64,000 nucleotides of DNA from positions 3,787,001-3,851,000 of the forward strand of contig NW_027288510.1 of assembly GCF_037038585.1 (NCBI RefSeq), given 5' to 3'. The stretch's first letter is position 1; each line of letters opens with the position of its first letter. This document shows positions 1 to 64,000 of the stretch, piece after piece. The translations under genes were made by a program, and so were the position numbers. The notes under the pieces were generated by a model. The model saw only the letters and a list, made by a program, of their open reading frames with translations, ran no database searches and was not told the DNA's origin. The stretch is from Patagioenas fasciata (lineage: Eukaryota > Chordata > Aves > Columbiformes > Columbidae).

Positions 1-9
1 CTTTCCCAG

Positions 10-81
10 ACGGGAGCCTGGGGCTGTTTTGATGAATTTAACAGGATCTCAGTTGAGGTCCTTTCTGTGGTTGCTGTACAG
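10..81 (+). CDS. DNAH9: DNAH9 exon: AAA1 Walker B
   Basis: Exon between acceptor cccag and donor CAG|gtgagt, phase 0 at both ends, 24 codons. It encodes [17 protein letters not shown], the nearly invariant AAA1 Walker B region of dynein heavy chains; the DE pair takes part in ATP hydrolysis at the main motor site. The AAA1 P-loop must lie in an exon upstream of the window. Confidence 0.9.
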
Positions 82-2729
82 GTGAGTGGAGAAACACTCA
101 TAAATAAATACAAACAGAGCAGAGCCATTCTGCAGTCTTTGGAGCAAGGGTAAAAATGGCAATTGCATATTGCCGGTTTCAGTTCTGTGTATAGGCAGGT
201 GTGGGATTAGATCTCAAGATTAATCACATGAATATCACAGCACTGCCAAGATGTCGCAGTTACGTGCTGCAAAGATATTTGTCACTTTTCTTGCCCCAGT
301 TACAGCATTTGTGCCAAGACAATTCTTTGTAGCATCTTTTCCCAGACCACTACGCACCATGGCTCTGTACCTGTTCCTCCTCAGGAAAGCACTCGTGTCA
401 TTAATCTGCTGTGAGATAATTGCAGCACATCGTTTCAAGACAGAGAAGCTGCCTTGACTTGCGGCTGCTCAGTCTGCAATGTAGGGAATAATTTTCACAG
501 AGGGGAAGAGGGGTGTTTGGGGCAGATCCGCTGGACTTCTGGGGGTTCCTTATCACCCCTGGTCAGGCACAGGTTGTGTGTCATACTCAGGAAATGGGAA
601 TACATTCAGGATTAATTTTCTTAACCTGTCTCCAAAACTATATGGCTGTGGATTTAGTTCTGGTGTCTGTAACGACAGCTCTGCCAAGTGGCTTTGGAAG
701 GTATTCCTGGCCAACTGGCACCATTCCTTGGAGGAATGTGCGCAGCCCCGTGGTGCTCCCAAAAGCCAGCGTCAGCTGGTGACACTCGGGAGCTGGAATC
801 TGGGGCAGATCTGCGGCCCTTGCTGACGCGCTTGCCCAGGGTACCCTGACACCGTGGGATTAAACCTGGGACAGAGCTATTGGAGCGGTGCCCAGCTGGG
901 CATGGGTGTTTCCCCTGGCGAATGGTTTCTCATCTCCTCTGTAGTTTAGCTGCTCAGTGCATTGTGTTGGTGAGTCTCGTGTGAAGCGCAGCAGCATCCC
1001 TGGAGAAGGGCTGGAAGGGAGACTGGCCTCCCCATCGTGCCAGAAAGTCCTGTGCTCTCGTGCTTATATATATAATCTGTCACTTCGCGTCCTCCTTCCC
1101 CTCCTCTTACCAGCCCATGAGGAAACCTGGCATTATTTTATACAGGGGAAGCCTTGGGGGGCTTCAGTGCAGAAAACTGAGGTGCCAAAGTGCCCAAGTT
1201 CTTCAGGATCCAACTGTCAGCTGAGTGCGTGTTTTAGGATCCTAATATCTGATTGAGGTGCTGAATTGTTCCTGGACTCCCTTTTGGGCTCAGTGTTATA
1301 GAAAGATATAAAGCTCAGAAGTTTCTACACTTCTGTAAATGTTTCGGTCAAAGACATTGTTCTTAACCCCTCCATGAACTCCTCATTCTTCTCATCTGTT
1401 TCACTCATAATTGGTACCTTATGTGGCATCCCAGAGAAGCCCCAGGCAGGTACAAGAGTTTATGTATCATTCCCTCTCAATTTCTCTTCCGTCAGGTCCT
1501 AGTTTAAAGTTGTCATTGAAAAAAAGTCTTTGAGGATCTTGAAATAAAAAGGGAAGCTGAACAAAAGAAGCCCAGGAATGACTCAACTGCTCATGGTTCC
1601 CTCGCTCCTGGCTGGAGCGTGGCAGCTGAAGAAAGCGGCACGGCCGTCATTCCATCATGGTGTCTCCTGGCTGCTATTAGGAGTGTTACCATGGCGATGT
1701 TTAATTGGCTGTCTTACTCATGCAGCTGATGTCGATATGGTTCCTTACAGGGAAAAATTCGATTAATTGCTTTACTTTGAGATGGCAAACAGTAGTGAGG
1801 TTAGAGCGGTGAATAGAGAGAGATTTGCCCCTCGCTGAGGTGCTGTTTGCAGAGAGGTGAACTCTTCGGAAGGAGAGGAATGAGCAGAACAAAGCTGCAA
1901 TCAGGCAAATATAAAAAACAATATAATATTAGTGAGTGAAGGTGTTAGGAGAGGTTTTACAGCTTCTGCCTTCTGGTTTTGGTTTTAAATCAAACGTCTG
2001 ATGTCCCAAAATTTTAAAAGTGATATCAAGTGGTCAGTTTACAACTGAGCTGAGGCCAAGCTTATTGGGAGGTGCTACCCCTTCTCTGGGCCTGGTCAGG
2101 GAACGGAGCAGGCACAGGAGGGTTTTGGGATGTCCTGAAGAGCAACGCTGTGTGGGGAGAGGTGAGATGGGTAAAGGGAATAATGGGCCCATATTGTGAT
2201 AGACTTTGGGGAGTGCGTTTGGGTGTTGGCTGTGTTGTGGATACCTGTACTGCCCTGTGTCTCTCTCACACATCAGACCTCTGCTGGGCTGGCTGGTTCA
2301 GAGATGGTGGAGCCTCTGGTGGTGTTTTTGCTGTGAGATGTGCTGAGCAGTGTCCCACAGGTGATGTCAAAAGCCAAGGTGAATGCAGGCAGTGCTGGGG
2401 ACATTTCCCGCTCCTGAGTTGCTCTTCCTGACCCACGTTCATCATTGTCTCATGGAGCAAAGGTGTGAAGTCTTGCAACTCCTTTGCATTTTGACTTTCC
2501 ACTCTCTTCAGCTCTTTTTTCTGCTTTGCCAGAGTTTGACTGAGATGGGAAATTGATATTGCCATGCTGATGTACTCCAAACAGTGTATAAAGCTTTATG
2601 CTGCCGGTAAAAAATAAAACAGTGATTAGCCCCATTTGTCACGAGGCCAAGAGTAACGAAGGAAGCACCGTTGTCTGATGTGTTTTTCATAAGTGAACGC
2701 TGATACTATAGTACTGTCTTGATTTCTAG
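82..2729 (+). other. DNAH9 intron, no recognised feature
   Basis: Flanked by the exons at 10-81 and 2730-2887. Both strands show only short chance ORFs; no repeat family or RNA gene was recognised. Confidence 0.7.
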
Positions 2730-2887
2730 GTGAAGAGCGTGCAGGATGCAATACGGGAGAAGAAGAAATCCTTCCATTTTCTTGGAGAAGACATCAACTT
2801 AGTACCATCAGTAGGCATTTTCATCACCATGAACCCTGGTTACGCAGGGCGAACAGAGCTACCTGAGAATTTAAAAGCTCTCTTCAG
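2730..2887 (+). CDS. DNAH9: DNAH9 exon: AAA1 sensor region
   Basis: Acceptor ttctag, donor TTCAG|gtgagt; starts in phase 0 and leaves 2 nt of an Arg codon. It encodes [20 protein letters not shown] and then [17 protein letters not shown], the conserved AAA1 sensor-1 segment. The split Arg codon is completed by the next exon. No lesion seen. Confidence 0.92.
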
Positions 2888-3191
2888 GTGAGTCCAGGTC
2901 AGGGTTTGTGACCTGGCAGAAACTGTCTTTTGGAACATCCAGGCTCGACCTCATGTCCTTGGGGAATTCACTTGCACAGGGCATTCGCAGGTAGTTTAAG
3001 CCTTGCACAACAGGCCTGGGTCTGGGCACGCACAGGCAGGGCAAAGGAGCTCTGTCCCTTGTCGTGGGGAAGGCAGAGGGTGACCTGGCTCGTAAAAGAA
3101 GGCCTAGAAGATGAAGCTGCAAATGCGCTGCCTGTAAGACCTGTAGTCAAGAAATACTTGTTCTGCAATGCCTCCTCACCTGTCATTTTAG

Positions 3192-3330
3192 GCCGTGTGC
3201 GATGGTTGTGCCAGACTTTGAGCTGATCTGTGAAATTATGTTGGTGGCTGAGGGATTCATCGAGGCCCGGGTGTTAGCCAGGAAGTTCATTACTCTCTAC
3301 CAACTCTGCAAAGAGCTCCTGTCCAAGCAG
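3192..3330 (+). CDS. DNAH9: DNAH9 exon: end of AAA1 large subdomain
   Basis: Acceptor ttttag, donor AAGCAG|gtgagc. It encodes [20 protein letters not shown], then [21 protein letters not shown], typical of axonemal beta-type chains. It starts with the last base of a split Arg codon and ends in phase 0. Confidence 0.92.
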
Positions 3331-4534
3331 GTGAGCCTGGTTCTGTGGCTGAGTGGTATGATGAATCTCCAAAATCAGCAGAAACATGGCACTGTGCTGC
3401 TCAGCTCCATGGCTAACGTTTCACAGCTTTTATTTAATGGCTGCATTTGCACTGGCTGCTGGGGGAGGAGAGGGTTGGTGATCATCGGAGCAATAAAATT
3501 TTCAGACTGCTTTACTGGAGCATCTGCAGGGACAAAAGCATTTGACCAGCTGCATTAATGGGAGACCTTTCAGTGAGTTTAAATGACACCATGTTTGGGG
3601 TAGTATTCAGTGACCTTTTGCTTTCCAGTCTCTTCCTATTGATTCTCCTGCCTGCAAAGGGTTTATGGTGTCCCTCTCTGAGTTCAGCCTTAGGCTGGTT
3701 CCAGGTCTTGTTAGAGTTACTGTCAGTGCAAAGCAAATCAGATTTTTCCTTGTCATTATTTGTGTAGATCGAAGCTGGGTCCAGAGGAGACCTGAATCAG
3801 GATTCCTGATGATACAAACCTGATCTTGGCTGTGCCAGCATGAGGCTGGGTGGGATATGCTCTGTCGCAGAAACTTGGTGCTGTGCCTTGAGGGGCCTGG
3901 TGGAAGCCATGGCCTCCCACACAGAGCAGTCAGCTGTCGAGCTGTGCTCTGGAGGGTGTTAACAGGACAGAAATATGAACAGTTGTTTGTTGGCTTGAGA
4001 GTTCTTCTCATGCCGTTTTGTGGTACTTTTTCAGCAATGTCTTTACTGACCCCTTATTCCTGGACCTCCTCTGAGACCAAACAGGCTTGTCATCTTGTGA
4101 TGGGCAGGGTGGAGAAACTTGGGTCTTTGGGGCCTCATAATGGACTCACAAGCCTTTCACCTTGGTGGCTCCTGCAGATGCAGGGGGCTGGCTGGCCTTG
4201 CTATAGGTGCTTTATGATTTAGGTGAAACAAATTGCTTTGGTCTCTGGAGTGCAAATCCTGCTGCTGTCTTACTGCCAACTGTGAGCCCATGTGATGGTC
4301 TGAACAGCTGAATTATTTGACTCTTTAATACTGTCCCTGACGGGAATCTCACCTACTGAGATGGAAACCAGGTCACTCAGGCTGGAGAAGGTCTCTGGCC
4401 ACAATGCAAATAACAGATTTAGATGTATTTTCATTGCTTACTAGTCTGGCAGTTTGGGAATGGTGGTTCTTCACCCTACATGGTACTGTCTAAGCATAAA
4501 CTCATGCCTCTTTTTTTTTCTTCCTCTGGTGTAG
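3331..4534 (+). other. DNAH9 intron, no recognised feature
   Basis: Intron between two clear dynein exons. Nothing beyond chance ORFs and ordinary unique sequence was seen. Confidence 0.7.
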
Positions 4535-4822
4535 GATCACTACGACTGGGGCTTGCGTGCCATTAAGTCAGTGCTGGTTGTTGCTGGCTCCCTCAAGCGA
4601 GATGACCCAGAGCGACCCGAAGACCGGGTTCTGATGCGCTCTCTTCGTGACTTCAACATCCCCAAGATTGTGACGGATGATGTGCCGGTGTTTATGGGGC
4701 TGATTGGGAATCTATTCCCTGCACTGGATGTGCCTCGGAAGCGTGACCTGAATTTTGAGTCGTTTGTGAGGCAGGCTGTGCTGGACCTCCGGCTGCAGGC
4801 TGAGGACAACTTTGTGCTCAAA
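4535..4822 (+). CDS. DNAH9: DNAH9 exon: AAA1 small subdomain to AAA2
   Basis: A 96-codon exon, phase 0 at both ends, acceptor ggtgtag and donor AAA|gtaaga. It begins [20 protein letters not shown] and contains [20 protein letters not shown], the conserved AAA1 small subdomain and the link to AAA2. Confidence 0.93.
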
Positions 4823-5297
4823 GTAAGACCAAGAGATCTTCTGCTACACCCACGTCGCCATCAAATCGTTTGGGTTTTCTCAAACAGCTTTGCTTCTACA
4901 AAGAGAGCTCTGCACAGCATTGTCCTTGCAGGCAGATCTCGCTGGAGGGCAGTCAGCTGTGCTGGGTCTGAGGCAGCTGCACCTGCTCCTGAAGTCAGCA
5001 CTGGATCAGTCTCTGGGCTTCCAAAGGGGCCAACTTTTGTAGGCTCATGAAAGTGTAGCCCCTGGAGAGCAGGGCCTCATCAGGTGGTGGTTGTCAAGTA
5101 TAAACAGCGCTGAAAGTTTATCTGCAGGCTGAGGATTTCACCCATTGTGATTAGAGTGGCTGGACCAAACTCAATTGTCAAATCTGCTCGTGTCTCAGGG
5201 TCACGTCTTTCTAAAGAGGTGGCCCAGTGGGACCTATTTTATAGACCTGAACTTCAGTTTGGCATCTTTGTCTAAAATTTGGGAGTGTTTTTCTCAG

Positions 5298-5508
5298 GTG
5301 GTGCAGCTGGAGGAGTTGCTGACGGTCCGGCACTCTGTCTGCGTGGTGGGTAACGCGGGCACGGGCAAGTCTCAGGTGATGAGATCCCTGAACAGGACTT
5401 ACCAGATAATGAAGCGACGTCCTGTCTGGACAGACCTCAACCCCAAGGCAGTCACCAATGATGAGCTCTTTGGCATCATTAACCCAGCAACAAGAGAATG
5501 GAAAGACG
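5298..5508 (+). CDS. DNAH9: DNAH9 exon: AAA2 P-loop
   Basis: Acceptor tctcag, donor GACG|gtaaat, ends phase 1. It carries the AAA2 Walker A motif GNAGTGKS, then [19 protein letters not shown] and [11 protein letters not shown]. The [16 protein letters not shown] block is one of the main reasons for preferring DNAH9. Confidence 0.93.
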
Positions 5509-7778
5509 GTAAATGTCATTTCATGTCTGAAATATGTAGATAAAGACGGGTATTTTTAATGAATTTCCCGAGCAGCAGCAGGGTGACTGGTTCTTCATGT
5601 GCAGGTCTGAGAGCCCAGGTGCTTGTCTGCTGCCTACAGCCACATGACAGTTTGTTGTTGAAAGGATACACAGGATGTTTTAGCTCTTTGATCTTCAAAT
5701 GGGAAATATAGCATAAGCCTACTTGATCCTATTGCCCTAAGAATAATTTTAATGCCCATTAATACCAACACTTACCAGTTCCTAAGTGGGGCAGGCAGTT
5801 TTTGGGAGTTGGCTGGACCAGTGATGGAAGAGATGTCCCTCCTGCACTGTGGTGTGCACTGGGACCCCAAAAAATGTCCCATCCCCAGGTTTTCATTGCT
5901 GATAGCACGCACAGCAGCCTTAACGTCAGTTTTTCCACTCAGTATGGCTGCCCGATCTCTGTAGCACACCAGCGTTTGCCAAGCTGTTGATCCTGCTTAC
6001 TCCTGAGGAACATTTCAAACTTGCTGGAAGATTACAGAAAATCTGGAGTGGAAATGTTGGGTTGTGACTGATACATAAAGGCAGCTTCGATTTACGTGTG
6101 CGGCGGGTTTGGGAGGTGTGGGGGAGGTGAGGGAAGACATTACCATGAATCATCCACAGCAGCAGATGAGCTGCCACCCACCTCCCCTGGCCCCGCCATG
6201 GACCCTTCCCGACCCCCTGCTTTGCTCCAATGCCAGGTTAATTTCTTTCTAATTGTAATTAGGGAGCCTAAATCAAAGTGGCAGAGGGACGTGCAGGGTA
6301 CAGCCTGAACTGTGCAGACTGGCTGCAGCAGTGGCTGCAGATCGAGGGCAGCGGTGACACCGAACAGCAGGAGGGACATTTTACAGGTGACTGTCCAGTG
6401 GTTTCTGGCCTGCGATGGTTTAAATGAAATAGTGGCACTCCTCCCTGAGCTTTCAAGGCAGATATTTTCTGCAGTAACCATTCCTGAAAATGTTGTTTCA
6501 TGTTGTCAAAGACCAGCAAGGCAATCTTCACCACAGCCTAGCAAGAGGTGACCTGTTCCCTTACAGATCAGCCCCTGCTTTTCCGCTCCCCAGTTTTATC
6601 CTGTCACATTATCAGAAGTTGAGAAGGTCCTACATGTTAGGTGGTAAAAGGTCCCATATGGGAATCCCAAAAGTGTTCTTTGCAGAACAAAACTCTTCTT
6701 TTAAACCCCAAGAGAGCCGTGTGCTGTGGATGCACAAGGTCAGGACAGAGGCGCTTTCCTCTCCCCGCTGCCGCGGTGTATCCGAGGGAAGCCCTGATGC
6801 CCTGAGACAGCAACTGTTTCTGATGCTAATAATGTCGGAGTGGTTCCCAAGGCGTGTGTCCAACACGTAAGGAACTGGCTGGAGGCAGAGGCGCTGAAGC
6901 GTTATTTTTGTTGGCCCAGTCTCGGGATCACACACCTGTTCCAGGTGAGCCGTTCTGCATTTGCTGAGCACAAGCTTTGTCTTCAGTCAGATGGTGCCAC
7001 CAGCTGTTCCTGATCTGGATCACAAAGAAATAGCTTGTCCTGGAGAAAAAAAGAAAAAAAAAAGAGTTCTTGTCACAATTCACTGGAAGAGAGGCTTTTT
7101 TTTAATGTTTGCCTGATGTTTTCTCATGAAGACCAGCATCTCCCGAGGTATTTTCACATGTAGAGGAGAGCAATAGTTTTGTGGAGTTTTCATTTGCTCT
7201 GCAGTGCTGCTGCTCTATTCCCAGCCTTCGTGGTCTTCTTAACATTCATTATTTACTCCCCTTGAGACTCTGTATCCTCTCTCTCCTTGATTTTACCAAC
7301 ATTTTGTTCTGTCATTCAATGTCATTCTGTGCTTGTTCTCCCCTCAGTCTCACTAAAGCCATGACCCAGCGTTTAATGCATCTTGATTGCCCTGATATAC
7401 TTTGAGCCACAAAAAAATATTTATAAGGATTTCCTAGGCATATTCAGGTGGTTTTCTCTGCATTGTATAACTCATGCCGCCTTTTGCCTTTGAGTAGCTA
7501 CTCTACATTTTTCTTATCCCTTATGATTCTCGGTGGGAATGAAGCTCGTGCGTAGGTCTGCAATCATTTTCAGTAGTGATAACTGATAACCCTTTTTTCA
7601 CTTTAAAGCAAACTAGAACCGTATTGTGATATAGTAATATTTACGTATAGGCACATAGAGTTTTGCATGTTTGAGAGGAAAGCATTAATTAGAGTAATTT
7701 TTACTGTGTTGCTGGAGAAAACCGTTAGAGCAGGTGTCAAGTTCAGTGTTCATCACCATCTTCCTGTCACCCTCCCAG
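5509..7778 (+). other. DNAH9 intron, no recognised feature
   Basis: Unique sequence with a short A-rich run at about 7,043-7,063. No coding segment, repeat family or RNA gene recognised. The nearby introns 7907-8384 and 8494-9174 are likewise featureless apart from the TCTG run before exon 8385. Confidence 0.65.
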
Positions 7779-7906
7779 GCCTGTTTTCATCAATCATGCG
7801 AGAGCTGGCCAACATCACGCATGACGGTCCCAAGTGGATGGTACTAGATGGAGATATTGATCCAATGTGGATTGAGTCTCTTAATACTGTGATGGATGAT
7901 AATAAG
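7779..7906 (+). CDS. DNAH9: DNAH9 exon: AAA2 Walker B
   Basis: Acceptor tcccag, donor AATAAG|gtaatg, phase 1 in and 0 out. It encodes [19 protein letters not shown], then [20 protein letters not shown], the AAA2 Walker B segment nearly identical across axonemal heavy chains. Confidence 0.93.
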
Positions 7907-8384
7907 GTAATGAATATAAGTTAAAGAAGGAGATATTCTTTGACTGCATGGCATGGTTCAGCCTAAAAATGCAGATGCTGAAATAACACCTCCTAGAATA
8001 ATGCGGTTGTGTTTCTTCAGATACACCAAACAATATCACATATAGAAAATGGTGCATGAGGGGAAATAGCTCAAATCATGGTTTCATTGTAATTTCCCTT
8101 CCTGGAACTGGGCTCATGGATAATCACAGATGTCCTGATTGTAACTCCAGGCCCTTCAAAAATAGGGTGGGGTCATAATTCCACACCTTTTTCCGCCGCT
8201 CGAAGGGAGTGCTGTTCCTTTGAGTCATGGAAGACAGTTCTACTACCTGCTGGAAATCAGCTGCATTCCCTCAAGGAACTGTGCTGGCAGCAACCAAGCT
8301 TTTTAGTGCAAAGTGCTGAATGCTTTTCATTCCTGTTCCTGGGGAAGATGTCATTCTGTCTGTCTGTCTGTCTGCCCAATGCAG

Positions 8385-8493
8385 GTGCTGACCCTGGCGA
8401 GCAATGAGAGAATCCCTCTGAACCCAACGATGCGGTTGGTGTTTGAGATCAGCCACCTGCGCACAGCCACCCCAGCAACCGTGTCCCGAGCGG
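8385..8493 (+). CDS. DNAH9: DNAH9 exon: AAA2 sensor region
   Basis: Encodes [20 protein letters not shown] and [16 protein letters not shown]. The acceptor follows a short (TCTG)n run at about 8,357-8,374 that supplies pyrimidines upstream of gcag. Donor AGCGG|gtgagt, phase 1. Confidence 0.92.
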
Positions 8494-9174
8494 GTGAGTC
8501 CTGGCCTGAGCTCCGCACTGGGATTTGCCGTGAACCCAGGAGGATCTAGTGCCATTAACCAGTCTTCTGTTGGCCAACTTGACTCCTGTTGCAAGTACCC
8601 AACCTGAGATCACAGCGGCCGTGGGTGGACAGGGCAGGTTTCTGACAGACAAACTGAGGATCCTGACCCCAAATGCACATGTGGAGCTGTCATCATCCTG
8701 GAGATTTACCCAGAGCACTCTGACTGTTGGTGGGTGATCATGGCTTCAGCGTTGCTGAGTGCTCCTGTTGTGCAAAGCCCTTTGGATGGACTTTATGAGG
8801 AGAAGGACAGTATCTGTCTCAAAGAGTTCTTGATCTTCTGAAGAAGTGCATGAAGTATGGGAGAAGGGAATGGAGGTGTCCCCTAGTTTTACACATGGGG
8901 AAATGGGGCCCAGAGCAATGAAACTGCTCAGACAAGACAATGTTCTGAATTTAGGGCAAGGTCATGAAAAGCGCCGTGGTTTCAAGGGTGAAGTTTCTTC
9001 ACTGTTCATGTTTCTACTCTGCAGTGGGGCAGGAAAAGGGGGCAGGTAATGGGACGTCCCGTCATATTTGATAGGGTTTTAGTTGTGTGAAAGTACCTGG
9101 TAAACTCTGCTGGAAGAAAGGAACAGTTTCTGCTATGTCTTTACTATATGTTCTCTCTTACCCTGGGCCTAAAG

Positions 9175-9322
9175 GGATCCTGTACATCAACCCGTCGGAT
9201 CTGGGCTGGAATCCTCCAGTGAGCAGCTGGATCGACAGGCGAGAGATCCAGTCCGAAAGAGCCAACCTGACCATTTTGTTTGATAAGTACCTGCCCATTT
9301 GCCTGGACACCCTCAGAACAAG
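9175..9322 (+). CDS. DNAH9: DNAH9 exon: AAA2 small subdomain
   Basis: Acceptor taaag, donor ACAAG|gtacca. It encodes [20 protein letters not shown], then [20 protein letters not shown]. It leaves 2 nt of an Arg codon completed by the next exon. Confidence 0.92.
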
Positions 9323-10590
9323 GTACCATCTGATGAGTGATTGTGTCACCCGTGGTGAGGGCATGGGGACACCTGCCACTGTCCAGCCCAGCTGTGCTGC
9401 GCTGGGTTGTGCTGCACATGATCCTCCTTGCCCCTGGAAGCCCTGAGCATCATTGGCTTAAGCTCAGAGAACCAGCAGGGCGAGGTGGGCAAAGTGACGC
9501 TCCTGCCTGTATCGTGTTGGTCAGATCTGGTTTTCATCTGATTTTGATTTGATTTTTATTGTATTTCCTGTATCAACTCTCTATCTCTTGGAAAATAATT
9601 CCGGCAGATCCCAAAGAGAAAGCTTTTCAGCCTCCTGATGTGTCAGGCTAGACCTGAGCCCACTCCACAAGTTATTTTTCATTAAGAACTTGGGTATTTG
9701 GAAGGGTCCTAGTGCTTCTTGGCTTGATTTGGCTTTAAAGCAGTGTCCACAGGGAAGTCATGTGGTTCTTGCTTATCATCATGTGAAACCATTCTCTTTC
9801 TCATACTGTGGTGAGGACTGGCCAAAGCAGAGTCCCAGAAAACTTAAGGGAGCATCTCCCATCCTCTACTTGCTTCCTATAGTTGCACTTTCCTTTAAAA
9901 ACAAAAGAAAAATCAGTGAGCATGGGAGATGTCAGCCAAAAGGGGGATGTGTCAGAAGGGTCTGGAATCAGGACTTAAACATTGTGCTAGGGAACTTCTC
10001 TCTGTGGGACCAAGTTGGTTTTGACTGTTGGTAGCAAAGTCAATCGGACGTTTCCCATTCTGTTTGCTGAACATTGTCTCAGAGCGTGAAATCCACGGGA
10101 TTAGCTGCAGGCAACCCTGAGCTGAGTGTTTTGGTAGCTTGCTTAATTCAGAAATCGTAGAACCAACCTTTCAAATAGCTATAATTACTTTATGGAGGAC
10201 TTCAGTGCAGCTACAATATTAGTTTGGAATTCTGTAAGTGTAGCTTAAATGAATGTAAAATGGCAAGATGAAAGGGTTTATTTTATTACTCCTCTATTTG
10301 ACCGCTTTTGAACTCATCGTGCTCGCAGGAAATCATTGCCTTTAGCAAGTCTTCCATTCTGCTTCTTTCAAGAAGATCAAAGTTTTAAAATGCTTGAAAC
10401 TTCTGATTATTGTTATTACTTGTATATGTGCCGGTGCCAGCGGGTCTGAGTGTGAGAATGGGTGTTCTCTTTATTGTACCTGGGAATAGGACACATACCG
10501 CTGACAAGCAGAATGCCAGTATTCTGAAAGAGCATTTCTAGTCTTCCTGGGTTGTGATGGACGTATTGCTTTCTAATTTCCATCCCTTAG
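9323..10590 (+). other. DNAH9 intron, no recognised feature
   Basis: Intron between the AAA2 small-subdomain exon and the next exon. No recognisable element. Confidence 0.65.
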
Positions 10591-10765
10591 ATTTAAGAAG
10601 ATTATTCCCATTCCTGAACAGAGTATGGTTCAGATGTTGTGCTACCTCCTTGAATGTCTCCTGGCAGAGGAGAACACACCTCCTGACTGTCCCAAGGAGC
10701 TTTATGAACTTTACTTTGTCTTTGCTGCCGTCTGGGCCTTTGGTGGATCAATGTTTCGAGATCAG
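10591..10765 (+). CDS. DNAH9: DNAH9 exon: AAA2-AAA3 region
   Basis: Acceptor cccttag, donor GATCAG|gtaaga. It encodes [20 protein letters not shown] and then [20 protein letters not shown]. The [15 protein letters not shown] string favours DNAH9. Ends phase 0. Confidence 0.92.
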
Positions 10766-13721
10766 GTAAGACGGAAGATGCCTCTTCAGCATCTTTCACA
10801 CAGTTTGTTTGTGTGGTTTTGTGTTGTTTTGATTTCTTCATACTTTCTGAAACATAGTGCTATGCCAGTAATGCTGTTTTCCTGGGGCTCTCATATAGGT
10901 GATAATAAACTAGAAACACAACAATTCCTTTTACGAAAGGCCTCGTTATCCAGGGTGTAACACCACCGGAGAACAGCTGAGGGGTCAGTGGTAAAGGTGG
11001 AGGGATGTTTGCTTATGCAGATGCATTTCACTGGGGAGAAACATAAGGTTAACTTATAGAAGCCTGTGGATGTGCATAATGTGATCAAATTAAGACTGAT
11101 TTATCAGATGGATGTATCAGTGGAGCAGTCTTTCAGCCTTCTGACTGCACAGGTAGACGTGCTACATAACACAAACCAGCCGGTGTTTTGTCACCAGGGC
11201 AGAGCAGAGCCGGAGGAACAACCTCCCTTGACCTGCTGGTCATACTTTTCCTAACGCACCCCAGGTGCCATTGACTTTCGTGGCCACAGGGGCACACCTA
11301 CTCTTGGGTGGTTGCATCCCCTAGTCAGAGGACGCCTTATCCTCAGATCTAAAGTGTGTAGTCCTGATGTCTGGGTCTGCCCACACTGCACTGCTGTCAA
11401 GGGCTTGGAGATCCACGTCTGATCTCCGCTGGGCTCGTGTCAAACTCTGTGTTGTCTGGACTATGCGGGAGGTCTCTCCACGAATGTAACACCAGACACC
11501 CCTCCCCAGCTCGGGTGGAGGCACTGCCGTTCTTGATGGCTGCTCAAGTGCTCCCAGGGGTCTCTTTGTGTGTTTTCATGTACCTTAACGCCAGACCTAG
11601 AGTGTCTGCTGGTCTCTTCAGATTTGCTCCATGCCAAGGATCAGATGCTTCAGGAAGTGCTGAACAACACAGCTCAAGCTCAGCTGGGTGCTCACTTGGT
11701 GCCATCACACCTTGTGACCATTGAATGACCTGTGCGAGACCAGCTTCCTTGGTCCTTGTGGAGCCTCCATTTCCCATGTGCCAGCTGGGAAATACTCAGC
11801 CTTAGTGTTGCCAGTCTAGGATGACTTAAAGAAACAAAACAAAGCACAATAAAGCCTGGGAAGCACTACTTGTCTTTGCTTCAGCAGTACAAGCGCAAGT
11901 ATGCTGGTGTGCGGTGCTGTGGCAGCTGGCCGCTGTGTTCCCCATGCCGCACAGTCAGTCTCGGGTGCATCAGGCCGGGCTCCTGCCTGCGGTAGTGGCT
12001 CTGGGTGGGCTGCAGGAGCAGCTGCAGGCACAGCGACCCTCCGGGAGGCTCCGCCGGGAGCCTGGCTGTGCGTTACTGCCCGCGGTGCTCTGTAAATGTC
12101 AGAGCTGAGAGTGCGAGGATACAGCAGTCCGAGCAATGGGGAGCCTGATGAAAAATGATCCAATATAAAATCTGTTTATTGCTTTCCACCGAAGGTGCCC
12201 TTCGCGCTGACCTTTCGCGGCCGAAATGTCAGGAGAAACAGTCTGGGAGGCTTCCCACTACTCGGTGCTTGTTGGTGGGTAGCGGGGCCCCTGTATAAAA
12301 ACAGATGATAGATTTGCCATTTCCTGGCTCTGAAATTAGCGGTAATCCATATGGGGTTTTTATTAAGGAAGTGGTTTGAATTCCACACCGTTCTGGCAAT
12401 AGAGCTGGGGCTGGAGTGGCTCCATTTAACCGCAGGGTCAGGGAGGGCGGGCAGCGCGGCACAGCGCGCTTGCAGGCGGTCTGGCTGTGCGGGTAAGGGC
12501 ACCCTTGTGGGAAAGCTTTTAGCAGCCACGCACGTCCCGCTCCACTGCGGGCTACTCTGCTGCCGCTGCTGAGGAGTTAGAACAACAGGAGAACGGAGAA
12601 TTACAGGGATTCTGCCTCTCTGAATAGCACGAGTCTGCAAAATCATGGATACTATTAATGTGTTTTTCAAATCCACTGGTCTTTTGAGGGACTGTGGCTC
12701 AGGAGGCTTTATGGAGGACACTTGGTTCAGTTCAGCAACAAACCCAGGTTTCCTTATGGAGGCCGAGCAGCCTATGGACAATGTGTTGGTGACCCCACGT
12801 TGTATGGCTATGGGGAGGAGAGACCCGCAGACACCCCAGGAACAAACTGTGCTGTTAAAACGGGCTAAATGATGCGTCCGGTATTTCACAAACATCTTTC
12901 TCACAGCAATTTTCCTCTCCTCCTCCCCTCCACCTCTCTCCAGTTCCCATTGTCCACATGGGAAGGTGTTTGGGCAGAATGGCTGGCCCAATGTCATACA
13001 GGAGACCTAGGGCAGAGGAGGGGACTAAGCACATTTTGTGAGTCCTGACCCAGCATCTAAAGCAAAACTGTCACCCCAGTTGAAAAAATTCAGATGCTCC
13101 AAAATCTCCATGTGTAGAAAGATACAATGGGGAAAAGCAAGGAAACGGGTGCTTTGAGGGGAATGTGGCAGCGCAGAATCACGGCGGGGTCAAAGGGGCA
13201 GACCCTCGCTGCTGCTTTGGTACGCTGGTGTCTGCAGTCCTGCTTGTCTGAAACGTTGTGGCTTGAAAAGAAGCCAGAAGACAACAACTCACTCTGAATA
13301 GAGTGGTGTGATTGATGAGGAAAGGCTTTGGTATGCATGCTGTGACTGACCGTGAGCACAGATGTAGACGGATGTTGTGTCCTTGTCTGTTGGAAGAAGT
13401 AGGCACCAAGAATCAATCAAGTGGTCTGTTTAGTCATAGGCACGTATTTCTCTTTTTCAAATTGATCCATCTATCTAGTCTCAGACATACCAAGAGTGAT
13501 CAACACAGAGGATGAATTATTTAGATGAATAAATAGGACTGATGAGCAGAAATGAAGAAAATGAAAAATTAGGCTTAATAGCAGGAAAAATGATAAGAAC
13601 TTTATGCTGTGGAATATATTTTAAGGACTAATCCCGCTCTGGTGGACTGGGATAGATAACATTCTCCATTACTAATTAATTGATCCAGATTAGTGTATTT
13701 TCTCCACTTTTTGTCTTATAG
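10766..13721 (+). other. DNAH9 intron with a GC- and CpG-richer core
   Basis: The stretch at about 11,900-12,560 is GC- and CpG-richer than its surroundings. It contains a 273-codon open frame on the - strand (12,176-12,997) that resembles no family I know and is most likely chance. Unique sequence otherwise; a conserved non-coding element is possible but cannot be shown here. Confidence 0.45.
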
Positions 13722-13895
13722 CTTGTGGACTACAGAGTGGAGTTCAGCAAGTGGTGGGTGGCAGAATTCAAGACTATCAAGTTTCCCTCTCAGGGCACAG
13801 TCTTTGACTTCTACATTGATCCAGAAACGAAGAAGTTTGAACCTTGGTCTAAACTTATTCCTCAGTTTGAATTTGATCCAGAAATGCCCTTACAG
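13722..13895 (+). CDS. DNAH9: DNAH9 exon: before the AAA3 P-loop
   Basis: 58 codons, phase 0 at both ends, acceptor cttatag, donor TTACAG|gtatgt. It encodes LVDYRVEFSKWWVAEFKTIK, a conserved axonemal dynein block, and ends FEFDPEMPLQ. Confidence 0.92.
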
Positions 13896-14009
13896 GTATG
13901 TGAACCTTGCACGTGTTTTGTCTGGGAAGAGCACATGCATTTTAGTGACTGTATGCAGGCATTTCAATTGAAGTCTCATTCGAGGTCAAGCACTTCATAA
14001 TAAGAATGG

Positions 14010-14652
14010 CATTCCGTCCTGGTTTTGTTAAAAACAAGTTTCTCTTTTAGTGAATTTGCCTGTCAGGTAAAACCTTCATATCAGCTGCGTTTTCCTGGAG
14101 AACCAGATCCATGTTTTGGTAAACATAGCAATGGAATGTGAGGTTATTGATAAGGACAGATTCGCATCTCGCGAGAGGGGCAATGAGAAACAGGTGACCA
14201 AGAAACTGACAAACAGAGTATAACATCCCATTCACGTGAATACTTCATATAAAAGTGGGAGATCACGAGGATCTCGTCCATTTTGCTTATGGCCGAGATT
14301 AGGAGAGGACCTTGCTGGTCGTCCCTGCGAACTGAGGCCTCATGACAGACTGAATCCAGCTCCGGTTGGCTGCACAGTCCAGTCCAGGACTTCAGGTGCC
14401 AGCTCTGCAGTTGCTGGGGCTTTCAAGATTGGTTTTGTATATTTTGTATTATTTTCTCTATTCTTATTAGTAGCATTAGTAAAACATCTTTAATTTTTCC
14501 ATTTCTCTTCTATCTATCCTTCTTTCCCTCCCAATCACCTGTCCTGAGTGGGAATGGGGGAGAGAGAGGGGCTGAAGGTGGGGGAGAGGGGGCTAACAAC
14601 ACATCTGCCATGGTTGTATTGTCACCCCACAATCAAAACCCTTGACACATTC
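14010..14652 (+). mobile_element. Solo LTR of the same ERVL-like family, with 5-bp target duplication
   Basis: The LTR spans 14,015-14,647 and is bounded by direct repeats CATTC at 14,010-14,014 and 14,648-14,652. It matches, in the opposite orientation, the LTRs of the provirus at 28.3-34.6 kb. Shared parts include an internal TCGCGAGA, an E-box CACGTG (14,232-14,237) and a TATA box (14,248-14,254) 10 nt downstream of it. The ends read approximately TG...CA, with the first base mutated to C. A 5-bp duplication fits ERVL-type integration. A solo LTR arises by recombination between the two LTRs of a former provirus. It lies in a DNAH9 intron in the same direction as the gene. Confidence 0.9.
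14248..14254 (+). promoter_or_regulatory. TATA box of the solo LTR
   Basis: TATAAAA lies 10 nt downstream of the E-box CACGTG at 14,232-14,237. The position is shared with the 3' LTR of the provirus. An AGTAAA variant poly(A) signal lies downstream at about 14,476. Promoter activity is inferred, not shown. Confidence 0.55.
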
Positions 14653-15278
14653 TTTATGAAGTGCAACTCAATTACCCATCTTTCTTTACTGTACTTTGAC
14701 TGTGAAGACTCATCCTCCATCCATCTTCCAGAGCTGAGTGATGTACATGAGGCGCAGGCTCAGAGACACCTATGAGCCAGGGCTGGTGTGCCCAGGGTGC
14801 GGGATGGAGGTGCGTTTGGCCTGCAGAGAGAAGCAGGATGTGGGACAACGTAGTGACAAAGTCCCTGAGACACCATCTCGTCATGCTGCGTGGCTGAAAA
14901 TAGGGTTGTTTATATGATTTGGACGAAAAATGAGAGTTGCTGCAGGTAGTGAATTGCGTTTGCCAGCTATGCCTTTCTTTCCTTTTAGAGGTGCCACAGT
15001 GAGCAGATGACTTGTAAAAATTGTTACCATTTTAGCAAAATGTGTGTTTGCGGGGAGATCCAGATGTTGCTCTCAGCATCCCGCTGTCATTGTTTCGTCT
15101 GTACAGATAGTTTGACTTGAATGGTTGGTAGCAGTGTATTGTTCCCTTCCTAGCGCCATCTAGAAACTCAGGTCACCGCACTCATTCCTGGCTCTCCCAG
15201 TTTGATGTCTCCTCAGAACATGGCAGTGGGGTGGTGCCACAGATGGGTACACTTACCTGCTCGTTTTGCCCCTCTCAG

Positions 15279-15486
15279 GCTTGCCTGGTGTCCACCACCG
15301 AGACGGTCCGTGTGCGGTACTTCATGGACAGGCTCCTGGAGCGCCGGCGCCCCGTGATGCTGGTGGGCAACGCCGGCACGGGGAAGTCTGTGCTGGTGGG
15401 GGACAAGCTCTGCTCACTGGATACAGACGCCCATGTGGTGAAGAAGGTCCCGTTTAACTACTACACCACCTCTGCCATGCTGCAAG
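15279..15486 (+). CDS. DNAH9: DNAH9 exon: AAA3 P-loop
   Basis: Acceptor tctcag, donor CAAG|gtaaga, ends phase 1. It encodes [20 protein letters not shown] (AAA3 Walker A) and [13 protein letters not shown]. More GC-rich than the preceding exons. Confidence 0.93.
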
Positions 15487-16837
15487 GTAAGACAATGGCT
15501 GAGATGTGGGACTTCTGCCTGGCAGGTCACCAAATTCCTGGGGTGTCCGTCGGGGTTTGGAGCTGGGTGTGCACTGTGGGCACTGCACTGGCACCCACTG
15601 ACTCTTAAATCCCACTGTGAAACTCACTGGTCCGCAGACTCCTGGTTTTATGGAAAGTGGCATTTCCCAACATGAGGGATTGAATTCTGAACACCACGAC
15701 TCTGGTTCAGGGCTGTGCAAAGCACACACTTAAATCTGCTGCTGTTCTCTACAGCACACAGCTCGTACTTGACTTGAGGTGTGTCTTTAATACGCTTGAA
15801 TTTAAGCCCGTGCTGAATAGAATGGGTTGCTTGGCTGGGATCTAAGCTGTCCTCAGAGTGCAATGCTGGGAATTGCATCCCAGTTGTCAGTGAGGACAGT
15901 GCTAATGGGGATGTGCAGGTGCTGCTGGTTCCTGGGCTGTCCCCCGCATCCTGATGCAGCCCCGTGTGCTCCCACGGAGCGGGTGCCACATCCCACCGCC
16001 CCAGGGGACACGGCTGCTGACCCTGGGAGGCTCTGACCTGGGGAAGCCCATGAGAATATCTTTGATGAGGATTTTGGCACATCAGTGAAAGATGAAGTTT
16101 GAGACCAGGATAAGGTCAGTTCTGCTGTGTAGTCTTTTCACAGATGAAGAGAAAGAGGGAATTGTTGAAAAGTGACTCATTTTGGAATGGTATTTTCACT
16201 TTCAGTTGACCTAAAGAGAGAGGATAATTTTCTACATGTATTTATTAATCAGGAATGAAACAACCTTGCTTGTTTTGAGTTGAACAACAGCTGTGGGTCA
16301 CTGTAAACCAAAATAACTTCCTTTATGGAGTTTGGTCTGACCCAAGTGTCCTGAAATCCCTTTACTCCCTCTACAGGACCAGCACCAGTGAGACCAAGGT
16401 TTTAACCTTCACCATGTGGGTTTTTCCTGGCCAGGTGGCCCTGGGGCGAACACGCTCACGGCCATGAGCATCACAGCCCCTGTCTGTGCTCTGCTGGGCT
16501 CCCGACACTGCAGATGTTTTAAGGAAGGTGTCAGAGTTTAAAGTTGCCCTGTGGGACTGATCCACTCGCAGAGGTGACAGCACAGGCTCAGCCCACGCTG
16601 TGTCACCTGGGGCTGTGTCGTGGAGTCACGGCAGCTTTCTGGGGCAGGTCTGAAGGGTTTTGGGTCTTGCTAGTGTGTGATGGCTGCAGTCTCCCTCCTC
16701 CCTCCCAGGTGCCCCTTTGCTTTTTTCCCTGTGTTGGGGTCTCTGCAAAATGCCCTTGAGCTGCTAAATGGGCTGAGCTGTCTGTCTGGCTGGCTGTCTG
16801 TCTGTCTGTCTCTCTGTCCAGCTGCCTGGGTGGGGGA

Positions 16838-17262
16838 CAAAGATGCTGAGGGACCTAGAGATTCTTTCTTATGGGGAGAGACTGAGAGCTCTGGGGCTGT
16901 TGAGCTGGAGAAGAGAAGCTGAGAGGGATCTGATCAATGGGATCAATATCTCAGGGTGGCTGTCAGAGGATGGACCAGAGTCTGTTCAGTGGTGCCCAAC
17001 GCCAGGGTGAGGGGCAGCGGGCACAGACTGAAACACAGGAGGCTCCATCTGAACATGAGCAGAAACTTGTTTGCTGGGAGGTGCCAGAGCCTGGCCCAGG
17101 CTGCCCAGAGCGGGTGTGGAGTCTCCTTCTCTGAGACATTGAAACCCGCCTGGACCCACCTGTGTGATCTGCTCTGTGACCCTGCGTGAGCAGGGCTTGG
17201 ACTGGGGGATCTGCAGAGGTCCCTTCAGCCCAACCAGCCTGGGATCCTGGGATTCTGTGAAT
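16838..17262 (+). repeat. CR1 LINE 3' fragment
   Basis: Sense-oriented CR1 end: it reads through GGTGAGGGGCAGCGGGCACA and ends GGATCCTGGGATTCTGTGA, the usual 3' end of CR1. The stretch 16,885-17,122 is almost identical to the inverted copy at about 23,198-23,437. Confidence 0.85.
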
Positions 17263-19582
17263 GTGCAGCCGTTTGTCTCCAGCTGGATGGGCGAGTGTGT
17301 GCAGGTGTTATTTGTACAGGCAGACCTGGCACCGTGTCCCTGGTCATGAGCTGTGGGCTGAGTCAGTGATTTTCTTCCCCTGCACAGAGGAGCAAGTTGT
17401 CTTGTGTGTGGATGAAGATGTGGTGGTGAGATTTGCATTGAGAAGCATGATTTATACTGCTTGGCCTGGATCCCTGCTGCTCATTTTTTAGAGTTAATTT
17501 GTCCCTTTTTGTGTAGTTTGTCACTTGGCTGCTTTATTCTTTTCCCCAGCAGGCACATCTTTAAATTTGTAAAACATGGGCACAAAGTAATTTTGGATTT
17601 TTTCTTACTTAAAAAAGATCCTAACCTGAGTTCCAGTAGTTCCTTAGACAAGGTGCCTGTTGCTGCAGAGATGTATAAGATGCAGCCCTTAGGGGAAGCA
17701 GAGTTGTTGTTCAACCCATCCCTGCATCCTGTGGCTTCCAGAAGCGCCGTGTGCACAGGGGTTAAAAGGAGCCCAACACTCTCTCTGCCTGAACCTGGGG
17801 CCAGTTTGGGGATTTTCTGTAGTTTATTGTGACTAAATACCACATTCTGTGGCATTTGCCCTGGGCCTCGCTCTGCTTCGTGCCCTCTTGGGCCTCTGCC
17901 CCTCCATCAGATGTAGCCCTGACTTCTGTCATTCAGAGAAATTGCAATAAATCTTGTGGTTTTTTTGTTTGGGTTCTTTTTTTCCCTCTCCCTTGCTCCC
18001 CAACCAGAAGGTACGAGGTGTCCAGACTGTTTCTTTGAGGTGCTGGTTTGAGTATGTGTCAGGATCTCACACAGACACACCGCCCCTTATTATTATTGTG
18101 AGATACGGCTTTGAATTAAAATACCACTTCCACGAACATGTCACTTGATCCCCAGTAATTGCACTTCAGTGTGATGAATCTCTTGCATACTTGTTTAACC
18201 TCAAAAAGGGCTGATTTTATATGTTAATTAGGGACTAATTAAATTTAAATTAAATGCTTATTTGAAACACTTAATTTAACTTGCTACCAGAAATTTCAAA
18301 TATTGTGGTTTTATTGAACGGGGAGAGAGGCTCCGCTGAGGAAAGATTCATCATTTTTCGTAGCACAATCCATTCCTTTGTGCAGCAACTGTCTGTGACA
18401 AGAAATCAGCTGCGTTTTGAGTGGTGAGCAAGGCGAGCTGTCTGCAGTGCACCCAAGCAGGAAAAACCCAGCGTTTTGAAAGGCCTGTGATCTGAAACAA
18501 ACCAACGGAATATAAATCTTCCTTAACAACTTTTGCACGTGATAATAAATGGCTTAAAAAAACTCCCAGTCCCGTTTACATTTGCCAGTCTTCCCTAATT
18601 ACAAAGAATTGCTACTTACCGTGTGCTGCTTTATAGCACCTTATAGGTCTGTTGCCAACCCAAAACTGCTAATGAAACAAATTCTTCGAGTAAGCACAGG
18701 GCAGAAAACCCACCCGGGGTCTGGGCAGAGGAGCGTTGCTTCCGTTTGCTTTTCCACTTACTGAGACAGTAAAGGTTGCCTGGGCTGCAATCAGAGGAAT
18801 CAATAACCTATAGAACATGATGTGCAGCGACGTGGGGTGATTTTTATTAAATATCAGCCCAGGATTATAAATATTCCCCACGTTTTATGAGCTAGAGCAA
18901 CATATGACCCCAGCCTTCTGCTAAAACAAATTAAAGTCTTCCAAGGCTTTGAAATGCGAAACTGTTCTCTCCGTGCTTTCCTTTGCGTGTGCGTGACCCT
19001 ACTTGAAACCAGGTGGTAATTTGACAGCTCGTGTTGGAATTAAGTCTTGTCACATTATCTGGAGGGTTGGGTAACGCTGGTGAGAAGATCAGGGAACTTA
19101 TGATTATTTGATGCATTTAAATAAAAGTGTCATGTTGGTTGTTCTGAAGATGTCCAGGAATTTGGCCCTGAGATCGCCTATTTTTGTCTAACAGGGTAAA
19201 AGATGCATATATTCACAAAACCAGCAGCTTTGCTCGTGGGCTTCTGTGCCCACAGCATCCATCTCCCTTTCTCCATCGCAGCGCCCAGTGCCTGCTGCCC
19301 TGGCCACGCTGCAGTTGCCGCATCGCCGGGGCAGGCAGCAGGGGACGCTCACTGCTCTGGCACAGCCACCTCTGCAAGCAAGATTTCGTTTAAAAAATTA
19401 TGCAGAAGAGATTCAAAAGGCTTTATCTTGCATGAAAAGCTCTTGTTTGCTCTGAGGTAGACATGTTTTGTAGCAGACGAAGTTTGTTGTATTTTTGTTT
19501 GGAAGGAAGAGTTGAGAGCTTTCTGATTTAAGTCAAACCAAAGTGCTGACCAAGGGTCCCTGCAGGGCTCCCAGCTGCACTG

Positions 19583-19985
19583 TAGAATCATAGAATCAGT
19601 TTGGTTGGAAGAGACCTTCAGGATCATCGAGTCCAACCGTAACCCAGCTCTAGCACTCTAGTCCCTGAGAACCTCATCTCCACGTCTGTCCAACCCTCCA
19701 GGGCTGGTGACTCCAGCACTGCCCTGGGCAGCCTGTTCCAATGCCCCACAGCCCTTTGGGGAAGAAATTGTTCCCCAGATCCAGCCTCAGCCTCCCCTGG
19801 CGCAACTTGAGGCCGTTTCCTCTGCTCCTGGCGCTTGTTCCTGGGGAGCAGAGCCCGACCCCCCCTGGCTCCAAGCTCCTTTCAGGCAGTTCAGAGATCA
19901 GAAGGTCTCCCCTCAGCTCCTGTTCTCCAGCTGAACCCCCAGGCCCCTCAGCTGCTCCTCATACAGCTGCAGCTGGGGGACATCT
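19583..19985 (-). repeat. CR1 LINE 3' fragment, reverse orientation
   Basis: Starts with AGAATCATAGAATCA, the reverse complement of the CR1 3' tail, then GAGTCCAACCGTAACCCA and the conserved CAGCACTGCCCTGGGCAGCC block. It lies about 120 bp upstream of the AAA3 Walker B exon. Confidence 0.88.
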
Positions 19986-20108
19986 CAGCTCCTTGAGGGG
20001 CCGCTGTAGCTACACACAGCACAGCATTGAGCTGGGCTGAGAAATCATTTTTATTTTGCAGCAGTTGCTCTCCCAGTAGATGAGCTTTGCACCTCTGCCT
20101 CCCTACAG

Positions 20109-20274
20109 GTATGCTTGAGAAACCTCTGGAGAAAAAGGCTGGTAGGAATTATGGCCCTCCAGGTACCAAGAAGCTCGTGTACTTCATTGATGATCTCAAC
20201 ATGCCCGAGGTGGACGCTTACGGGACAGTGCAGCCCCATACGCTGATCCGGCAGCACCTGGACTACGGCCACTG
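20109..20274 (+). CDS. DNAH9: DNAH9 exon: AAA3 Walker B
   Basis: Acceptor ctacag, donor CACTG|gtagga. It encodes [20 protein letters not shown], then [20 protein letters not shown], the AAA3 Walker B region. A 2-nt Trp codon start is completed by the next exon. It lies just downstream of a CR1 and upstream of the minisatellite. Confidence 0.93.
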
Positions 20275-20473
20275 GTAGGAGCCTGCTTGGGCTTGGTTGT
20301 CGGAGACCTTTTTGTTCAGCTCCAGTGCTGGGGAGTGGGTTTGAGAGAATCTCAAAGCGTGGGTCCCTCTTCCCATTGCATACTGCTGGGCTAGAGCTGG
20401 TTGGGAGGCTCTGGGTGAACTGAGAGTTGAGCACCCTCAGGGCTTCCCCTGTCCCCAGCAAACAAATTCACTT

Positions 20474-20605
20474 AGAATCACAAAACGTCCTGAGCTGGAA
20501 GGGACCCGCAAGGATCATCGAGTCCAGCTCCTGTCCCTGCACAGGACAACCCCACAGTTCACACCGTGTGTCCGAGGACGTTGTCCATCGCTTCTTTAAT
20601 ACCGC
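20474..20605 (-). repeat. CR1 LINE fragment, reverse orientation
   Basis: Starts AGAATCACAAAACGTCCTGA and continues GAGTCCAGCTCCTGTCC, a CR1 subfamily different from the copy at 19,583. Confidence 0.8.
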
Positions 20606-21119
20606 TTGATTGCTTACTCATAGCTGGGTTGAGAGGAGCTTTGCTCTGCTCTTGCTGTGGCTTGTGACTGTGGTCCCAGTGCAAAGCCTGCGAGGGGAGC
20701 GCGATGCTCGGCCTTGCTGCCCCGCGACGCTGAGAGCAGAGGCGGCTGTGGATTTGGCCTCAGCTGGGGTGAACCCCCCTGCTGTGAGCACCTGACATTG
20801 TCTTCTGTCAGGCAGCAGCAAACAACCATTATCTAGGCAGAGGTGATTTGAAGGAAAAGCAGTGACTGTTTTGGAAGGAGATTGGTGTGTTTTACACTTT
20901 AGCCAGCAGCTCTGTGTGGGACATGAATATTTGCATCTCTCCACAGGGAATACAGGGCAGGGACGCATTGCAATTTCCACTCTCCTCAGCTGTGTGCATG
21001 CCTGAGCTCTGCCAAAAGCTTCCGAGGAACAGAGACAGTGGAGTGGAGGCAGAAATCTTGGGCTGTGGGTGTCAGGGAAGTCAGGCAGATAGAGGGTGAG
21101 GGAGCTGCGAGGGAGCGTT

Positions 21120-22760
21120 GGAGGCACAAGGGGCTGCAGCGAGGAGTAGGGGGATGCAGTGAGGCGCAGAGGGATGCAACGAGGTGTGGGGGATGGAGTG
21201 AGGCATAGGGGGATGCAGCGAGGTGCGGTGGGATGCAGCAACGTACAGGGGATGCAGCGAGGTGCGGGCGGATGCAGCAACGTACAGGGGATGCAGCGAG
21301 GTGCGGTGGGATGCAGCAACGTACAGGGGATGCAGCGAGGTGCGGGGGGATGCAGCAACGTACAGGGGATGCAGCGAGGTGCGGGCGGATGCAGCAACGT
21401 ACAGGGGATGCAGCGAGGTGCGGGGGGATGCAGCAACGTACAGGGGATGCAGCGAGGTGCGGGGGGATGCAGCAACGTACAGGGGATGCAGCGAGGTGCG
21501 GGGGGATGCAGCAACGTACAGGGGATGCAGCGAGGTGCGGGCAGATGCAGCAACGTACAGGGGATGCAGCGAGGTGCGGGCGGATGCAGCAACGTACAGG
21601 GGATGCAGCGAGGTGCGGTGGGATGCAGCAACGTACAGGGGATGCAGCGAGGTGCGGGCGGATGCAGCAACGTACAGGGGATGCAGCGAGGTGCGGGCGG
21701 ATGCAGCAACGTACAGGGGATGCAGCGAGGTGCGGTGGGATGCAGCAACGTACAGGGGATGCAGCGAGGTGCGGGGGGATGCAGCAACGTACAGGGGATG
21801 CAGCGAGGTGCGGGCAGATGCAGCAACGTACAGGGGATGCAGCAGGGTGCGGGGGGATGCAGCAACGTACAGGGGATGCAGCGAGGTGCGGGCGGATGCA
21901 GCAACGTACAGGGGATGCAGCGAGGTGCGGGGGGATGCAGCAACGTACAGGGGATGCAGCGAGGTGCGGGCGGATGCAGCAACGTACAGGGGATGCAGCG
22001 AGGTGCGGGCAGATGCAGCAACGTACAGGGGATGCAGCAGGGTGCGGGCGGATGCAGCAACGTACAGGGGATGCAGCGAGGTGCAGGGGGATGCAGCAAC
22101 GTACAGGGGATGCAGCGAGGTGCGGGCGGATGCAGCAACGTACAGGGGATGCAGCGAGGTGCGGGGGGATGCAGCAACGTACAGGGGATGCAGCGAGGTG
22201 CGGGCGGATGCAGCAACGTACAGGGGATGCAGCGAGGTGCGGGCGGATGCAGCAACGTACAGGGGATGCAGCGAGGTGCGGGCGGATGCAGCAACGTACA
22301 GGGGATGCAGCGAGGTGCGGGCGGATGCAGCAACGTACAGGGGATGCAGCGAGGTGCGGTGGGATGCAGCAACGTACAGGGGATGCAGCGAGGTGCGGGC
22401 AGATGCAGCAACGTACAGGGGATGCAGCGAGGTGCGGGGGGATGCAGCAACGTACAGGGGATGCAGCGAGGTGCGGGCAGATGCAGCAACGTACAGGGGA
22501 TGCAGCGAGGTGCGGGGGGATGCAGCAACGTACAGGGGATGCAGCGAGGTGCGGGCAGATGCAGCAACGTACAGGGGATGCAGCGAGGTGCGGGCGGATG
22601 CAGCAACGTACAGGGGATGCAGCGAGGTGCGGGGGGATGCAGCAACGTACAGGGGATGCAGCGAGGTGCGGGGGGATGCAGCAACGTACAGGGGATGCAG
22701 CGAGGTGCGGGCGGATGCAGCAACGTACAGGGGATGCAGCGAGGTGCGGGCGGATGCAGC
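21120..22760. repeat. 39-bp minisatellite, about 39 copies
   Basis: A tandem array with exact 39-bp spacing; the phrase GCAACGTACAGGGGATGCAG recurs once per unit. Each unit is two related 19-20-bp halves, GGATGCAGCAACGTACAGG and GGATGCAGCGAGGTGCGG plus two bases. Variation is concentrated in those two bases (GC, GG, TG, or GCA) and a rare CGAG-to-CAGG change. The left edge (21,120-21,236) is made of degenerate 20-bp half-units only. Since 39 is a multiple of three and no unit has a stop, all six frames stay open (up to 734 codons); these are not genes. Confidence 0.97.
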
Positions 22761-22879
22761 ATGCCATGGGTCCCCTCCCAGACACATCGAGGCCTTCTGC
22801 CCATGTGCTCAGCAGTGCCCACTGGGCACTGTATTGCATGCAGGAAGTTATCATCTCACCAATATAATAGGCTCAGGTA

Positions 22880-23190
22880 GGATCTCTCAGCAAAGCATAT
22901 TTTATTAACGATTTTGCAAGGTCGGGTGTTCCACCTAAAGGTAGGCACACAAAACAGGGCAAAAAGCCACTGCTTATATCCACCCCTAATCCCAACTGCA
23001 AATTCCCTCCCCAGTTCCCCGTTGGTTGGGTACGGCAGGGTTTACAGACTACCTGACACTTCCTAGCTGCCAAGGCTCAGTTTACCTGTCTCACGACTCC
23101 ATTCTAATAACCCTTCCCATTATTTCTTTATTTTCATTGAAGGTGTGTTTTCTTGACTGTCTGAATTTTAACCACTGGAATGGTTTTCAA
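22880..23190 (-). mobile_element. Probable LTR remnant, reverse orientation
   Basis: Read on the - strand there is a TATA-like ATATAAGCAGTGG (around 22,970-22,982), followed about 70 bp on by AATAAA (about 22,900-22,906). That is the spacing of an R region in an avian retroviral LTR. The ends could not be fixed and no target duplication was found. Confidence 0.4.
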
Positions 23191-23194
23191 TTCC

Positions 23195-23575
23195 TCCACA
23201 CCCGCTCTGGGCAGCCTGGGCCAGGCTCTGGCACCTCCCAGCAAACAAGTTTCTGCTCATGTTCAGATGGAGCCTCCTGTGTTTCAGTCTGTGCCCGCTG
23301 CCCCTCACCCTGGCGTTGGGCACCACTGAACAGAGTCTGGTCCATCCTCTGACACCCACCCTGAGATATTGATCCCATTGATCAGATCCCTCTCAGCTTC
23401 TCTTCTCCAGCTCAACAGCCCCAGCTCTCTCAGTTTCTTGTCACAAGAAAGGTGCTCCAGATCCCTTAGCATCTTTGTAGCCACCGCTGGACTCTCTCCA
23501 GTAATTCCTTGTCCTTCTTAAACCAGGGAGCCCAGGACTCCCTGTCCTCCCCCGGCAGCAGCAGCCTGCTGACCC
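23195..23575 (-). repeat. CR1 LINE fragment, reverse orientation
   Basis: The reverse complement matches the sense copy at 16,838-17,262 closely. A 61-codon translation shared by the two differs at one residue in the part compared. The 3' tail is absent, and the fragment begins abruptly next to the LTR-like block. Confidence 0.85.
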
Positions 23576-23579
23576 TTGT

Positions 23580-24470
23580 CATGTCCCACCTGGCGCTATG
23601 GTTGGGGGAAGTGTGACTGAGATTTGTCAGTCCCCTGGGTTGGAAAAAAGTACATACAATCCTGAAGGTCCACAAACAAAAGACCTTTATTTTTTGTAGC
23701 TTGGTCCAATTGGCAGATGACTCAGTGGCAGAAGGATTTATGTTACTTAAGCTCAATCGATAAACAGTTTAGCAGCGAAAAGATTCACATGAAAGAGTTT
23801 TGTGGCACAAGTGGGGCTCTAAACCTTATGTTACTGTATTACTCACAAAAAGGAAGGCAAAGAAATAGGAATATAGGAAGGAAAGAGAGAGGAAGAAAAG
23901 AAGGGGAAAGGAAGGGGGAAGGAAATGGGAAGGGAAGGAAAAGGAAAGGGAAAGGAAAGGTCTCACCACCCTTAGGGCTCCGTGGTGTGTTTGAGGGGTT
24001 TGTAGTCTCAGGTCCAGTTCCTATGCAGGAATGCTTGGGTCTGTAGTCAGGGTTCAGCACCCTGTGGTGTGTGGTTCGGTTCCCGTGGTCAGCCCGGTGG
24101 GTGGAAGGGTCCCCAGGGTGGCACCCTGCCCGTGCTGGCACAGGTTTTATAGGGTTTATAGCCCTCGGGATCACCTGGGCTTTTGTGCAGGCGTCACTGG
24201 GGGTGATTGTGGAAGATGGGGGAGGCCCGGAGGGTCTCTCAGCCTGGGCCTTGACACCGTGTCGGGCCTGTCAGCGCACAGGCTGCGTGTCCTTCAACAC
24301 AGCACTGCCTGTGTCACCCAGCCTTTGTCTGTGGCTGTCACCTCGGCCTTGACATGTAAATCACCATTCACCTGCTCACGATGGCCCGTCTCCCATGACT
24401 GGGTGTTGCAGGGCTGGGTTTGCCACAGTGTTTGAGAGTCACCCTTGTAGTCTCTCACACCCTGTCCCGG
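23580..24470 (-). mobile_element. Possible second LTR-like block, reverse orientation
   Basis: On the - strand there is a TATA-like TATAAACCCTATAAAACC (about 24,144-24,162) and an AATAAA near 23,690. A GCGCCAGGTGGGAC string near 23,590 resembles a primer-binding site. The distance from TATA to poly(A) signal is longer than usual, partly because of the purine tract at 23,860-23,960. Boundaries are uncertain. Confidence 0.3.
23855..23962 (+). repeat. Polypurine GGAAA-rich tract
   Basis: About 100 nt almost entirely of A and G, built of irregular GGAA/GGGAAA units. It lies inside the LTR-like block. Confidence 0.8.
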
Positions 24471-24792
24471 GTTGGGATCAAACCAGAGACACTCCTGCTG
24501 TTTTCTGCCATTTCCATGCAAGTGAAGAGTATGGCCCAGGGGCTTTGCTCAGTGCTTATTACTGATAGAAATATTAGCTACAGGTTGTTGAAGCTGAAGG
24601 ATTTCCACCAGGAGCAGGACTCGCGTGTGCCAGGCCGTGTACAGATAGGCCGGCAACCTGGGCCTGGGCCTCATCTTGGCAAGACGCAGAATTTGACCCC
24701 CTGAAGACAAGCGGCCTCTGGCAGCCCAGGGACACGTACTGAGAGAGGCAGTGGCCGTGGTCACTGTGCTGCTGCTTGTGTTTTGCCCGAAG

Positions 24793-24895
24793 GTACGACC
24801 GGACCAAGCTGTCGCTGAAGGAGATCACGAACGTGCAGTGTGTGTCGTGCGTGAACCCGACGGCGGGGAGCTTCACCATCAACCCTCGGCTGCAG
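24793..24895 (+). CDS. DNAH9: DNAH9 exon: AAA3 sensor region
   Basis: Acceptor gcccgaag, donor CTGCAG|gtaaag. It encodes [20 protein letters not shown] and [14 protein letters not shown]. The preceding pyrimidine tract is weak but the AG and the phase are correct. Confidence 0.91.
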
Positions 24896-25315
24896 GTAAA
24901 GCCCTGCACAACGGCAGGTGCATCGCTGGGTTTATTTTGGGGTGGATCATTTAAACGTGAGGTTAGAGGACAACCACTGGCAGATCCTGCTGTTGTTTTA
25001 TCAGTACAAATGGCACGAATCTGTCGAGTGACTGTGATTCCTAATAGTGAAGCACCGAACTGGGTCCCTTATTCCCTTGTTTGTTTTTCCTCGCATTCTG
25101 CAGCTCCGTCAGAGGAGGAAGTCAAAAGTTGCCAGCCAGCTTAACACCTACTTTCAGGACAACCTTCTGGTCCATACAGGCAGATTTTGCCTTCATTTAG
25201 CTCGTATTTAGCTCTGAAGCATGGCGCATTAACGCCGCCTGCTTTCCAGAATTGTCTGATGCAGCTGTCAGTAAAAAGAGGTGTGGGGGAGAAACCCAAA
25301 CGAAGAAAACAGACA

Positions 25316-25490
25316 AAACTAAAAAAAAACCCAAGCCACACCAAAACACAACAACAACAAAAACCCCAACAAACCCCAAACCAAGCAACCAAACAAAACC
25401 AACAAAACAAAGAACACCAAAACCAACCAACCAACCAAATCCCCCCAAAAACCTAACCGAACAAAAAAACCCCAAGCCAAACAAAAAGCA
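25316..25490 (+). repeat. A/C-rich low-complexity tract
   Basis: Roughly 170 nt with almost no G or T on the + strand, made of irregular AAAACC/CAACAAAA/CCAAC units. The long translations here are compositional. Confidence 0.85.
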
Positions 25491-25964
25491 GTTCAAGCGC
25501 TGCTGATAACAGAAGATTTGGGAAGAGATCTTAAACATTAGACTTTGATTTTTGGGAGCTGCCAACCGATGGAGGGACTGGGTAGCAGTGAGCAAAATTC
25601 ATTTCATCATGGAGAAACCTAATGACCAGAGTCAGCTTGGACCCTGGCTCCTCTTCAGCAAGGTGTGGAGTTAAAATGAAGTGTCCCATGGGCAACTTTG
25701 CAAGTTCCAAATTAGTAAAGAGGTCCTCTGGGAGATGGCGCCTTCCAGGGGCTGCTCTTAATAGAGACAGTGACTGGGCTTTGTCAGCGGTCGGTGGGAC
25801 CTTCAGAGCCCTTTGGCTCTTCAGTGGACTGCACTTCCAGTGTAGCATTGGTGAGATGCAGTTGAAAATCCCTGGTTTAGTGAGCAGAGTGATGTCACTT
25901 CCCACCTGAGCTCTGCTGGCAAACTGGGAGAGGGAAATAACCTTGTTCAGGTGGACTGCAAATC

Positions 25965-26046
25965 AGAGAATCATAGAACAACCCAGGTTGGAAGGGACCT
26001 CAAAAGATCATCTGGTCCAGCATTTCATGGGAAAGGGAGCCTAGAT
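25965..26046 (-). repeat. CR1 3' end scrap, reverse orientation
   Basis: AGAATCATAGAACAACCCAGG then GGAAGGGACCTCAAAAGATC, a typical antisense CR1 3' terminus, about 90 bp before the last dynein exon. Confidence 0.8.
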
Positions 26047-26138
26047 GAGATTATCACAGCAAATCCCCAAGGGCATTTTGCTTGAAAGGTGTTTTTCTAC
26101 CTCTCTGACCTTTCCATGCCTTCCTTTCTCTCCCTCAG

Positions 26139-26378
26139 CGTCACTTCTGTGTCTTCGCGCTGTCCATCCCTGGGCAGGATGCCTTGTCCAGGATCTATAG
26201 CACCATTTTAACGCAGCACCTGACAAGTGGAAATTTCTCGGGGGCTGTGCAAAAATCAGCTCAGCAGCTGATTGCCCTTGCCCTGGGACTGCACCAGAAA
26301 GTAGCCGCTACATTCCTTCCAACAGCCATCAAGTTCCACTACATTTTCAACTTGAGAGACTTCTCCAATATCTTCCAA
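26139..26378 (+). CDS. DNAH9: DNAH9 exon: end of AAA3, last dynein exon seen
   Basis: 80 codons, phase 0, acceptor ccctcag, donor TTCCAA|gtaagt. It encodes RHFCVFALSIPGQDALSRIY and ends FHYIFNLRDFSNIFQ, the end of AAA3. The donor is a strong consensus site, so a further exon is expected downstream, but none is recognisable in the remaining 37.6 kb. Confidence 0.92.
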
Positions 26379-28255
26379 GTAAGTGCAGTTGCTGTCCTGT
26401 GGGACTTGAAGCTTGTCCCGATGCTACAAGAGGCTGCGGAGCTGTGTTCCTCTAGCTCTGGTGGGCAGAATGCAGTCTCCTACCTAAAAATGACACAGCA
26501 CATGTGTGCCCTGAGTAAAGTGGGTGACCTTAGGCCATTCCTTAATTCCTTGTTAGTTTTGGATGGATTCCAGAACCATTGCCCATGGCTTTGAGAAGCT
26601 TAGTTACTTTCCAGCCTCTTGTGGTCAGCGGGGAGGGATGAGTAGTTCCAGATGGATGTGCAGGTTTGGGGTGGGTTGAAACGCCCTCTGGCTGTAGAAG
26701 GGACCAGCTGAAGGGAGCTTTGGGCTTCCGACTTCAGCACTTAAATGACTGATGGTGAGTGCGATGGAGCTGCGCTCATCTTTGGGAGCCTCAGTTCCAC
26801 ACGTGTAAATGTGGGGATTAATGGCACTGTTCCACCACACAGGCAAATTATTTTATTGTACTGAAGCAGGTGGTGGGTAGTTAGTGGGTTACTGGCCCTG
26901 AAGTTAGATCCAGCTTAGCTTGTTGGCCTGTACTGGCATGTCCTCTTAGCTTCTTGATGGTCAGATGCTCAGTATGTGCATGAAGGGTGGCATTTAAAAA
27001 GGTGATAATTGAATCAAACCCAGCTTTGACTTAATTGCTAAAACTGAATTTCCACCAGAGCCAGTTCTGTACCAAGGGGAAGTTGTTCAGATTTAGAAAT
27101 ATTTTCTTCCAACAACGGAGAGACTTTTTTTTCCCCTGAAATCTCATACTTTGAAGCAGTAGATATTACTGCTCAAAGAGCCTTTCAGAGTTTAAGGCTG
27201 ATTAGTAAAATTTGAGAAGGTTCTCAGCAGCCGAATCGAGAGGTTTGGAACACCATAAACTCTTGTAGAACCCCGGTTTGTAACTTGTTGCTGTCCTTCT
27301 TAACACCTGTTCTCCTAAGTACGTACTGAAAGTTTGGTGCCTTGTGGTCTGGTCCATCACACAAGAACTGAAGTAATGACGTAGTGGGAAATGCAAAAAC
27401 AGGGCCTTGAAAAAGTTAATAACTCTTTTGTGCCAAGAAAGCATCAGACCTGTCACTTATGCTCAGCTAAACATCAGCAGCTTTTGATGTTAGATGTGGG
27501 TCGTGTTAACTCCTGACTTCTAGTTAATCTGTGCTTTGAAAGGCAGAGAGAGAAAAGCAGCATTTCCATGGGAAGCTTTAATTTTAACTGTAACCTGCTT
27601 GAAAGGTGCTCAGGTTGTGGGATATTAGGAAATGTCCTGCCAGGTCTGGATGCTGGGGCAGGAGCAGCGACTGAGCTCAGGTGTTGTTTGGTTTATCACG
27701 TGGCTTCAGGAGTGGGGGAGTCTGGCTCCTGGGCTTCATAATGTTTATTGAAATAGTGGTCCAATTTTTCTTGAAATCCTTCCTTACCTTTTGGATTCAT
27801 TCTTGATTATTCCTTCACATTAAATATTCTTGAGTTTTTGAGATCTCCTGATATCCTGTTTGTCCCTACGGGAACACAATTTTCTTCCTGAAATTGAGTG
27901 TGAAAGAAGCTCTGGACTCCGGGAATGCATTTCCATGTGTTACTTTCATTCAATCTTCATAAACTCATAATTTAGCTCACACTCTCTTGTCCAAACCCTT
28001 CTTGTGCAGTGCTGGCTTCAAAGTCAGGTCAGGCTGATCAGCCAAGTTTTGAATGTTTCCATGACTGGAGTTCCCATAACCTCTCCGACCCTTGTCACAC
28101 CACTAAACCCACTCCACGGTGAAGCTGATATATTTTTATTTCAGTTGGAATTTCCCTTCCTGCAGTTTGTTACCTCTTGTCCTTTTGTTATACACCTCCA
28201 AAAAAAATTGGCTCAGTCTTCTCTATAACTCCCTATTAGGTAGTTGGAGACAGAG
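26379..28255 (+). other. Sequence between last dynein exon and the provirus
   Basis: Presumed start of the next DNAH9 intron. No dynein exon, repeat family or RNA gene was recognised. Position 28,256 begins the provirus LTR; the five flanking bases CAGAG have no partner on the far side of the element. Confidence 0.6.
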
Positions 28256-28921
28256 TGTCGAGGGTTAAGATTGCGGGGTGACAATCAAACCCTGGCAGAT
28301 GTATTGTTAACCTCTTCTCCCCCCCACTTCCCCCTTTTGCCCCTCCCTCTCCCCCCTTCCCACTCAGGACAGGCGATCGGGAGGGGAAGAAGGACAGAGA
28401 GAAGGGAGTTGGAAAAGTTCAAGATGTTTTACTAATGCTACTGATAAGAATAGAGAAAATAATACAAAATATACAAAACCAATCTTGTAAGTCTCAGCAA
28501 CTGCAGAGCCAGCACCCAAAGTCCTGGATTAGACTCTGTAGCCAACCGGAGCTGGATTCAGTCTCTCACTGGCCTCCGTTCGCAGGGACGACCAGCAAGG
28601 TCCTCTCCTGATGTCGGCCATGAGGAAAAAAGGGAAAAGGGAAAAGAGACAAAAGGGACGAGATCCTCGTGATCTCCCACTTTTATATGAAGTATTCACG
28701 TGAATGGAATGTTATTCACCGTTGGCCAGTCTCTCGATCACCAGTTTCTCGTTGCCCCTCTCGCGAGATGTCCATCCGTGCTTATCAATAAGTTTGCATT
28801 CCCTTGCTGGGTTTAACCAAAACATGTGTTGGGTTCTCCAGGAAAATGCAGCTGACATGAAGGCTTTAGCTGACAGGCAAATTCACTAAAAGAGAAACTT
28901 GTTTTTAACAAAACCAGGACA
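28256..28921 (-). repeat. Provirus 3' LTR (666 bp, complete)
   Basis: Bounded by TG...CA ends: TGTCGAGGG on the + strand at 28,256 and GGACA at 28,917-28,921. It has a TATA box (reverse complement TATAAAA, 28,681-28,687) with an E-box CACGTG upstream, and a variant AGTAAA poly(A) signal. It is the full-length reference for the truncated 5' LTR. Confidence 0.92.
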
Positions 28922-28932
28922 TTCCACCCCTT
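28922..28932 (-). other. Polypurine tract
   Basis: On the - strand AAGGGGTGGAA directly precedes the TGTCC start of the 3' LTR, as expected for plus-strand priming in retroviral reverse transcription. Confidence 0.8.
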
Positions 28933-29282
28933 ATCATATGACATTCACTGAATACTTAAACCTTATCAATACAATCTATCAATACAATCTAATTAATCAC
29001 TACTACTATATATATATACATATGTACATATATACACAGGAGTAATTAATCAGTGGACCATCCTTTGAAAAGTTCATTAAGTTCATTTTGTCACCACAGT
29101 CTCCCAGGGCAGGGAAAATGGTCCAAGTGCATCTCATGACCCCTGTTGGTGGGTTAAGGACACCAACTGCCAAGAAGGTGTCGGGCGCCACTCGAAGAAG
29201 CCAGCGCTGGTTTCATCACCATTGTCTTGATCTGAAAGACACTTATTAAACATTGTTAGTGCGGCAATTCACATCGTACAGT
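28933..29282 (-). other. Provirus sequence between integrase and polypurine tract
   Basis: About 350 bp, AT-rich near 29,000-29,045 (TATATA-type run). No env-like ORF, signal peptide or transmembrane segment is seen. Confidence 0.6.
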
Positions 29283-30047
29283 TCAGCATTGCACATTTTC
29301 ACCTAAAATCAAATCCCCTTGAGGTGCACACCGAACTTCTCCATCCTTAAGCATCACCCACCAGGTGCTGCCAGGTCCCTGGGCAAAAACAATCCCACGA
29401 ATAGGTTTGCCTGTGCCCGAGGCAGGAGGAACCCAGACTGCCTTTCCTAAGATATTTTTCATGTGTGCTACAGGGACTTTATCTCCTTCTACAGTCCGTG
29501 GAAGTGTAATATAATCAATTTGCCAAGCTTCTCCATACTTATACTTTAACCATCGCCCCCCATACCATACAGGTTTTAACCGTTTCGCTTGTTTGATTTC
29601 GGCGCAAGTTTCACATTCATGAATAACCTGTGAAACAGTGTCCATAGTTAAATCCACCCCTCGATCACGAGCCCATTTGTATGTTGCATCTCTACCTTGA
29701 TGCCCTGAAGCACCATGGGCCCACCGAGCTAGGAAAAGTTCACCTTTATGTTGCCAGCCCAAGTCCACCTCAGCTACTTTAATCTTAGCAGCTTGATCCG
29801 CTTGTTGGTTGTTTCGATGTTCCTCGGTGGCTTGACTTTTAGGCACATGAGCATCTACATGACCAACTTCCCCAGGCAGGCTCTCCAGCCGAGCAGCAAT
29901 GTCTTCCCACAGCGTGGTTCCCAATGGTTTCACCTCTGCGCTGCCAGTTACTTTTCTTCCATTGCCGTAGCCACCCCCACAAGGCATTTGCTCCCATCCA
30001 TGAGTCAGTATAGAGACAAAGCATTGGCCACTTCTCTCGTTCGGCAA
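29283..30047 (-). pseudogene. Provirus RNase H end plus integrase lacking its catalytic core
   Basis: A 254-codon open frame. It begins in out-of-frame sequence, enters the RNase H end (VGHVDAHV), then the integrase zinc domain (HGASGHQGRD, and CETC about 35 residues later). The first core block WQIDYITLP follows, and the frame jumps at once to the C-terminal domain (GTGKPIRGIVFAQGPG). The rest of the DDE core, with the second Asp and the Glu, is absent. The junction is at about 29,495-29,510 and keeps the reading frame. An enzyme from this copy could not integrate DNA. Confidence 0.85.
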
Positions 30048-30255
30048 TGTCCAAAGCCAGCTGGATGGCTTTCACTGCTGCAAACTGACTGGATTCACCT
30101 TGTCCTTCAGTGGCTTCTGTAACTTGTCGTGTGGGACTCCACACAGCAGCTTTCACCTTCGATGTTTTCCTACAGACGACAGGATCCACCTGTGAACAGT
30201 GCACACTGCTTATCAGTCTCTGAAAGCGGATTATATGGTGGTGCTTCTTCAGCAC
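29839..30255 (-). pseudogene. Provirus RNase H fragment, frameshifted
   Basis: Contains LYTDSWMGANALWGWL, an RNase H active-site block (the Asp of TDS), in a frame that then runs out of register and overlaps the next ORF. At least one frameshift therefore separates it from the integrase frame. Confidence 0.75.
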
Positions 30256-30444
30256 GTTTTACTTCCTCCTCATCTGCAGACATCCCAAAGTCTTTGCTTT
30301 CTGGCCAGTCTGTAATCACTTCTAATATCCCTGGACGGTTGGGACTTCCAATCCGAGCTCATTGCGTGATCAGTGCAATCCATTTACTCCATGTAACTTC
30401 GGTGCCATGATGTGGAGAGGGAACCGTCCCTTTGCACACCCAGC

Positions 30445-30801
30445 TCAGCACCGGCAGTCGAGGTGCAGGAGGAGCTGTGCTTCAGTGCCCATCACTTCTG
30501 AAGCAGCTCGAACTCCTTCATATGCTGCCAGTCTCTCCTTTTCAGTTGCAGTACAGTTGGCCTCATATCCTTTGTATCCTCGACTCCAAAAACCTAAGGG
30601 TCGACCTCGGGTTTCTCCTGGTGCTTTCTGCCAGAGGCTCCAGGTAAGTCCATTATCTCCGGCTGCGGTGTAGAGCACATTTTTAACACCTAGTCCAGTT
30701 CGGACTGGTCCAAGGGCCACCGCATGAGTTATCTCACGCTTCATTTGTTCAAAGGCTTGGCGTTCAGGGCCCCACTCAAATTGGTTCTTTTTACGAGTCA
30801 C
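30445..30801 (-). pseudogene. Provirus RT connection and RNase H start
   Basis: Encodes FEWGPERQAFEQMKREITHA, ALGPVRTGLGVKNVLYTAAG and FWSRGYKG, the connection between RT thumb and RNase H in bird ERVL-like Pol. It is interrupted by frame changes on both sides. Confidence 0.8.
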
Positions 30802-31367
30802 TCGATAGAGAGGCTCACAATGTGGCTGTGGTCAGGAATGTGCATTCTCCAAAAACCTGCAACGCCCAAGAAAGTCTGTGTCTCCTTTTTATTAGTAGGT
30901 GGAGACATTGCTGCAATTTTGTTGATCACCTCCATTGGGATCTGACGACGGCCATCTTGCCATTTTATTCCTAAAAATTGGATCTCTCGTGCAGGTCCCT
31001 TGACCTTGCTTGGTTTTATGGGAAAACCAGCATCCAAAAGAATAGGAATTATTCTCTCACCTTTTTTGAAGACTTCTTTCGCTGTGTCGCCCCATACGAT
31101 GATGTCATCAATGTATTGCAAGTGTTCTGGAGCTTCACCTTGCTCCAGCGTGGTCTGGATCAGCCCATGGCAGATGGTAGCACTGTGTTTCCACCCCTGG
31201 GGCAAGCGATTCCACGTGTACTGGATGCCCCTCCAGGTGAAAGCAAACTGCGGCCTGCACTCTGCTGCTGCAGGAATAGAGAAAAATGCATTAGCAATGT
31301 CAATTGTAGCATCGCACTTCACTGCCTTTGACTCCAGTTCAAATTGCAGTTCTAGCATGTCAGGCAC
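30798..31367 (-). pseudogene. Provirus reverse transcriptase palm
   Basis: Encodes an Asp-containing palm motif (DIANAFFSIP), then FTWRGIQYTWNRLPQGWKHS and the catalytic QYIDDIIVWG. FLGIKWQDGRRQIP follows. The catalytic residues are present, but the frame is cut from the N-terminal RT part by a stop and a shift near 31,385-31,440. Confidence 0.88.
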
Positions 31368-31438
31368 AGCAGCATTCAGTGTGCTGTAACTTCATTCAGG
31401 CCACGATAGCCTACAGTTGGTCTCCACTCGTCACCAGA

Positions 31439-32026
31439 CTAACGCACTGGCCAGATTGGGCTGTTAAAAGGTGAGCGAGTCTTACTGATCACACCCTGGC
31501 TTTCCAATTGACGGATCGGCTTCTGGATAGGAATCAAAGAGTCTCGACTGGTGCGATATTGCCGGCGATGCACCGTCGTGGTAGCAATTGGCACCTGCTG
31601 ATCGTCAACCATCAGCAGTCCTACAACAGAGGGGTCATCTGAAAGACCCGGTAGATGAGACAGTTGTTCAATTTTCTCAGTGTCCACATCTGCTATACCA
31701 AATGCCCACCTATACCCTTTTGGGTCCTTAAAATACCCTCTCCTGAGGTGGTCTGTGCCAAGGATGCACGGAGCATCTGGACCAGTCACAATGGGATGCT
31801 TTTGCCAGTTTTTTCCAGTTAGGCTCATTTCAGCCTCTACAACAGTCAGCTCCTGGGATCCCCCAGTCACTCCAACAATATTGATGGATTGCGTTCCTTT
31901 ATAATTAGAAGGAATTATTGTGCACTGAGCACCAGTGTCCACTAAAGCTTTGTACTCCTGGGGTTGTGTTGTACCAGGCCATTGTATTTGTACAGTCCAA
32001 TAGACTCTGTTATCCCTTTCCTCCAC
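31439..32026 (-). pseudogene. Provirus protease and start of RT
   Basis: Aspartic protease motif LVDTGAQCTIIP near residue 29, then CILGTDHLRRGYFKDPKGYR, and the RT entry region GVISKTRSPFNSPIWPVR, after which a stop codon ends the frame. Confidence 0.85.
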
Positions 32027-32047
32027 CTGGTTGGAGGCAGGGCACCT

Positions 32048-32668
32048 CTAATTCCTGTTTTGCACAGTCTCTGGGTGTGAATTAGAGGTTCCTTCAAGAG
32101 CATCAGAATCTCTTCTGCTCCTTTTGTAAACTGGAGCAGCCACCTTCCTAGGAGTTTTTCCTTTTATCTCACGTACTCGTTCCTGAAGTTCTGAGGTCGG
32201 CCTTCCATGCCACTTGTTCATGTTTTCTCCCTGCTCATGTAGGAAGAACCACAGTGAACCTCTTTTTGTGGGCTGCCTCTGCCCTCTCTCTCGAGATTGG
32301 AAACGCCTTCTCCTAACAGCTGAAACATAGGTTTGTGCAGGTCGTGAACGGTACGAGTCTGCTCTGAGCTCTTGGATTTCTTGCAACAGCTTTTCAAACC
32401 GGTCATCAGATTTTTCACACAGTTTCTCCACAGCGGAGACACAAGCCCGTAGAGAACCAGCAAGGCTGTCCTCAAAGTACCGGAGCTGCTCAATCACTTC
32501 ATTAATTTCTTGTGCACCTCTAGCTGACCAGACCATTCCTGCCAATGACTTAGCATATGCAGGTGGTGCACTTTGTACAAATCTGCGCCACATAGATTTT
32601 GTACAATTGATTCTGTCTGGGTCTGTCCCCTCTTGGCTGTTTGGTCCTAGATAGATGATCTCTGGCAC
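32048..32668 (-). pseudogene. Provirus Gag, C-terminal part
   Basis: A 206-codon frame with a capsid-like region (MWRRFVQSAPPAYAKSLAG) and a basic tail (RGSLWFFLHEQGENMNKWHG). No CCHC zinc knuckle is visible; the basic Arg-rich part may serve for RNA binding. It is separated from the upstream Gag block by frameshifts and a stop in 32,670-32,770. Confidence 0.75.
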
Positions 32669-32760
32669 AGCTCATTCTCTCAGGAACTGGATACCTCTCT
32701 CCATAGTATTCCATTTCCCTAACTTGGATATACAATCTTCCTTGTAGGGAAATCTGACTT

Positions 32761-33426
32761 TCATAGCTGCAGGAGTCGGGTCCAGAGAGTAGTGGCATTA
32801 GACTCTCTTGAAATTGCCCTATCAATGGTGGAATCTTTTGACAGAGATCCCAGCTGCCTGGCTTCACCACCTTCTAATTCAGTTGTTTCTGCCCCGTTGT
32901 CCCAGCATCGCAGCAGCCAGGTTAAAATATTCTCGCCTTCACGACGACTGAAGTCTTTTCGCAGATCTCTCAGCTCACCTGGAGAAAAGGACCGAGTGGT
33001 GGTCACTTCATCTCCACCCTGTCCTGGTGATGATGCCTCTTGGGTTGATGTTGGCCCTGTGCCATCACCTGCTGCACGGGTGGTCTTTCTAGTGACTTTC
33101 TTACAACCAGCAACTGATGCTGATATGGGTTCACCATCATCTGATTCATTTCCAGAGTCTGAATGACTGTCACAGTGATTGCTGTGGTTACAGCAGCAAC
33201 AGTGCCCAGTGTGTGAAGGCGGGGGGGCTGCCTTGTCAGCCTTTGAGGCTGGAGAAGTAACGTTATCTGCAGCGCCCTTGGCAGAGGAGCAATGCGGAGG
33301 AGCTGGAGCTTCAGCCTGCGAAGCCGCGGTTGGGGGGCAGTGGCTGCAGCAGCAGCTTTGGCTGTTTTGCCTTTTCTCGAGCGGCCAGGAGTGCTTTTTG
33401 CTAAAGCTTCCGAAGGCGCACCGCAA
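32761..33426 (-). pseudogene. Provirus Gag, N-terminal capsid part
   Basis: A 221-codon frame. The first half is Cys/Ser/Pro/His-rich linker. From about residue 144 it reads FSPGELRDLRKDFSRREGEN and LTWLLRCWDNGAE, a capsid-like block. It ends at a premature stop (LWTRLLQL). It overlaps the membrane-type ORF in a different frame. Confidence 0.78.
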
Positions 33427-33917
33427 ATCTCAGGACTAAAAAGAGACGCAAACCTCCTATTGAACCTCATTTCTCTTAACAGTAACACAAACTGACACAC
33501 ATTCAGCAAACCAGATAACACCATCACAGTTCTATCAAAGCTCCAAGGGTATTCAAAGTTCTCTAACACATTTGCAAACTGTCCCAGCGAAATCACAAAA
33601 GTATTGTTAGTCAGCCTTTCTAAAGATTCGCTTGACCAATTAGCAAATATAGAGCCATTCTGCTCTTTAATCTCTCCTGGAGGTTTTTCAAGGTAAAGCA
33701 GAAGCGAGTAGAAATTCATTAGCGGCTGCAGTGTAATGAAATAAACCAGTGCCATACCACACAGAATCATCATGACCGCTGTCCAGTTTCTTGTTGTTAT
33801 ATAATGAATACTTCGATTCAGAACGAAACACCAACACAGATATGGGATCAGCGAGCACAATGTAGAAAATAACTGATACAACTCATGCCACAACATCTTT
33901 AAATCGATGTAATTCAC
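33003..33917 (-). CDS. Membrane-type ORF in front of Gag (304 codons)
   Basis: The first ORF after the primer binding site. Residues 1-75 hold two or three hydrophobic segments (for example LCSLIPYLCWCFVLN and AVMMILCGMALVYFITLQPL). An Asn-rich segment with NWSSES and NNTF glycosylation sites follows, then a hydrophobic stretch (MVLSGLLNVCQFVLLL) near residue 135. Beyond about residue 165 it is Ala/Lys/Arg-rich and overlaps the Gag linker frame. The real product may end earlier or continue into Gag by a shift. It has no myristoylation start. Function unknown; it could replace Gag membrane targeting or act as an Env-like or leader protein. Confidence 0.6.
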   Translation of the reverse strand: MNYIDLKMLWHELYQLFSTLCSLIPYLCWCFVLNRSIHYITTRNWTAVMMILCGMALVYFITLQPLMNFYSLLLYLEKPPGEIKEQNGSIFANWSSESLERLTNNTFVISLGQFANVLENFEYPWSFDRTVMVLSGLLNVCQFVLLLREMRFNRRFASLFSPEICGAPSEALAKSTPGRSRKGKTAKAAAAATAPQPRLRRLKLQLLRIAPLPRALQITLLLQPQRLTRQPPRLHTLGTVAAVTTAITVTVIQTLEMNQMMVNPYQHQLLVVRKSLERPPVQQVMAQGQHQPKRHHHQDRVEMK

Positions 33918-34062
33918 TTTGCCTTAATACCACTAAATAATATCCGAATCAAACAGACGCGCGAGTATCACAACTCTATGAGTTGGCACCGTGCCAAGAA
34001 AATTGGAAGGTACGTCAGAGCAGGAGAAAAGCCAAAAATCTCCAAATTTACCCCTTTCTCTT

Positions 34063-34080
34063 GCCCCATGTTGGACACCA
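34063..34080 (-). other. Primer binding site (tRNA-Lys-like)
   Basis: The - strand reads TGGTGTCCAACATGGGGC, 6 nt inside the 5' LTR edge. This resembles the tRNA-Lys1,2 primer site TGGCGCCCAACGTGGGGC with three differences. The assignment rests on this similarity alone. Confidence 0.6.
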
Positions 34081-34086
34081 ATTATA

Positions 34087-34595
34087 TGTCGAGGGTTAGG
34101 ATTGCGGGGTGACAATCAAACCCTGGCAGATGTGTTGTCAACCTCCTCTCCCCCCCACTTCCCCCTTTTTCCCCTCCCTCTCCCCCCTTCCCACTCAGGG
34201 CAGGTGATCGGGAGGGAAAGAAGGACAGAGAGAAGAGAGTTGGAAAAGTTCAAGATATTTTACTGATGCTACTGATAAGAATAGAGAAAATAATACAAAA
34301 TATACAAAACCAATCTTGTAAGTCTCAGCAACTGCAGAGCCAGCACCCAAAGTCCTGGATTAGGCTCTGTAGCCAACCGGAGCTGGGTTCAGTCTCTCAC
34401 TGGCCTCCGTTCGCAGGGACGACCAGCAAGGTCCTCTCCTGATGTCGGCCATGAGGAAAAAGGGAAAAAGGAACGAGATCCTCGTGATCTCCCACTTTTC
34501 TATGAAGTATTCACGTGAACGGAATGTTATTCACCGTTGGTCAGTCTCTCAGTCATCAGTTTTCTCGTTGCCCCTCTCGCGAGATGTCCATCCGT
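34087..34595 (-). repeat. Provirus 5' LTR, outer part missing
   Basis: Begins at TGTCGAGGG (34,087) and matches the 3' LTR to about 34,595 (CATCCGTGCTTA), then stops matching. About 125-155 bp of outer LTR (U3 start) and any target duplication are gone. Its TATA region reads TTCATAGAAAAG instead of TATAAAA (about 34,497-34,505), so the promoter is also damaged. Confidence 0.88.
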
Positions 34596-35727
34596 GCTTA
34601 GCAGAACTGTCGCAAAACAGATGTTGGTCTGCAGTAATACTGACAAGCTTTGGACCTTTAATCTTGGAAAGGAGGTGAGGGTCAAGGGAAGGTAAAGGAA
34701 GATGTAGAGAGGTATTAGGTTTTCTTTCCTGATCGCAAAACCTACTTTTTCCATTCTGAAAATCTCAGTATTGTGTATGTAGAACTGTAAGATCTACCTG
34801 AGGATGAAATCTCGGGCTGGGAGGTAAGCGCTGTGTGCTTACCAGTACTTACAGGGCATGGTTCTCACTTTTTTGGGGAGAAAAAACATTAAAAAACAGA
34901 ACAAAACACACCACTAAATTAAAAAAGTAAGCCACTGGGTGCAATAAACTGGGTCTGCCTTTCACTCCAATACTGGGTGTCGAGTGGGAGCCTTGTGCTC
35001 GTTCTTCTGCCAGCTTGGTACGGAGATGGAGAGCTCTGCAGATGTTCCTGTTTTGGGGGACCCTTGGTAATGTGGTGTGGGTCCATCTTCAATGTGCCCA
35101 TTGAAAAATCAGTGGTGCTGGGCACCTAAATTTGAGCTGATTCTGCTCTTTGAAGAACCTGTCCATTTTTCATGAGCAGAGCCAAGAATATTTCTAAACA
35201 CCAGTGTTCCTTCCCAGTGGCTTACTCACTTTCATTGATCTTGAACAGCTGCATTAGCTGGAGTCTCAATCAGCATTGGTGGGAACAAACTATCCCCTCA
35301 GAAATTACAGCGCTGATGTAGTTAATTCTTTGTTTGAGCAAATTGATTTCAGAGGCTCGTCACAGCCCTGATCCTGCGCGTATGGGATTTCCTGGGCTTT
35401 CCTTATGGGAATTGTTTCCTGGAAGCCAAGTCTGCTTGGAAATATTGACAAGGCCAGATGCAGATGTTTTTTTGTTGTTTTGTGGTTTTTTTTATTGCTT
35501 CTAAAGCTTTGTCTGCAACAGGGTGACCGTGGGGAGAACTAAAGTAAGATTAAGAGAGAACTTGGGGCTGGAGCAGTCAGAACCTCTGCTGCACTGTAAG
35601 ACAATTCCCCTCACACAGATGCCAAAGAAGCTGTTACATGGGGATTTTTAACTATGGGCATGAGAGAACCATAAGCAGCCTCAGCCTGATGGATTTTCTG
35701 GGGAGATGTTGTTTCCCTTGTTGTGTC

Positions 35728-35930
35728 ATAAAATCACAGAACAGTTTGGGTTGAAGGGACCTCCCCAGCTCCCCCAGTGCCCCCCCTGCCATGACAGGGA
35801 CATCTTCACCAGCTCAGGTTGCTCAGAGCCCGTCCAGCCTGGCCTGGGATGTCTCCAGGGATGGTTCAGCCACCACCTCTCTGGCCAGGCTCTCACTACC
35901 CTTGGTGTAAAAACAAATTTCTTCCCCATG
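35728..35930 (-). repeat. CR1 LINE fragment, reverse orientation
   Basis: AAATCACAGAACAGTTTGGG start, then CCATGACAGGGACATCTTCA and the CTCTCACTACCCTTGGTGTA block. Confidence 0.82.
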
Positions 35931-36571
35931 TCTGGTTTGAGGTTGTGTGGAAAGAGCCAAGATCCTGGTGTGTTTCAACGTATGTATGCAATAATGTACA
36001 TCTGTGAATCATTCCCTTGGCCTTGGAAGATCATTGAAGGCTTTAAAATCGCTGCTGCTGCCAGCAAAATGCATTATCCACAAGCTGCTGAAGGGCATAG
36101 GGAAAAAGTCAGAGAAGAGACCTATTTGTTGCATTCCTGGGCTGCGAGGTCCTGTTTTTGTCCAGCTGCCCAGCCGGGAGTGTTGCTGCTCTTGTTACTG
36201 GTTCCACACTCCCACACAACTCCTGCCACTGCTCGGGGCTCAGACCATCTCTGCACAGGAGCTGACGTCTGGGGGACCAAGGTAAAGTGGTTAAAAAATA
36301 AGGTACTTCCAAAAGTCTGTCCTGAATTATGGAAACCCTAGAACAAATGCCAAGTCCCCATGAAGCCAAAAAGTCTTACGCGTACATTCAGATTTTTAGC
36401 AAGTTGATTAAATGCTTAAACAATATTTGAACTCGGGCCTGAAGGATCAGGCTTTATTAATTGTGTGAGTATAATTGTGGTAAAATAAGTGGTGGCAAGG
36501 AAGGTTTAAATCTGCTCACAGGCGCTGAACTGCGTTGTTGTGAGATAGCTCGGTGACATCTCGTGATGCGT

Positions 36572-36852
36572 TATAGAATCATATAGGTTGGAAACGAGCT
36601 TTAATATAATTGAATCCAACTGTTAACCCAACACTGCTGAGTCCACCACTGAACCAGGTCCCTAAGCACCACACCTACGTGTGTTCTAAACCCCTCCAGG
36701 GATGGTGACTCCACCACTGCCCTGGGCAGCCGTTCCAATGCTCAACAGCCCCTTTAGTGAAGAAACCTTTCCTTTCAGGCAGTTCAGAGATCAGAAGGTC
36801 TCCCCTCAGCTCCTGTTCTCCAGCTGAACCCCCAGGTCCTCAGCTGCTCCCA
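36572..36852 (-). repeat. CR1 LINE fragment, reverse orientation
   Basis: TATAGAATCATATAGGTTGG start, then CTCCAGGGATGGTGACTCCA and CAGTTCAGAGATCAGAAGGT, shared with the copy at 19.6 kb. Confidence 0.85.
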
Positions 36853-39800
36853 TCACACTTGTGCTCCAGCCCCTCACCAGCTTTGTTATCCCCTGATCTG
36901 TTGGTATCTGCAGGATTTGAGGTGTCAAGTCCCAGATTAATGCATGCAAGGTAGGACAGGCACACACACAAATATCTACAAAGCAACAGAGTGTTTCTAA
37001 TTAAAAGAAAATTGTTAATTAGTTGAGCCTCCTTGGTCAGTGCTGGGTGAGCAAGAGCCTCATACCTGCCTGTTGCTGCAGGAGTGCTTGAAAAAATACA
37101 ATGAACCCTGCTTGGTTTGCAGAATTTTGGGAAAGGTGCTGAGCTGGAGAACATAAGTCATGAATAGTAGCAATGCCACTTGTTATTGTGTGGTAAAGAA
37201 GGACGTTTTCACAGCTGGAATAAACCACCAGAATTTGGGAAATCTGGGTATACTGCCCAGCTGGGTGCTGAACAGCTCTTCACTTGTGCATCAAGCCACG
37301 GGGTGAGTAGTGTGTTCTGTTTCTTGGCAGGAAGGTGATGGAGCCAGACCTACAAAAGCTTTGTCTTAAGCCATTGTGATAGTACAGCTGCTTTTTTGGT
37401 CGCTCTCCGCTGCCTTGGCAGACTCCCTCTCGCTGGATTTTAAAAGTGTTTTGCCTCTGTCGTGTTTTGAATTTTGTTTTCCCTTTAGGATCCATACCTT
37501 CTCTTCTAGGCTCTCCCAGCCGCAGTGTTTCCCAGTCAAGCTAATTCATCACTGATTCACAGTGGAAACTGCCAGTTTGGTGGGGTTTATGTTTTGAGTT
37601 AGTTTTCTAAGTCTGGCAGCATCCAAACACAAAGACAGGGAGAAATGACTCGTCTGTTACTTAATTTAATGCTTGTTTTGGGAAATCTAAATCCAAATGT
37701 GTATGGGACTCATATTAGGACTCCAGTGCTGGATTTTATTTTTCTTTTTGCCATTGTTGGCAGGGCCGAATTCACCTCCAGAATAAGCGCAGTCATCGGT
37801 CTGTGTGACACTAAGCTCGGTTCTCTGCTTGGACCAGACGGCGTTTGGAGCTGCCCAAAGTGACTGAAAGCTGAAGTGGGCTTTTGCTGCAGCATCTAAA
37901 TGATTCTGAGGGCTCTAGCGACCCTTACAAAGCCAAAAGTACCTTGCTATCTTCTTTAGTCTCTCACAAACATGCTGAGTCCTGCTTTAGAGGGCTGAGC
38001 TCTCCGGAAACATCGGGTGGGACCAGCTTTGGCTGTAGCCCTCATAGCAAGAGTGGGGGACACAGCTCTGACTCAAAGACCAAGCCATTTGGTGACAGTG
38101 ACAGAACCTTTTTGTCTCCTAGACTTCTCTGGAGATCCCAGACTGGCCAGATTCCCCATGAGGGTTTATGCTTGTGTGAGGAAACTTCTTAGAAATAGCT
38201 GTAGAATTCAGCCTTTTTTAGTAGGCTGGAAGGTGGCAGCTCAATTGACCTTGCCAAACTTTAACCAACAGTAAGAGAGCAGGGCCCGAGCTGCCATAGC
38301 CTGTGAGTCTGTATTATTTCTAATAAAAGAGGAAAGATGGGGCTCTGCAGGTGATCTCCTTCCTATTCTGTCTTGCTCCTTCAAACATGTGAGGGCACGG
38401 AGGGGTTCAAGGTCCAACCTGAGTATTTGGGTATCTCTGGCATGCAGAGATATGCTTCCTCCATCGCTGTTTCTTTTGAGACATAGAGTCTCTCTGAATG
38501 CTTTATTGCTGCTCTGCTTTGTGGAGGACGGCCAAGGGGAGCTACTGGTGCTTTTGTCACCAGTTTCTGTGCTATGGTTGTTAGGAGTGGTCTGCTAACA
38601 GGCTTTCCATTGACTTTGGGCTTCGCTTTGGACGAGGCTCCGCAGATTTAGGGCACGTGGCCAACTTATGGCTCTTGTTTCAGTGGAACTCAATCTTGGA
38701 CTACATCCCATAGCAAGCCTGGTGGGTAAACTGGATCTCTGGCTGCAAGCGGAGAAAAAGCAAGAGGGATGGCTGAACTGGATATCTGTGGCTTTTCCTG
38801 GGACTTGGTTACGTGCCCAGCTCAGTCCTGCAGCAACCCTGGAAAGCCAAGGATGTCCTCCTCCTGGGAGCCGTTCTCAATGCAGCCCCAGCCGTCAGCA
38901 GCACCCTGACCATCGTCATCCATGTACGTGCTTGGCAGGGCGATGGGAAGGGGCCGCTTGGACCGGAGGGGCTGAATTTGGCTCTCGTAGCAATCAAGGA
39001 TTTGGGAGCAGATGACTCAGACAGTGCTGATCCATTCTCTGTGTACATTTTTTTGCTGTGTTATGTTACACTGGGATGGGGGCAGAACCCATTGCCCTCC
39101 TCAAGCCTTTACAGTCTTTGAAACATCATCAGGATGGGAAAGGATCCTCTAAGGAACTTCAATTTTCCATAGAATCATAGAAACTGCCTCCAGTTCTGGC
39201 TCTGCTTTGCAGGACGCACTTCTTGAATGTGAAGTGCTTACATCTCTTCAAAGCCCTTTCTCCCTGCCTGTTTGCCAAAGGGAAGAATTGATAAATGTTA
39301 AATTCAGTAGCAAAATCACCGCAGGCCCCTGGCCATAGAGTTTCCCACAATTTGTGTTACGAGGTGACCCAGATTCTGACGAACCAGAGGCACACAGGGT
39401 TGGTTTTGTCCTGTAGTACTTTTCCTATACAGATGGTGAAGGTGATTTTTTTCCCTTTGCCCTAGTGCCTGAGGTAAATAAACTGTAAATAGCTTGGGAG
39501 AGCAGGCTGGGATGTGGAGGAGTAAAAAAGGGTGATTTTGATTCTCAAGGGTGTGGAGGAAAACAGGAGGAGAACCATCGAAGCCTAAATTAACTCCCTC
39601 TTGCAAACACAGTTTGATCAGACATTATCAGGCTAAATATATGAGCAGTCTGTAAAAGGAGCAGTTTTCCTCCGGTGCTACTGCTCACATGTTACTCAAT
39701 TAAAACAGTAGGAGCTTAATGTTGCGCTTACTTTTCCGCTATTAGCGGTACTTGTGTTTTTTTGGGAGGGGGCTACTTTACTGAACATGGCCAATGAGGG

Positions 39801-41714
39801 TTTGTGTCCATGGTAAGACTTCTGCTTAAAGCCAAAGTAAATATTGAGGTGGTTATAGTTATACCGACATAAGCCCCTATATGAACATTCTTGCTCAAGC
39901 TTTTCTAAAATTTAACTTCTATTTATTGGAAATAGGTTTAAATCTGAATGGAAAAAGTTGCCGTGTTACTGGAATAGGTGTGTCCATCTGTAGAGCTGTT
40001 CCAGTTTAATTTATTAAGCTTTATCTTCAGAAAAGAGTGGCGGGAATTTAATATATATTTCGTTGTTGTTTCTTCCTTGTCACTCCCCCAACCTTAACTG
40101 GTTGTGTCGCACAGGCTGTAGGTTGTAAATCTTGCAGGAGACCTTTTTTCTTTAAATTTTAGCCTTTGTTAATCAGCTCTTGAACATGAAGTTGCCTCCC
40201 TTTTAGTGCAAAGGTTGTGGGTCTAACTGGTCTCTTTTGAGGGAATCCTGCTGTTGAAGCCGCCTCCCCCAATAACTGGTTGCAGGCGGAGTGTGTTGGC
40301 TTTGGCTTGAGAGGTGCCTGCAGGGAATCTCCTGAACTTCATCAGGTCCTGCACCTGGGGTGGAAGAACCCTTCACAGGGATGTAGGCTGGGGACTAACT
40401 AATCCACTCCAAAAATGTGATTTACCTCACCTATCAGGAGCATTTCCCAAGGGGAGTCAGCACGGGATGCTGCCAGCAGTGTCCTCCATGTGGTGCTTTC
40501 TTACCCTTGGTTTATCACACCTACGGTCTCATCCCATGGCCTCGTCTCACTGTACCAGCCCTGTCACAAGCGTTGACAACTCCATCCCTGCATCTCAACC
40601 CTTCCTGACTGTCCTCACCCAGGGAAAGGACGCTCAGTTTGCCAGAAACAAGGAGATGTGCACCATGGACAACAGACCACCAGTGACGGTGGTGACATCT
40701 GCAGCAGAAATGCCCTTATGAGTCTCCAAAATGGATTTAGAATCCAAGTGGTCCATCCGAGTTAGAACAATGAAGTTTTAACTGTCTGCTCAGCTTCTTG
40801 ACATCCTACAAACTATTACAGAATGTGTACGATGGGGCCTGTCCTGATGTTCCTCTTACGGCTTGAGGAGCTCTCACTGCCAGTGGGAAGTCCTGCTCAT
40901 ATTTTTATTTGCCTGTTTTTTCCTGTGCGGGGGTTGTTATTTCAAAAAAGGGAGGAAAAAAAGAAGTGTCTGTTTTTCCATACAGTGATAACGCAAATAC
41001 CATAGCTGCTATTTTTTTTCCGGGGGGATAGGTGGACTGGTTCAGATATTAAAATAGGAGTAAGCGCAGATTTTGTTTGATCTTAAATGTTAATTGTTCA
41101 GAGACTAATAGTGATAATTACTTTTCAGAATAGCTTGAGTCATTTGTTGGGTTTTTTTTTAAATTGTGTTGTTTTTGAGGCTCCAAGCTGGAAAAACAAA
41201 GGTTTGCCAATGTGCTGGTCGTAGGGCAAGTTTCGTCCAGGGTGTGACAAATTTTACTGCCTTTGAGAACTCTTGGGCTTAGAAATGCTGCTGGGTGGAT
41301 GGTCCTGGAGACTTGAGTTAGGTATTTGCGCCAGTTTTGTCTCATCAATGTCCTTGTTAAAGGTCTACTGGGCTGTGAATTTACCTTTTAAATAACACCA
41401 CCATTACAGCTTGGGCAGTAAAATGCCGTTTTTCTTCTGGCAGTTTCCTTGTGGGTAGATGTAGAGATTCCTGTGTCTCACGTCTGTCTGGGGGTTGTCA
41501 GGTGTTGGGGTCTTCTGGGGTGGGTTGTGTGAAGAGCATGCTGCCCTACCAGGAGCAGGATGGAGAACCCCGGGTGTATGGGATCTGGTTGTCCCCACTG
41601 ATCTTACACAAGGATAGAAGGTCTGGGATGGGGCCTGATGAGAGAAACAGGCATGTACACCAGACTCTAGGATTTGTAGGCTTACTTTAAGGGTTTGCAA
41701 GATCTTTAAGACTG

Positions 41715-41921
41715 GCCTGGGCCTGGCAAAGAGGTGGTAAAACACCAGCCAGAGAGGTGGTGGATGAACCATCCCTGGAGACATCCCAGGCCAGGCTGGA
41801 CGGGGCTCTGAGCACCCTGAGCTGGTGAAGATGTCCCTGTCATGGCAGGGGGGAACTGGGGGAGCTTTGAAGGTCCCTTCCAACCCAAACTGTGATTCTG
41901 TGGTGTAAGATGGACTCTGAC
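41715..41921 (+). repeat. CR1 LINE 3' fragment
   Basis: Sense copy of the 35.7-kb subfamily, ending AACCCAAACTGTGATTCTGTG. The 281-codon - strand ORF over 41,404-42,249 is readthrough of this element and flanking sequence. Confidence 0.82.
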
Positions 41922-43628
41922 ATTCTTCAGGAAGGCCACCATCATCTTTGCTTGGTTTGCATGACACGTACTTGCAGTGTGGTCCTGCTGTGTGGCAGGA
42001 GCTTCCTGGTGCCACTGCAGCTCCAGCAATGACAATGAACAACAAAACCATTTTCACAGTTCTTTGGTATTTTAGGAATTTTGGAGCTGTTGACTGTGCA
42101 GCTGGCGTGTGGGAGGAAAGCTGAACGAGAGCAGTGAAATGCGCAAGGGCAGCAGGAAGCCCAAGCAAGTGTATTAGAGCAGGGACTGGGGTGGAGTCTG
42201 CGATCTGTGAAATACATGGAGCAAGTTGGACACCAGTCTGTTCTGCCAAGTCAACACTGATGGTTTAGTTCAGTTAAACATCCTCGCGAAGCTGGATTTG
42301 CAGTGCAGTCCAACCCAGGGTCTGGGTCAAAAGCAAACCCCGAAGTTATGACGAAACCCAGCCTTGCTCTGGCATAGGAGAGCAGCTAATAGCAAAGAAA
42401 TCAACCCTCATTCACTAGCTGAACTTCCCTTATTTATTGCTTTGCTGGACAGGAATAAATACTCAACAAATAAGCTTCCTGTCCTTAAATTATTGCATTC
42501 TTCTGCGTTCTTGATTCCTTTTATTTTTAAATTAAACCAGGCTAAACCCCACGGGATTGATGTCCTCTCATTGCATGAGCTAGAAAGGGTTCATGGTCTG
42601 ATTCTCGTCTGGAGGATCACACGATGACTTGGGGTGGAGGTATTTTCCTGAAATAGTTTGGAGCAGCTCTAGGGTTTGGGATGTGCTCCCTTTCTCCCTT
42701 CAGTGTCTCCCCTCCCTCCTTTCTTCCCTCCCAGCTACAGGGATCTCTGACTTCAAGTAGGATGGAGGATGCTGTGGGAGATGCCTTTGGGTCTCTGGAG
42801 CTGGGGGACAAGAGAGGCGATTAAGAGCAGCTGACAGGGGCTTAGCACAGCCTTCCAGCCCCCTCCCCTTGGGGATGTGTTCCATACCCTCTTTGCTGTC
42901 TCTCCACGAGACCTTTTGGGAGTATTTCTACTCCCAGAGGAATTTAAAGGTGTAAATTCTCAGTGGAGCTGTGGCTGCACAGGTTGTGTCCTGCCATGGG
43001 GCTGTGCTGCCGTTTGCCCAGGGAAAAATGAGCAGCCCTTTGGCTGGAGGGAATTTTCGGTGGGATCCACCATGGCCAGGTGTCGGATCCGCAAAGTCGT
43101 GGTCCCGGGGAAGCGCAGGCTGGGAATGAGGAGCCGGGCTGTGCCGATGAGCTCCTGGCTTCTTTGGGAGCGTTTCCATGTGATTCCCATCAGGAACATG
43201 GATCTGTGCGTCCTGTTCCAGTTTGTGCAGCTGCACAGCTCAACCCCAAGGAGGAAAAAAAACCAACATTCTTCAGATGCTGCTTTTGGGGAGGGTGGGG
43301 GAAGGAGCAGGCGGGTTCCTTCCACCCCGTTGTTTGAGACTGAGCGCTGTTGCAGCGTTTTAAGAGAGCCCAGCATCTGCACAAAGCTCCTCTGTGTGTT
43401 TTTACAAACTTAGAACCTCCATGTGAGGAAACAGCAGCCGTCTCTGAGCCCCAGCCTTTTCAGCTTAAACACAGAGTATGGGGACAATACAGCAAGCAGA
43501 ACAAAATCCCCGTGCCTCTAGAGGTAGGATCTTCACAGCTATAATAACTTACCTGCGGCCATTCATGTGGTGGTGGCCTGTCGTGTCTTTCCCAGTGGGT
43601 GAACTGGACATTTAAACGGACGTGGCTG

Positions 43629-43775
43629 GAATCATAGAACCGTTTTGGTTGGAGAAGATGTTTAAGATCATCAAGTCCAACCGTTGACCTCACACTGCCA
43701 AGTCCACCTCTAATCCACGTCCCCGAGAGCCTCATCTATGCGTCTTTTAAACCTTCCCAGGGATGGTGACAGTTG
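43629..43775 (-). repeat. CR1 LINE fragment, reverse orientation
   Basis: GAATCATAGAACCGTTTTGG then ATCATCAAGTCCAACCGTTG; about 330 bp upstream of COLGALT2 exon 2. Confidence 0.82.
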
Positions 43776-44109
43776 GCAAGGAGAATTCACCGTGTGGTCA
43801 TTAAGAACAGAATTCAGTCCTGTACCTGCTTGATGCTAAAGCTGCTGTGGTCTCGATGAGGCAGGAGGAGATGAGCAGAGGGGAGAGATGTGCAAGGATG
43901 CCCGCGTTCTGGCTTTGTGGGGAATCTGGGCTTTGCTCTGTGCTTAAACAAGGACTTGCACCTCTGTGGAGCTGCCCCGAGTTCTTCCAGGAACTGGATG
44001 TGCCTGTAATAAATAGCTCGTGCCTCTGTTTGACTCAATTGCTGGCTGGGAAAAAGCGAAGGACCTAAACCGTGTGTTAATGGGGCTCTTTGTGCTCTCA
44101 TTTTTCCAG

Positions 44110-44220
44110 GGTGGCCACTGCCCGCAATGTTGACAGCACCACAGCAATGCTTAGAGAGTGGCTGAAGAACGTGCAGAACCTCTACCACGGTGTGGAGTGG
44201 AGACCGATGGAAGAGCCCCG
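44110..44220 (+). pseudogene. COLGALT2: COLGALT2 exon 2
   Basis: Acceptor ttccag, donor CCCCG|gtgagc. It reads [20 protein letters not shown] and VEWRPMEEP. The family-conserved TDHN is replaced by TARN (Asp to Ala, His to Arg). It starts with the last base of an expected Trp codon whose first part would be in the missing exon 1. Confidence 0.9.
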
Positions 44221-45461
44221 GTGAGCACTGCAGTGAGGGGCTGACTGGTTGGTCTGTATCTCCGGTTTTCTAGATTTTCTGTTCTCAAATAAGGAGGTGT
44301 ACTTAAAATGTAGATTTTGCGGGGGGAGGCGGGTCTGTCCCATTTAAACTGTGTCCTTATGGAGCCCATAAAAAGGTCTCTGACTTCGGTGAAGCAACTC
44401 ATGCAGAACTTCAGCAAATATTTTCCGTTCAGTTATTTAACGTCTGCAGCTGCTCTCTGTGCCTGGAAAACAAATCACATCAAAAACTACAGGGAATAAA
44501 AACTGTCATTCTTTATTTTCAAGGAAGCAGAGAAATCGTAGCCCATTCCCATTAGTGTCTATGAAAGTTCTGTTCGAGACATTGAATTCTCAGTAAGTTC
44601 TGAGCCAGAGAACTAGATTTAATTCAGCATATTATGCCTTTGCATGACTTGCAGGATCATTGCTTTGAAATACGATAGTAGGTTTAAAGAGCATCCTCCT
44701 ATAAGGAATGAAAAGCAACACCTATTTGTATGCAGAATTTCAAAGAGGAAGAACTCTGTGTGTTTGGTTTGTATCCTGACTTGTTATTCCACACAGGGCT
44801 CTGTCCCGGTGTTTCCTTCCATCTTTGTAACAAAGCGTTTGCTTTTGGACCTGATCCTGAGAACAGAGACACGTGGGTAACTTCACTCACGTGCTTGGGC
44901 CCCTGGCGCTGGGCGTTGGGTGTCTGTAGATTTCAGAGCTGTTAGCAGGATGTGTTAACAGTTGCTCGTGATGCCCAGACCCCAAGGGAATCCAGATTGC
45001 CTTCATCTTCTCATCCTCCGTTCTGTTGATTCTACTGGGCTCAAGGAAGCTGTGTTTATAGTTTAAACTTGAATTGTAGCAGAGGAGAGATGACTTTCTA
45101 CCAGAGGGTCAGGTGAGGTAAATCAGCTTCAGCCCATTTTGGTGGTGTAACCTCTGCTTCCATCAGGGCCTGTTGCTGCTGAAGAAACTCCTGGGTGTGT
45201 TTGATGGTGCTGTTTTGCTTTCAGTCACTTGGTCAGCCCAAAACGCTGCAGCGCTGCTTGTTTTCCAGTGCCCTGTGTACACACGCCAGCACGAAACTTG
45301 GAATCTTTCTCTCTCAAAACCGCTCCTGGGTTGCCTGAGGTGACTCTAACACTGTTTTTATTTTGGAAAGAAGATAGTAAGGGAACTTTTTATTTTTCTA
45401 ACTAGCGCAATAGGTTTCTAGACATGGGTTGCAGTCACTTTCTTTTGGTTTTTTTTGCTAC
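44221..45461 (+). other. COLGALT2 intron, no recognised feature
   Basis: Unique sequence; no repeat or exon recognised. The intron between exons 3 and 4 (45,580-46,256) is also plain, ending in the pyrimidine tract before the AA acceptor. Confidence 0.6.
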
Positions 45462-45579
45462 GTCTTACCCAGAAGAATTTGGGCCAAAACATTGGCCAAG
45501 CTCCCGATTCACTCACGTGACGAAACTCCGACCGGCAGCCCTGCGTGCTGCACGAGAGAAGGGGTCAGACCACATCCTG
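45462..45579 (+). pseudogene. COLGALT2: COLGALT2 exon 3, acceptor AG changed to AC
   Basis: The coding match starts at GTCTTACCC (SYPEEFGPKHWPSSRFTHV) and ends DHIL|gtaagt. The two bases before it, after a good T-rich tract, are AC (45,460-45,461) instead of AG. An upstream gcag ending at 45,434 would add 27 nt in frame (HFLLVFFAT), so this lesion might be bypassed. Confidence 0.85.
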
Positions 45580-46256
45580 GTAAGTACAGGGTTTGATTTA
45601 TTAACTGTCCTCAGGCAAAAGCTTTTCAGATGGTCACTCTGATAACTCCGGGGCTGCCAAAAAGTTTCCTGTCCATCTAAAGACAAAGCTCTCTGCAGTG
45701 AGATGCCGTGTATCGTTTCTTGGTCTGATGAGCAAGAGAGTTTGCAGCTGGAGAGAGAAGTCCATGGGTAAACCCAAGGTTTGTTGCCCAGCGGTCAGGA
45801 CTGAACGTAGTCCTGGTGGTGGGTAGGTACCTGCAAGGGGCCCTCAGATGGAAACCCCACCTGTTAGTGATGAAATGTAAGGGAAATAGTTCTACGGAAC
45901 AGTTGTGAACAGATGTGTGGCTTTGGTGACTGCAGCAGCCACTTTTTAAGAGTGATCCTCTTCGCAGAATAAATGCACCCTGAATTTTCAGCAGTGATGT
46001 TTTCCCTCGCAGCTCCGTTGCCCCAGTGTTGGAGGAACATTCCGTGGAGTGCGAGGGAAACTCCGCATCTCTTCCCATCTCATAATGTACCTTTAACAGA
46101 GATGTGTCCTACGGTATCAAAACCAGCAGCTCAGTGCTTTTTGGGTTTTTTTTGACAACCTCATGCCTCTGGCTGCCTTGTTCCCAAGAAAGCATCAGGG
46201 CAAGCCTATCATTTAATCTAATAACAAATTTATTTTTCTCTTCCCCTCTTCTCTAA

Positions 46257-46391
46257 TTTATTGATACAGATAACTCACTGACCAACCCAGAAACCCTGAC
46301 CCTGTTGATAGCAGAAAACAAGACCTTGGTGGCACCAATGCTCGAGTCTCGCTCTCTCTACTCAAATTTCTGGTGTGGCATCACCCCCCAG
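46257..46391 (+). pseudogene. COLGALT2: COLGALT2 exon 4 (DxD exon), acceptor AG changed to AA, GC donor
   Basis: Reads [20 protein letters not shown] and FWCGITPQ. The DxD metal-binding motif (DTD) is intact. The expected acceptor is AA (46,255-46,256) after a fine pyrimidine tract. The codon just before is TAA in frame, so any upstream acceptor keeps a stop. The nearest AG (46,269) skips the DxD and shifts frame. The donor is CAG|gcaagt, a GC site with otherwise perfect consensus. Confidence 0.85.
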
Positions 46392-49300
46392 GCAAGTGAC
46401 CTCCTGAATGCTACTGGGCGACTGTGCAAGCTGTGTTTGCAAAGGCCTCTTGTGTCTGTGAAGTGGTGGGTTGTGGTTTCTGTCCTGTGGGCTTTCCTGT
46501 CTGTTTCTGTAGCGTCCTTTTCTGAAAAGAAGCTGCTGTAGCTCGGTGACGTGCACTCAGCTCAGCTTGCGCCTCTCTGAGTGGCAGCATCCCAAATCTT
46601 GGTGGGTACCTTTGGGAAAGGTCCATACGTTTATAGGAAATCTGGGAATGAGGGCAGAGAGGACACTGCGGTCTATCAATGTTTTTCAGGCTTTGTTTTC
46701 TAACCGAGCTGTAGGTACGAGCAGAGCAACGCGTGTTCTGCATTGGGTGTGCAGGCACGTAGCTGGAACTTGCTGCCTGGTCTGAGATTTCTCGCTTGAA
46801 AAAGCTGAATCTGGAGGAAGCTGAGCTTGTTTAGCCAAAAGTCCTGGGAAATGATACAATCCCACTAACTACATCAAAAATACTGATATACACACCAGAA
46901 TTTATTTGAGGTCACTCCATATGTTTGTTTAATGGCCTTAAATCTCTTGGTACATAATTTTAGACAAGCTTTCCTGTATAGTGATGCTAATCAGAGAGGA
47001 ATTTGCTTTTCTTTCTACAGCTTTCTGTTGTATATAGGTTGTTTTTCTCACACATGAACAAGATTTATGTGTTGGGGCAACATCGTTTGCCTTGTAGAAA
47101 TCAGTTTAGTGCTTCTTTCTCAAATCATAGATGCTGCAGTAAATATTGGTACAAAGATGCTGCCTAGTAGGAGTAACATCATTTTTAGAGCCAGAATGAG
47201 ATTGAGCTATCACTTGACAAGTAGATCCACATCGCTGTGGTCAGTGTGGGTCAGCGGTGATTTTTTGCCTTTTTTCACTCTTTTTCTTTGGAATGTTCTT
47301 GACTGAGCTCTAGATGGGCTTCCTCAGACATTCAGCCTCGTGGGATCGTTTCTGGAAACAAATGGACATCGGTGCAGTGAGCAAGACTGCATCGAGCTGA
47401 TCTAGGCCACAAGGGAAGGGTCATTGAAAGGTCCTTGACCACACAGAATGGGGTAGAAAGTTGATGAGGCAAGAGGAGAATGAGGAGTTGAAGTAGTTTG
47501 TGGTGAGACACGAGAGGTGATGATTGTCTAAGGTAGCAATCAATCATGTATTAGCTAGAGAAATGTAAGCAGCGTGTAATCTAACTATAATTATCCAAGT
47601 ATAAATAATGTAACTACAAAATCAGCAGTTTAAGACTATATAACCTGATCAAACTTTACATTAAACAGCTTCAGTTTATAACTCTCATAGAGTTGTCGGA
47701 GTCCATTCTTCTCCCGCACAGTCTGAGGTGAGGACTGTAATTAATACTCGTTTCTCCAAGCCCACAGGTAAATCTTAATAATGAGATCGGGTTTTTGACC
47801 TGTTTGCTACTCTGCTGCTGGCAGGTGTTCCGTCATCCCTTGGGGATGTTGGAGAGGCTCCATGCTCCAGCCATTTCCTGCCCTCTTGCTTTGCTCCAGA
47901 GAGCTACCCGGTTACTAATTATTGTCATTATTGCTGCAGTGAAATGAAGAACAAACTCCATTTCCCACTTCTGGTGTAAAACATCCTCTGGCAGTCTCCT
48001 TCTGTAGGATTTCTTGAGGAAGGTCTTTGTTTTTAAAGCTCTCGGTGATTATATTTTTTCTTTTACAGAAACCACCGAATCTTTTCTCTTTTGGCCCCCA
48101 CACCATCTTATGACAAGGAGTTCCACAAGTCAGACCAACTAATTGAGTAAAAATAGCAGGAAAAGGTCCTGAACTCGCCAAATTCTTGGGAAGTAAATAC
48201 ACAGATAAGAAAAGGGGTGTGTTTACTTGTTTCAGTTGTTGTTTTAAAATGGAGAAATAAACTTTATAGGAAAGGCATTGTCCTTTAAGTGTTTAAGGTG
48301 AAGTCCTGATGTAAATCAGCAGTTCTCCACAGCCTGGCATGGGGCTCTGCCAGTGTGCGCCAGCCCCAGCCCCGGCCCCTGCTGTTACCTCTCCAGCAGA
48401 AAATCTCCATCATTACCAGGATTACTGAGAAAAGGAGGGGAAAAAAAACCTAGCAGCAAATGCATCTTGCAGGATTTGCTGAAAAAAGCTGCTCAGATGA
48501 AGAGGAAAGTTCCCACTTTTTTTCCTTTTCTCTTAGTTACTGCTGCTTGTTTCTGTGCTCGCAGTCCTGCAGCTTCGTGCTCTCAGCCCTGCTCTCCCTG
48601 GAGACTTGGGGAGGGAGCAGGAACTGGAGAACGCCCTAAAACACAAAGCCAAACCCAGCTGCAGACAGCCTGACATTCAGCTGTCGTGAAGCTGTCCTTA
48701 GGAGAGCACAGCAGTGCTAAGTTGGAGTCTTTCTTGGCTACAGGTGATTTATGAGCCATGAAAAGCCCCACAAGCCCGTAGTGAGCAAGTGGAGGAGGAC
48801 AAAAATGAAGTTTCCAGCATCTTTCACCTGTGGGCATTCTCGGTTGTCTGTTAACGTTGGATGTTTTAACCCTTCCCGCAGCGGGAATGCCGGTGAGGGC
48901 TCTGCCCGCTCTCTGCTCTTCGTGGACATCTGAGACACCCAGGCCTCACAGCGTGGTCAGAAGGTTTCCGAAGGGCAAACCAACAGATGCACAAACAGAC
49001 AAACGCACCACACGGTGCTTCTGCGCAAAGGCAGGGTAAAGTGGTTCTGCAGTGATTTGCTCGGCTGTTGCTAGGATGCTCTTGGAAAATATAAATCAAA
49101 AGTAACTTCAACTGATTTTAGTGACTCACCGTTTCTGTAAAGACCAGAATCCACTACGGACCCAACCGTCAGCCATGTTCAGATGTCTAATTGGTGCATT
49201 AGACCTTTCTTTCAGGGGGAATTCAGTGTATTGATTTCCAAATCTGATAGCTTTAGACATATGGCACCTGCAGATCCAGCTGTGAGCTGCACAAGGCGGG

Positions 49301-49784
49301 TGTCGCACCCTCAGTGCCGAAAGGTTGGCAAAGCTCTTTAGGTCATGGCCAGAAATAATTTGCAGGTCCTATTCGGTGAGACACTGAATGTCCTTTGTGC
49401 TTGTTGAACACAGAGGATGCCACAGATGCTCAGCAGCTTCCAGGGTCAGAGCTGAGAGTCTATGTGCAAAAAAAAGGTTTCCAGAGAGCCAGGGGAAAAA
49501 AATCCGAGATTTGAAGCTCTGTTGCAAGGGAATTTTGTAGCAGAAAGGCTTGAATTTCCATTAGCTGCTGAAAAGCAGAGAGAAGGTCATATTTTAACCT
49601 TTTTGGTTGAAGATTGTTTCTGAATACTTGACTGAGCCCTTTTCAAAATGGGGACACTTCAAAATCTGAGAACTGAGCACTGATCCGTCTCTGCTGAGCG
49701 GGACTAAGGGCAGGAGCTTTTGCTGGGGAGCAGCTGTGAAACTGAAGTCTTCTGTCACATCCAGCCCCCTGCTTCTGTTTGCAG
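46392..49784 (+). other. COLGALT2 intron with GC donor, no repeat recognised
   Basis: Begins GCAAGT and ends TTTGCAG. AT-rich around 46,850-47,700. No family recognised. Confidence 0.6.
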
Positions 49785-49989
49785 GGCTATTACAAAAGGA
49801 CCCTGGATTACCCCCCGATCCGGGAATGGAAGAGGACAGGCTGGTTTGCTGTCCCCATGATTCATTCCACCTTCCTCATCGACTTGAGGAAAGAAACCTC
49901 CACCAAGCTGATGTTCTACCCCCCGCATCAGGACTACACCTGGAGCTTTGACGATATCATGGTCTTTGCCTTCTCCAGTCGCCAGGCAG
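49785..49989 (+). pseudogene. COLGALT2: COLGALT2 exon 5
   Basis: Acceptor ttgcag, donor GCAG|gtgtgt. It encodes [20 protein letters not shown], then [15 protein letters not shown] and [20 protein letters not shown]. Intact frame; a usually conserved Cys is Trp (GWFAVPM). Confidence 0.92.
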
Positions 49990-52900
49990 GTGTGTCTGGA
50001 GACTTTGCTGGGCAGGATTCACTCGTAGACATGCAGATCTTTACTTTGGAGTTCACAGACCAAAAGCCAATTTTTTGGCTTCAGTGGTGAGTTAAGACCC
50101 TGTTCCCTTTTCTCTTTTGGATCTGGTCAGGGACAACCAGCAGCAAGTGAGTGGCAGTGCAGTTTTGAATCACAGATAGCTTCAAAAGACATGGGAACTA
50201 TTCTAGGGACGAAGGCAATGTTTCAGAGACCAAATTAGTGGCATCTACCTTTGTTTTTTGTCACAGTGAGATGATAGCGAGCACAAGTGAATGCTGTGAG
50301 AGTGGAAGGCACTCTGTAGTTGTCTAAATTCACCACTTCCAGGAGACTCCATGAGGAAGGGGGGAGGACAAGAGACACTTTTTAGACGTTGCAGTGTTTG
50401 TGCAAAATAAAACCCAAGTTGCTTGCCTGCAGTGCTTGATGAAGCTTTGCTTTGTGGCAGCTCAGCAGGAATTGTCTGAGAGTTAAGAGGTTTTTCTTTT
50501 GTTGGTTCTGTTTGCTTTAAGCAAAATCAGTGCAGATTTCAGGGAGTGATGTGGGGGCTGTGGGCCGTGCTCAGAGGAAATTTCTTGCTGGCGTGAGAGC
50601 AGTAAAATCTCCACAGAACTGACGCCTCACTGGGACTTTGGGAGAATGAGTCAAGAACCAGTCCTTGAGATGTTTGGGGCTCCAGCTGGTACTGGGACCA
50701 GTTTCTGCCAGACATTGGGAGGATTTCAGTTAGATCTGAAACTCAGGAGTCCTTTCGGGCCAAGGCACCACCTCAGTGTCTTCTTCTACCTGGAACGGCT
50801 GTTGGTGCGTGCAGAGCTCCGTGTGTCTTGGGGGATTCGCTGCCTCTTAGTGCACGATAGCACTGCTACAGCTGCTTGTTCTTCTGCTGAGGATGGTCAG
50901 TCCTGTTCATTTTTGGATCTGGTGGGTATTCTGTCTCTAGCGAAGTCCTGGCTGGCAGAACTGTGTCACATCTATGAAAGGAGCTCCTGGGAAGGGTATG
51001 TTTTTAATGACCATCTGTATTGTTCTTTGCCCTCCTGTGTTGAAAAGGGCAAAGTTTGGAGCCTTATAAAGGAAAAAATGACTGATGAAACCTCAGCGGC
51101 ACTGATGAAACGCGCTTCTGTTCAGAGCTTCACAACTGGCTTGCTGGCTTACTGGGGTGAATTACTTGGGGAAAGTCGGGTTTTGGGTCTGCTGAGTGAT
51201 GTGCAGCTGGTGTTATCTGTCCTCTCCTTGTAAAAAGTTAAGGTGAGAAGGAGGGGCTGTTCTTGGGGTGCAGACAAGTAGAGGGAAAGTGAAGAAGTGT
51301 GGCTTGTCAACAGTGGCTTCTAGAGAAGAGCCAGGCTGAGCAATCTGCCTTTCCCACCACTTACAGAGCAGTGCAGCGACTGTTGGCAGCTTTCTTTTGA
51401 GTGATCCTCTTGTTGCAAACAGCGCGGCGAAAGACAGTGTTCTTGGCATGATAAGCAGGGCTTTTTAAAACTCAGCTTCCAGGGGATGTGGAGCATGGAT
51501 GAGTGGGAGAGGAGACGCAACAAGAGCTGAAATTGAGCCCTTGGGAGGCAGAGGAAGATGGGAGTTTGCAGGGCACTTTTGGGGCCCTGACCTTTTGAGT
51601 CAGGACGTGGGTTTGTTGGCTCCAAAAGAGAACAGAGGTTTAGGTCCAGTGAGCAAAGCAGGTTCCCTCAAATCTACCTGCCCCTTGTTCCCTCTGACAG
51701 CATCCAATTAGTCTGGGGACTGCATTGCATCAGCTCCAGCTGCTTCAGAAATATTTCAGGGATTCAAACCCATCATTTTTTCCTTCCATCCTAGAACACT
51801 TCAGCTTTTTCCAGAGCTGACCTCGGCCGTCTGGCCCGCTGATCTTCTCAGATTGTTGGCTTGTGTCCTGGGCTGAGTTTTGTCACCCAGGACAAAAGGA
51901 TGACATCCAAGTTCAGAAATGTGAAAAATGTATGGACTTTGAGGCATACTTCTCTTCAGAGTAATTCCACTTATTTCCCTGAAACCATAAACGATGTTGG
52001 CTTTTGTCTGGGCCAAGTACTGCGCTTAACGCCTCAGGTCAACCCATTGATTTTTCCAGCAGTGAATCTTCTGCTCGAAGCAGGTGGTTTGTGATGCTCC
52101 ACAGAGACCATCCCACCCGTCCCACTTCTGCCGAGAGGGCGTGGGCTGCGGAGCACAGAACAAAACCCAGCGCAGGTGTTTTATTGAGGAGGTGGTCTCC
52201 GTAGAGCCCTTTGCACTGCAAGATGATGTTGAGCTGGCCAGAGCTTCTGAGCTTCCTTCAGCCTGAGGCTCTGAGACCTCAGGCCAACCAGGAATGTCCA
52301 GTCGCAGGGATGTGGGGGAAATTTAGGTTGCCAAAATATGACTGTGGATTTATTTAAGGCATATGACTGTGAACCCTGCTCACTGCCTTACAAAGGCTAA
52401 TAGTAACACCAGTATCTCTAGCCTTCTGTCCTTTGTAGCAAACTTTTATTTTATTATAAAAACAGAGCCGGAGAGTGAGTCCCCCTCCCCGTTTTAAGGT
52501 AGATTTACCATTTTGAAGTAACTTTTATCCCAGAAGAAACAGAAATACTGGTGTGAATCTATGCAGATTAACTGTGTTTAAGCCAGCGGAAGATAAAAAC
52601 GGAGATCAGTGAGCCAGATAAGATTAGTTGATTAGATCAGTGCCAAATCCATTAATATTAGCAGGTAGTATTTTTTATTTTGCCATTTACCTAAATTGCA
52701 GCTGACAGCTGAATGTGTTTTGGCAGTAGTGTAGCCAGCAGTTTCCTCGCAGAACTTAAAACAGTAGAAACACCGGGGTCAGTAGTGCAGATAATTCTGC
52801 CTTGCTAAAAATACCAGGGATTTAGGAGGATTAATACATGAAAGCACCAACTCTCACCAGGTGGTGTCTGCTTTTCATTTATTTCCTAGAGGGACAAGGG

Positions 52901-53858
52901 TGATTCTGCTTGTTTAATTAAAAAAAAAAAAGAAAAGTTATAGCCGATAATGAGCAAACTCTTGGTGAGTCTGGGGGGAACAGCATCTTACTGATCACAG
53001 GTTGCGACATTCCCAGCAGCGTGTGGGTCTCTCCCTTGCAAATGGATCTGCTCAGAAGGGAAGCTTTGCATCTTCTTCTTGTTCCATGCCTTCAGATTCA
53101 GCTCCTTGAACAAGCAGTTACAAAAGCTTTTGAGCAGAAGGAAGTTACGGTATCACCTATTTTTGGAAGCATCTCTTTCTCCCTGCTGCTCTCTCTCTCT
53201 AGGATTTGGTTGATTTGGATGGTGCAGACCTGCTCCTGCTTTTGGCTCTGTGAAGGGATTGCACCAGGTCTGAGCGGTGCAGGTGGGGTTTGGGGAATAC
53301 AGGGGTTTCTGGGGTGCTCCCCAGTTCTCCCAGCAGATCCGCTGTGTGCATCGAACATCGCTTTGCCAAAGGCCGGTTCTGCCCTCTGCTGAGAGATTGT
53401 TTTCATAGCATGAAGGCAAAGGCCAAAAGAGACCCTTTCTCTGGGCTAAGAGGGAGTTTCCAGTCTCTCCTAAGAGAAAACTGATGGCAATTAAAAATAC
53501 CTTCGGTTATGGAGCAACTGGAAATTGTTTTCAGAAGAGAGACCACGTGCTGCCAGCCAAATGATACAGAAAATGTCACTATGAATTTCATAGACTCATT
53601 TTGCTTGGAAAAGACCAAGATCATCGAGTCCAACCGTTAACCCACCCCTGGCACTAACTCATGTCCCTGAGAACCTCATCTCCACATTTGTTCAAGCCTT
53701 CCAGGGATTTAAGTTAAACCCCTTCATTTGCTTTTGAAGCAGAACTTTTTGGGACTGGGCTCCTGGCAACGAATTTGATTGTGGGTACATAGCAACAGAG
53801 CAGCGAACTCCTTTTAAGAGACCTGACTCTATTTTCTGTTTTTTTCTGTGATCCCCAG
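49990..53858 (+). other. COLGALT2 intron with one CR1 scrap
   Basis: Carries a CR1 fragment at 53,588-53,710 and an A-run at 52,921-52,931. A 195-codon + strand ORF (50,646-51,233) resembles nothing known and is probably chance. Confidence 0.6.
53588..53710 (-). repeat. CR1 LINE fragment, reverse orientation
   Basis: CATAGACTCATTTTGCTTGG, then ATCATCGAGTCCAACCGTTA and CCCTGAGAACCTCATCTCCA. Confidence 0.82.
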
Positions 53859-53978
53859 GTATACAGATGTTCATCTGCAACCGTGAACACTATGGTTTCC
53901 TTCCCATGCCCCTGAAATCGCACCAGACGCTGCAAGAAGAAACCGAGAACTTTGTGCACACCCTCATTGAGGCAATGA
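53859..53978 (+). pseudogene. COLGALT2: COLGALT2 exon 6
   Basis: Acceptor ccccag, donor ATGA|gtaagt. It encodes IQMFICNREHYGFLPMPLKS and FVHTLIEAM in an open frame. Confidence 0.92.
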
Positions 53979-54429
53979 GTAAGTTACTGTGCCTCGCTGT
54001 GATGGACACCCCCAAGTTAAGGTTTGGAGAGCTCTCTTACCCCTGGGAATCTGCCTCCTGATCCGACTGTTCTCATCCTGGTTTGACATGCAGTTTCCCA
54101 TTTTTCCACTGTTTTTCTACCTAGAGATGCAATCGCTTCACGGTCAGGTCAGCTCCGTTGACAAAACTCCTTAACTTCCCCATATCGAATGCAAAAATGC
54201 TTCTTTAACGTGGCAAGGATGCTGCAGAACCTCGTGTCTCTCCTGAGCTATGTCTGGCAGATGGCTGCTGGCTTCTGTTCTGTGACATGGACGCTTTGTG
54301 CTACACCCACTCCTGCCTGACTTCATCAGCCAGGTCCCTGGGGCTTTAGGTCCAGAGATGCAAACACACACACACACACGTTATTGTTAGTGCATGAAGG
54401 TGATGCTTGGCATCTCTCCTCTCTTCCAG
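53979..54429 (+). other. COLGALT2 intron with short CA repeat
   Basis: A short (CA)n run lies at about 54,363-54,379, 50 bp before exon 7. Nothing else seen. Confidence 0.65.
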
Positions 54430-54506
54430 TTGATCGTCCTCCCGTTGAACCCTCACAGTTTGTCTCTGTTCCGCCAAAGAACCCTGACAAGATGGGATTT
54501 GATGAA
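54430..54506 (+). pseudogene. COLGALT2: COLGALT2 exon 7
   Basis: Acceptor ttccag, donor GATGAA|gtaagg. It encodes DRPPVEPSQFVSVPPKNPDK and MGFDE. Intact. Confidence 0.92.
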
Positions 54507-56415
54507 GTAAGGAACTTATTTTGCTGCCATTGTCTTGTCTTCCTGTTTCTCACCTAATGGAGCTGGGATCTCCCTGTAACTGACCTTCCAGCCGTTTCCC
54601 ATTCCCATCTCTTCATACGTTTGAGCTCTTTCCCAGTCACTCGTCTGTTGGATTTCAGCTTTTTGCCAGGAGCAAACAGCCATCCTTACGTGGGGAGAAC
54701 TTCTGAGGTCAGGGAAGCAGAAGGGAAAGGGCTCAGGGAGCATTCTTGCCCTCTGGCATTTGCTGGGGAGAAATGAGGCCACTCAGGTCTGTGGGCATTT
54801 CATACCTGCTACAAAACCCCCGATTAAGGTTGGTGTGCCAGGGCAGTGCTCAGCAGATCTGTGGGCTTCCTGCATTGATGGTACGGATGTTTTAATCCAG
54901 CCAGGAAGAGATGGCAGAAGTGAGAGTGAAAAACACATCATTAAACTCCCCCGATTCTTGTGCCATTTCCTCTACATCTGACTCTGTGGGGCAGCTCAGC
55001 CATCCTTCCATTCTGCAGCAAGAACTGGTCGTTCGGGAAACCTCTCCTGTGTTCCAGTGAGAGACAGGAATGATTTTCTCCCCTGAGAGAGGCACTGGGG
55101 AGCCTGGAGAAGATGGGGGAGGCTCTCAGCCAAGTTCTGTTCAAGATGGGGACGTCTAGGAGGGCCGGAAACCATGTGTGCTCCCCCCTTACTGGGGCAG
55201 CTCTCCTCCTGCCCTGCTCGGTCACCACATTTTTCTGCTATGGCCTTTAAAAGTGCATTAGAAAGGTGGTTCCTGACAGTGGTCCTGCCCCAAAACCCCG
55301 CAGAAATCCCTCTCCGCCCTGTTCTCCATGTTATGGAGGGTGCAGGCATTGAGGGGAAAGGCTGGAGAGGGATCTGCTGTGCTTTAATTAACCAGGAGTT
55401 GTGTTTTTGTGCAGCTGCCAGGGTGGCAGTTGTGCAGACCAGAGAAGCCTTTGTTTTCTTGGCTTATTCTGTTACATCTGTTTATACGACACGTGAATTC
55501 CAAACACGATTTGTTGGAGCGTCTGTGTTAGGGCGCAGCTGTTGTAGGTTTTTTGCCGTGTTGTCCTTTGTGGCTGCGCTCTATTTATCCAATTTATTAT
55601 TTTTGCATTTGTGCTGACCTAGAACTGGATCCGCTTCTTACTGGCTCGAGGTTTTTGCTCCACAGGCTACAAAGCTGCACTTGTCTGCCTGGGACTGAAA
55701 AACATCCCAGCCCCTCTGCAGTTTACCTGCAAATGAGGGGTTTGGTCCTCTGCCCCCCACCAAAAAGTCTGTCTGCTTAGGCTTGGGCAGAGCCTGGCGC
55801 AGACATCTCTGGGTGTGATCTGGGCTCTGTGCTGGGCTTTCTGCTCTGGCAGGGGAAGCAGCAGATTTGTTTTTTTGTGAAAATTCTGTGATTTTTTGGT
55901 GAAAATTCTGTGATTTTTTTTGTGAAAATTCTGTGAATTTTCAGTGCCTGAAGTAATTTACAAAACTTCTCTTTGCTGTGTTCTTGTGCTAGGGTGGTGA
56001 CCCCACAGATAATCCTAAATACAGGTAGTGGTGGCATTGTGGAGAAACATGTGGGCCGATGTTCCTCTGGGACTGGAGCTGGACATTTGACTCTGTGTTT
56101 AATATAAATCAAAACATCTTATATCTTTGGAAATTATAGACTTGGCTGTAACTGGTCTGCTCTCACCTTTATTCATCCTTGATGAGCAGCTTCTCCTTGT
56201 GACATAAAACGTCCTTAAAAAGTAGTTGTTAGACAAAGAATGAACCTCTAACCTTCCAACTCAAAACCAACCCCAACTTTCTGACAAATTCTACGCAACC
56301 TGGGATAAAATCACAGCTGGTATTTTAAGATCTGCTACTGAAGAAGGGTAGGCGAGAAGTCACTTCTCCTCCTCGCTCCCAGGCTGTGAGCTTGATGTCT
56401 CTCTCTTCAACCCAG
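54507..56415 (+). other. COLGALT2 intron with a three-copy short tandem repeat
   Basis: Three copies of TGTGAAAATTCTGTGA-type units, spacing about 26-29 bp, lie at 55,870-55,940. The rest is unique. Confidence 0.65.
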
Positions 56416-56522
56416 ATTTTCATGATCAACCTGAAGCGCCGGAAGGACAGGCGGGATCGGGTGCTGCGGACTCTCTATGAGCAGGAGATTGCAGTCAAGA
56501 TAGCAGAGGCCGTGGATGGGAA
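56416..56522 (+). pseudogene. COLGALT2: COLGALT2 exon 8
   Basis: Acceptor acccag, donor GGGAA|gtgagt. It encodes [20 protein letters not shown] and EAVDG, the start of the second GT25 domain. Intact. Confidence 0.93.
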
Positions 56523-57514
56523 GTGAGTTTCGGCTGGGGTTGCTGATGTTTGCAAAGAGGGGGTTGTGCTGGACACCATCTCCTTGGGTGCCCTGACCTC
56601 CCTCCTGCTGGGGATGGATGGGCTGAGGGAGAGGTGGACGTTTTATTAACCTAACTGCCCCTGCTTTGGGGCAGTTTGACTCTGTTTGTGTCTTCTTTTG
56701 TCATTGGTCTTCATGAGAGAACCAGGGCGGTGTGGGTCAGGCTGATAGAATCACAGAATCATTTGGGTTGGAAAAGCCCCTCAAGATCATCGAGTCCAAC
56801 TGTTCCCCCACCCCTGGCACTGCCCCATGTCCCTGAGAACCGCATGTCCGTCTGTCCAGCCCTCCAGGGATGGTGACTCCAGCACTGCCCTGGGTAGCCT
56901 GTTCAATGCCCCACAGCCCTTTGGGGAAGAAATTGTTCCCCAGATCCAACCTAAGATGAAAATCAGGTTAAAATCATACTCCTTTCTGTGAACTGTAACA
57001 CTTGCACACAATTAGAAAGCAGCAAAAGTGTGTGAGAGCAATCATCTCCTGAGAGATTTGTCTGTCCTCGTGCTACAAAGCTGTTGGGCTACAGTATTAA
57101 CCCTGACACAGCCCTTACTTTAAGGCATGTTAAGATGTTTTTATCTTGAGAAATCAAGGCAGAAATTTTTGGTCTGGGACTCGCAGAAAGGGAAGTGGGA
57201 ACCCCCATGCCATCTGGTGGTCTCGGAGACTTGCGCACCCATCAGGACCTCAGGAAAATATTTGAAGCCAAGCTCCTGCCATATTGATGGTCCCACAAGA
57301 AGTCGTTGGCAGAGTTAAGGATATCATTTCTAAGCTTGATTTAGAATGTAAATCAGTTAGTTAATTTTTCTCCCGGTTTTTGAGCAAAGCAAGTGCAGGA
57401 ATTTCGTGAGTTACAGCTCATCTCTGAACATCAGCAGCGCTTCCCCCGTTGCGTCTGTGTCCGACTTGAATTTACTTTCTATTTAAATGCTGATAGGTGT
57501 TCTCTCTTTCTCAG
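56523..57514 (+). other. COLGALT2 intron with CR1
   Basis: Contains a CR1 fragment at 56,746-56,952. No further feature. Confidence 0.65.
56746..56952 (-). repeat. CR1 LINE fragment, reverse orientation
   Basis: ATAGAATCACAGAATCATTT, then ATCATCGAGTCCAACTGTTC and CAGCCCTTTGGGGAAGAAAT. Confidence 0.88.
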
Positions 57515-57634
57515 AGCGCTGAACACGAGTCGGCTCAAAGCTCTCAGCATCGACACCGGGACCCGTGCTCCTCGCGGCCCCTCACCCGGGGAGAGATCGG
57601 CTGCTTCCTCAGCCACTGCTGCATCTGGGAGGAG
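57515..57634 (+). pseudogene. COLGALT2: COLGALT2 exon 9 with 13-bp frameshifting deletion
   Basis: Reads [13 protein letters not shown] in the correct frame to 57,554, then two bases, then [20 protein letters not shown] from 57,557 in another frame. The family has a conserved MLPGY-type segment between them; the exon is 13 nt shorter than expected. Splice sites (tctcag; GAGGAG|gtgagg) are good. As read, the frame stays wrong to the exon end. Confidence 0.88.
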
Positions 57635-58811
57635 GTGAGGGGGGTGCGGGTGCCCTGGGGAGGGTGCTGAGGGCAGGAGCAGTGGGAAGGCACACGGACG
57701 GTCCCAGGACAAATCTAATACCGGTTTCTGGAAGTGTAGGATGGTTTTACTTGGTTTGTAGGGGATCGCGTACAGGGGTTCTCTTGAACACATTGCTCAG
57801 CTTTCTCAGCTCTACTCTCCGTTTGCCAAGTGATTTTTATCAGAGTGTTTTCACGGTTGGTTTTGCAGACCATCTGATAGCCTGTTTGGAGTGAGTTTGT
57901 TTAGGAGAAAGGCAGGAAGGTTTTGAAGAACAAATGGTATTAAAGAAACTCCTGTTTTATTTCCCTGGTTCTTCATGTGTGCTGGAGCAAGTTCCAGTGG
58001 CTCTGCTAACTGCTTTTTTTTGAGCTGGTCTATCATAAATAAATTTAGCAGCAGGGATCTCTGTTACTTGAGCTAACAGGTATTGTTTGGGTTGTAGTAG
58101 CTGTAGCTTCCATCTGTCCTGGTCACCTGGGGAGTCACACTTGAGAGGATCTGGGCTGTGCTGGTTGGAGGTGCTGGAGTTACACAGCCTGACATCGACG
58201 GGAGGGATCATTTCGAGCGAGGTGGGATGTGGAGGCAGGGAGAACAACTTGGTGCTTAGAGAAGACTGGTCTAAGGCAGCAGCTGCCCAAATGTGACTGT
58301 GATGGTTGGATGATCCAAATACCTTTCAGCCAGCAGCAGGGACTTCAGCACTGAGAAATCAGGCAATGATTTGGGGCTTGAGACTTCTGCATCACCAATG
58401 GTCAGATGGTAAGATGGGAACCCACTTGCAGGATGCCTTTGCATGTGTGTTCTTGAAGTTGCCAGGGCCAGACTTTGGATGTGCTGGATCATTCTCCAGA
58501 TTCCAGAAACACTTTTTTTCCGAACAGAAACAGGTTTTTCTGAACAGTGGCTTTGTTGTCAAAGGAGGAGGTGGTCGTGCAAGATGGTAGCTCACGGGGT
58601 TGAGGTGCTGCAGCATCACATGGAGGGTTTTTCTAGGTTGCAGATGCTCAGCCACAGGATATTTTTGGACAGCTCGTCCCAGCTGAGCTGTGAATCTGGG
58701 GCTGGTTCTCCAGCCTCCCTACCTGTATGGTCCAGAGGGCCACGACCAGGTCAGGATGGCCCCCAGAGATTTCGGGGTCACTGTGATCACTTCTGAACCA
58801 TCTTGTTTCAG
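57635..58811 (+). other. COLGALT2 intron, no recognised feature
   Basis: Unique sequence between exons 9 and 10. The shorter introns 58,922-59,400 and 59,608-60,212 are likewise without recognised elements. Confidence 0.6.
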
Positions 58812-58921
58812 GTGGTGAACAGAGAACTGGAGAAGACGCTTGTTATTGAGGACGAGTTCAAGAGGAAGCTCATGAAGCTGATGGATGACATTGAACAAGC
58901 CCAGCTAGACTGGGAGCTGAT
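58812..58921 (+). pseudogene. COLGALT2: COLGALT2 exon 10 with 18-bp deletion of the EDD motif
   Basis: Encodes VNRELEKTLVIED followed directly by EFKRKLMKLMDDIEQAQLDW. The family has six more residues here (an EDDVRFE-type acidic motif thought to bind metal or donor). The deletion keeps the frame and lies at about 58,853-58,857. Splice sites are normal. Confidence 0.88.
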
Positions 58922-59400
58922 GTGAGTCACTGGCCCTCGTGAAGCTCTGGGCACACAGGGGACATGAGCAGCAGAGATGGAGGGTGATGCTGGAGTGCAG
59001 GGAAAGGTGGCAGAGGCTTCTTGATGGCTCTTCCCATCAGGATAACTCTGCTTCTGGGCCAGGCTGGTGCTGGGGTGCCCCAGCTGTGTTGGGTACCACT
59101 GGTGCGCTTTGTGGGCAGTGCTGGTCGTCTGGAGACACTGCTGTGACAGAGGAACTGCCACAGCTCAGCGCTGAGGCTTGGACCGTGTCATCTCAGCTGC
59201 CTTATCAAGTCTTTCACATCTGTACCACCCGCTGGGGTAAGGTTTGAATGTCTGAGAGTGGTACAGGATAGAAATGTGTCAGGGATTGCTTCTTAGATCC
59301 ACCCTTTGTCCTTCCCCGCTTGACATGGACAGTTGTGTGGTCCTAACTGCTGCAGATTCACATTTAGGTTCCGATTTCTGTGGTCTTTTCCCCCTTTAAG

Positions 59401-59607
59401 CTACATTGGCCGGAAAAGGATGCAGGTGCAGGAGCCTGAGAAAGCAGTTCCCAACATCATGAACCTGGTGGAAGCCGATTACTCGTACTGGACCCTGGGC
59501 TACGCGATCTCCTTCCAGGGGGCTCAGAAGCTCATCGGAGCGGAGCCTTTCGGCAAGATGTTGCCGGTGGATGAATTTCTGCCAGTCATGTACAACAAGC
59601 ACCCGGT
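59401..59607 (+). pseudogene. COLGALT2: COLGALT2 exon 11
   Basis: Acceptor cctttaag, donor CCGGT|gtgagt. It encodes [40 protein letters not shown] and [17 protein letters not shown]. Intact and well conserved. Confidence 0.93.
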
Positions 59608-60212
59608 GTGAGTAGGTCGGGTGTCTTCGTTACTTGGGTTCACGTGAGCTTGGTCTTGCTGAATGATTAAGATCTGGTTCGTAGATTTGTGTAGTGTATA
59701 TCATATGTGTTAATATCTATATATGCTTATGTATACCCTTGTTTATGTGTGCACACTTAGTGTGGTACATATAAATGATTAATTTTGGAGCTTGGAGTCC
59801 AAATTATTCACGTTACAGTTTTCAGCAGGTTGATGACTTGAGTGCTCTGCGGGGCACTTCAGAAAATGGAGCTCACTTCGTGCTCTTCAGCTTCATCTGC
59901 AAAAATGGTGATTTATCAATCAGCACTAAGACCTAAAGCAACAAAAGATCAGGTTAATAATCATTCGGTTCTTTAGTGTTTTAATGCTGTTTGACTCAAG
60001 CTACGCAAAACCTCGTGGCGCTTAGTATGCAGCGTGTGATGTTGTGATGCCCACGTTTTATTTTTCTAAAGCTGAATGCAGTGGGTAGAAGGTCAGACCC
60101 CACCACAGCAACGACCTGTGCTGCTTGGGACACATTCACTCAGTGGATGGGCTTGGATCTCGCAGTTCTAAGCATTTCACTCTGTCCCTGATGATTTTTC
60201 TCTCCTCTTTAG

Positions 60213-60487
60213 AGCAAAGTACATGGAGCACTACAAGTCCAGAGACTTGAAAGCCTTTTCAGCAGAACCCCTGCTCGTCTACCCCACGCACTACACAGGG
60301 CAGCCCGGCTACCTTAGCGACACAGAGACCTCCACCACCTGGGACAACGAGACCGTGTCGACGGACTGGGGCAGAACGCACTCCTGGAAATCCGGCAGCA
60401 GGGCACGATCCGCAGCGACGCCAGAACAAGGACGCTCTGCCCTCGCAGTCGTCTCTGGATGCGCCGTCCTCCAGGGACGAGCTGTGA
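60213..60487 (+). pseudogene. COLGALT2: COLGALT2 exon 12 with two single-base frameshifts before RDEL
   Basis: Acceptor ctctttag. The frame reads KYMEHYKSRDLKAFSAEPLL and TETSTTWDNETVSTDWGRTH. Homology then moves to a second frame at about 60,391-60,394 and to a third at about 60,421-60,424, where it ends SSLDAPSSRDEL and a stop at 60,485-60,487. RDEL is the usual ER-retention end of this enzyme. As read, the first frame would run to 60,630 and lose RDEL. Each shift fits loss of one base in a short C or G run. Confidence 0.88.
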
Positions 60488-61755
60488 CCGCCCGCGGCCC
60501 CGCGGCTCTGTCGGGGCTGAACCTGCCTCGCGCTTCGGCTTTTCACCCTTGGCAGTGGCGGAGCCGCTCTGCGTGTGGTCTCCATCCCGCTGCTTCGAGT
60601 GGCAGAGCACAGAGCCTGGAGCTGATGTGACGACTGACCGAGACGCGCAGGGCGAGGCGGGAGATGGAGGAGGAAAAAGAACGAGTGATGCAGACTGGCA
60701 GGGAAAAAAGCAGAGATCTGAACAAAAGCCCTCGCAAGCTTTTGTAAAAGAAAAACCAAACCTTGAATGACGTCTTTCTACAGTTCCTTGTGTAGAATAC
60801 TGTATTTATAAAGATTAATATATAGAGGTGTACAAGTGTTCATACCTTTCTGGATCGCTGTCACTAGGCTGCTGTGTAACTGTTAGTCCTCGTAGGTTCA
60901 CAGGCTTTTTATAACCCTGTTCGCTGAGAGAAACTGCGGGCGAGTGTTTGGGTATTTGGGTTTGTTTTTTCAAAGGGAATCAAAATGGTTTCCAAAACCA
61001 TCCAGCTCCCTGGAGCAGCGCTCCATGTAGGGTCATCTCCTTCATCGCACGCTGATAGAAAAGGATCGCTGGCTTCCCCTCTGCAAATCACAAAACTTAC
61101 TTAGGTGCACTTTTCTATTTATTTCCATCTGCAAGACCCGGTGGCTGCCCAGCGGTTCCACAGCTCCGACAGGCGCTGGTTCTCTGCCTGTGCTTTCAGC
61201 TCCTGGGCTGGTGCTGTCCGGGCTTTCCCTGCTCAGCACTGACTGTGTTTTGGGAAGGCAGGAGCCAGTGCAAACCCTTCTCCGCTGTTCTGCTCTTTTT
61301 CTGCTCTTTTTCCCCTTTGCTGTGAAGCTCAGCTGCTCCATGAGTTATTGTGTTCTCCTGTGAGCGTGGGGTTTGTCCTCTGCTGTGGAGCACGAGAGCG
61401 AAGCCCCCGGAGCCCCGGCTGGCGCAGACCCCGCAGCGAGGGTGACAGACCCGGAGCCAGGAGCAGTTTCCCCAGGGTGAGGAGCAAGTGGAGCTGCTCA
61501 CACCAAGGGCACAGGCAGGGTTGGTGCACGTCACCGGTTCTAAGGCTGTCACCAGAACCTGACAACCTGACAACAGTGTGCTGGCTCCCCGGGCAGTTGA
61601 AGTACAACCAGAACGCAAGAGGCAGCTTAAATTCGGGGTCGTCTTTTTGCCAGGAGCAACAAATGCCGTGATGGAGACAACGGGGAAAAGGTGGAAACTC
61701 TCAGACCGCGGTGCAGTCTCAGAGAGGAAAAGAGATGAACGAGACACTGATGAGC
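60488..61755 (+). other. COLGALT2 3' flank
   Basis: Follows the RDEL stop. GC-rich to about 60,660, then AT-richer with TATTTATAAAGATTAATATA at about 60,802-60,822. No clear AATAAA was found. The ORFs at 61.2-61.7 kb are not recognisable. Confidence 0.5.
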
Positions 61756-61757
61756 GG

Positions 61758-63625
61758 GAAGAGTTGACGTATTTATCATAGAAACATTAAAGGTTATAGA
61801 GAGATGGAATGTTACACGAGATCAAATATTTAAATACATTCGCTCCAGACACAAAATAGTGTTAAAAAGTTCATCTATTTATTATAGATACATTAAATAT
61901 TATACAAAGCTCAAACATGATCTAAAGATCAAACATTAAAATCTACTAACTCCAGACAAGAATTGGTGGGAAAACGTTTGCATATTTATTATATAAGTAT
62001 TAAATATTAAATAAAGATTAAATAGAATACAAAATCAAACATTAAAATATATTAACTCCAGACACAAATTAGTGGTCAAAAGTTAATCTATTTATTATAG
62101 AAACATTCAATATTATATGAAGATTAAATATCATATAAAGATCAAATATTATCTAGAGATCAAACACTAAAATCTACTAACTCCAGACGAGAATTGGTGC
62201 AATAAAGTTCAAGTATTTATTATATAAATATTAAATAAAGATTATGTATTATATAAAGCTTAAATATTAATCCTAGTAACTCCAGATCAAAAAATACTGG
62301 AAAAATGTTTACGTATTTTTATAGAAACATTCAATAATATATAGAGATTAAATATGATATAAGGATCAAATATTAAACTATATTAACTCCAGACAAAAAT
62401 TAGTTGAAAAAAGTTATGTATTTGTCATAGAAATGTTACATATCTATAAAAACTAAATACTACATAAGGATCAAATATTAAAATATTTTAACGCCAGACA
62501 AGAATTGGTGGGGGAAAAAAGTTCACAGATTTATTATGTAAATAAAGATTATGTATTAAATAAAGATTATGTATGATATAAAAGCTCAAATCTTAATATA
62601 TATTAACTCAAGAGAAGAATTAGTGGAAAAAAAGTGACGTATTTATGATAGAGATGTTACATCCATGTAAAGATTGAATATGACATAGGGATCAAATATT
62701 AGAATATTTTAATGCCAGACAAGAATTGGTGGAAAAAAGTTCAAGTATTTATTCTATAAATATTAAATAAAGATGATGTGTTCTATAAAGCTCAGTTATT
62801 AGTATCTATTAACTCCAGAAAAAAAGGGTGGAAAAAAGTTTCTCTATTTATTTTATATGCATCTCTAGATATGTGATATAAAGCTCAAACACTATCTACA
62901 GAAGAAACATTAAAATACATTAACTCCAGACAAAAATGGGTTGAAAAAAGTTGATATACTTATCATATCAATATTAAATATTATACAAGGATCAAATATT
63001 GTATAAAGATTTAATAATAAAATATATCAACTCCAGAAAATAATTATTGGGGAAGGTCTATGTACATAGTAAATAAATATTAAATATTAGTACATTAAAT
63101 AAACATATTAAATAAATATTAAACATTAGTACATTAAATAAACATATCACATAAATATTAAATATCAGTATGTTAAATAAAAAATATTAAATAAAGCTCA
63201 AATACTATATACAGCTAAAACATTTCAATATATTAACTCCAAGGAGAAATTAGTGGAAAAAGTTTACGTACTTATTCTGTGAATACTAAATATTATACAA
63301 GCTAAAATATGCTATAAAGCTAAGCTATTTAAATATAGGAACTCCAAGCAGACATCAGTAGAAAAAAGATTATATAATATTGAAGGTTTCTGTAGAAGTA
63401 TGGAAAGATTAAATATGATAAACACATCGAGTATTAAAATACATTAACTGCAGACAAAAACTGGAAAAAAGTTAATATACTCGTTATAGAAATATTAAAT
63501 ATGATACAAAGCTCAAACATTATATACAGGTCACATATTAAAATATATGAACTCCAGACTAAAACTGGGGGGAAAAAAGTTTACATACTTATGATATAAA
63601 CAGTAAATCCTATCCAGAGCTCAGC
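61758..63625. repeat. AT-rich tandem repeat, about 105-bp period, about 17 copies
   Basis: Diverged units, each with TATTTATTATAG/ATAAATATTAAATATTA, AAGATCAAATATTAAAATAT, then TTAACTCCAGACAAGAATTG and GGTGGAAAAAAGTT. The ACTCCAGA-type landmark recurs near 61,843, 61,950, 62,050, 62,180, 62,280, 62,385, 62,480, 62,605, 62,710, 62,812, 62,920, 63,030, 63,235, 63,340, 63,447 and 63,552. It separates COLGALT2 from the RalGDS-family gene. Confidence 0.9.
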
Positions 63626-63627
63626 CA

Positions 63628-63746
63628 TTACAACCCATGAAGTGCGGGCTCCTCCTGTGCTGCAGCTTTTCTTCTCAGGATGCAGTCGAAGTTGCCCTGG
63701 GTGCTCATGGCGTAGAACACGTTCGCCTTGGGTGGGATCGCCAGCT
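63628..63746 (-). pseudogene. RGL1: RGL1-like last exon, acceptor AG changed to GG
   Basis: The - strand reads LAIPPKANVFYAMSTQGNFD then CILRRKA and a stop (63,628-63,630). This matches the end of the Ras-association domain of RalGDS-family exchange factors. After CILRRK the tail is short and unlike the family's usual Ser/Arg-rich end. The acceptor expected before AGCTGG is GG (63,747-63,748) after a good pyrimidine tract. RGL1 is chosen over RALGDS because RGL1 and COLGALT2 are tail-to-tail neighbours in human. Confidence 0.7.
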
Positions 63747-63929
63747 CCGCAAGAGAGGGAGCAGAGCGAGCGTTCATGGGCGCCCCACTCAGCGTTGGGG
63801 GTTTATTCTCACCGGCAGCTGGGACAACGTGGCGATGGCGTTTCTGACGTCGCTCCGCATGTTACTCTTGCCGGCAAAATGCAGCAGAGCTCTTCCAGCA
63901 GCAGCAGCAGCAGAGTTCTGCTTCCCCAC
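63747..63929 (-). other. Short RGL1-like intron with CAG/CTG run
   Basis: The intron contains a short (CAG)n run at about 63,896-63,913 on the + strand. The donor is normal; the acceptor is damaged. Confidence 0.55.
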
Positions 63930-64000
63930 CTTTGTCCTCGGAGATGATCTGGACCAGCTCGTAATCCTCGGCCGAGCCAGACTGCAGGTTGTGCTTCTCC
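63930..64000 (-). pseudogene. RGL1: RGL1-like penultimate exon (partial, runs off the window)
   Basis: The - strand reads EKHNLQSGSAEDYELVQIIS then EDK and a donor G|gtgggg, phase 1, as needed to join the next exon. It is the Ras-association domain of RalGDS-type proteins, which bind active Ras or Rap and activate Ral. Open here, but grouped with the damaged last exon. Confidence 0.7.

Follow-up and report, generated by a model that had tools for sequence, protein, structure and literature searches.

The 64,000-nucleotide stretch of Patagioenas fasciata DNA analysed here (the window) raises the question of how a piece of DNAH9, a cilia motor gene, came to lie beside a piece of COLGALT2, a collagen-enzyme gene. 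The window is probably a block of mosaic interchromosomal segmental duplication, which would be made of non-working gene pieces from different chromosomes.

Gene pieces and repeats in the window

The DNAH9-like part occupies positions 1 to 26,378 on the + strand; it begins inside AAA1, downstream of Walker A, and runs to where the AAA3 exon ends. It is composed of 14 exons, the first of them partial (1-81), followed by those at 2730-2887, 3192-3330, 4535-4822, 5298-5508, 7779-7906, 8385-8493, 9175-9322, 10591-10765, 13722-13895, 15279-15486, 20109-20274, 24793-24895, and 26139-26378 (the AAA3 end). Once joined, they give 776 codons with no stop, and AG or GT is present at every border seen, the 5' border of the first exon being outside the window. 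Human DNAH9 is the top match among solved structures (1271.5 bits vs 1168.7 for DNAH17, which was rejected for this reason as the identity of the dynein); 640 window residues align to DNAH9 2045-2687 and every exon of that span is present. Both AAA3-end exons are found at a single place each within the 64-kb window.

Queries covering human DNAH9 from residue 2688 to about 3640 and the dynein C-terminus only gave matches of E 0.7 or worse in the window, while a control peptide recovered the AAA3-end exon (4e-37). The tail of a P. fasciata DNAH9-like protein (1799 residues past AAA3), compared by tblastn with the window up to position 64,000, gave nothing at E≤1. Neither search revealed an AAA4 exon in 26.4-64 kb. 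The first-pass annotation, which had described 14 clean dynein exons that end after AAA3 with a strong donor and no dynein exon in the following 37.6 kb, is borne out on both points; AAA4 exons between 26.4 and 44 kb, which it had named as contrary evidence, were searched for and none was found.

Reading through the donor into the intron after AAA3 (26379..26594, + strand) gives 71 codons and a stop. This stretch is the tail of the P. fasciata DNAH9-like isoform X4 (P0243, 6.37-Mb contig), with 71/71 residues identical, and the corresponding tail of P0306 also equals the window (40/40). The identical P0243 tail does not prove a shared copy end, because longer isoforms are possible and the parent gene should carry the same intron. 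Judging from the isoform numbers X4, X7, and X2, these loci probably have additional models, so that the end points of the other copies may differ from that of the window.

The DNAH9 and COLGALT2 pieces meet within an interval without assigned strand (26595..44109), located between the shared intron stretch and COLGALT2 exon 2, the lower bound of which assumes that the shared stretch is DNAH9 intron. An endogenous retrovirus (ERV) of 6.3 kb lies inside this interval on the - strand (28256..34603). Its LTRs (28256-28787 and 34087-34603, - strand) align with 495 matches, 21 mismatches, and 17 gap columns, a divergence of 4%. Protease, RT, and RNase H matches are present in separate pieces, integrase being below the Pfam cut-off. 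Although the LTR ends are clean, there is no target-site duplication, the flanks being GACAGAG before and GAACTGTCG after the element. The ERV may mark the junction or, alternatively, an assembly join.

COLGALT2 exons 2-12 span 44,110-60,487 on the + strand, each at one place within the 64 kb, where no second COLGALT2 copy was found. Exon 2 (44110..44220) has AG/GT borders, exon 3 (45462..45579) shows AC where the acceptor AG is expected, and exon 4 (46257..46391) has AA as acceptor and GC as donor. They are followed by exons 5 (49785..49989), 6 (53859..53978), 7 (54430..54506), and 8 (56416..56522). Exon 9 (57515..57634) carries a 13-bp loss, and hence a frameshift, after LSID, and exon 10 (58812..58921) has lost 18 bp, in frame, across EDDVRFEHQ, both sizes being estimated against the P. 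fasciata protein. Exon 11 (59401..59607) precedes exon 12, which includes the stop (60213..60487) and has two single-base losses near its end. The lesions of the copy are thus two lost splice acceptors, deletions of 13 and 18 bp, and the two single-base losses of exon 12, which may reflect misread runs of C.

The best match to COLGALT2 exon 1 in the window (E 0.007) is on the - strand at 2302-2379, where the sequence is rich in leucine and proline, and is read as chance; no convincing exon 1 was found elsewhere in the window. COLGALT1 is the best match among solved structures but was discarded as the identity of this piece, since the protein search ranks bird COLGALT2 first. Downstream, on the - strand, are the last exon of RGL1 (63628..63746), with GG as acceptor when the phase that preserves the expected residue is chosen, and part of the penultimate exon, encoding the RA domain (63930..64000); the RGL1 sequence thus extends up to the window end (64,000). 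Joined in the expected phase, the two exons match RGL/RGL1 best (3.4e-19, 3.9e-19), before RALGDS (5.6e-15) and RGL2 (1.2e-8). In human, the 3' ends of COLGALT2 and RGL1 face each other, and the same gene order is present in the window piece. The protein-versus-window search agrees with the first reading of this segment as COLGALT2 exons 2-12 and an RGL1 tail lacking exon 1.

With respect to other features, a 39-bp minisatellite and an AT-rich array are present in the window. Neither the Columba/Streptopelia 28-mer described in PMC10849363 nor double telomere repeats have an exact match in it, and it contains no tRNA gene and no Rfam family at gathering score.

Relatives and unequal decay of the two pieces

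Over its 776 residues, the DNAH9 part differs at 10 positions from a P. fasciata DNAH9-like protein (98.7% protein identity), at 11 from P. fasciata DNAH9, and at 12 from the Columba livia protein. Eight of its residues are absent from all 13 DNAH9 proteins tabulated, which were drawn from 120 listed matches and represent seven species, with several isoforms of one gene. Because of these eight unusual substitutions, the DNAH9 part is considered a copy and not a normal gene; its earlier description as intact holds for reading frame and splice sites only. Four of the eight recur in partial P. fasciata DNAH9-like proteins on other contigs: H43 is present in all three dispersed copies, R157 and C237 in the copy on the 11.5-Mb contig, and V682 in that on the 6.37-Mb contig. 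Of two sets of 120 matches listed, the first includes at least seven rows for P. fasciata DNAH9 and DNAH9-like proteins, all on the 15.7-Mb contig, and the second at least five for partial DNAH9-like proteins on the 11.5-, 8.38-, and 6.37-Mb contigs. This distribution indicates that the DNAH9 part would itself be one of several dispersed DNAH9-like copies.

All comparisons between copies are at the protein level. Leaving out an exon skip, the window and the 6.37-Mb copy show 8 differences in 749 residues, a number compatible with allelic variation, in which case the window would be an allele of the 6.37-Mb locus. The relationships among copies are in conflict, since R157 and C237 are shared with one P. 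fasciata copy and V682 with another, a pattern that would need conversion between copies or recurrent change. R255 is the sole remaining Patagioenas mark in the DNAH9 part; V107 was withdrawn as such because the king vulture protein P0275 has it as well. The partial DNAH9 proteins of Columba guinea have a few residues in common that neither the DNAH9 of this species nor the P. fasciata copies possess.

The closest relative of the COLGALT2 copy is the full-length P. fasciata protein (92%, the best of 120 matches listed). Five residues of the copy are common to this protein only when eight other birds are compared, and in the same comparison there are no sites at which P. fasciata COLGALT2 is derived and the window ancestral. 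The copy differs from the P. fasciata protein at 27 of the 527 residues compared (500/527 being the same), and the two pieces have decayed unequally (8/776 changed residues for DNAH9 vs 27/527 for COLGALT2; Fisher p = 1.2e-5). Simulated neutral divergences matching these counts are near 0.004 for DNAH9 and 0.025 for COLGALT2, rough values obtained with one transition bias and without CpG effect. On these figures the apparent age of the COLGALT2-RGL1 piece is about five times that of the DNAH9 piece, a contrast that would shrink if the DNAH9 copy was constrained during part of its history.

Origin of the block and rival explanations

The proposed mosaic duplication has a direct basis in the gene identities, the lesions, the pigeon affinity of the pieces (to Patagioenas or a near relative), and the dispersed DNAH9-like protein models; we infer from them the order of events, the common block, the joining mechanism, and the lack of function. 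The COLGALT2-RGL1 piece, from COLGALT2 intron 1 to beyond the facing 3' ends, would have been copied as DNA, introns included, and would then have decayed as a pseudogene. Later, the DNAH9 piece, which starts outside the window and stops within the intron that follows AAA3, would have been copied and ended up beside it, while partial copies of the same DNAH9 family would have been dispersed on several further contigs. Between 26,595 and 44,109, where they would meet, the pieces may plausibly have been joined by recombination of ERV copies with one another. Segmental duplication, already put forward in the first-pass annotation, is the best-supported reading; that annotation took DNAH9 for a resident intact gene and COLGALT2-RGL1 for the sole intruder, whereas the sequence indicates that the DNAH9 part would be a dispersed copy too.

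An erroneous junction, created if the assembler joined a real DNAH9-like copy and a real COLGALT2-like copy at the ERV or another repeat, is unlikely. Repeats of the size of this ERV are classic misjoin points, and its flanks do not match despite the clean LTR ends. However, with 4% divergence between its LTRs the ERV is an imperfect repeat, the window contains no N characters, and neither side is a parental gene, the erroneous joining of two rare copies being less likely than that of parents. It also seems improbable that the COLGALT2-RGL1 piece was inserted in an intron of DNAH9, or of a DNAH9-like gene, continuing beyond the window: 37.6 kb are devoid of DNAH9 exons, the RGL1 side still continues at the window end, and there are changes at positions where the 13 tabulated proteins agree, even though the donor of the last DNAH9 exon is good, the frame is open, and the P. 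fasciata DNAH9-like models on the 15.7-Mb contig reach the same C-terminus as DNAH9.

To our knowledge, germline-restricted chromosomes in birds are known from songbirds only. A location of the block on such a chromosome, or on a sex-limited or B chromosome, where copied genes decay, would fit copied and decaying autosomal genes accompanied by an ERV and satellites, and the chicken W, likened to dot chromosomes, carries multicopy genes according to PMC9974502; we nevertheless hold it to be improbable, because DNAH9-like models on three further large contigs cannot all be explained by one such chromosome. A translocation or fusion that broke resident DNAH9 and COLGALT2 and placed them side by side, the alternative offered earlier, is very improbable: the ancestral gene order inside the COLGALT2-RGL1 piece agrees with it, but full-length P. 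fasciata models of both genes exist and the two sides decayed unequally. According to PMC12470241, FISH in pigeon did not find interchromosomal rearrangement, and therefore copying is favoured over translocation. A retrocopy (processed pseudogene) was rejected, the exons of both genes being still separated by introns.

Comparison with known duplication systems

The usual view of bird genomes is that they are compact and contain few duplications between chromosomes. No paper on DNAH9 duplication in birds was found among the matches listed from the open-access literature. Segmental duplications are defined in PMC2566985 as sequences of 1 kb or more with over 90% identity found at more than one site. 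The DNAH9 piece is over 26 kb long and the COLGALT2-RGL1 piece about 20 kb, exceeding the length of 1 kb, and DNAH9-family sequence exists at more than one genomic site in P. fasciata according to protein records. The adjacent pieces also have parents on different contigs, full-length COLGALT2 being on a 56.1-Mb and DNAH9 on a 15.7-Mb P. fasciata contig (contigs, not named chromosomes), as expected for a mosaic block.

The closest known systems are the human pericentromeric and subtelomeric mosaic duplications, such as the CHEK2 duplicon (PMC2566985) and the subtelomeric duplicons (PMC2323237). As in them, gene pieces from different chromosomes abut, introns are kept, and several sites and a varying extent are found; unlike them, the present case belongs to the pigeon lineage and its junction is known from one locus. 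The amplicons of chicken dot-chromosome pericentromeric heterochromatin (PMC9974502) may be comparable as duplicated bird genes on small chromosomes near satellite DNA, but they are many-copy, chromosome-specific, and mostly testis-biased, whereas in pigeon gene fragments are spread over contigs. Like the LCR16a/NPIP core duplicons of primates (PMC7419210), the DNAH9 middle would recur at several loci, beside a lineage-specific piece, and in more than one genus, since C. guinea has partial copies as well as P. fasciata; in contrast, one block has been seen as DNA, and a separate expansion is hinted at by a few residues shared among the C. guinea copies.

The mosaic block would be a new example, from a bird, of a type of structure already known, and this reading would explain several pigeon gene models called 'DNAH9-like' as gene fragments. 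The bolder reading is that of a recurrently spreading DNAH9 core. It is conceivable, though rather doubtful, that the DNAH9 middle is a pigeon core duplicon, copied repeatedly onto several chromosomes, in two genera or more, with ERV-mediated recombination adding neighbouring lineage-specific pieces (COLGALT2-RGL1 among them), as happened with LCR16a in primates. A two-source pigeon mosaic block whose core piece is found on several 6- to 12-Mb contigs would be the bird counterpart of the primate duplication blocks.

The DNAH9 part and its dispersed relatives

The window is bird DNA. Its DNAH9 part (1-26,378, + strand) consists of 14 exons encoding 776 residues with no stop, all exon borders inside the window are AG/GT, and the top-scoring solved structure is human DNAH9. 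The first-pass annotation, correct on its main points, had described these exons as clean and ending after AAA3, with no later dynein exon in the next 37.6 kb; searches with human DNAH9, a dynein C-terminus and the whole tail of the P. fasciata DNAH9-like protein indeed found no further dynein exon there. It had named hidden AAA4 exons as a refuting observation, and none was found in these searches from 26,379 to the window end. A 39-bp GC-rich minisatellite (21129-22761; 41.8 copies, 95% matches), open in all three forward frames, is situated within a DNAH9 intron.

In protein identity, the DNAH9 part reaches 98.7% against P. fasciata DNAH9-like and 98.45% against the Columba livia protein. 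Among 13 proteins tabulated, V107 and R255 are shared with P. fasciata only, V107 being present also in the king vulture protein P0275. Eight residues are absent from all 13 proteins, which agree with one another at seven of these positions (the exception is position 43, with S in Nipponia). Partial DNAH9-like P. fasciata proteins from other contigs carry four of these residues: all three dispersed copies have H43, the 11.5-Mb copy has R157 and C237, and the 6.37-Mb copy has V682. N284 is kept in the window and in all three dispersed copies, and I741 in the window and in both dispersed copies covering that position; both residues are changed in the DNAH9 and DNAH9-like proteins of the 15.7-Mb contig. 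The shared unusual residues and the retained N284 and I741 therefore group the window with the dispersed copies.

These dispersed copies are known here from protein records and the lengths of their contigs, among 120 matches listed per search. One search found at least seven P. fasciata DNAH9 or DNAH9-like proteins (seven among the 120 matches listed), all on a contig of 15,748,126 bases. DNAH9-like X12 (2848 residues) lacks the first 1638 residues of DNAH9 X6 and differs from it at 8 of 2739 aligned residues. A further search found at least five DNAH9-like models (five among the 120 matches listed), two on the 11,505,769-base contig, two on the 6,372,645-base contig and one on the 8,380,529-base contig. 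The intron read-through ends of two P. fasciata models are identical to the window sequence (71/71 and 40/40 residues), which shows that the introns are homologous and is no proof that those copies stop there.

P0278 and P0347, partial DNAH9 proteins of Columba guinea from other contigs, share residues absent from its DNAH9, including Q-to-K and N-to-D replacements near the second P-loop, so that parts of DNAH9 seem to have been copied in Columba as well, possibly as a separate duplication. P0275 (Sarcoramphus papa) is a DNAH9-like model of 928 residues; the annotation may have split a gene here, or this may be one more partial copy. No report of DNAH9 duplication in birds was found among the matches listed in the open-access literature.

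The COLGALT2-RGL1 piece

COLGALT2 exons 2 to 12 with their introns (44,110-60,487) and the last two RGL1 exons (63,628-64,000, minus strand) follow DNAH9, as originally proposed, with their 3' ends facing each other. Between these ends there is an AT-rich array (61770-63630) with periods of about 106 and 211 bp; GC is 0.297 at 62001-64000 vs 0.44-0.59 in the other 2-kb steps.

The best COLGALT2 match is that of P. fasciata, first among 120 matches listed, which include no COLGALT2 of any other pigeon. Five residues are common to the copy and P. fasciata and are found in none of eight other birds compared; no site in the opposite sense was found in that comparison. The copy differs from the P. 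fasciata protein at 27 of 527 compared residues, and at 24 of these the other birds compared have the P. fasciata residue. The COLGALT2 and DNAH9 comparisons point to a pigeon as the source, probably one on or close to the Patagioenas branch. Judging from these comparisons and from the lesions given below, both the DNAH9 and the COLGALT2-RGL1 sides of the window are copies.

The COLGALT2 copy is degenerate in its splice sites (acceptors AC in exon 3 and AA in exon 4, donor GC in exon 4) and, against the P. fasciata protein, has lost 13 bp in exon 9, 18 bp in exon 10 and two single bases in C runs of exon 12. The exon 12 losses might be sequencing errors; the remaining lesions are not of that kind. 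The last RGL1 exon has GG where the phase calls for AG.

The join interval and relative ages

DNAH9 and COLGALT2 are joined between 26,595 and 44,109, an interval that contains an ERV (28,256-34,603, minus strand). Eight pieces of it were compared with Pfam: three, of 306, 222 and 207 codons, had no matching family, and the others hit models of protease, reverse transcriptase, RNase H and integrase, with the last two pieces scoring under the Pfam cut-off. The LTR ends are clean and no target-site duplication is present at the ERV ends. Such absence is expected after recombination between ERVs, loss of ERV-adjacent sequence, or the joining of contigs at an ERV by the assembler, and the ERV may reflect any of these here. 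An inverted repeat pair about 6 kb apart (35745-35900 and 41733-41888), which we take to resemble CR1 ends, is located between the ERV and COLGALT2 exon 2.

The two sides differ in their number of changes (8/776 for DNAH9 vs 27/527 for COLGALT2; Fisher p = 1.2e-5), which in a simulation correspond to about 0.004 and 0.025 of neutral divergence; the two LTRs of the ERV show 21 mismatches over 516 aligned bases, about 0.02 per LTR. In line with a two-step build-up, the copying of COLGALT2-RGL1 would lie about five to six times further back than that of DNAH9 if neither has been constrained since then; the contrast would be weaker if the DNAH9 copy had been constrained or converted from its parent.

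Function and comparison with known duplications

The pieces are most likely inactive as genes, because no part of the DNAH9 piece follows AAA3 inside the window, its read-on ending after 71 intron codons, and the COLGALT2 piece is not normally spliceable or translatable. The window would instead record copying between chromosomes. It is alike in kind to the mosaic segmental duplications of primates and unlike the amplicons of chicken dot chromosomes, which are described as chromosome-specific and of high copy number (PMC9974502).
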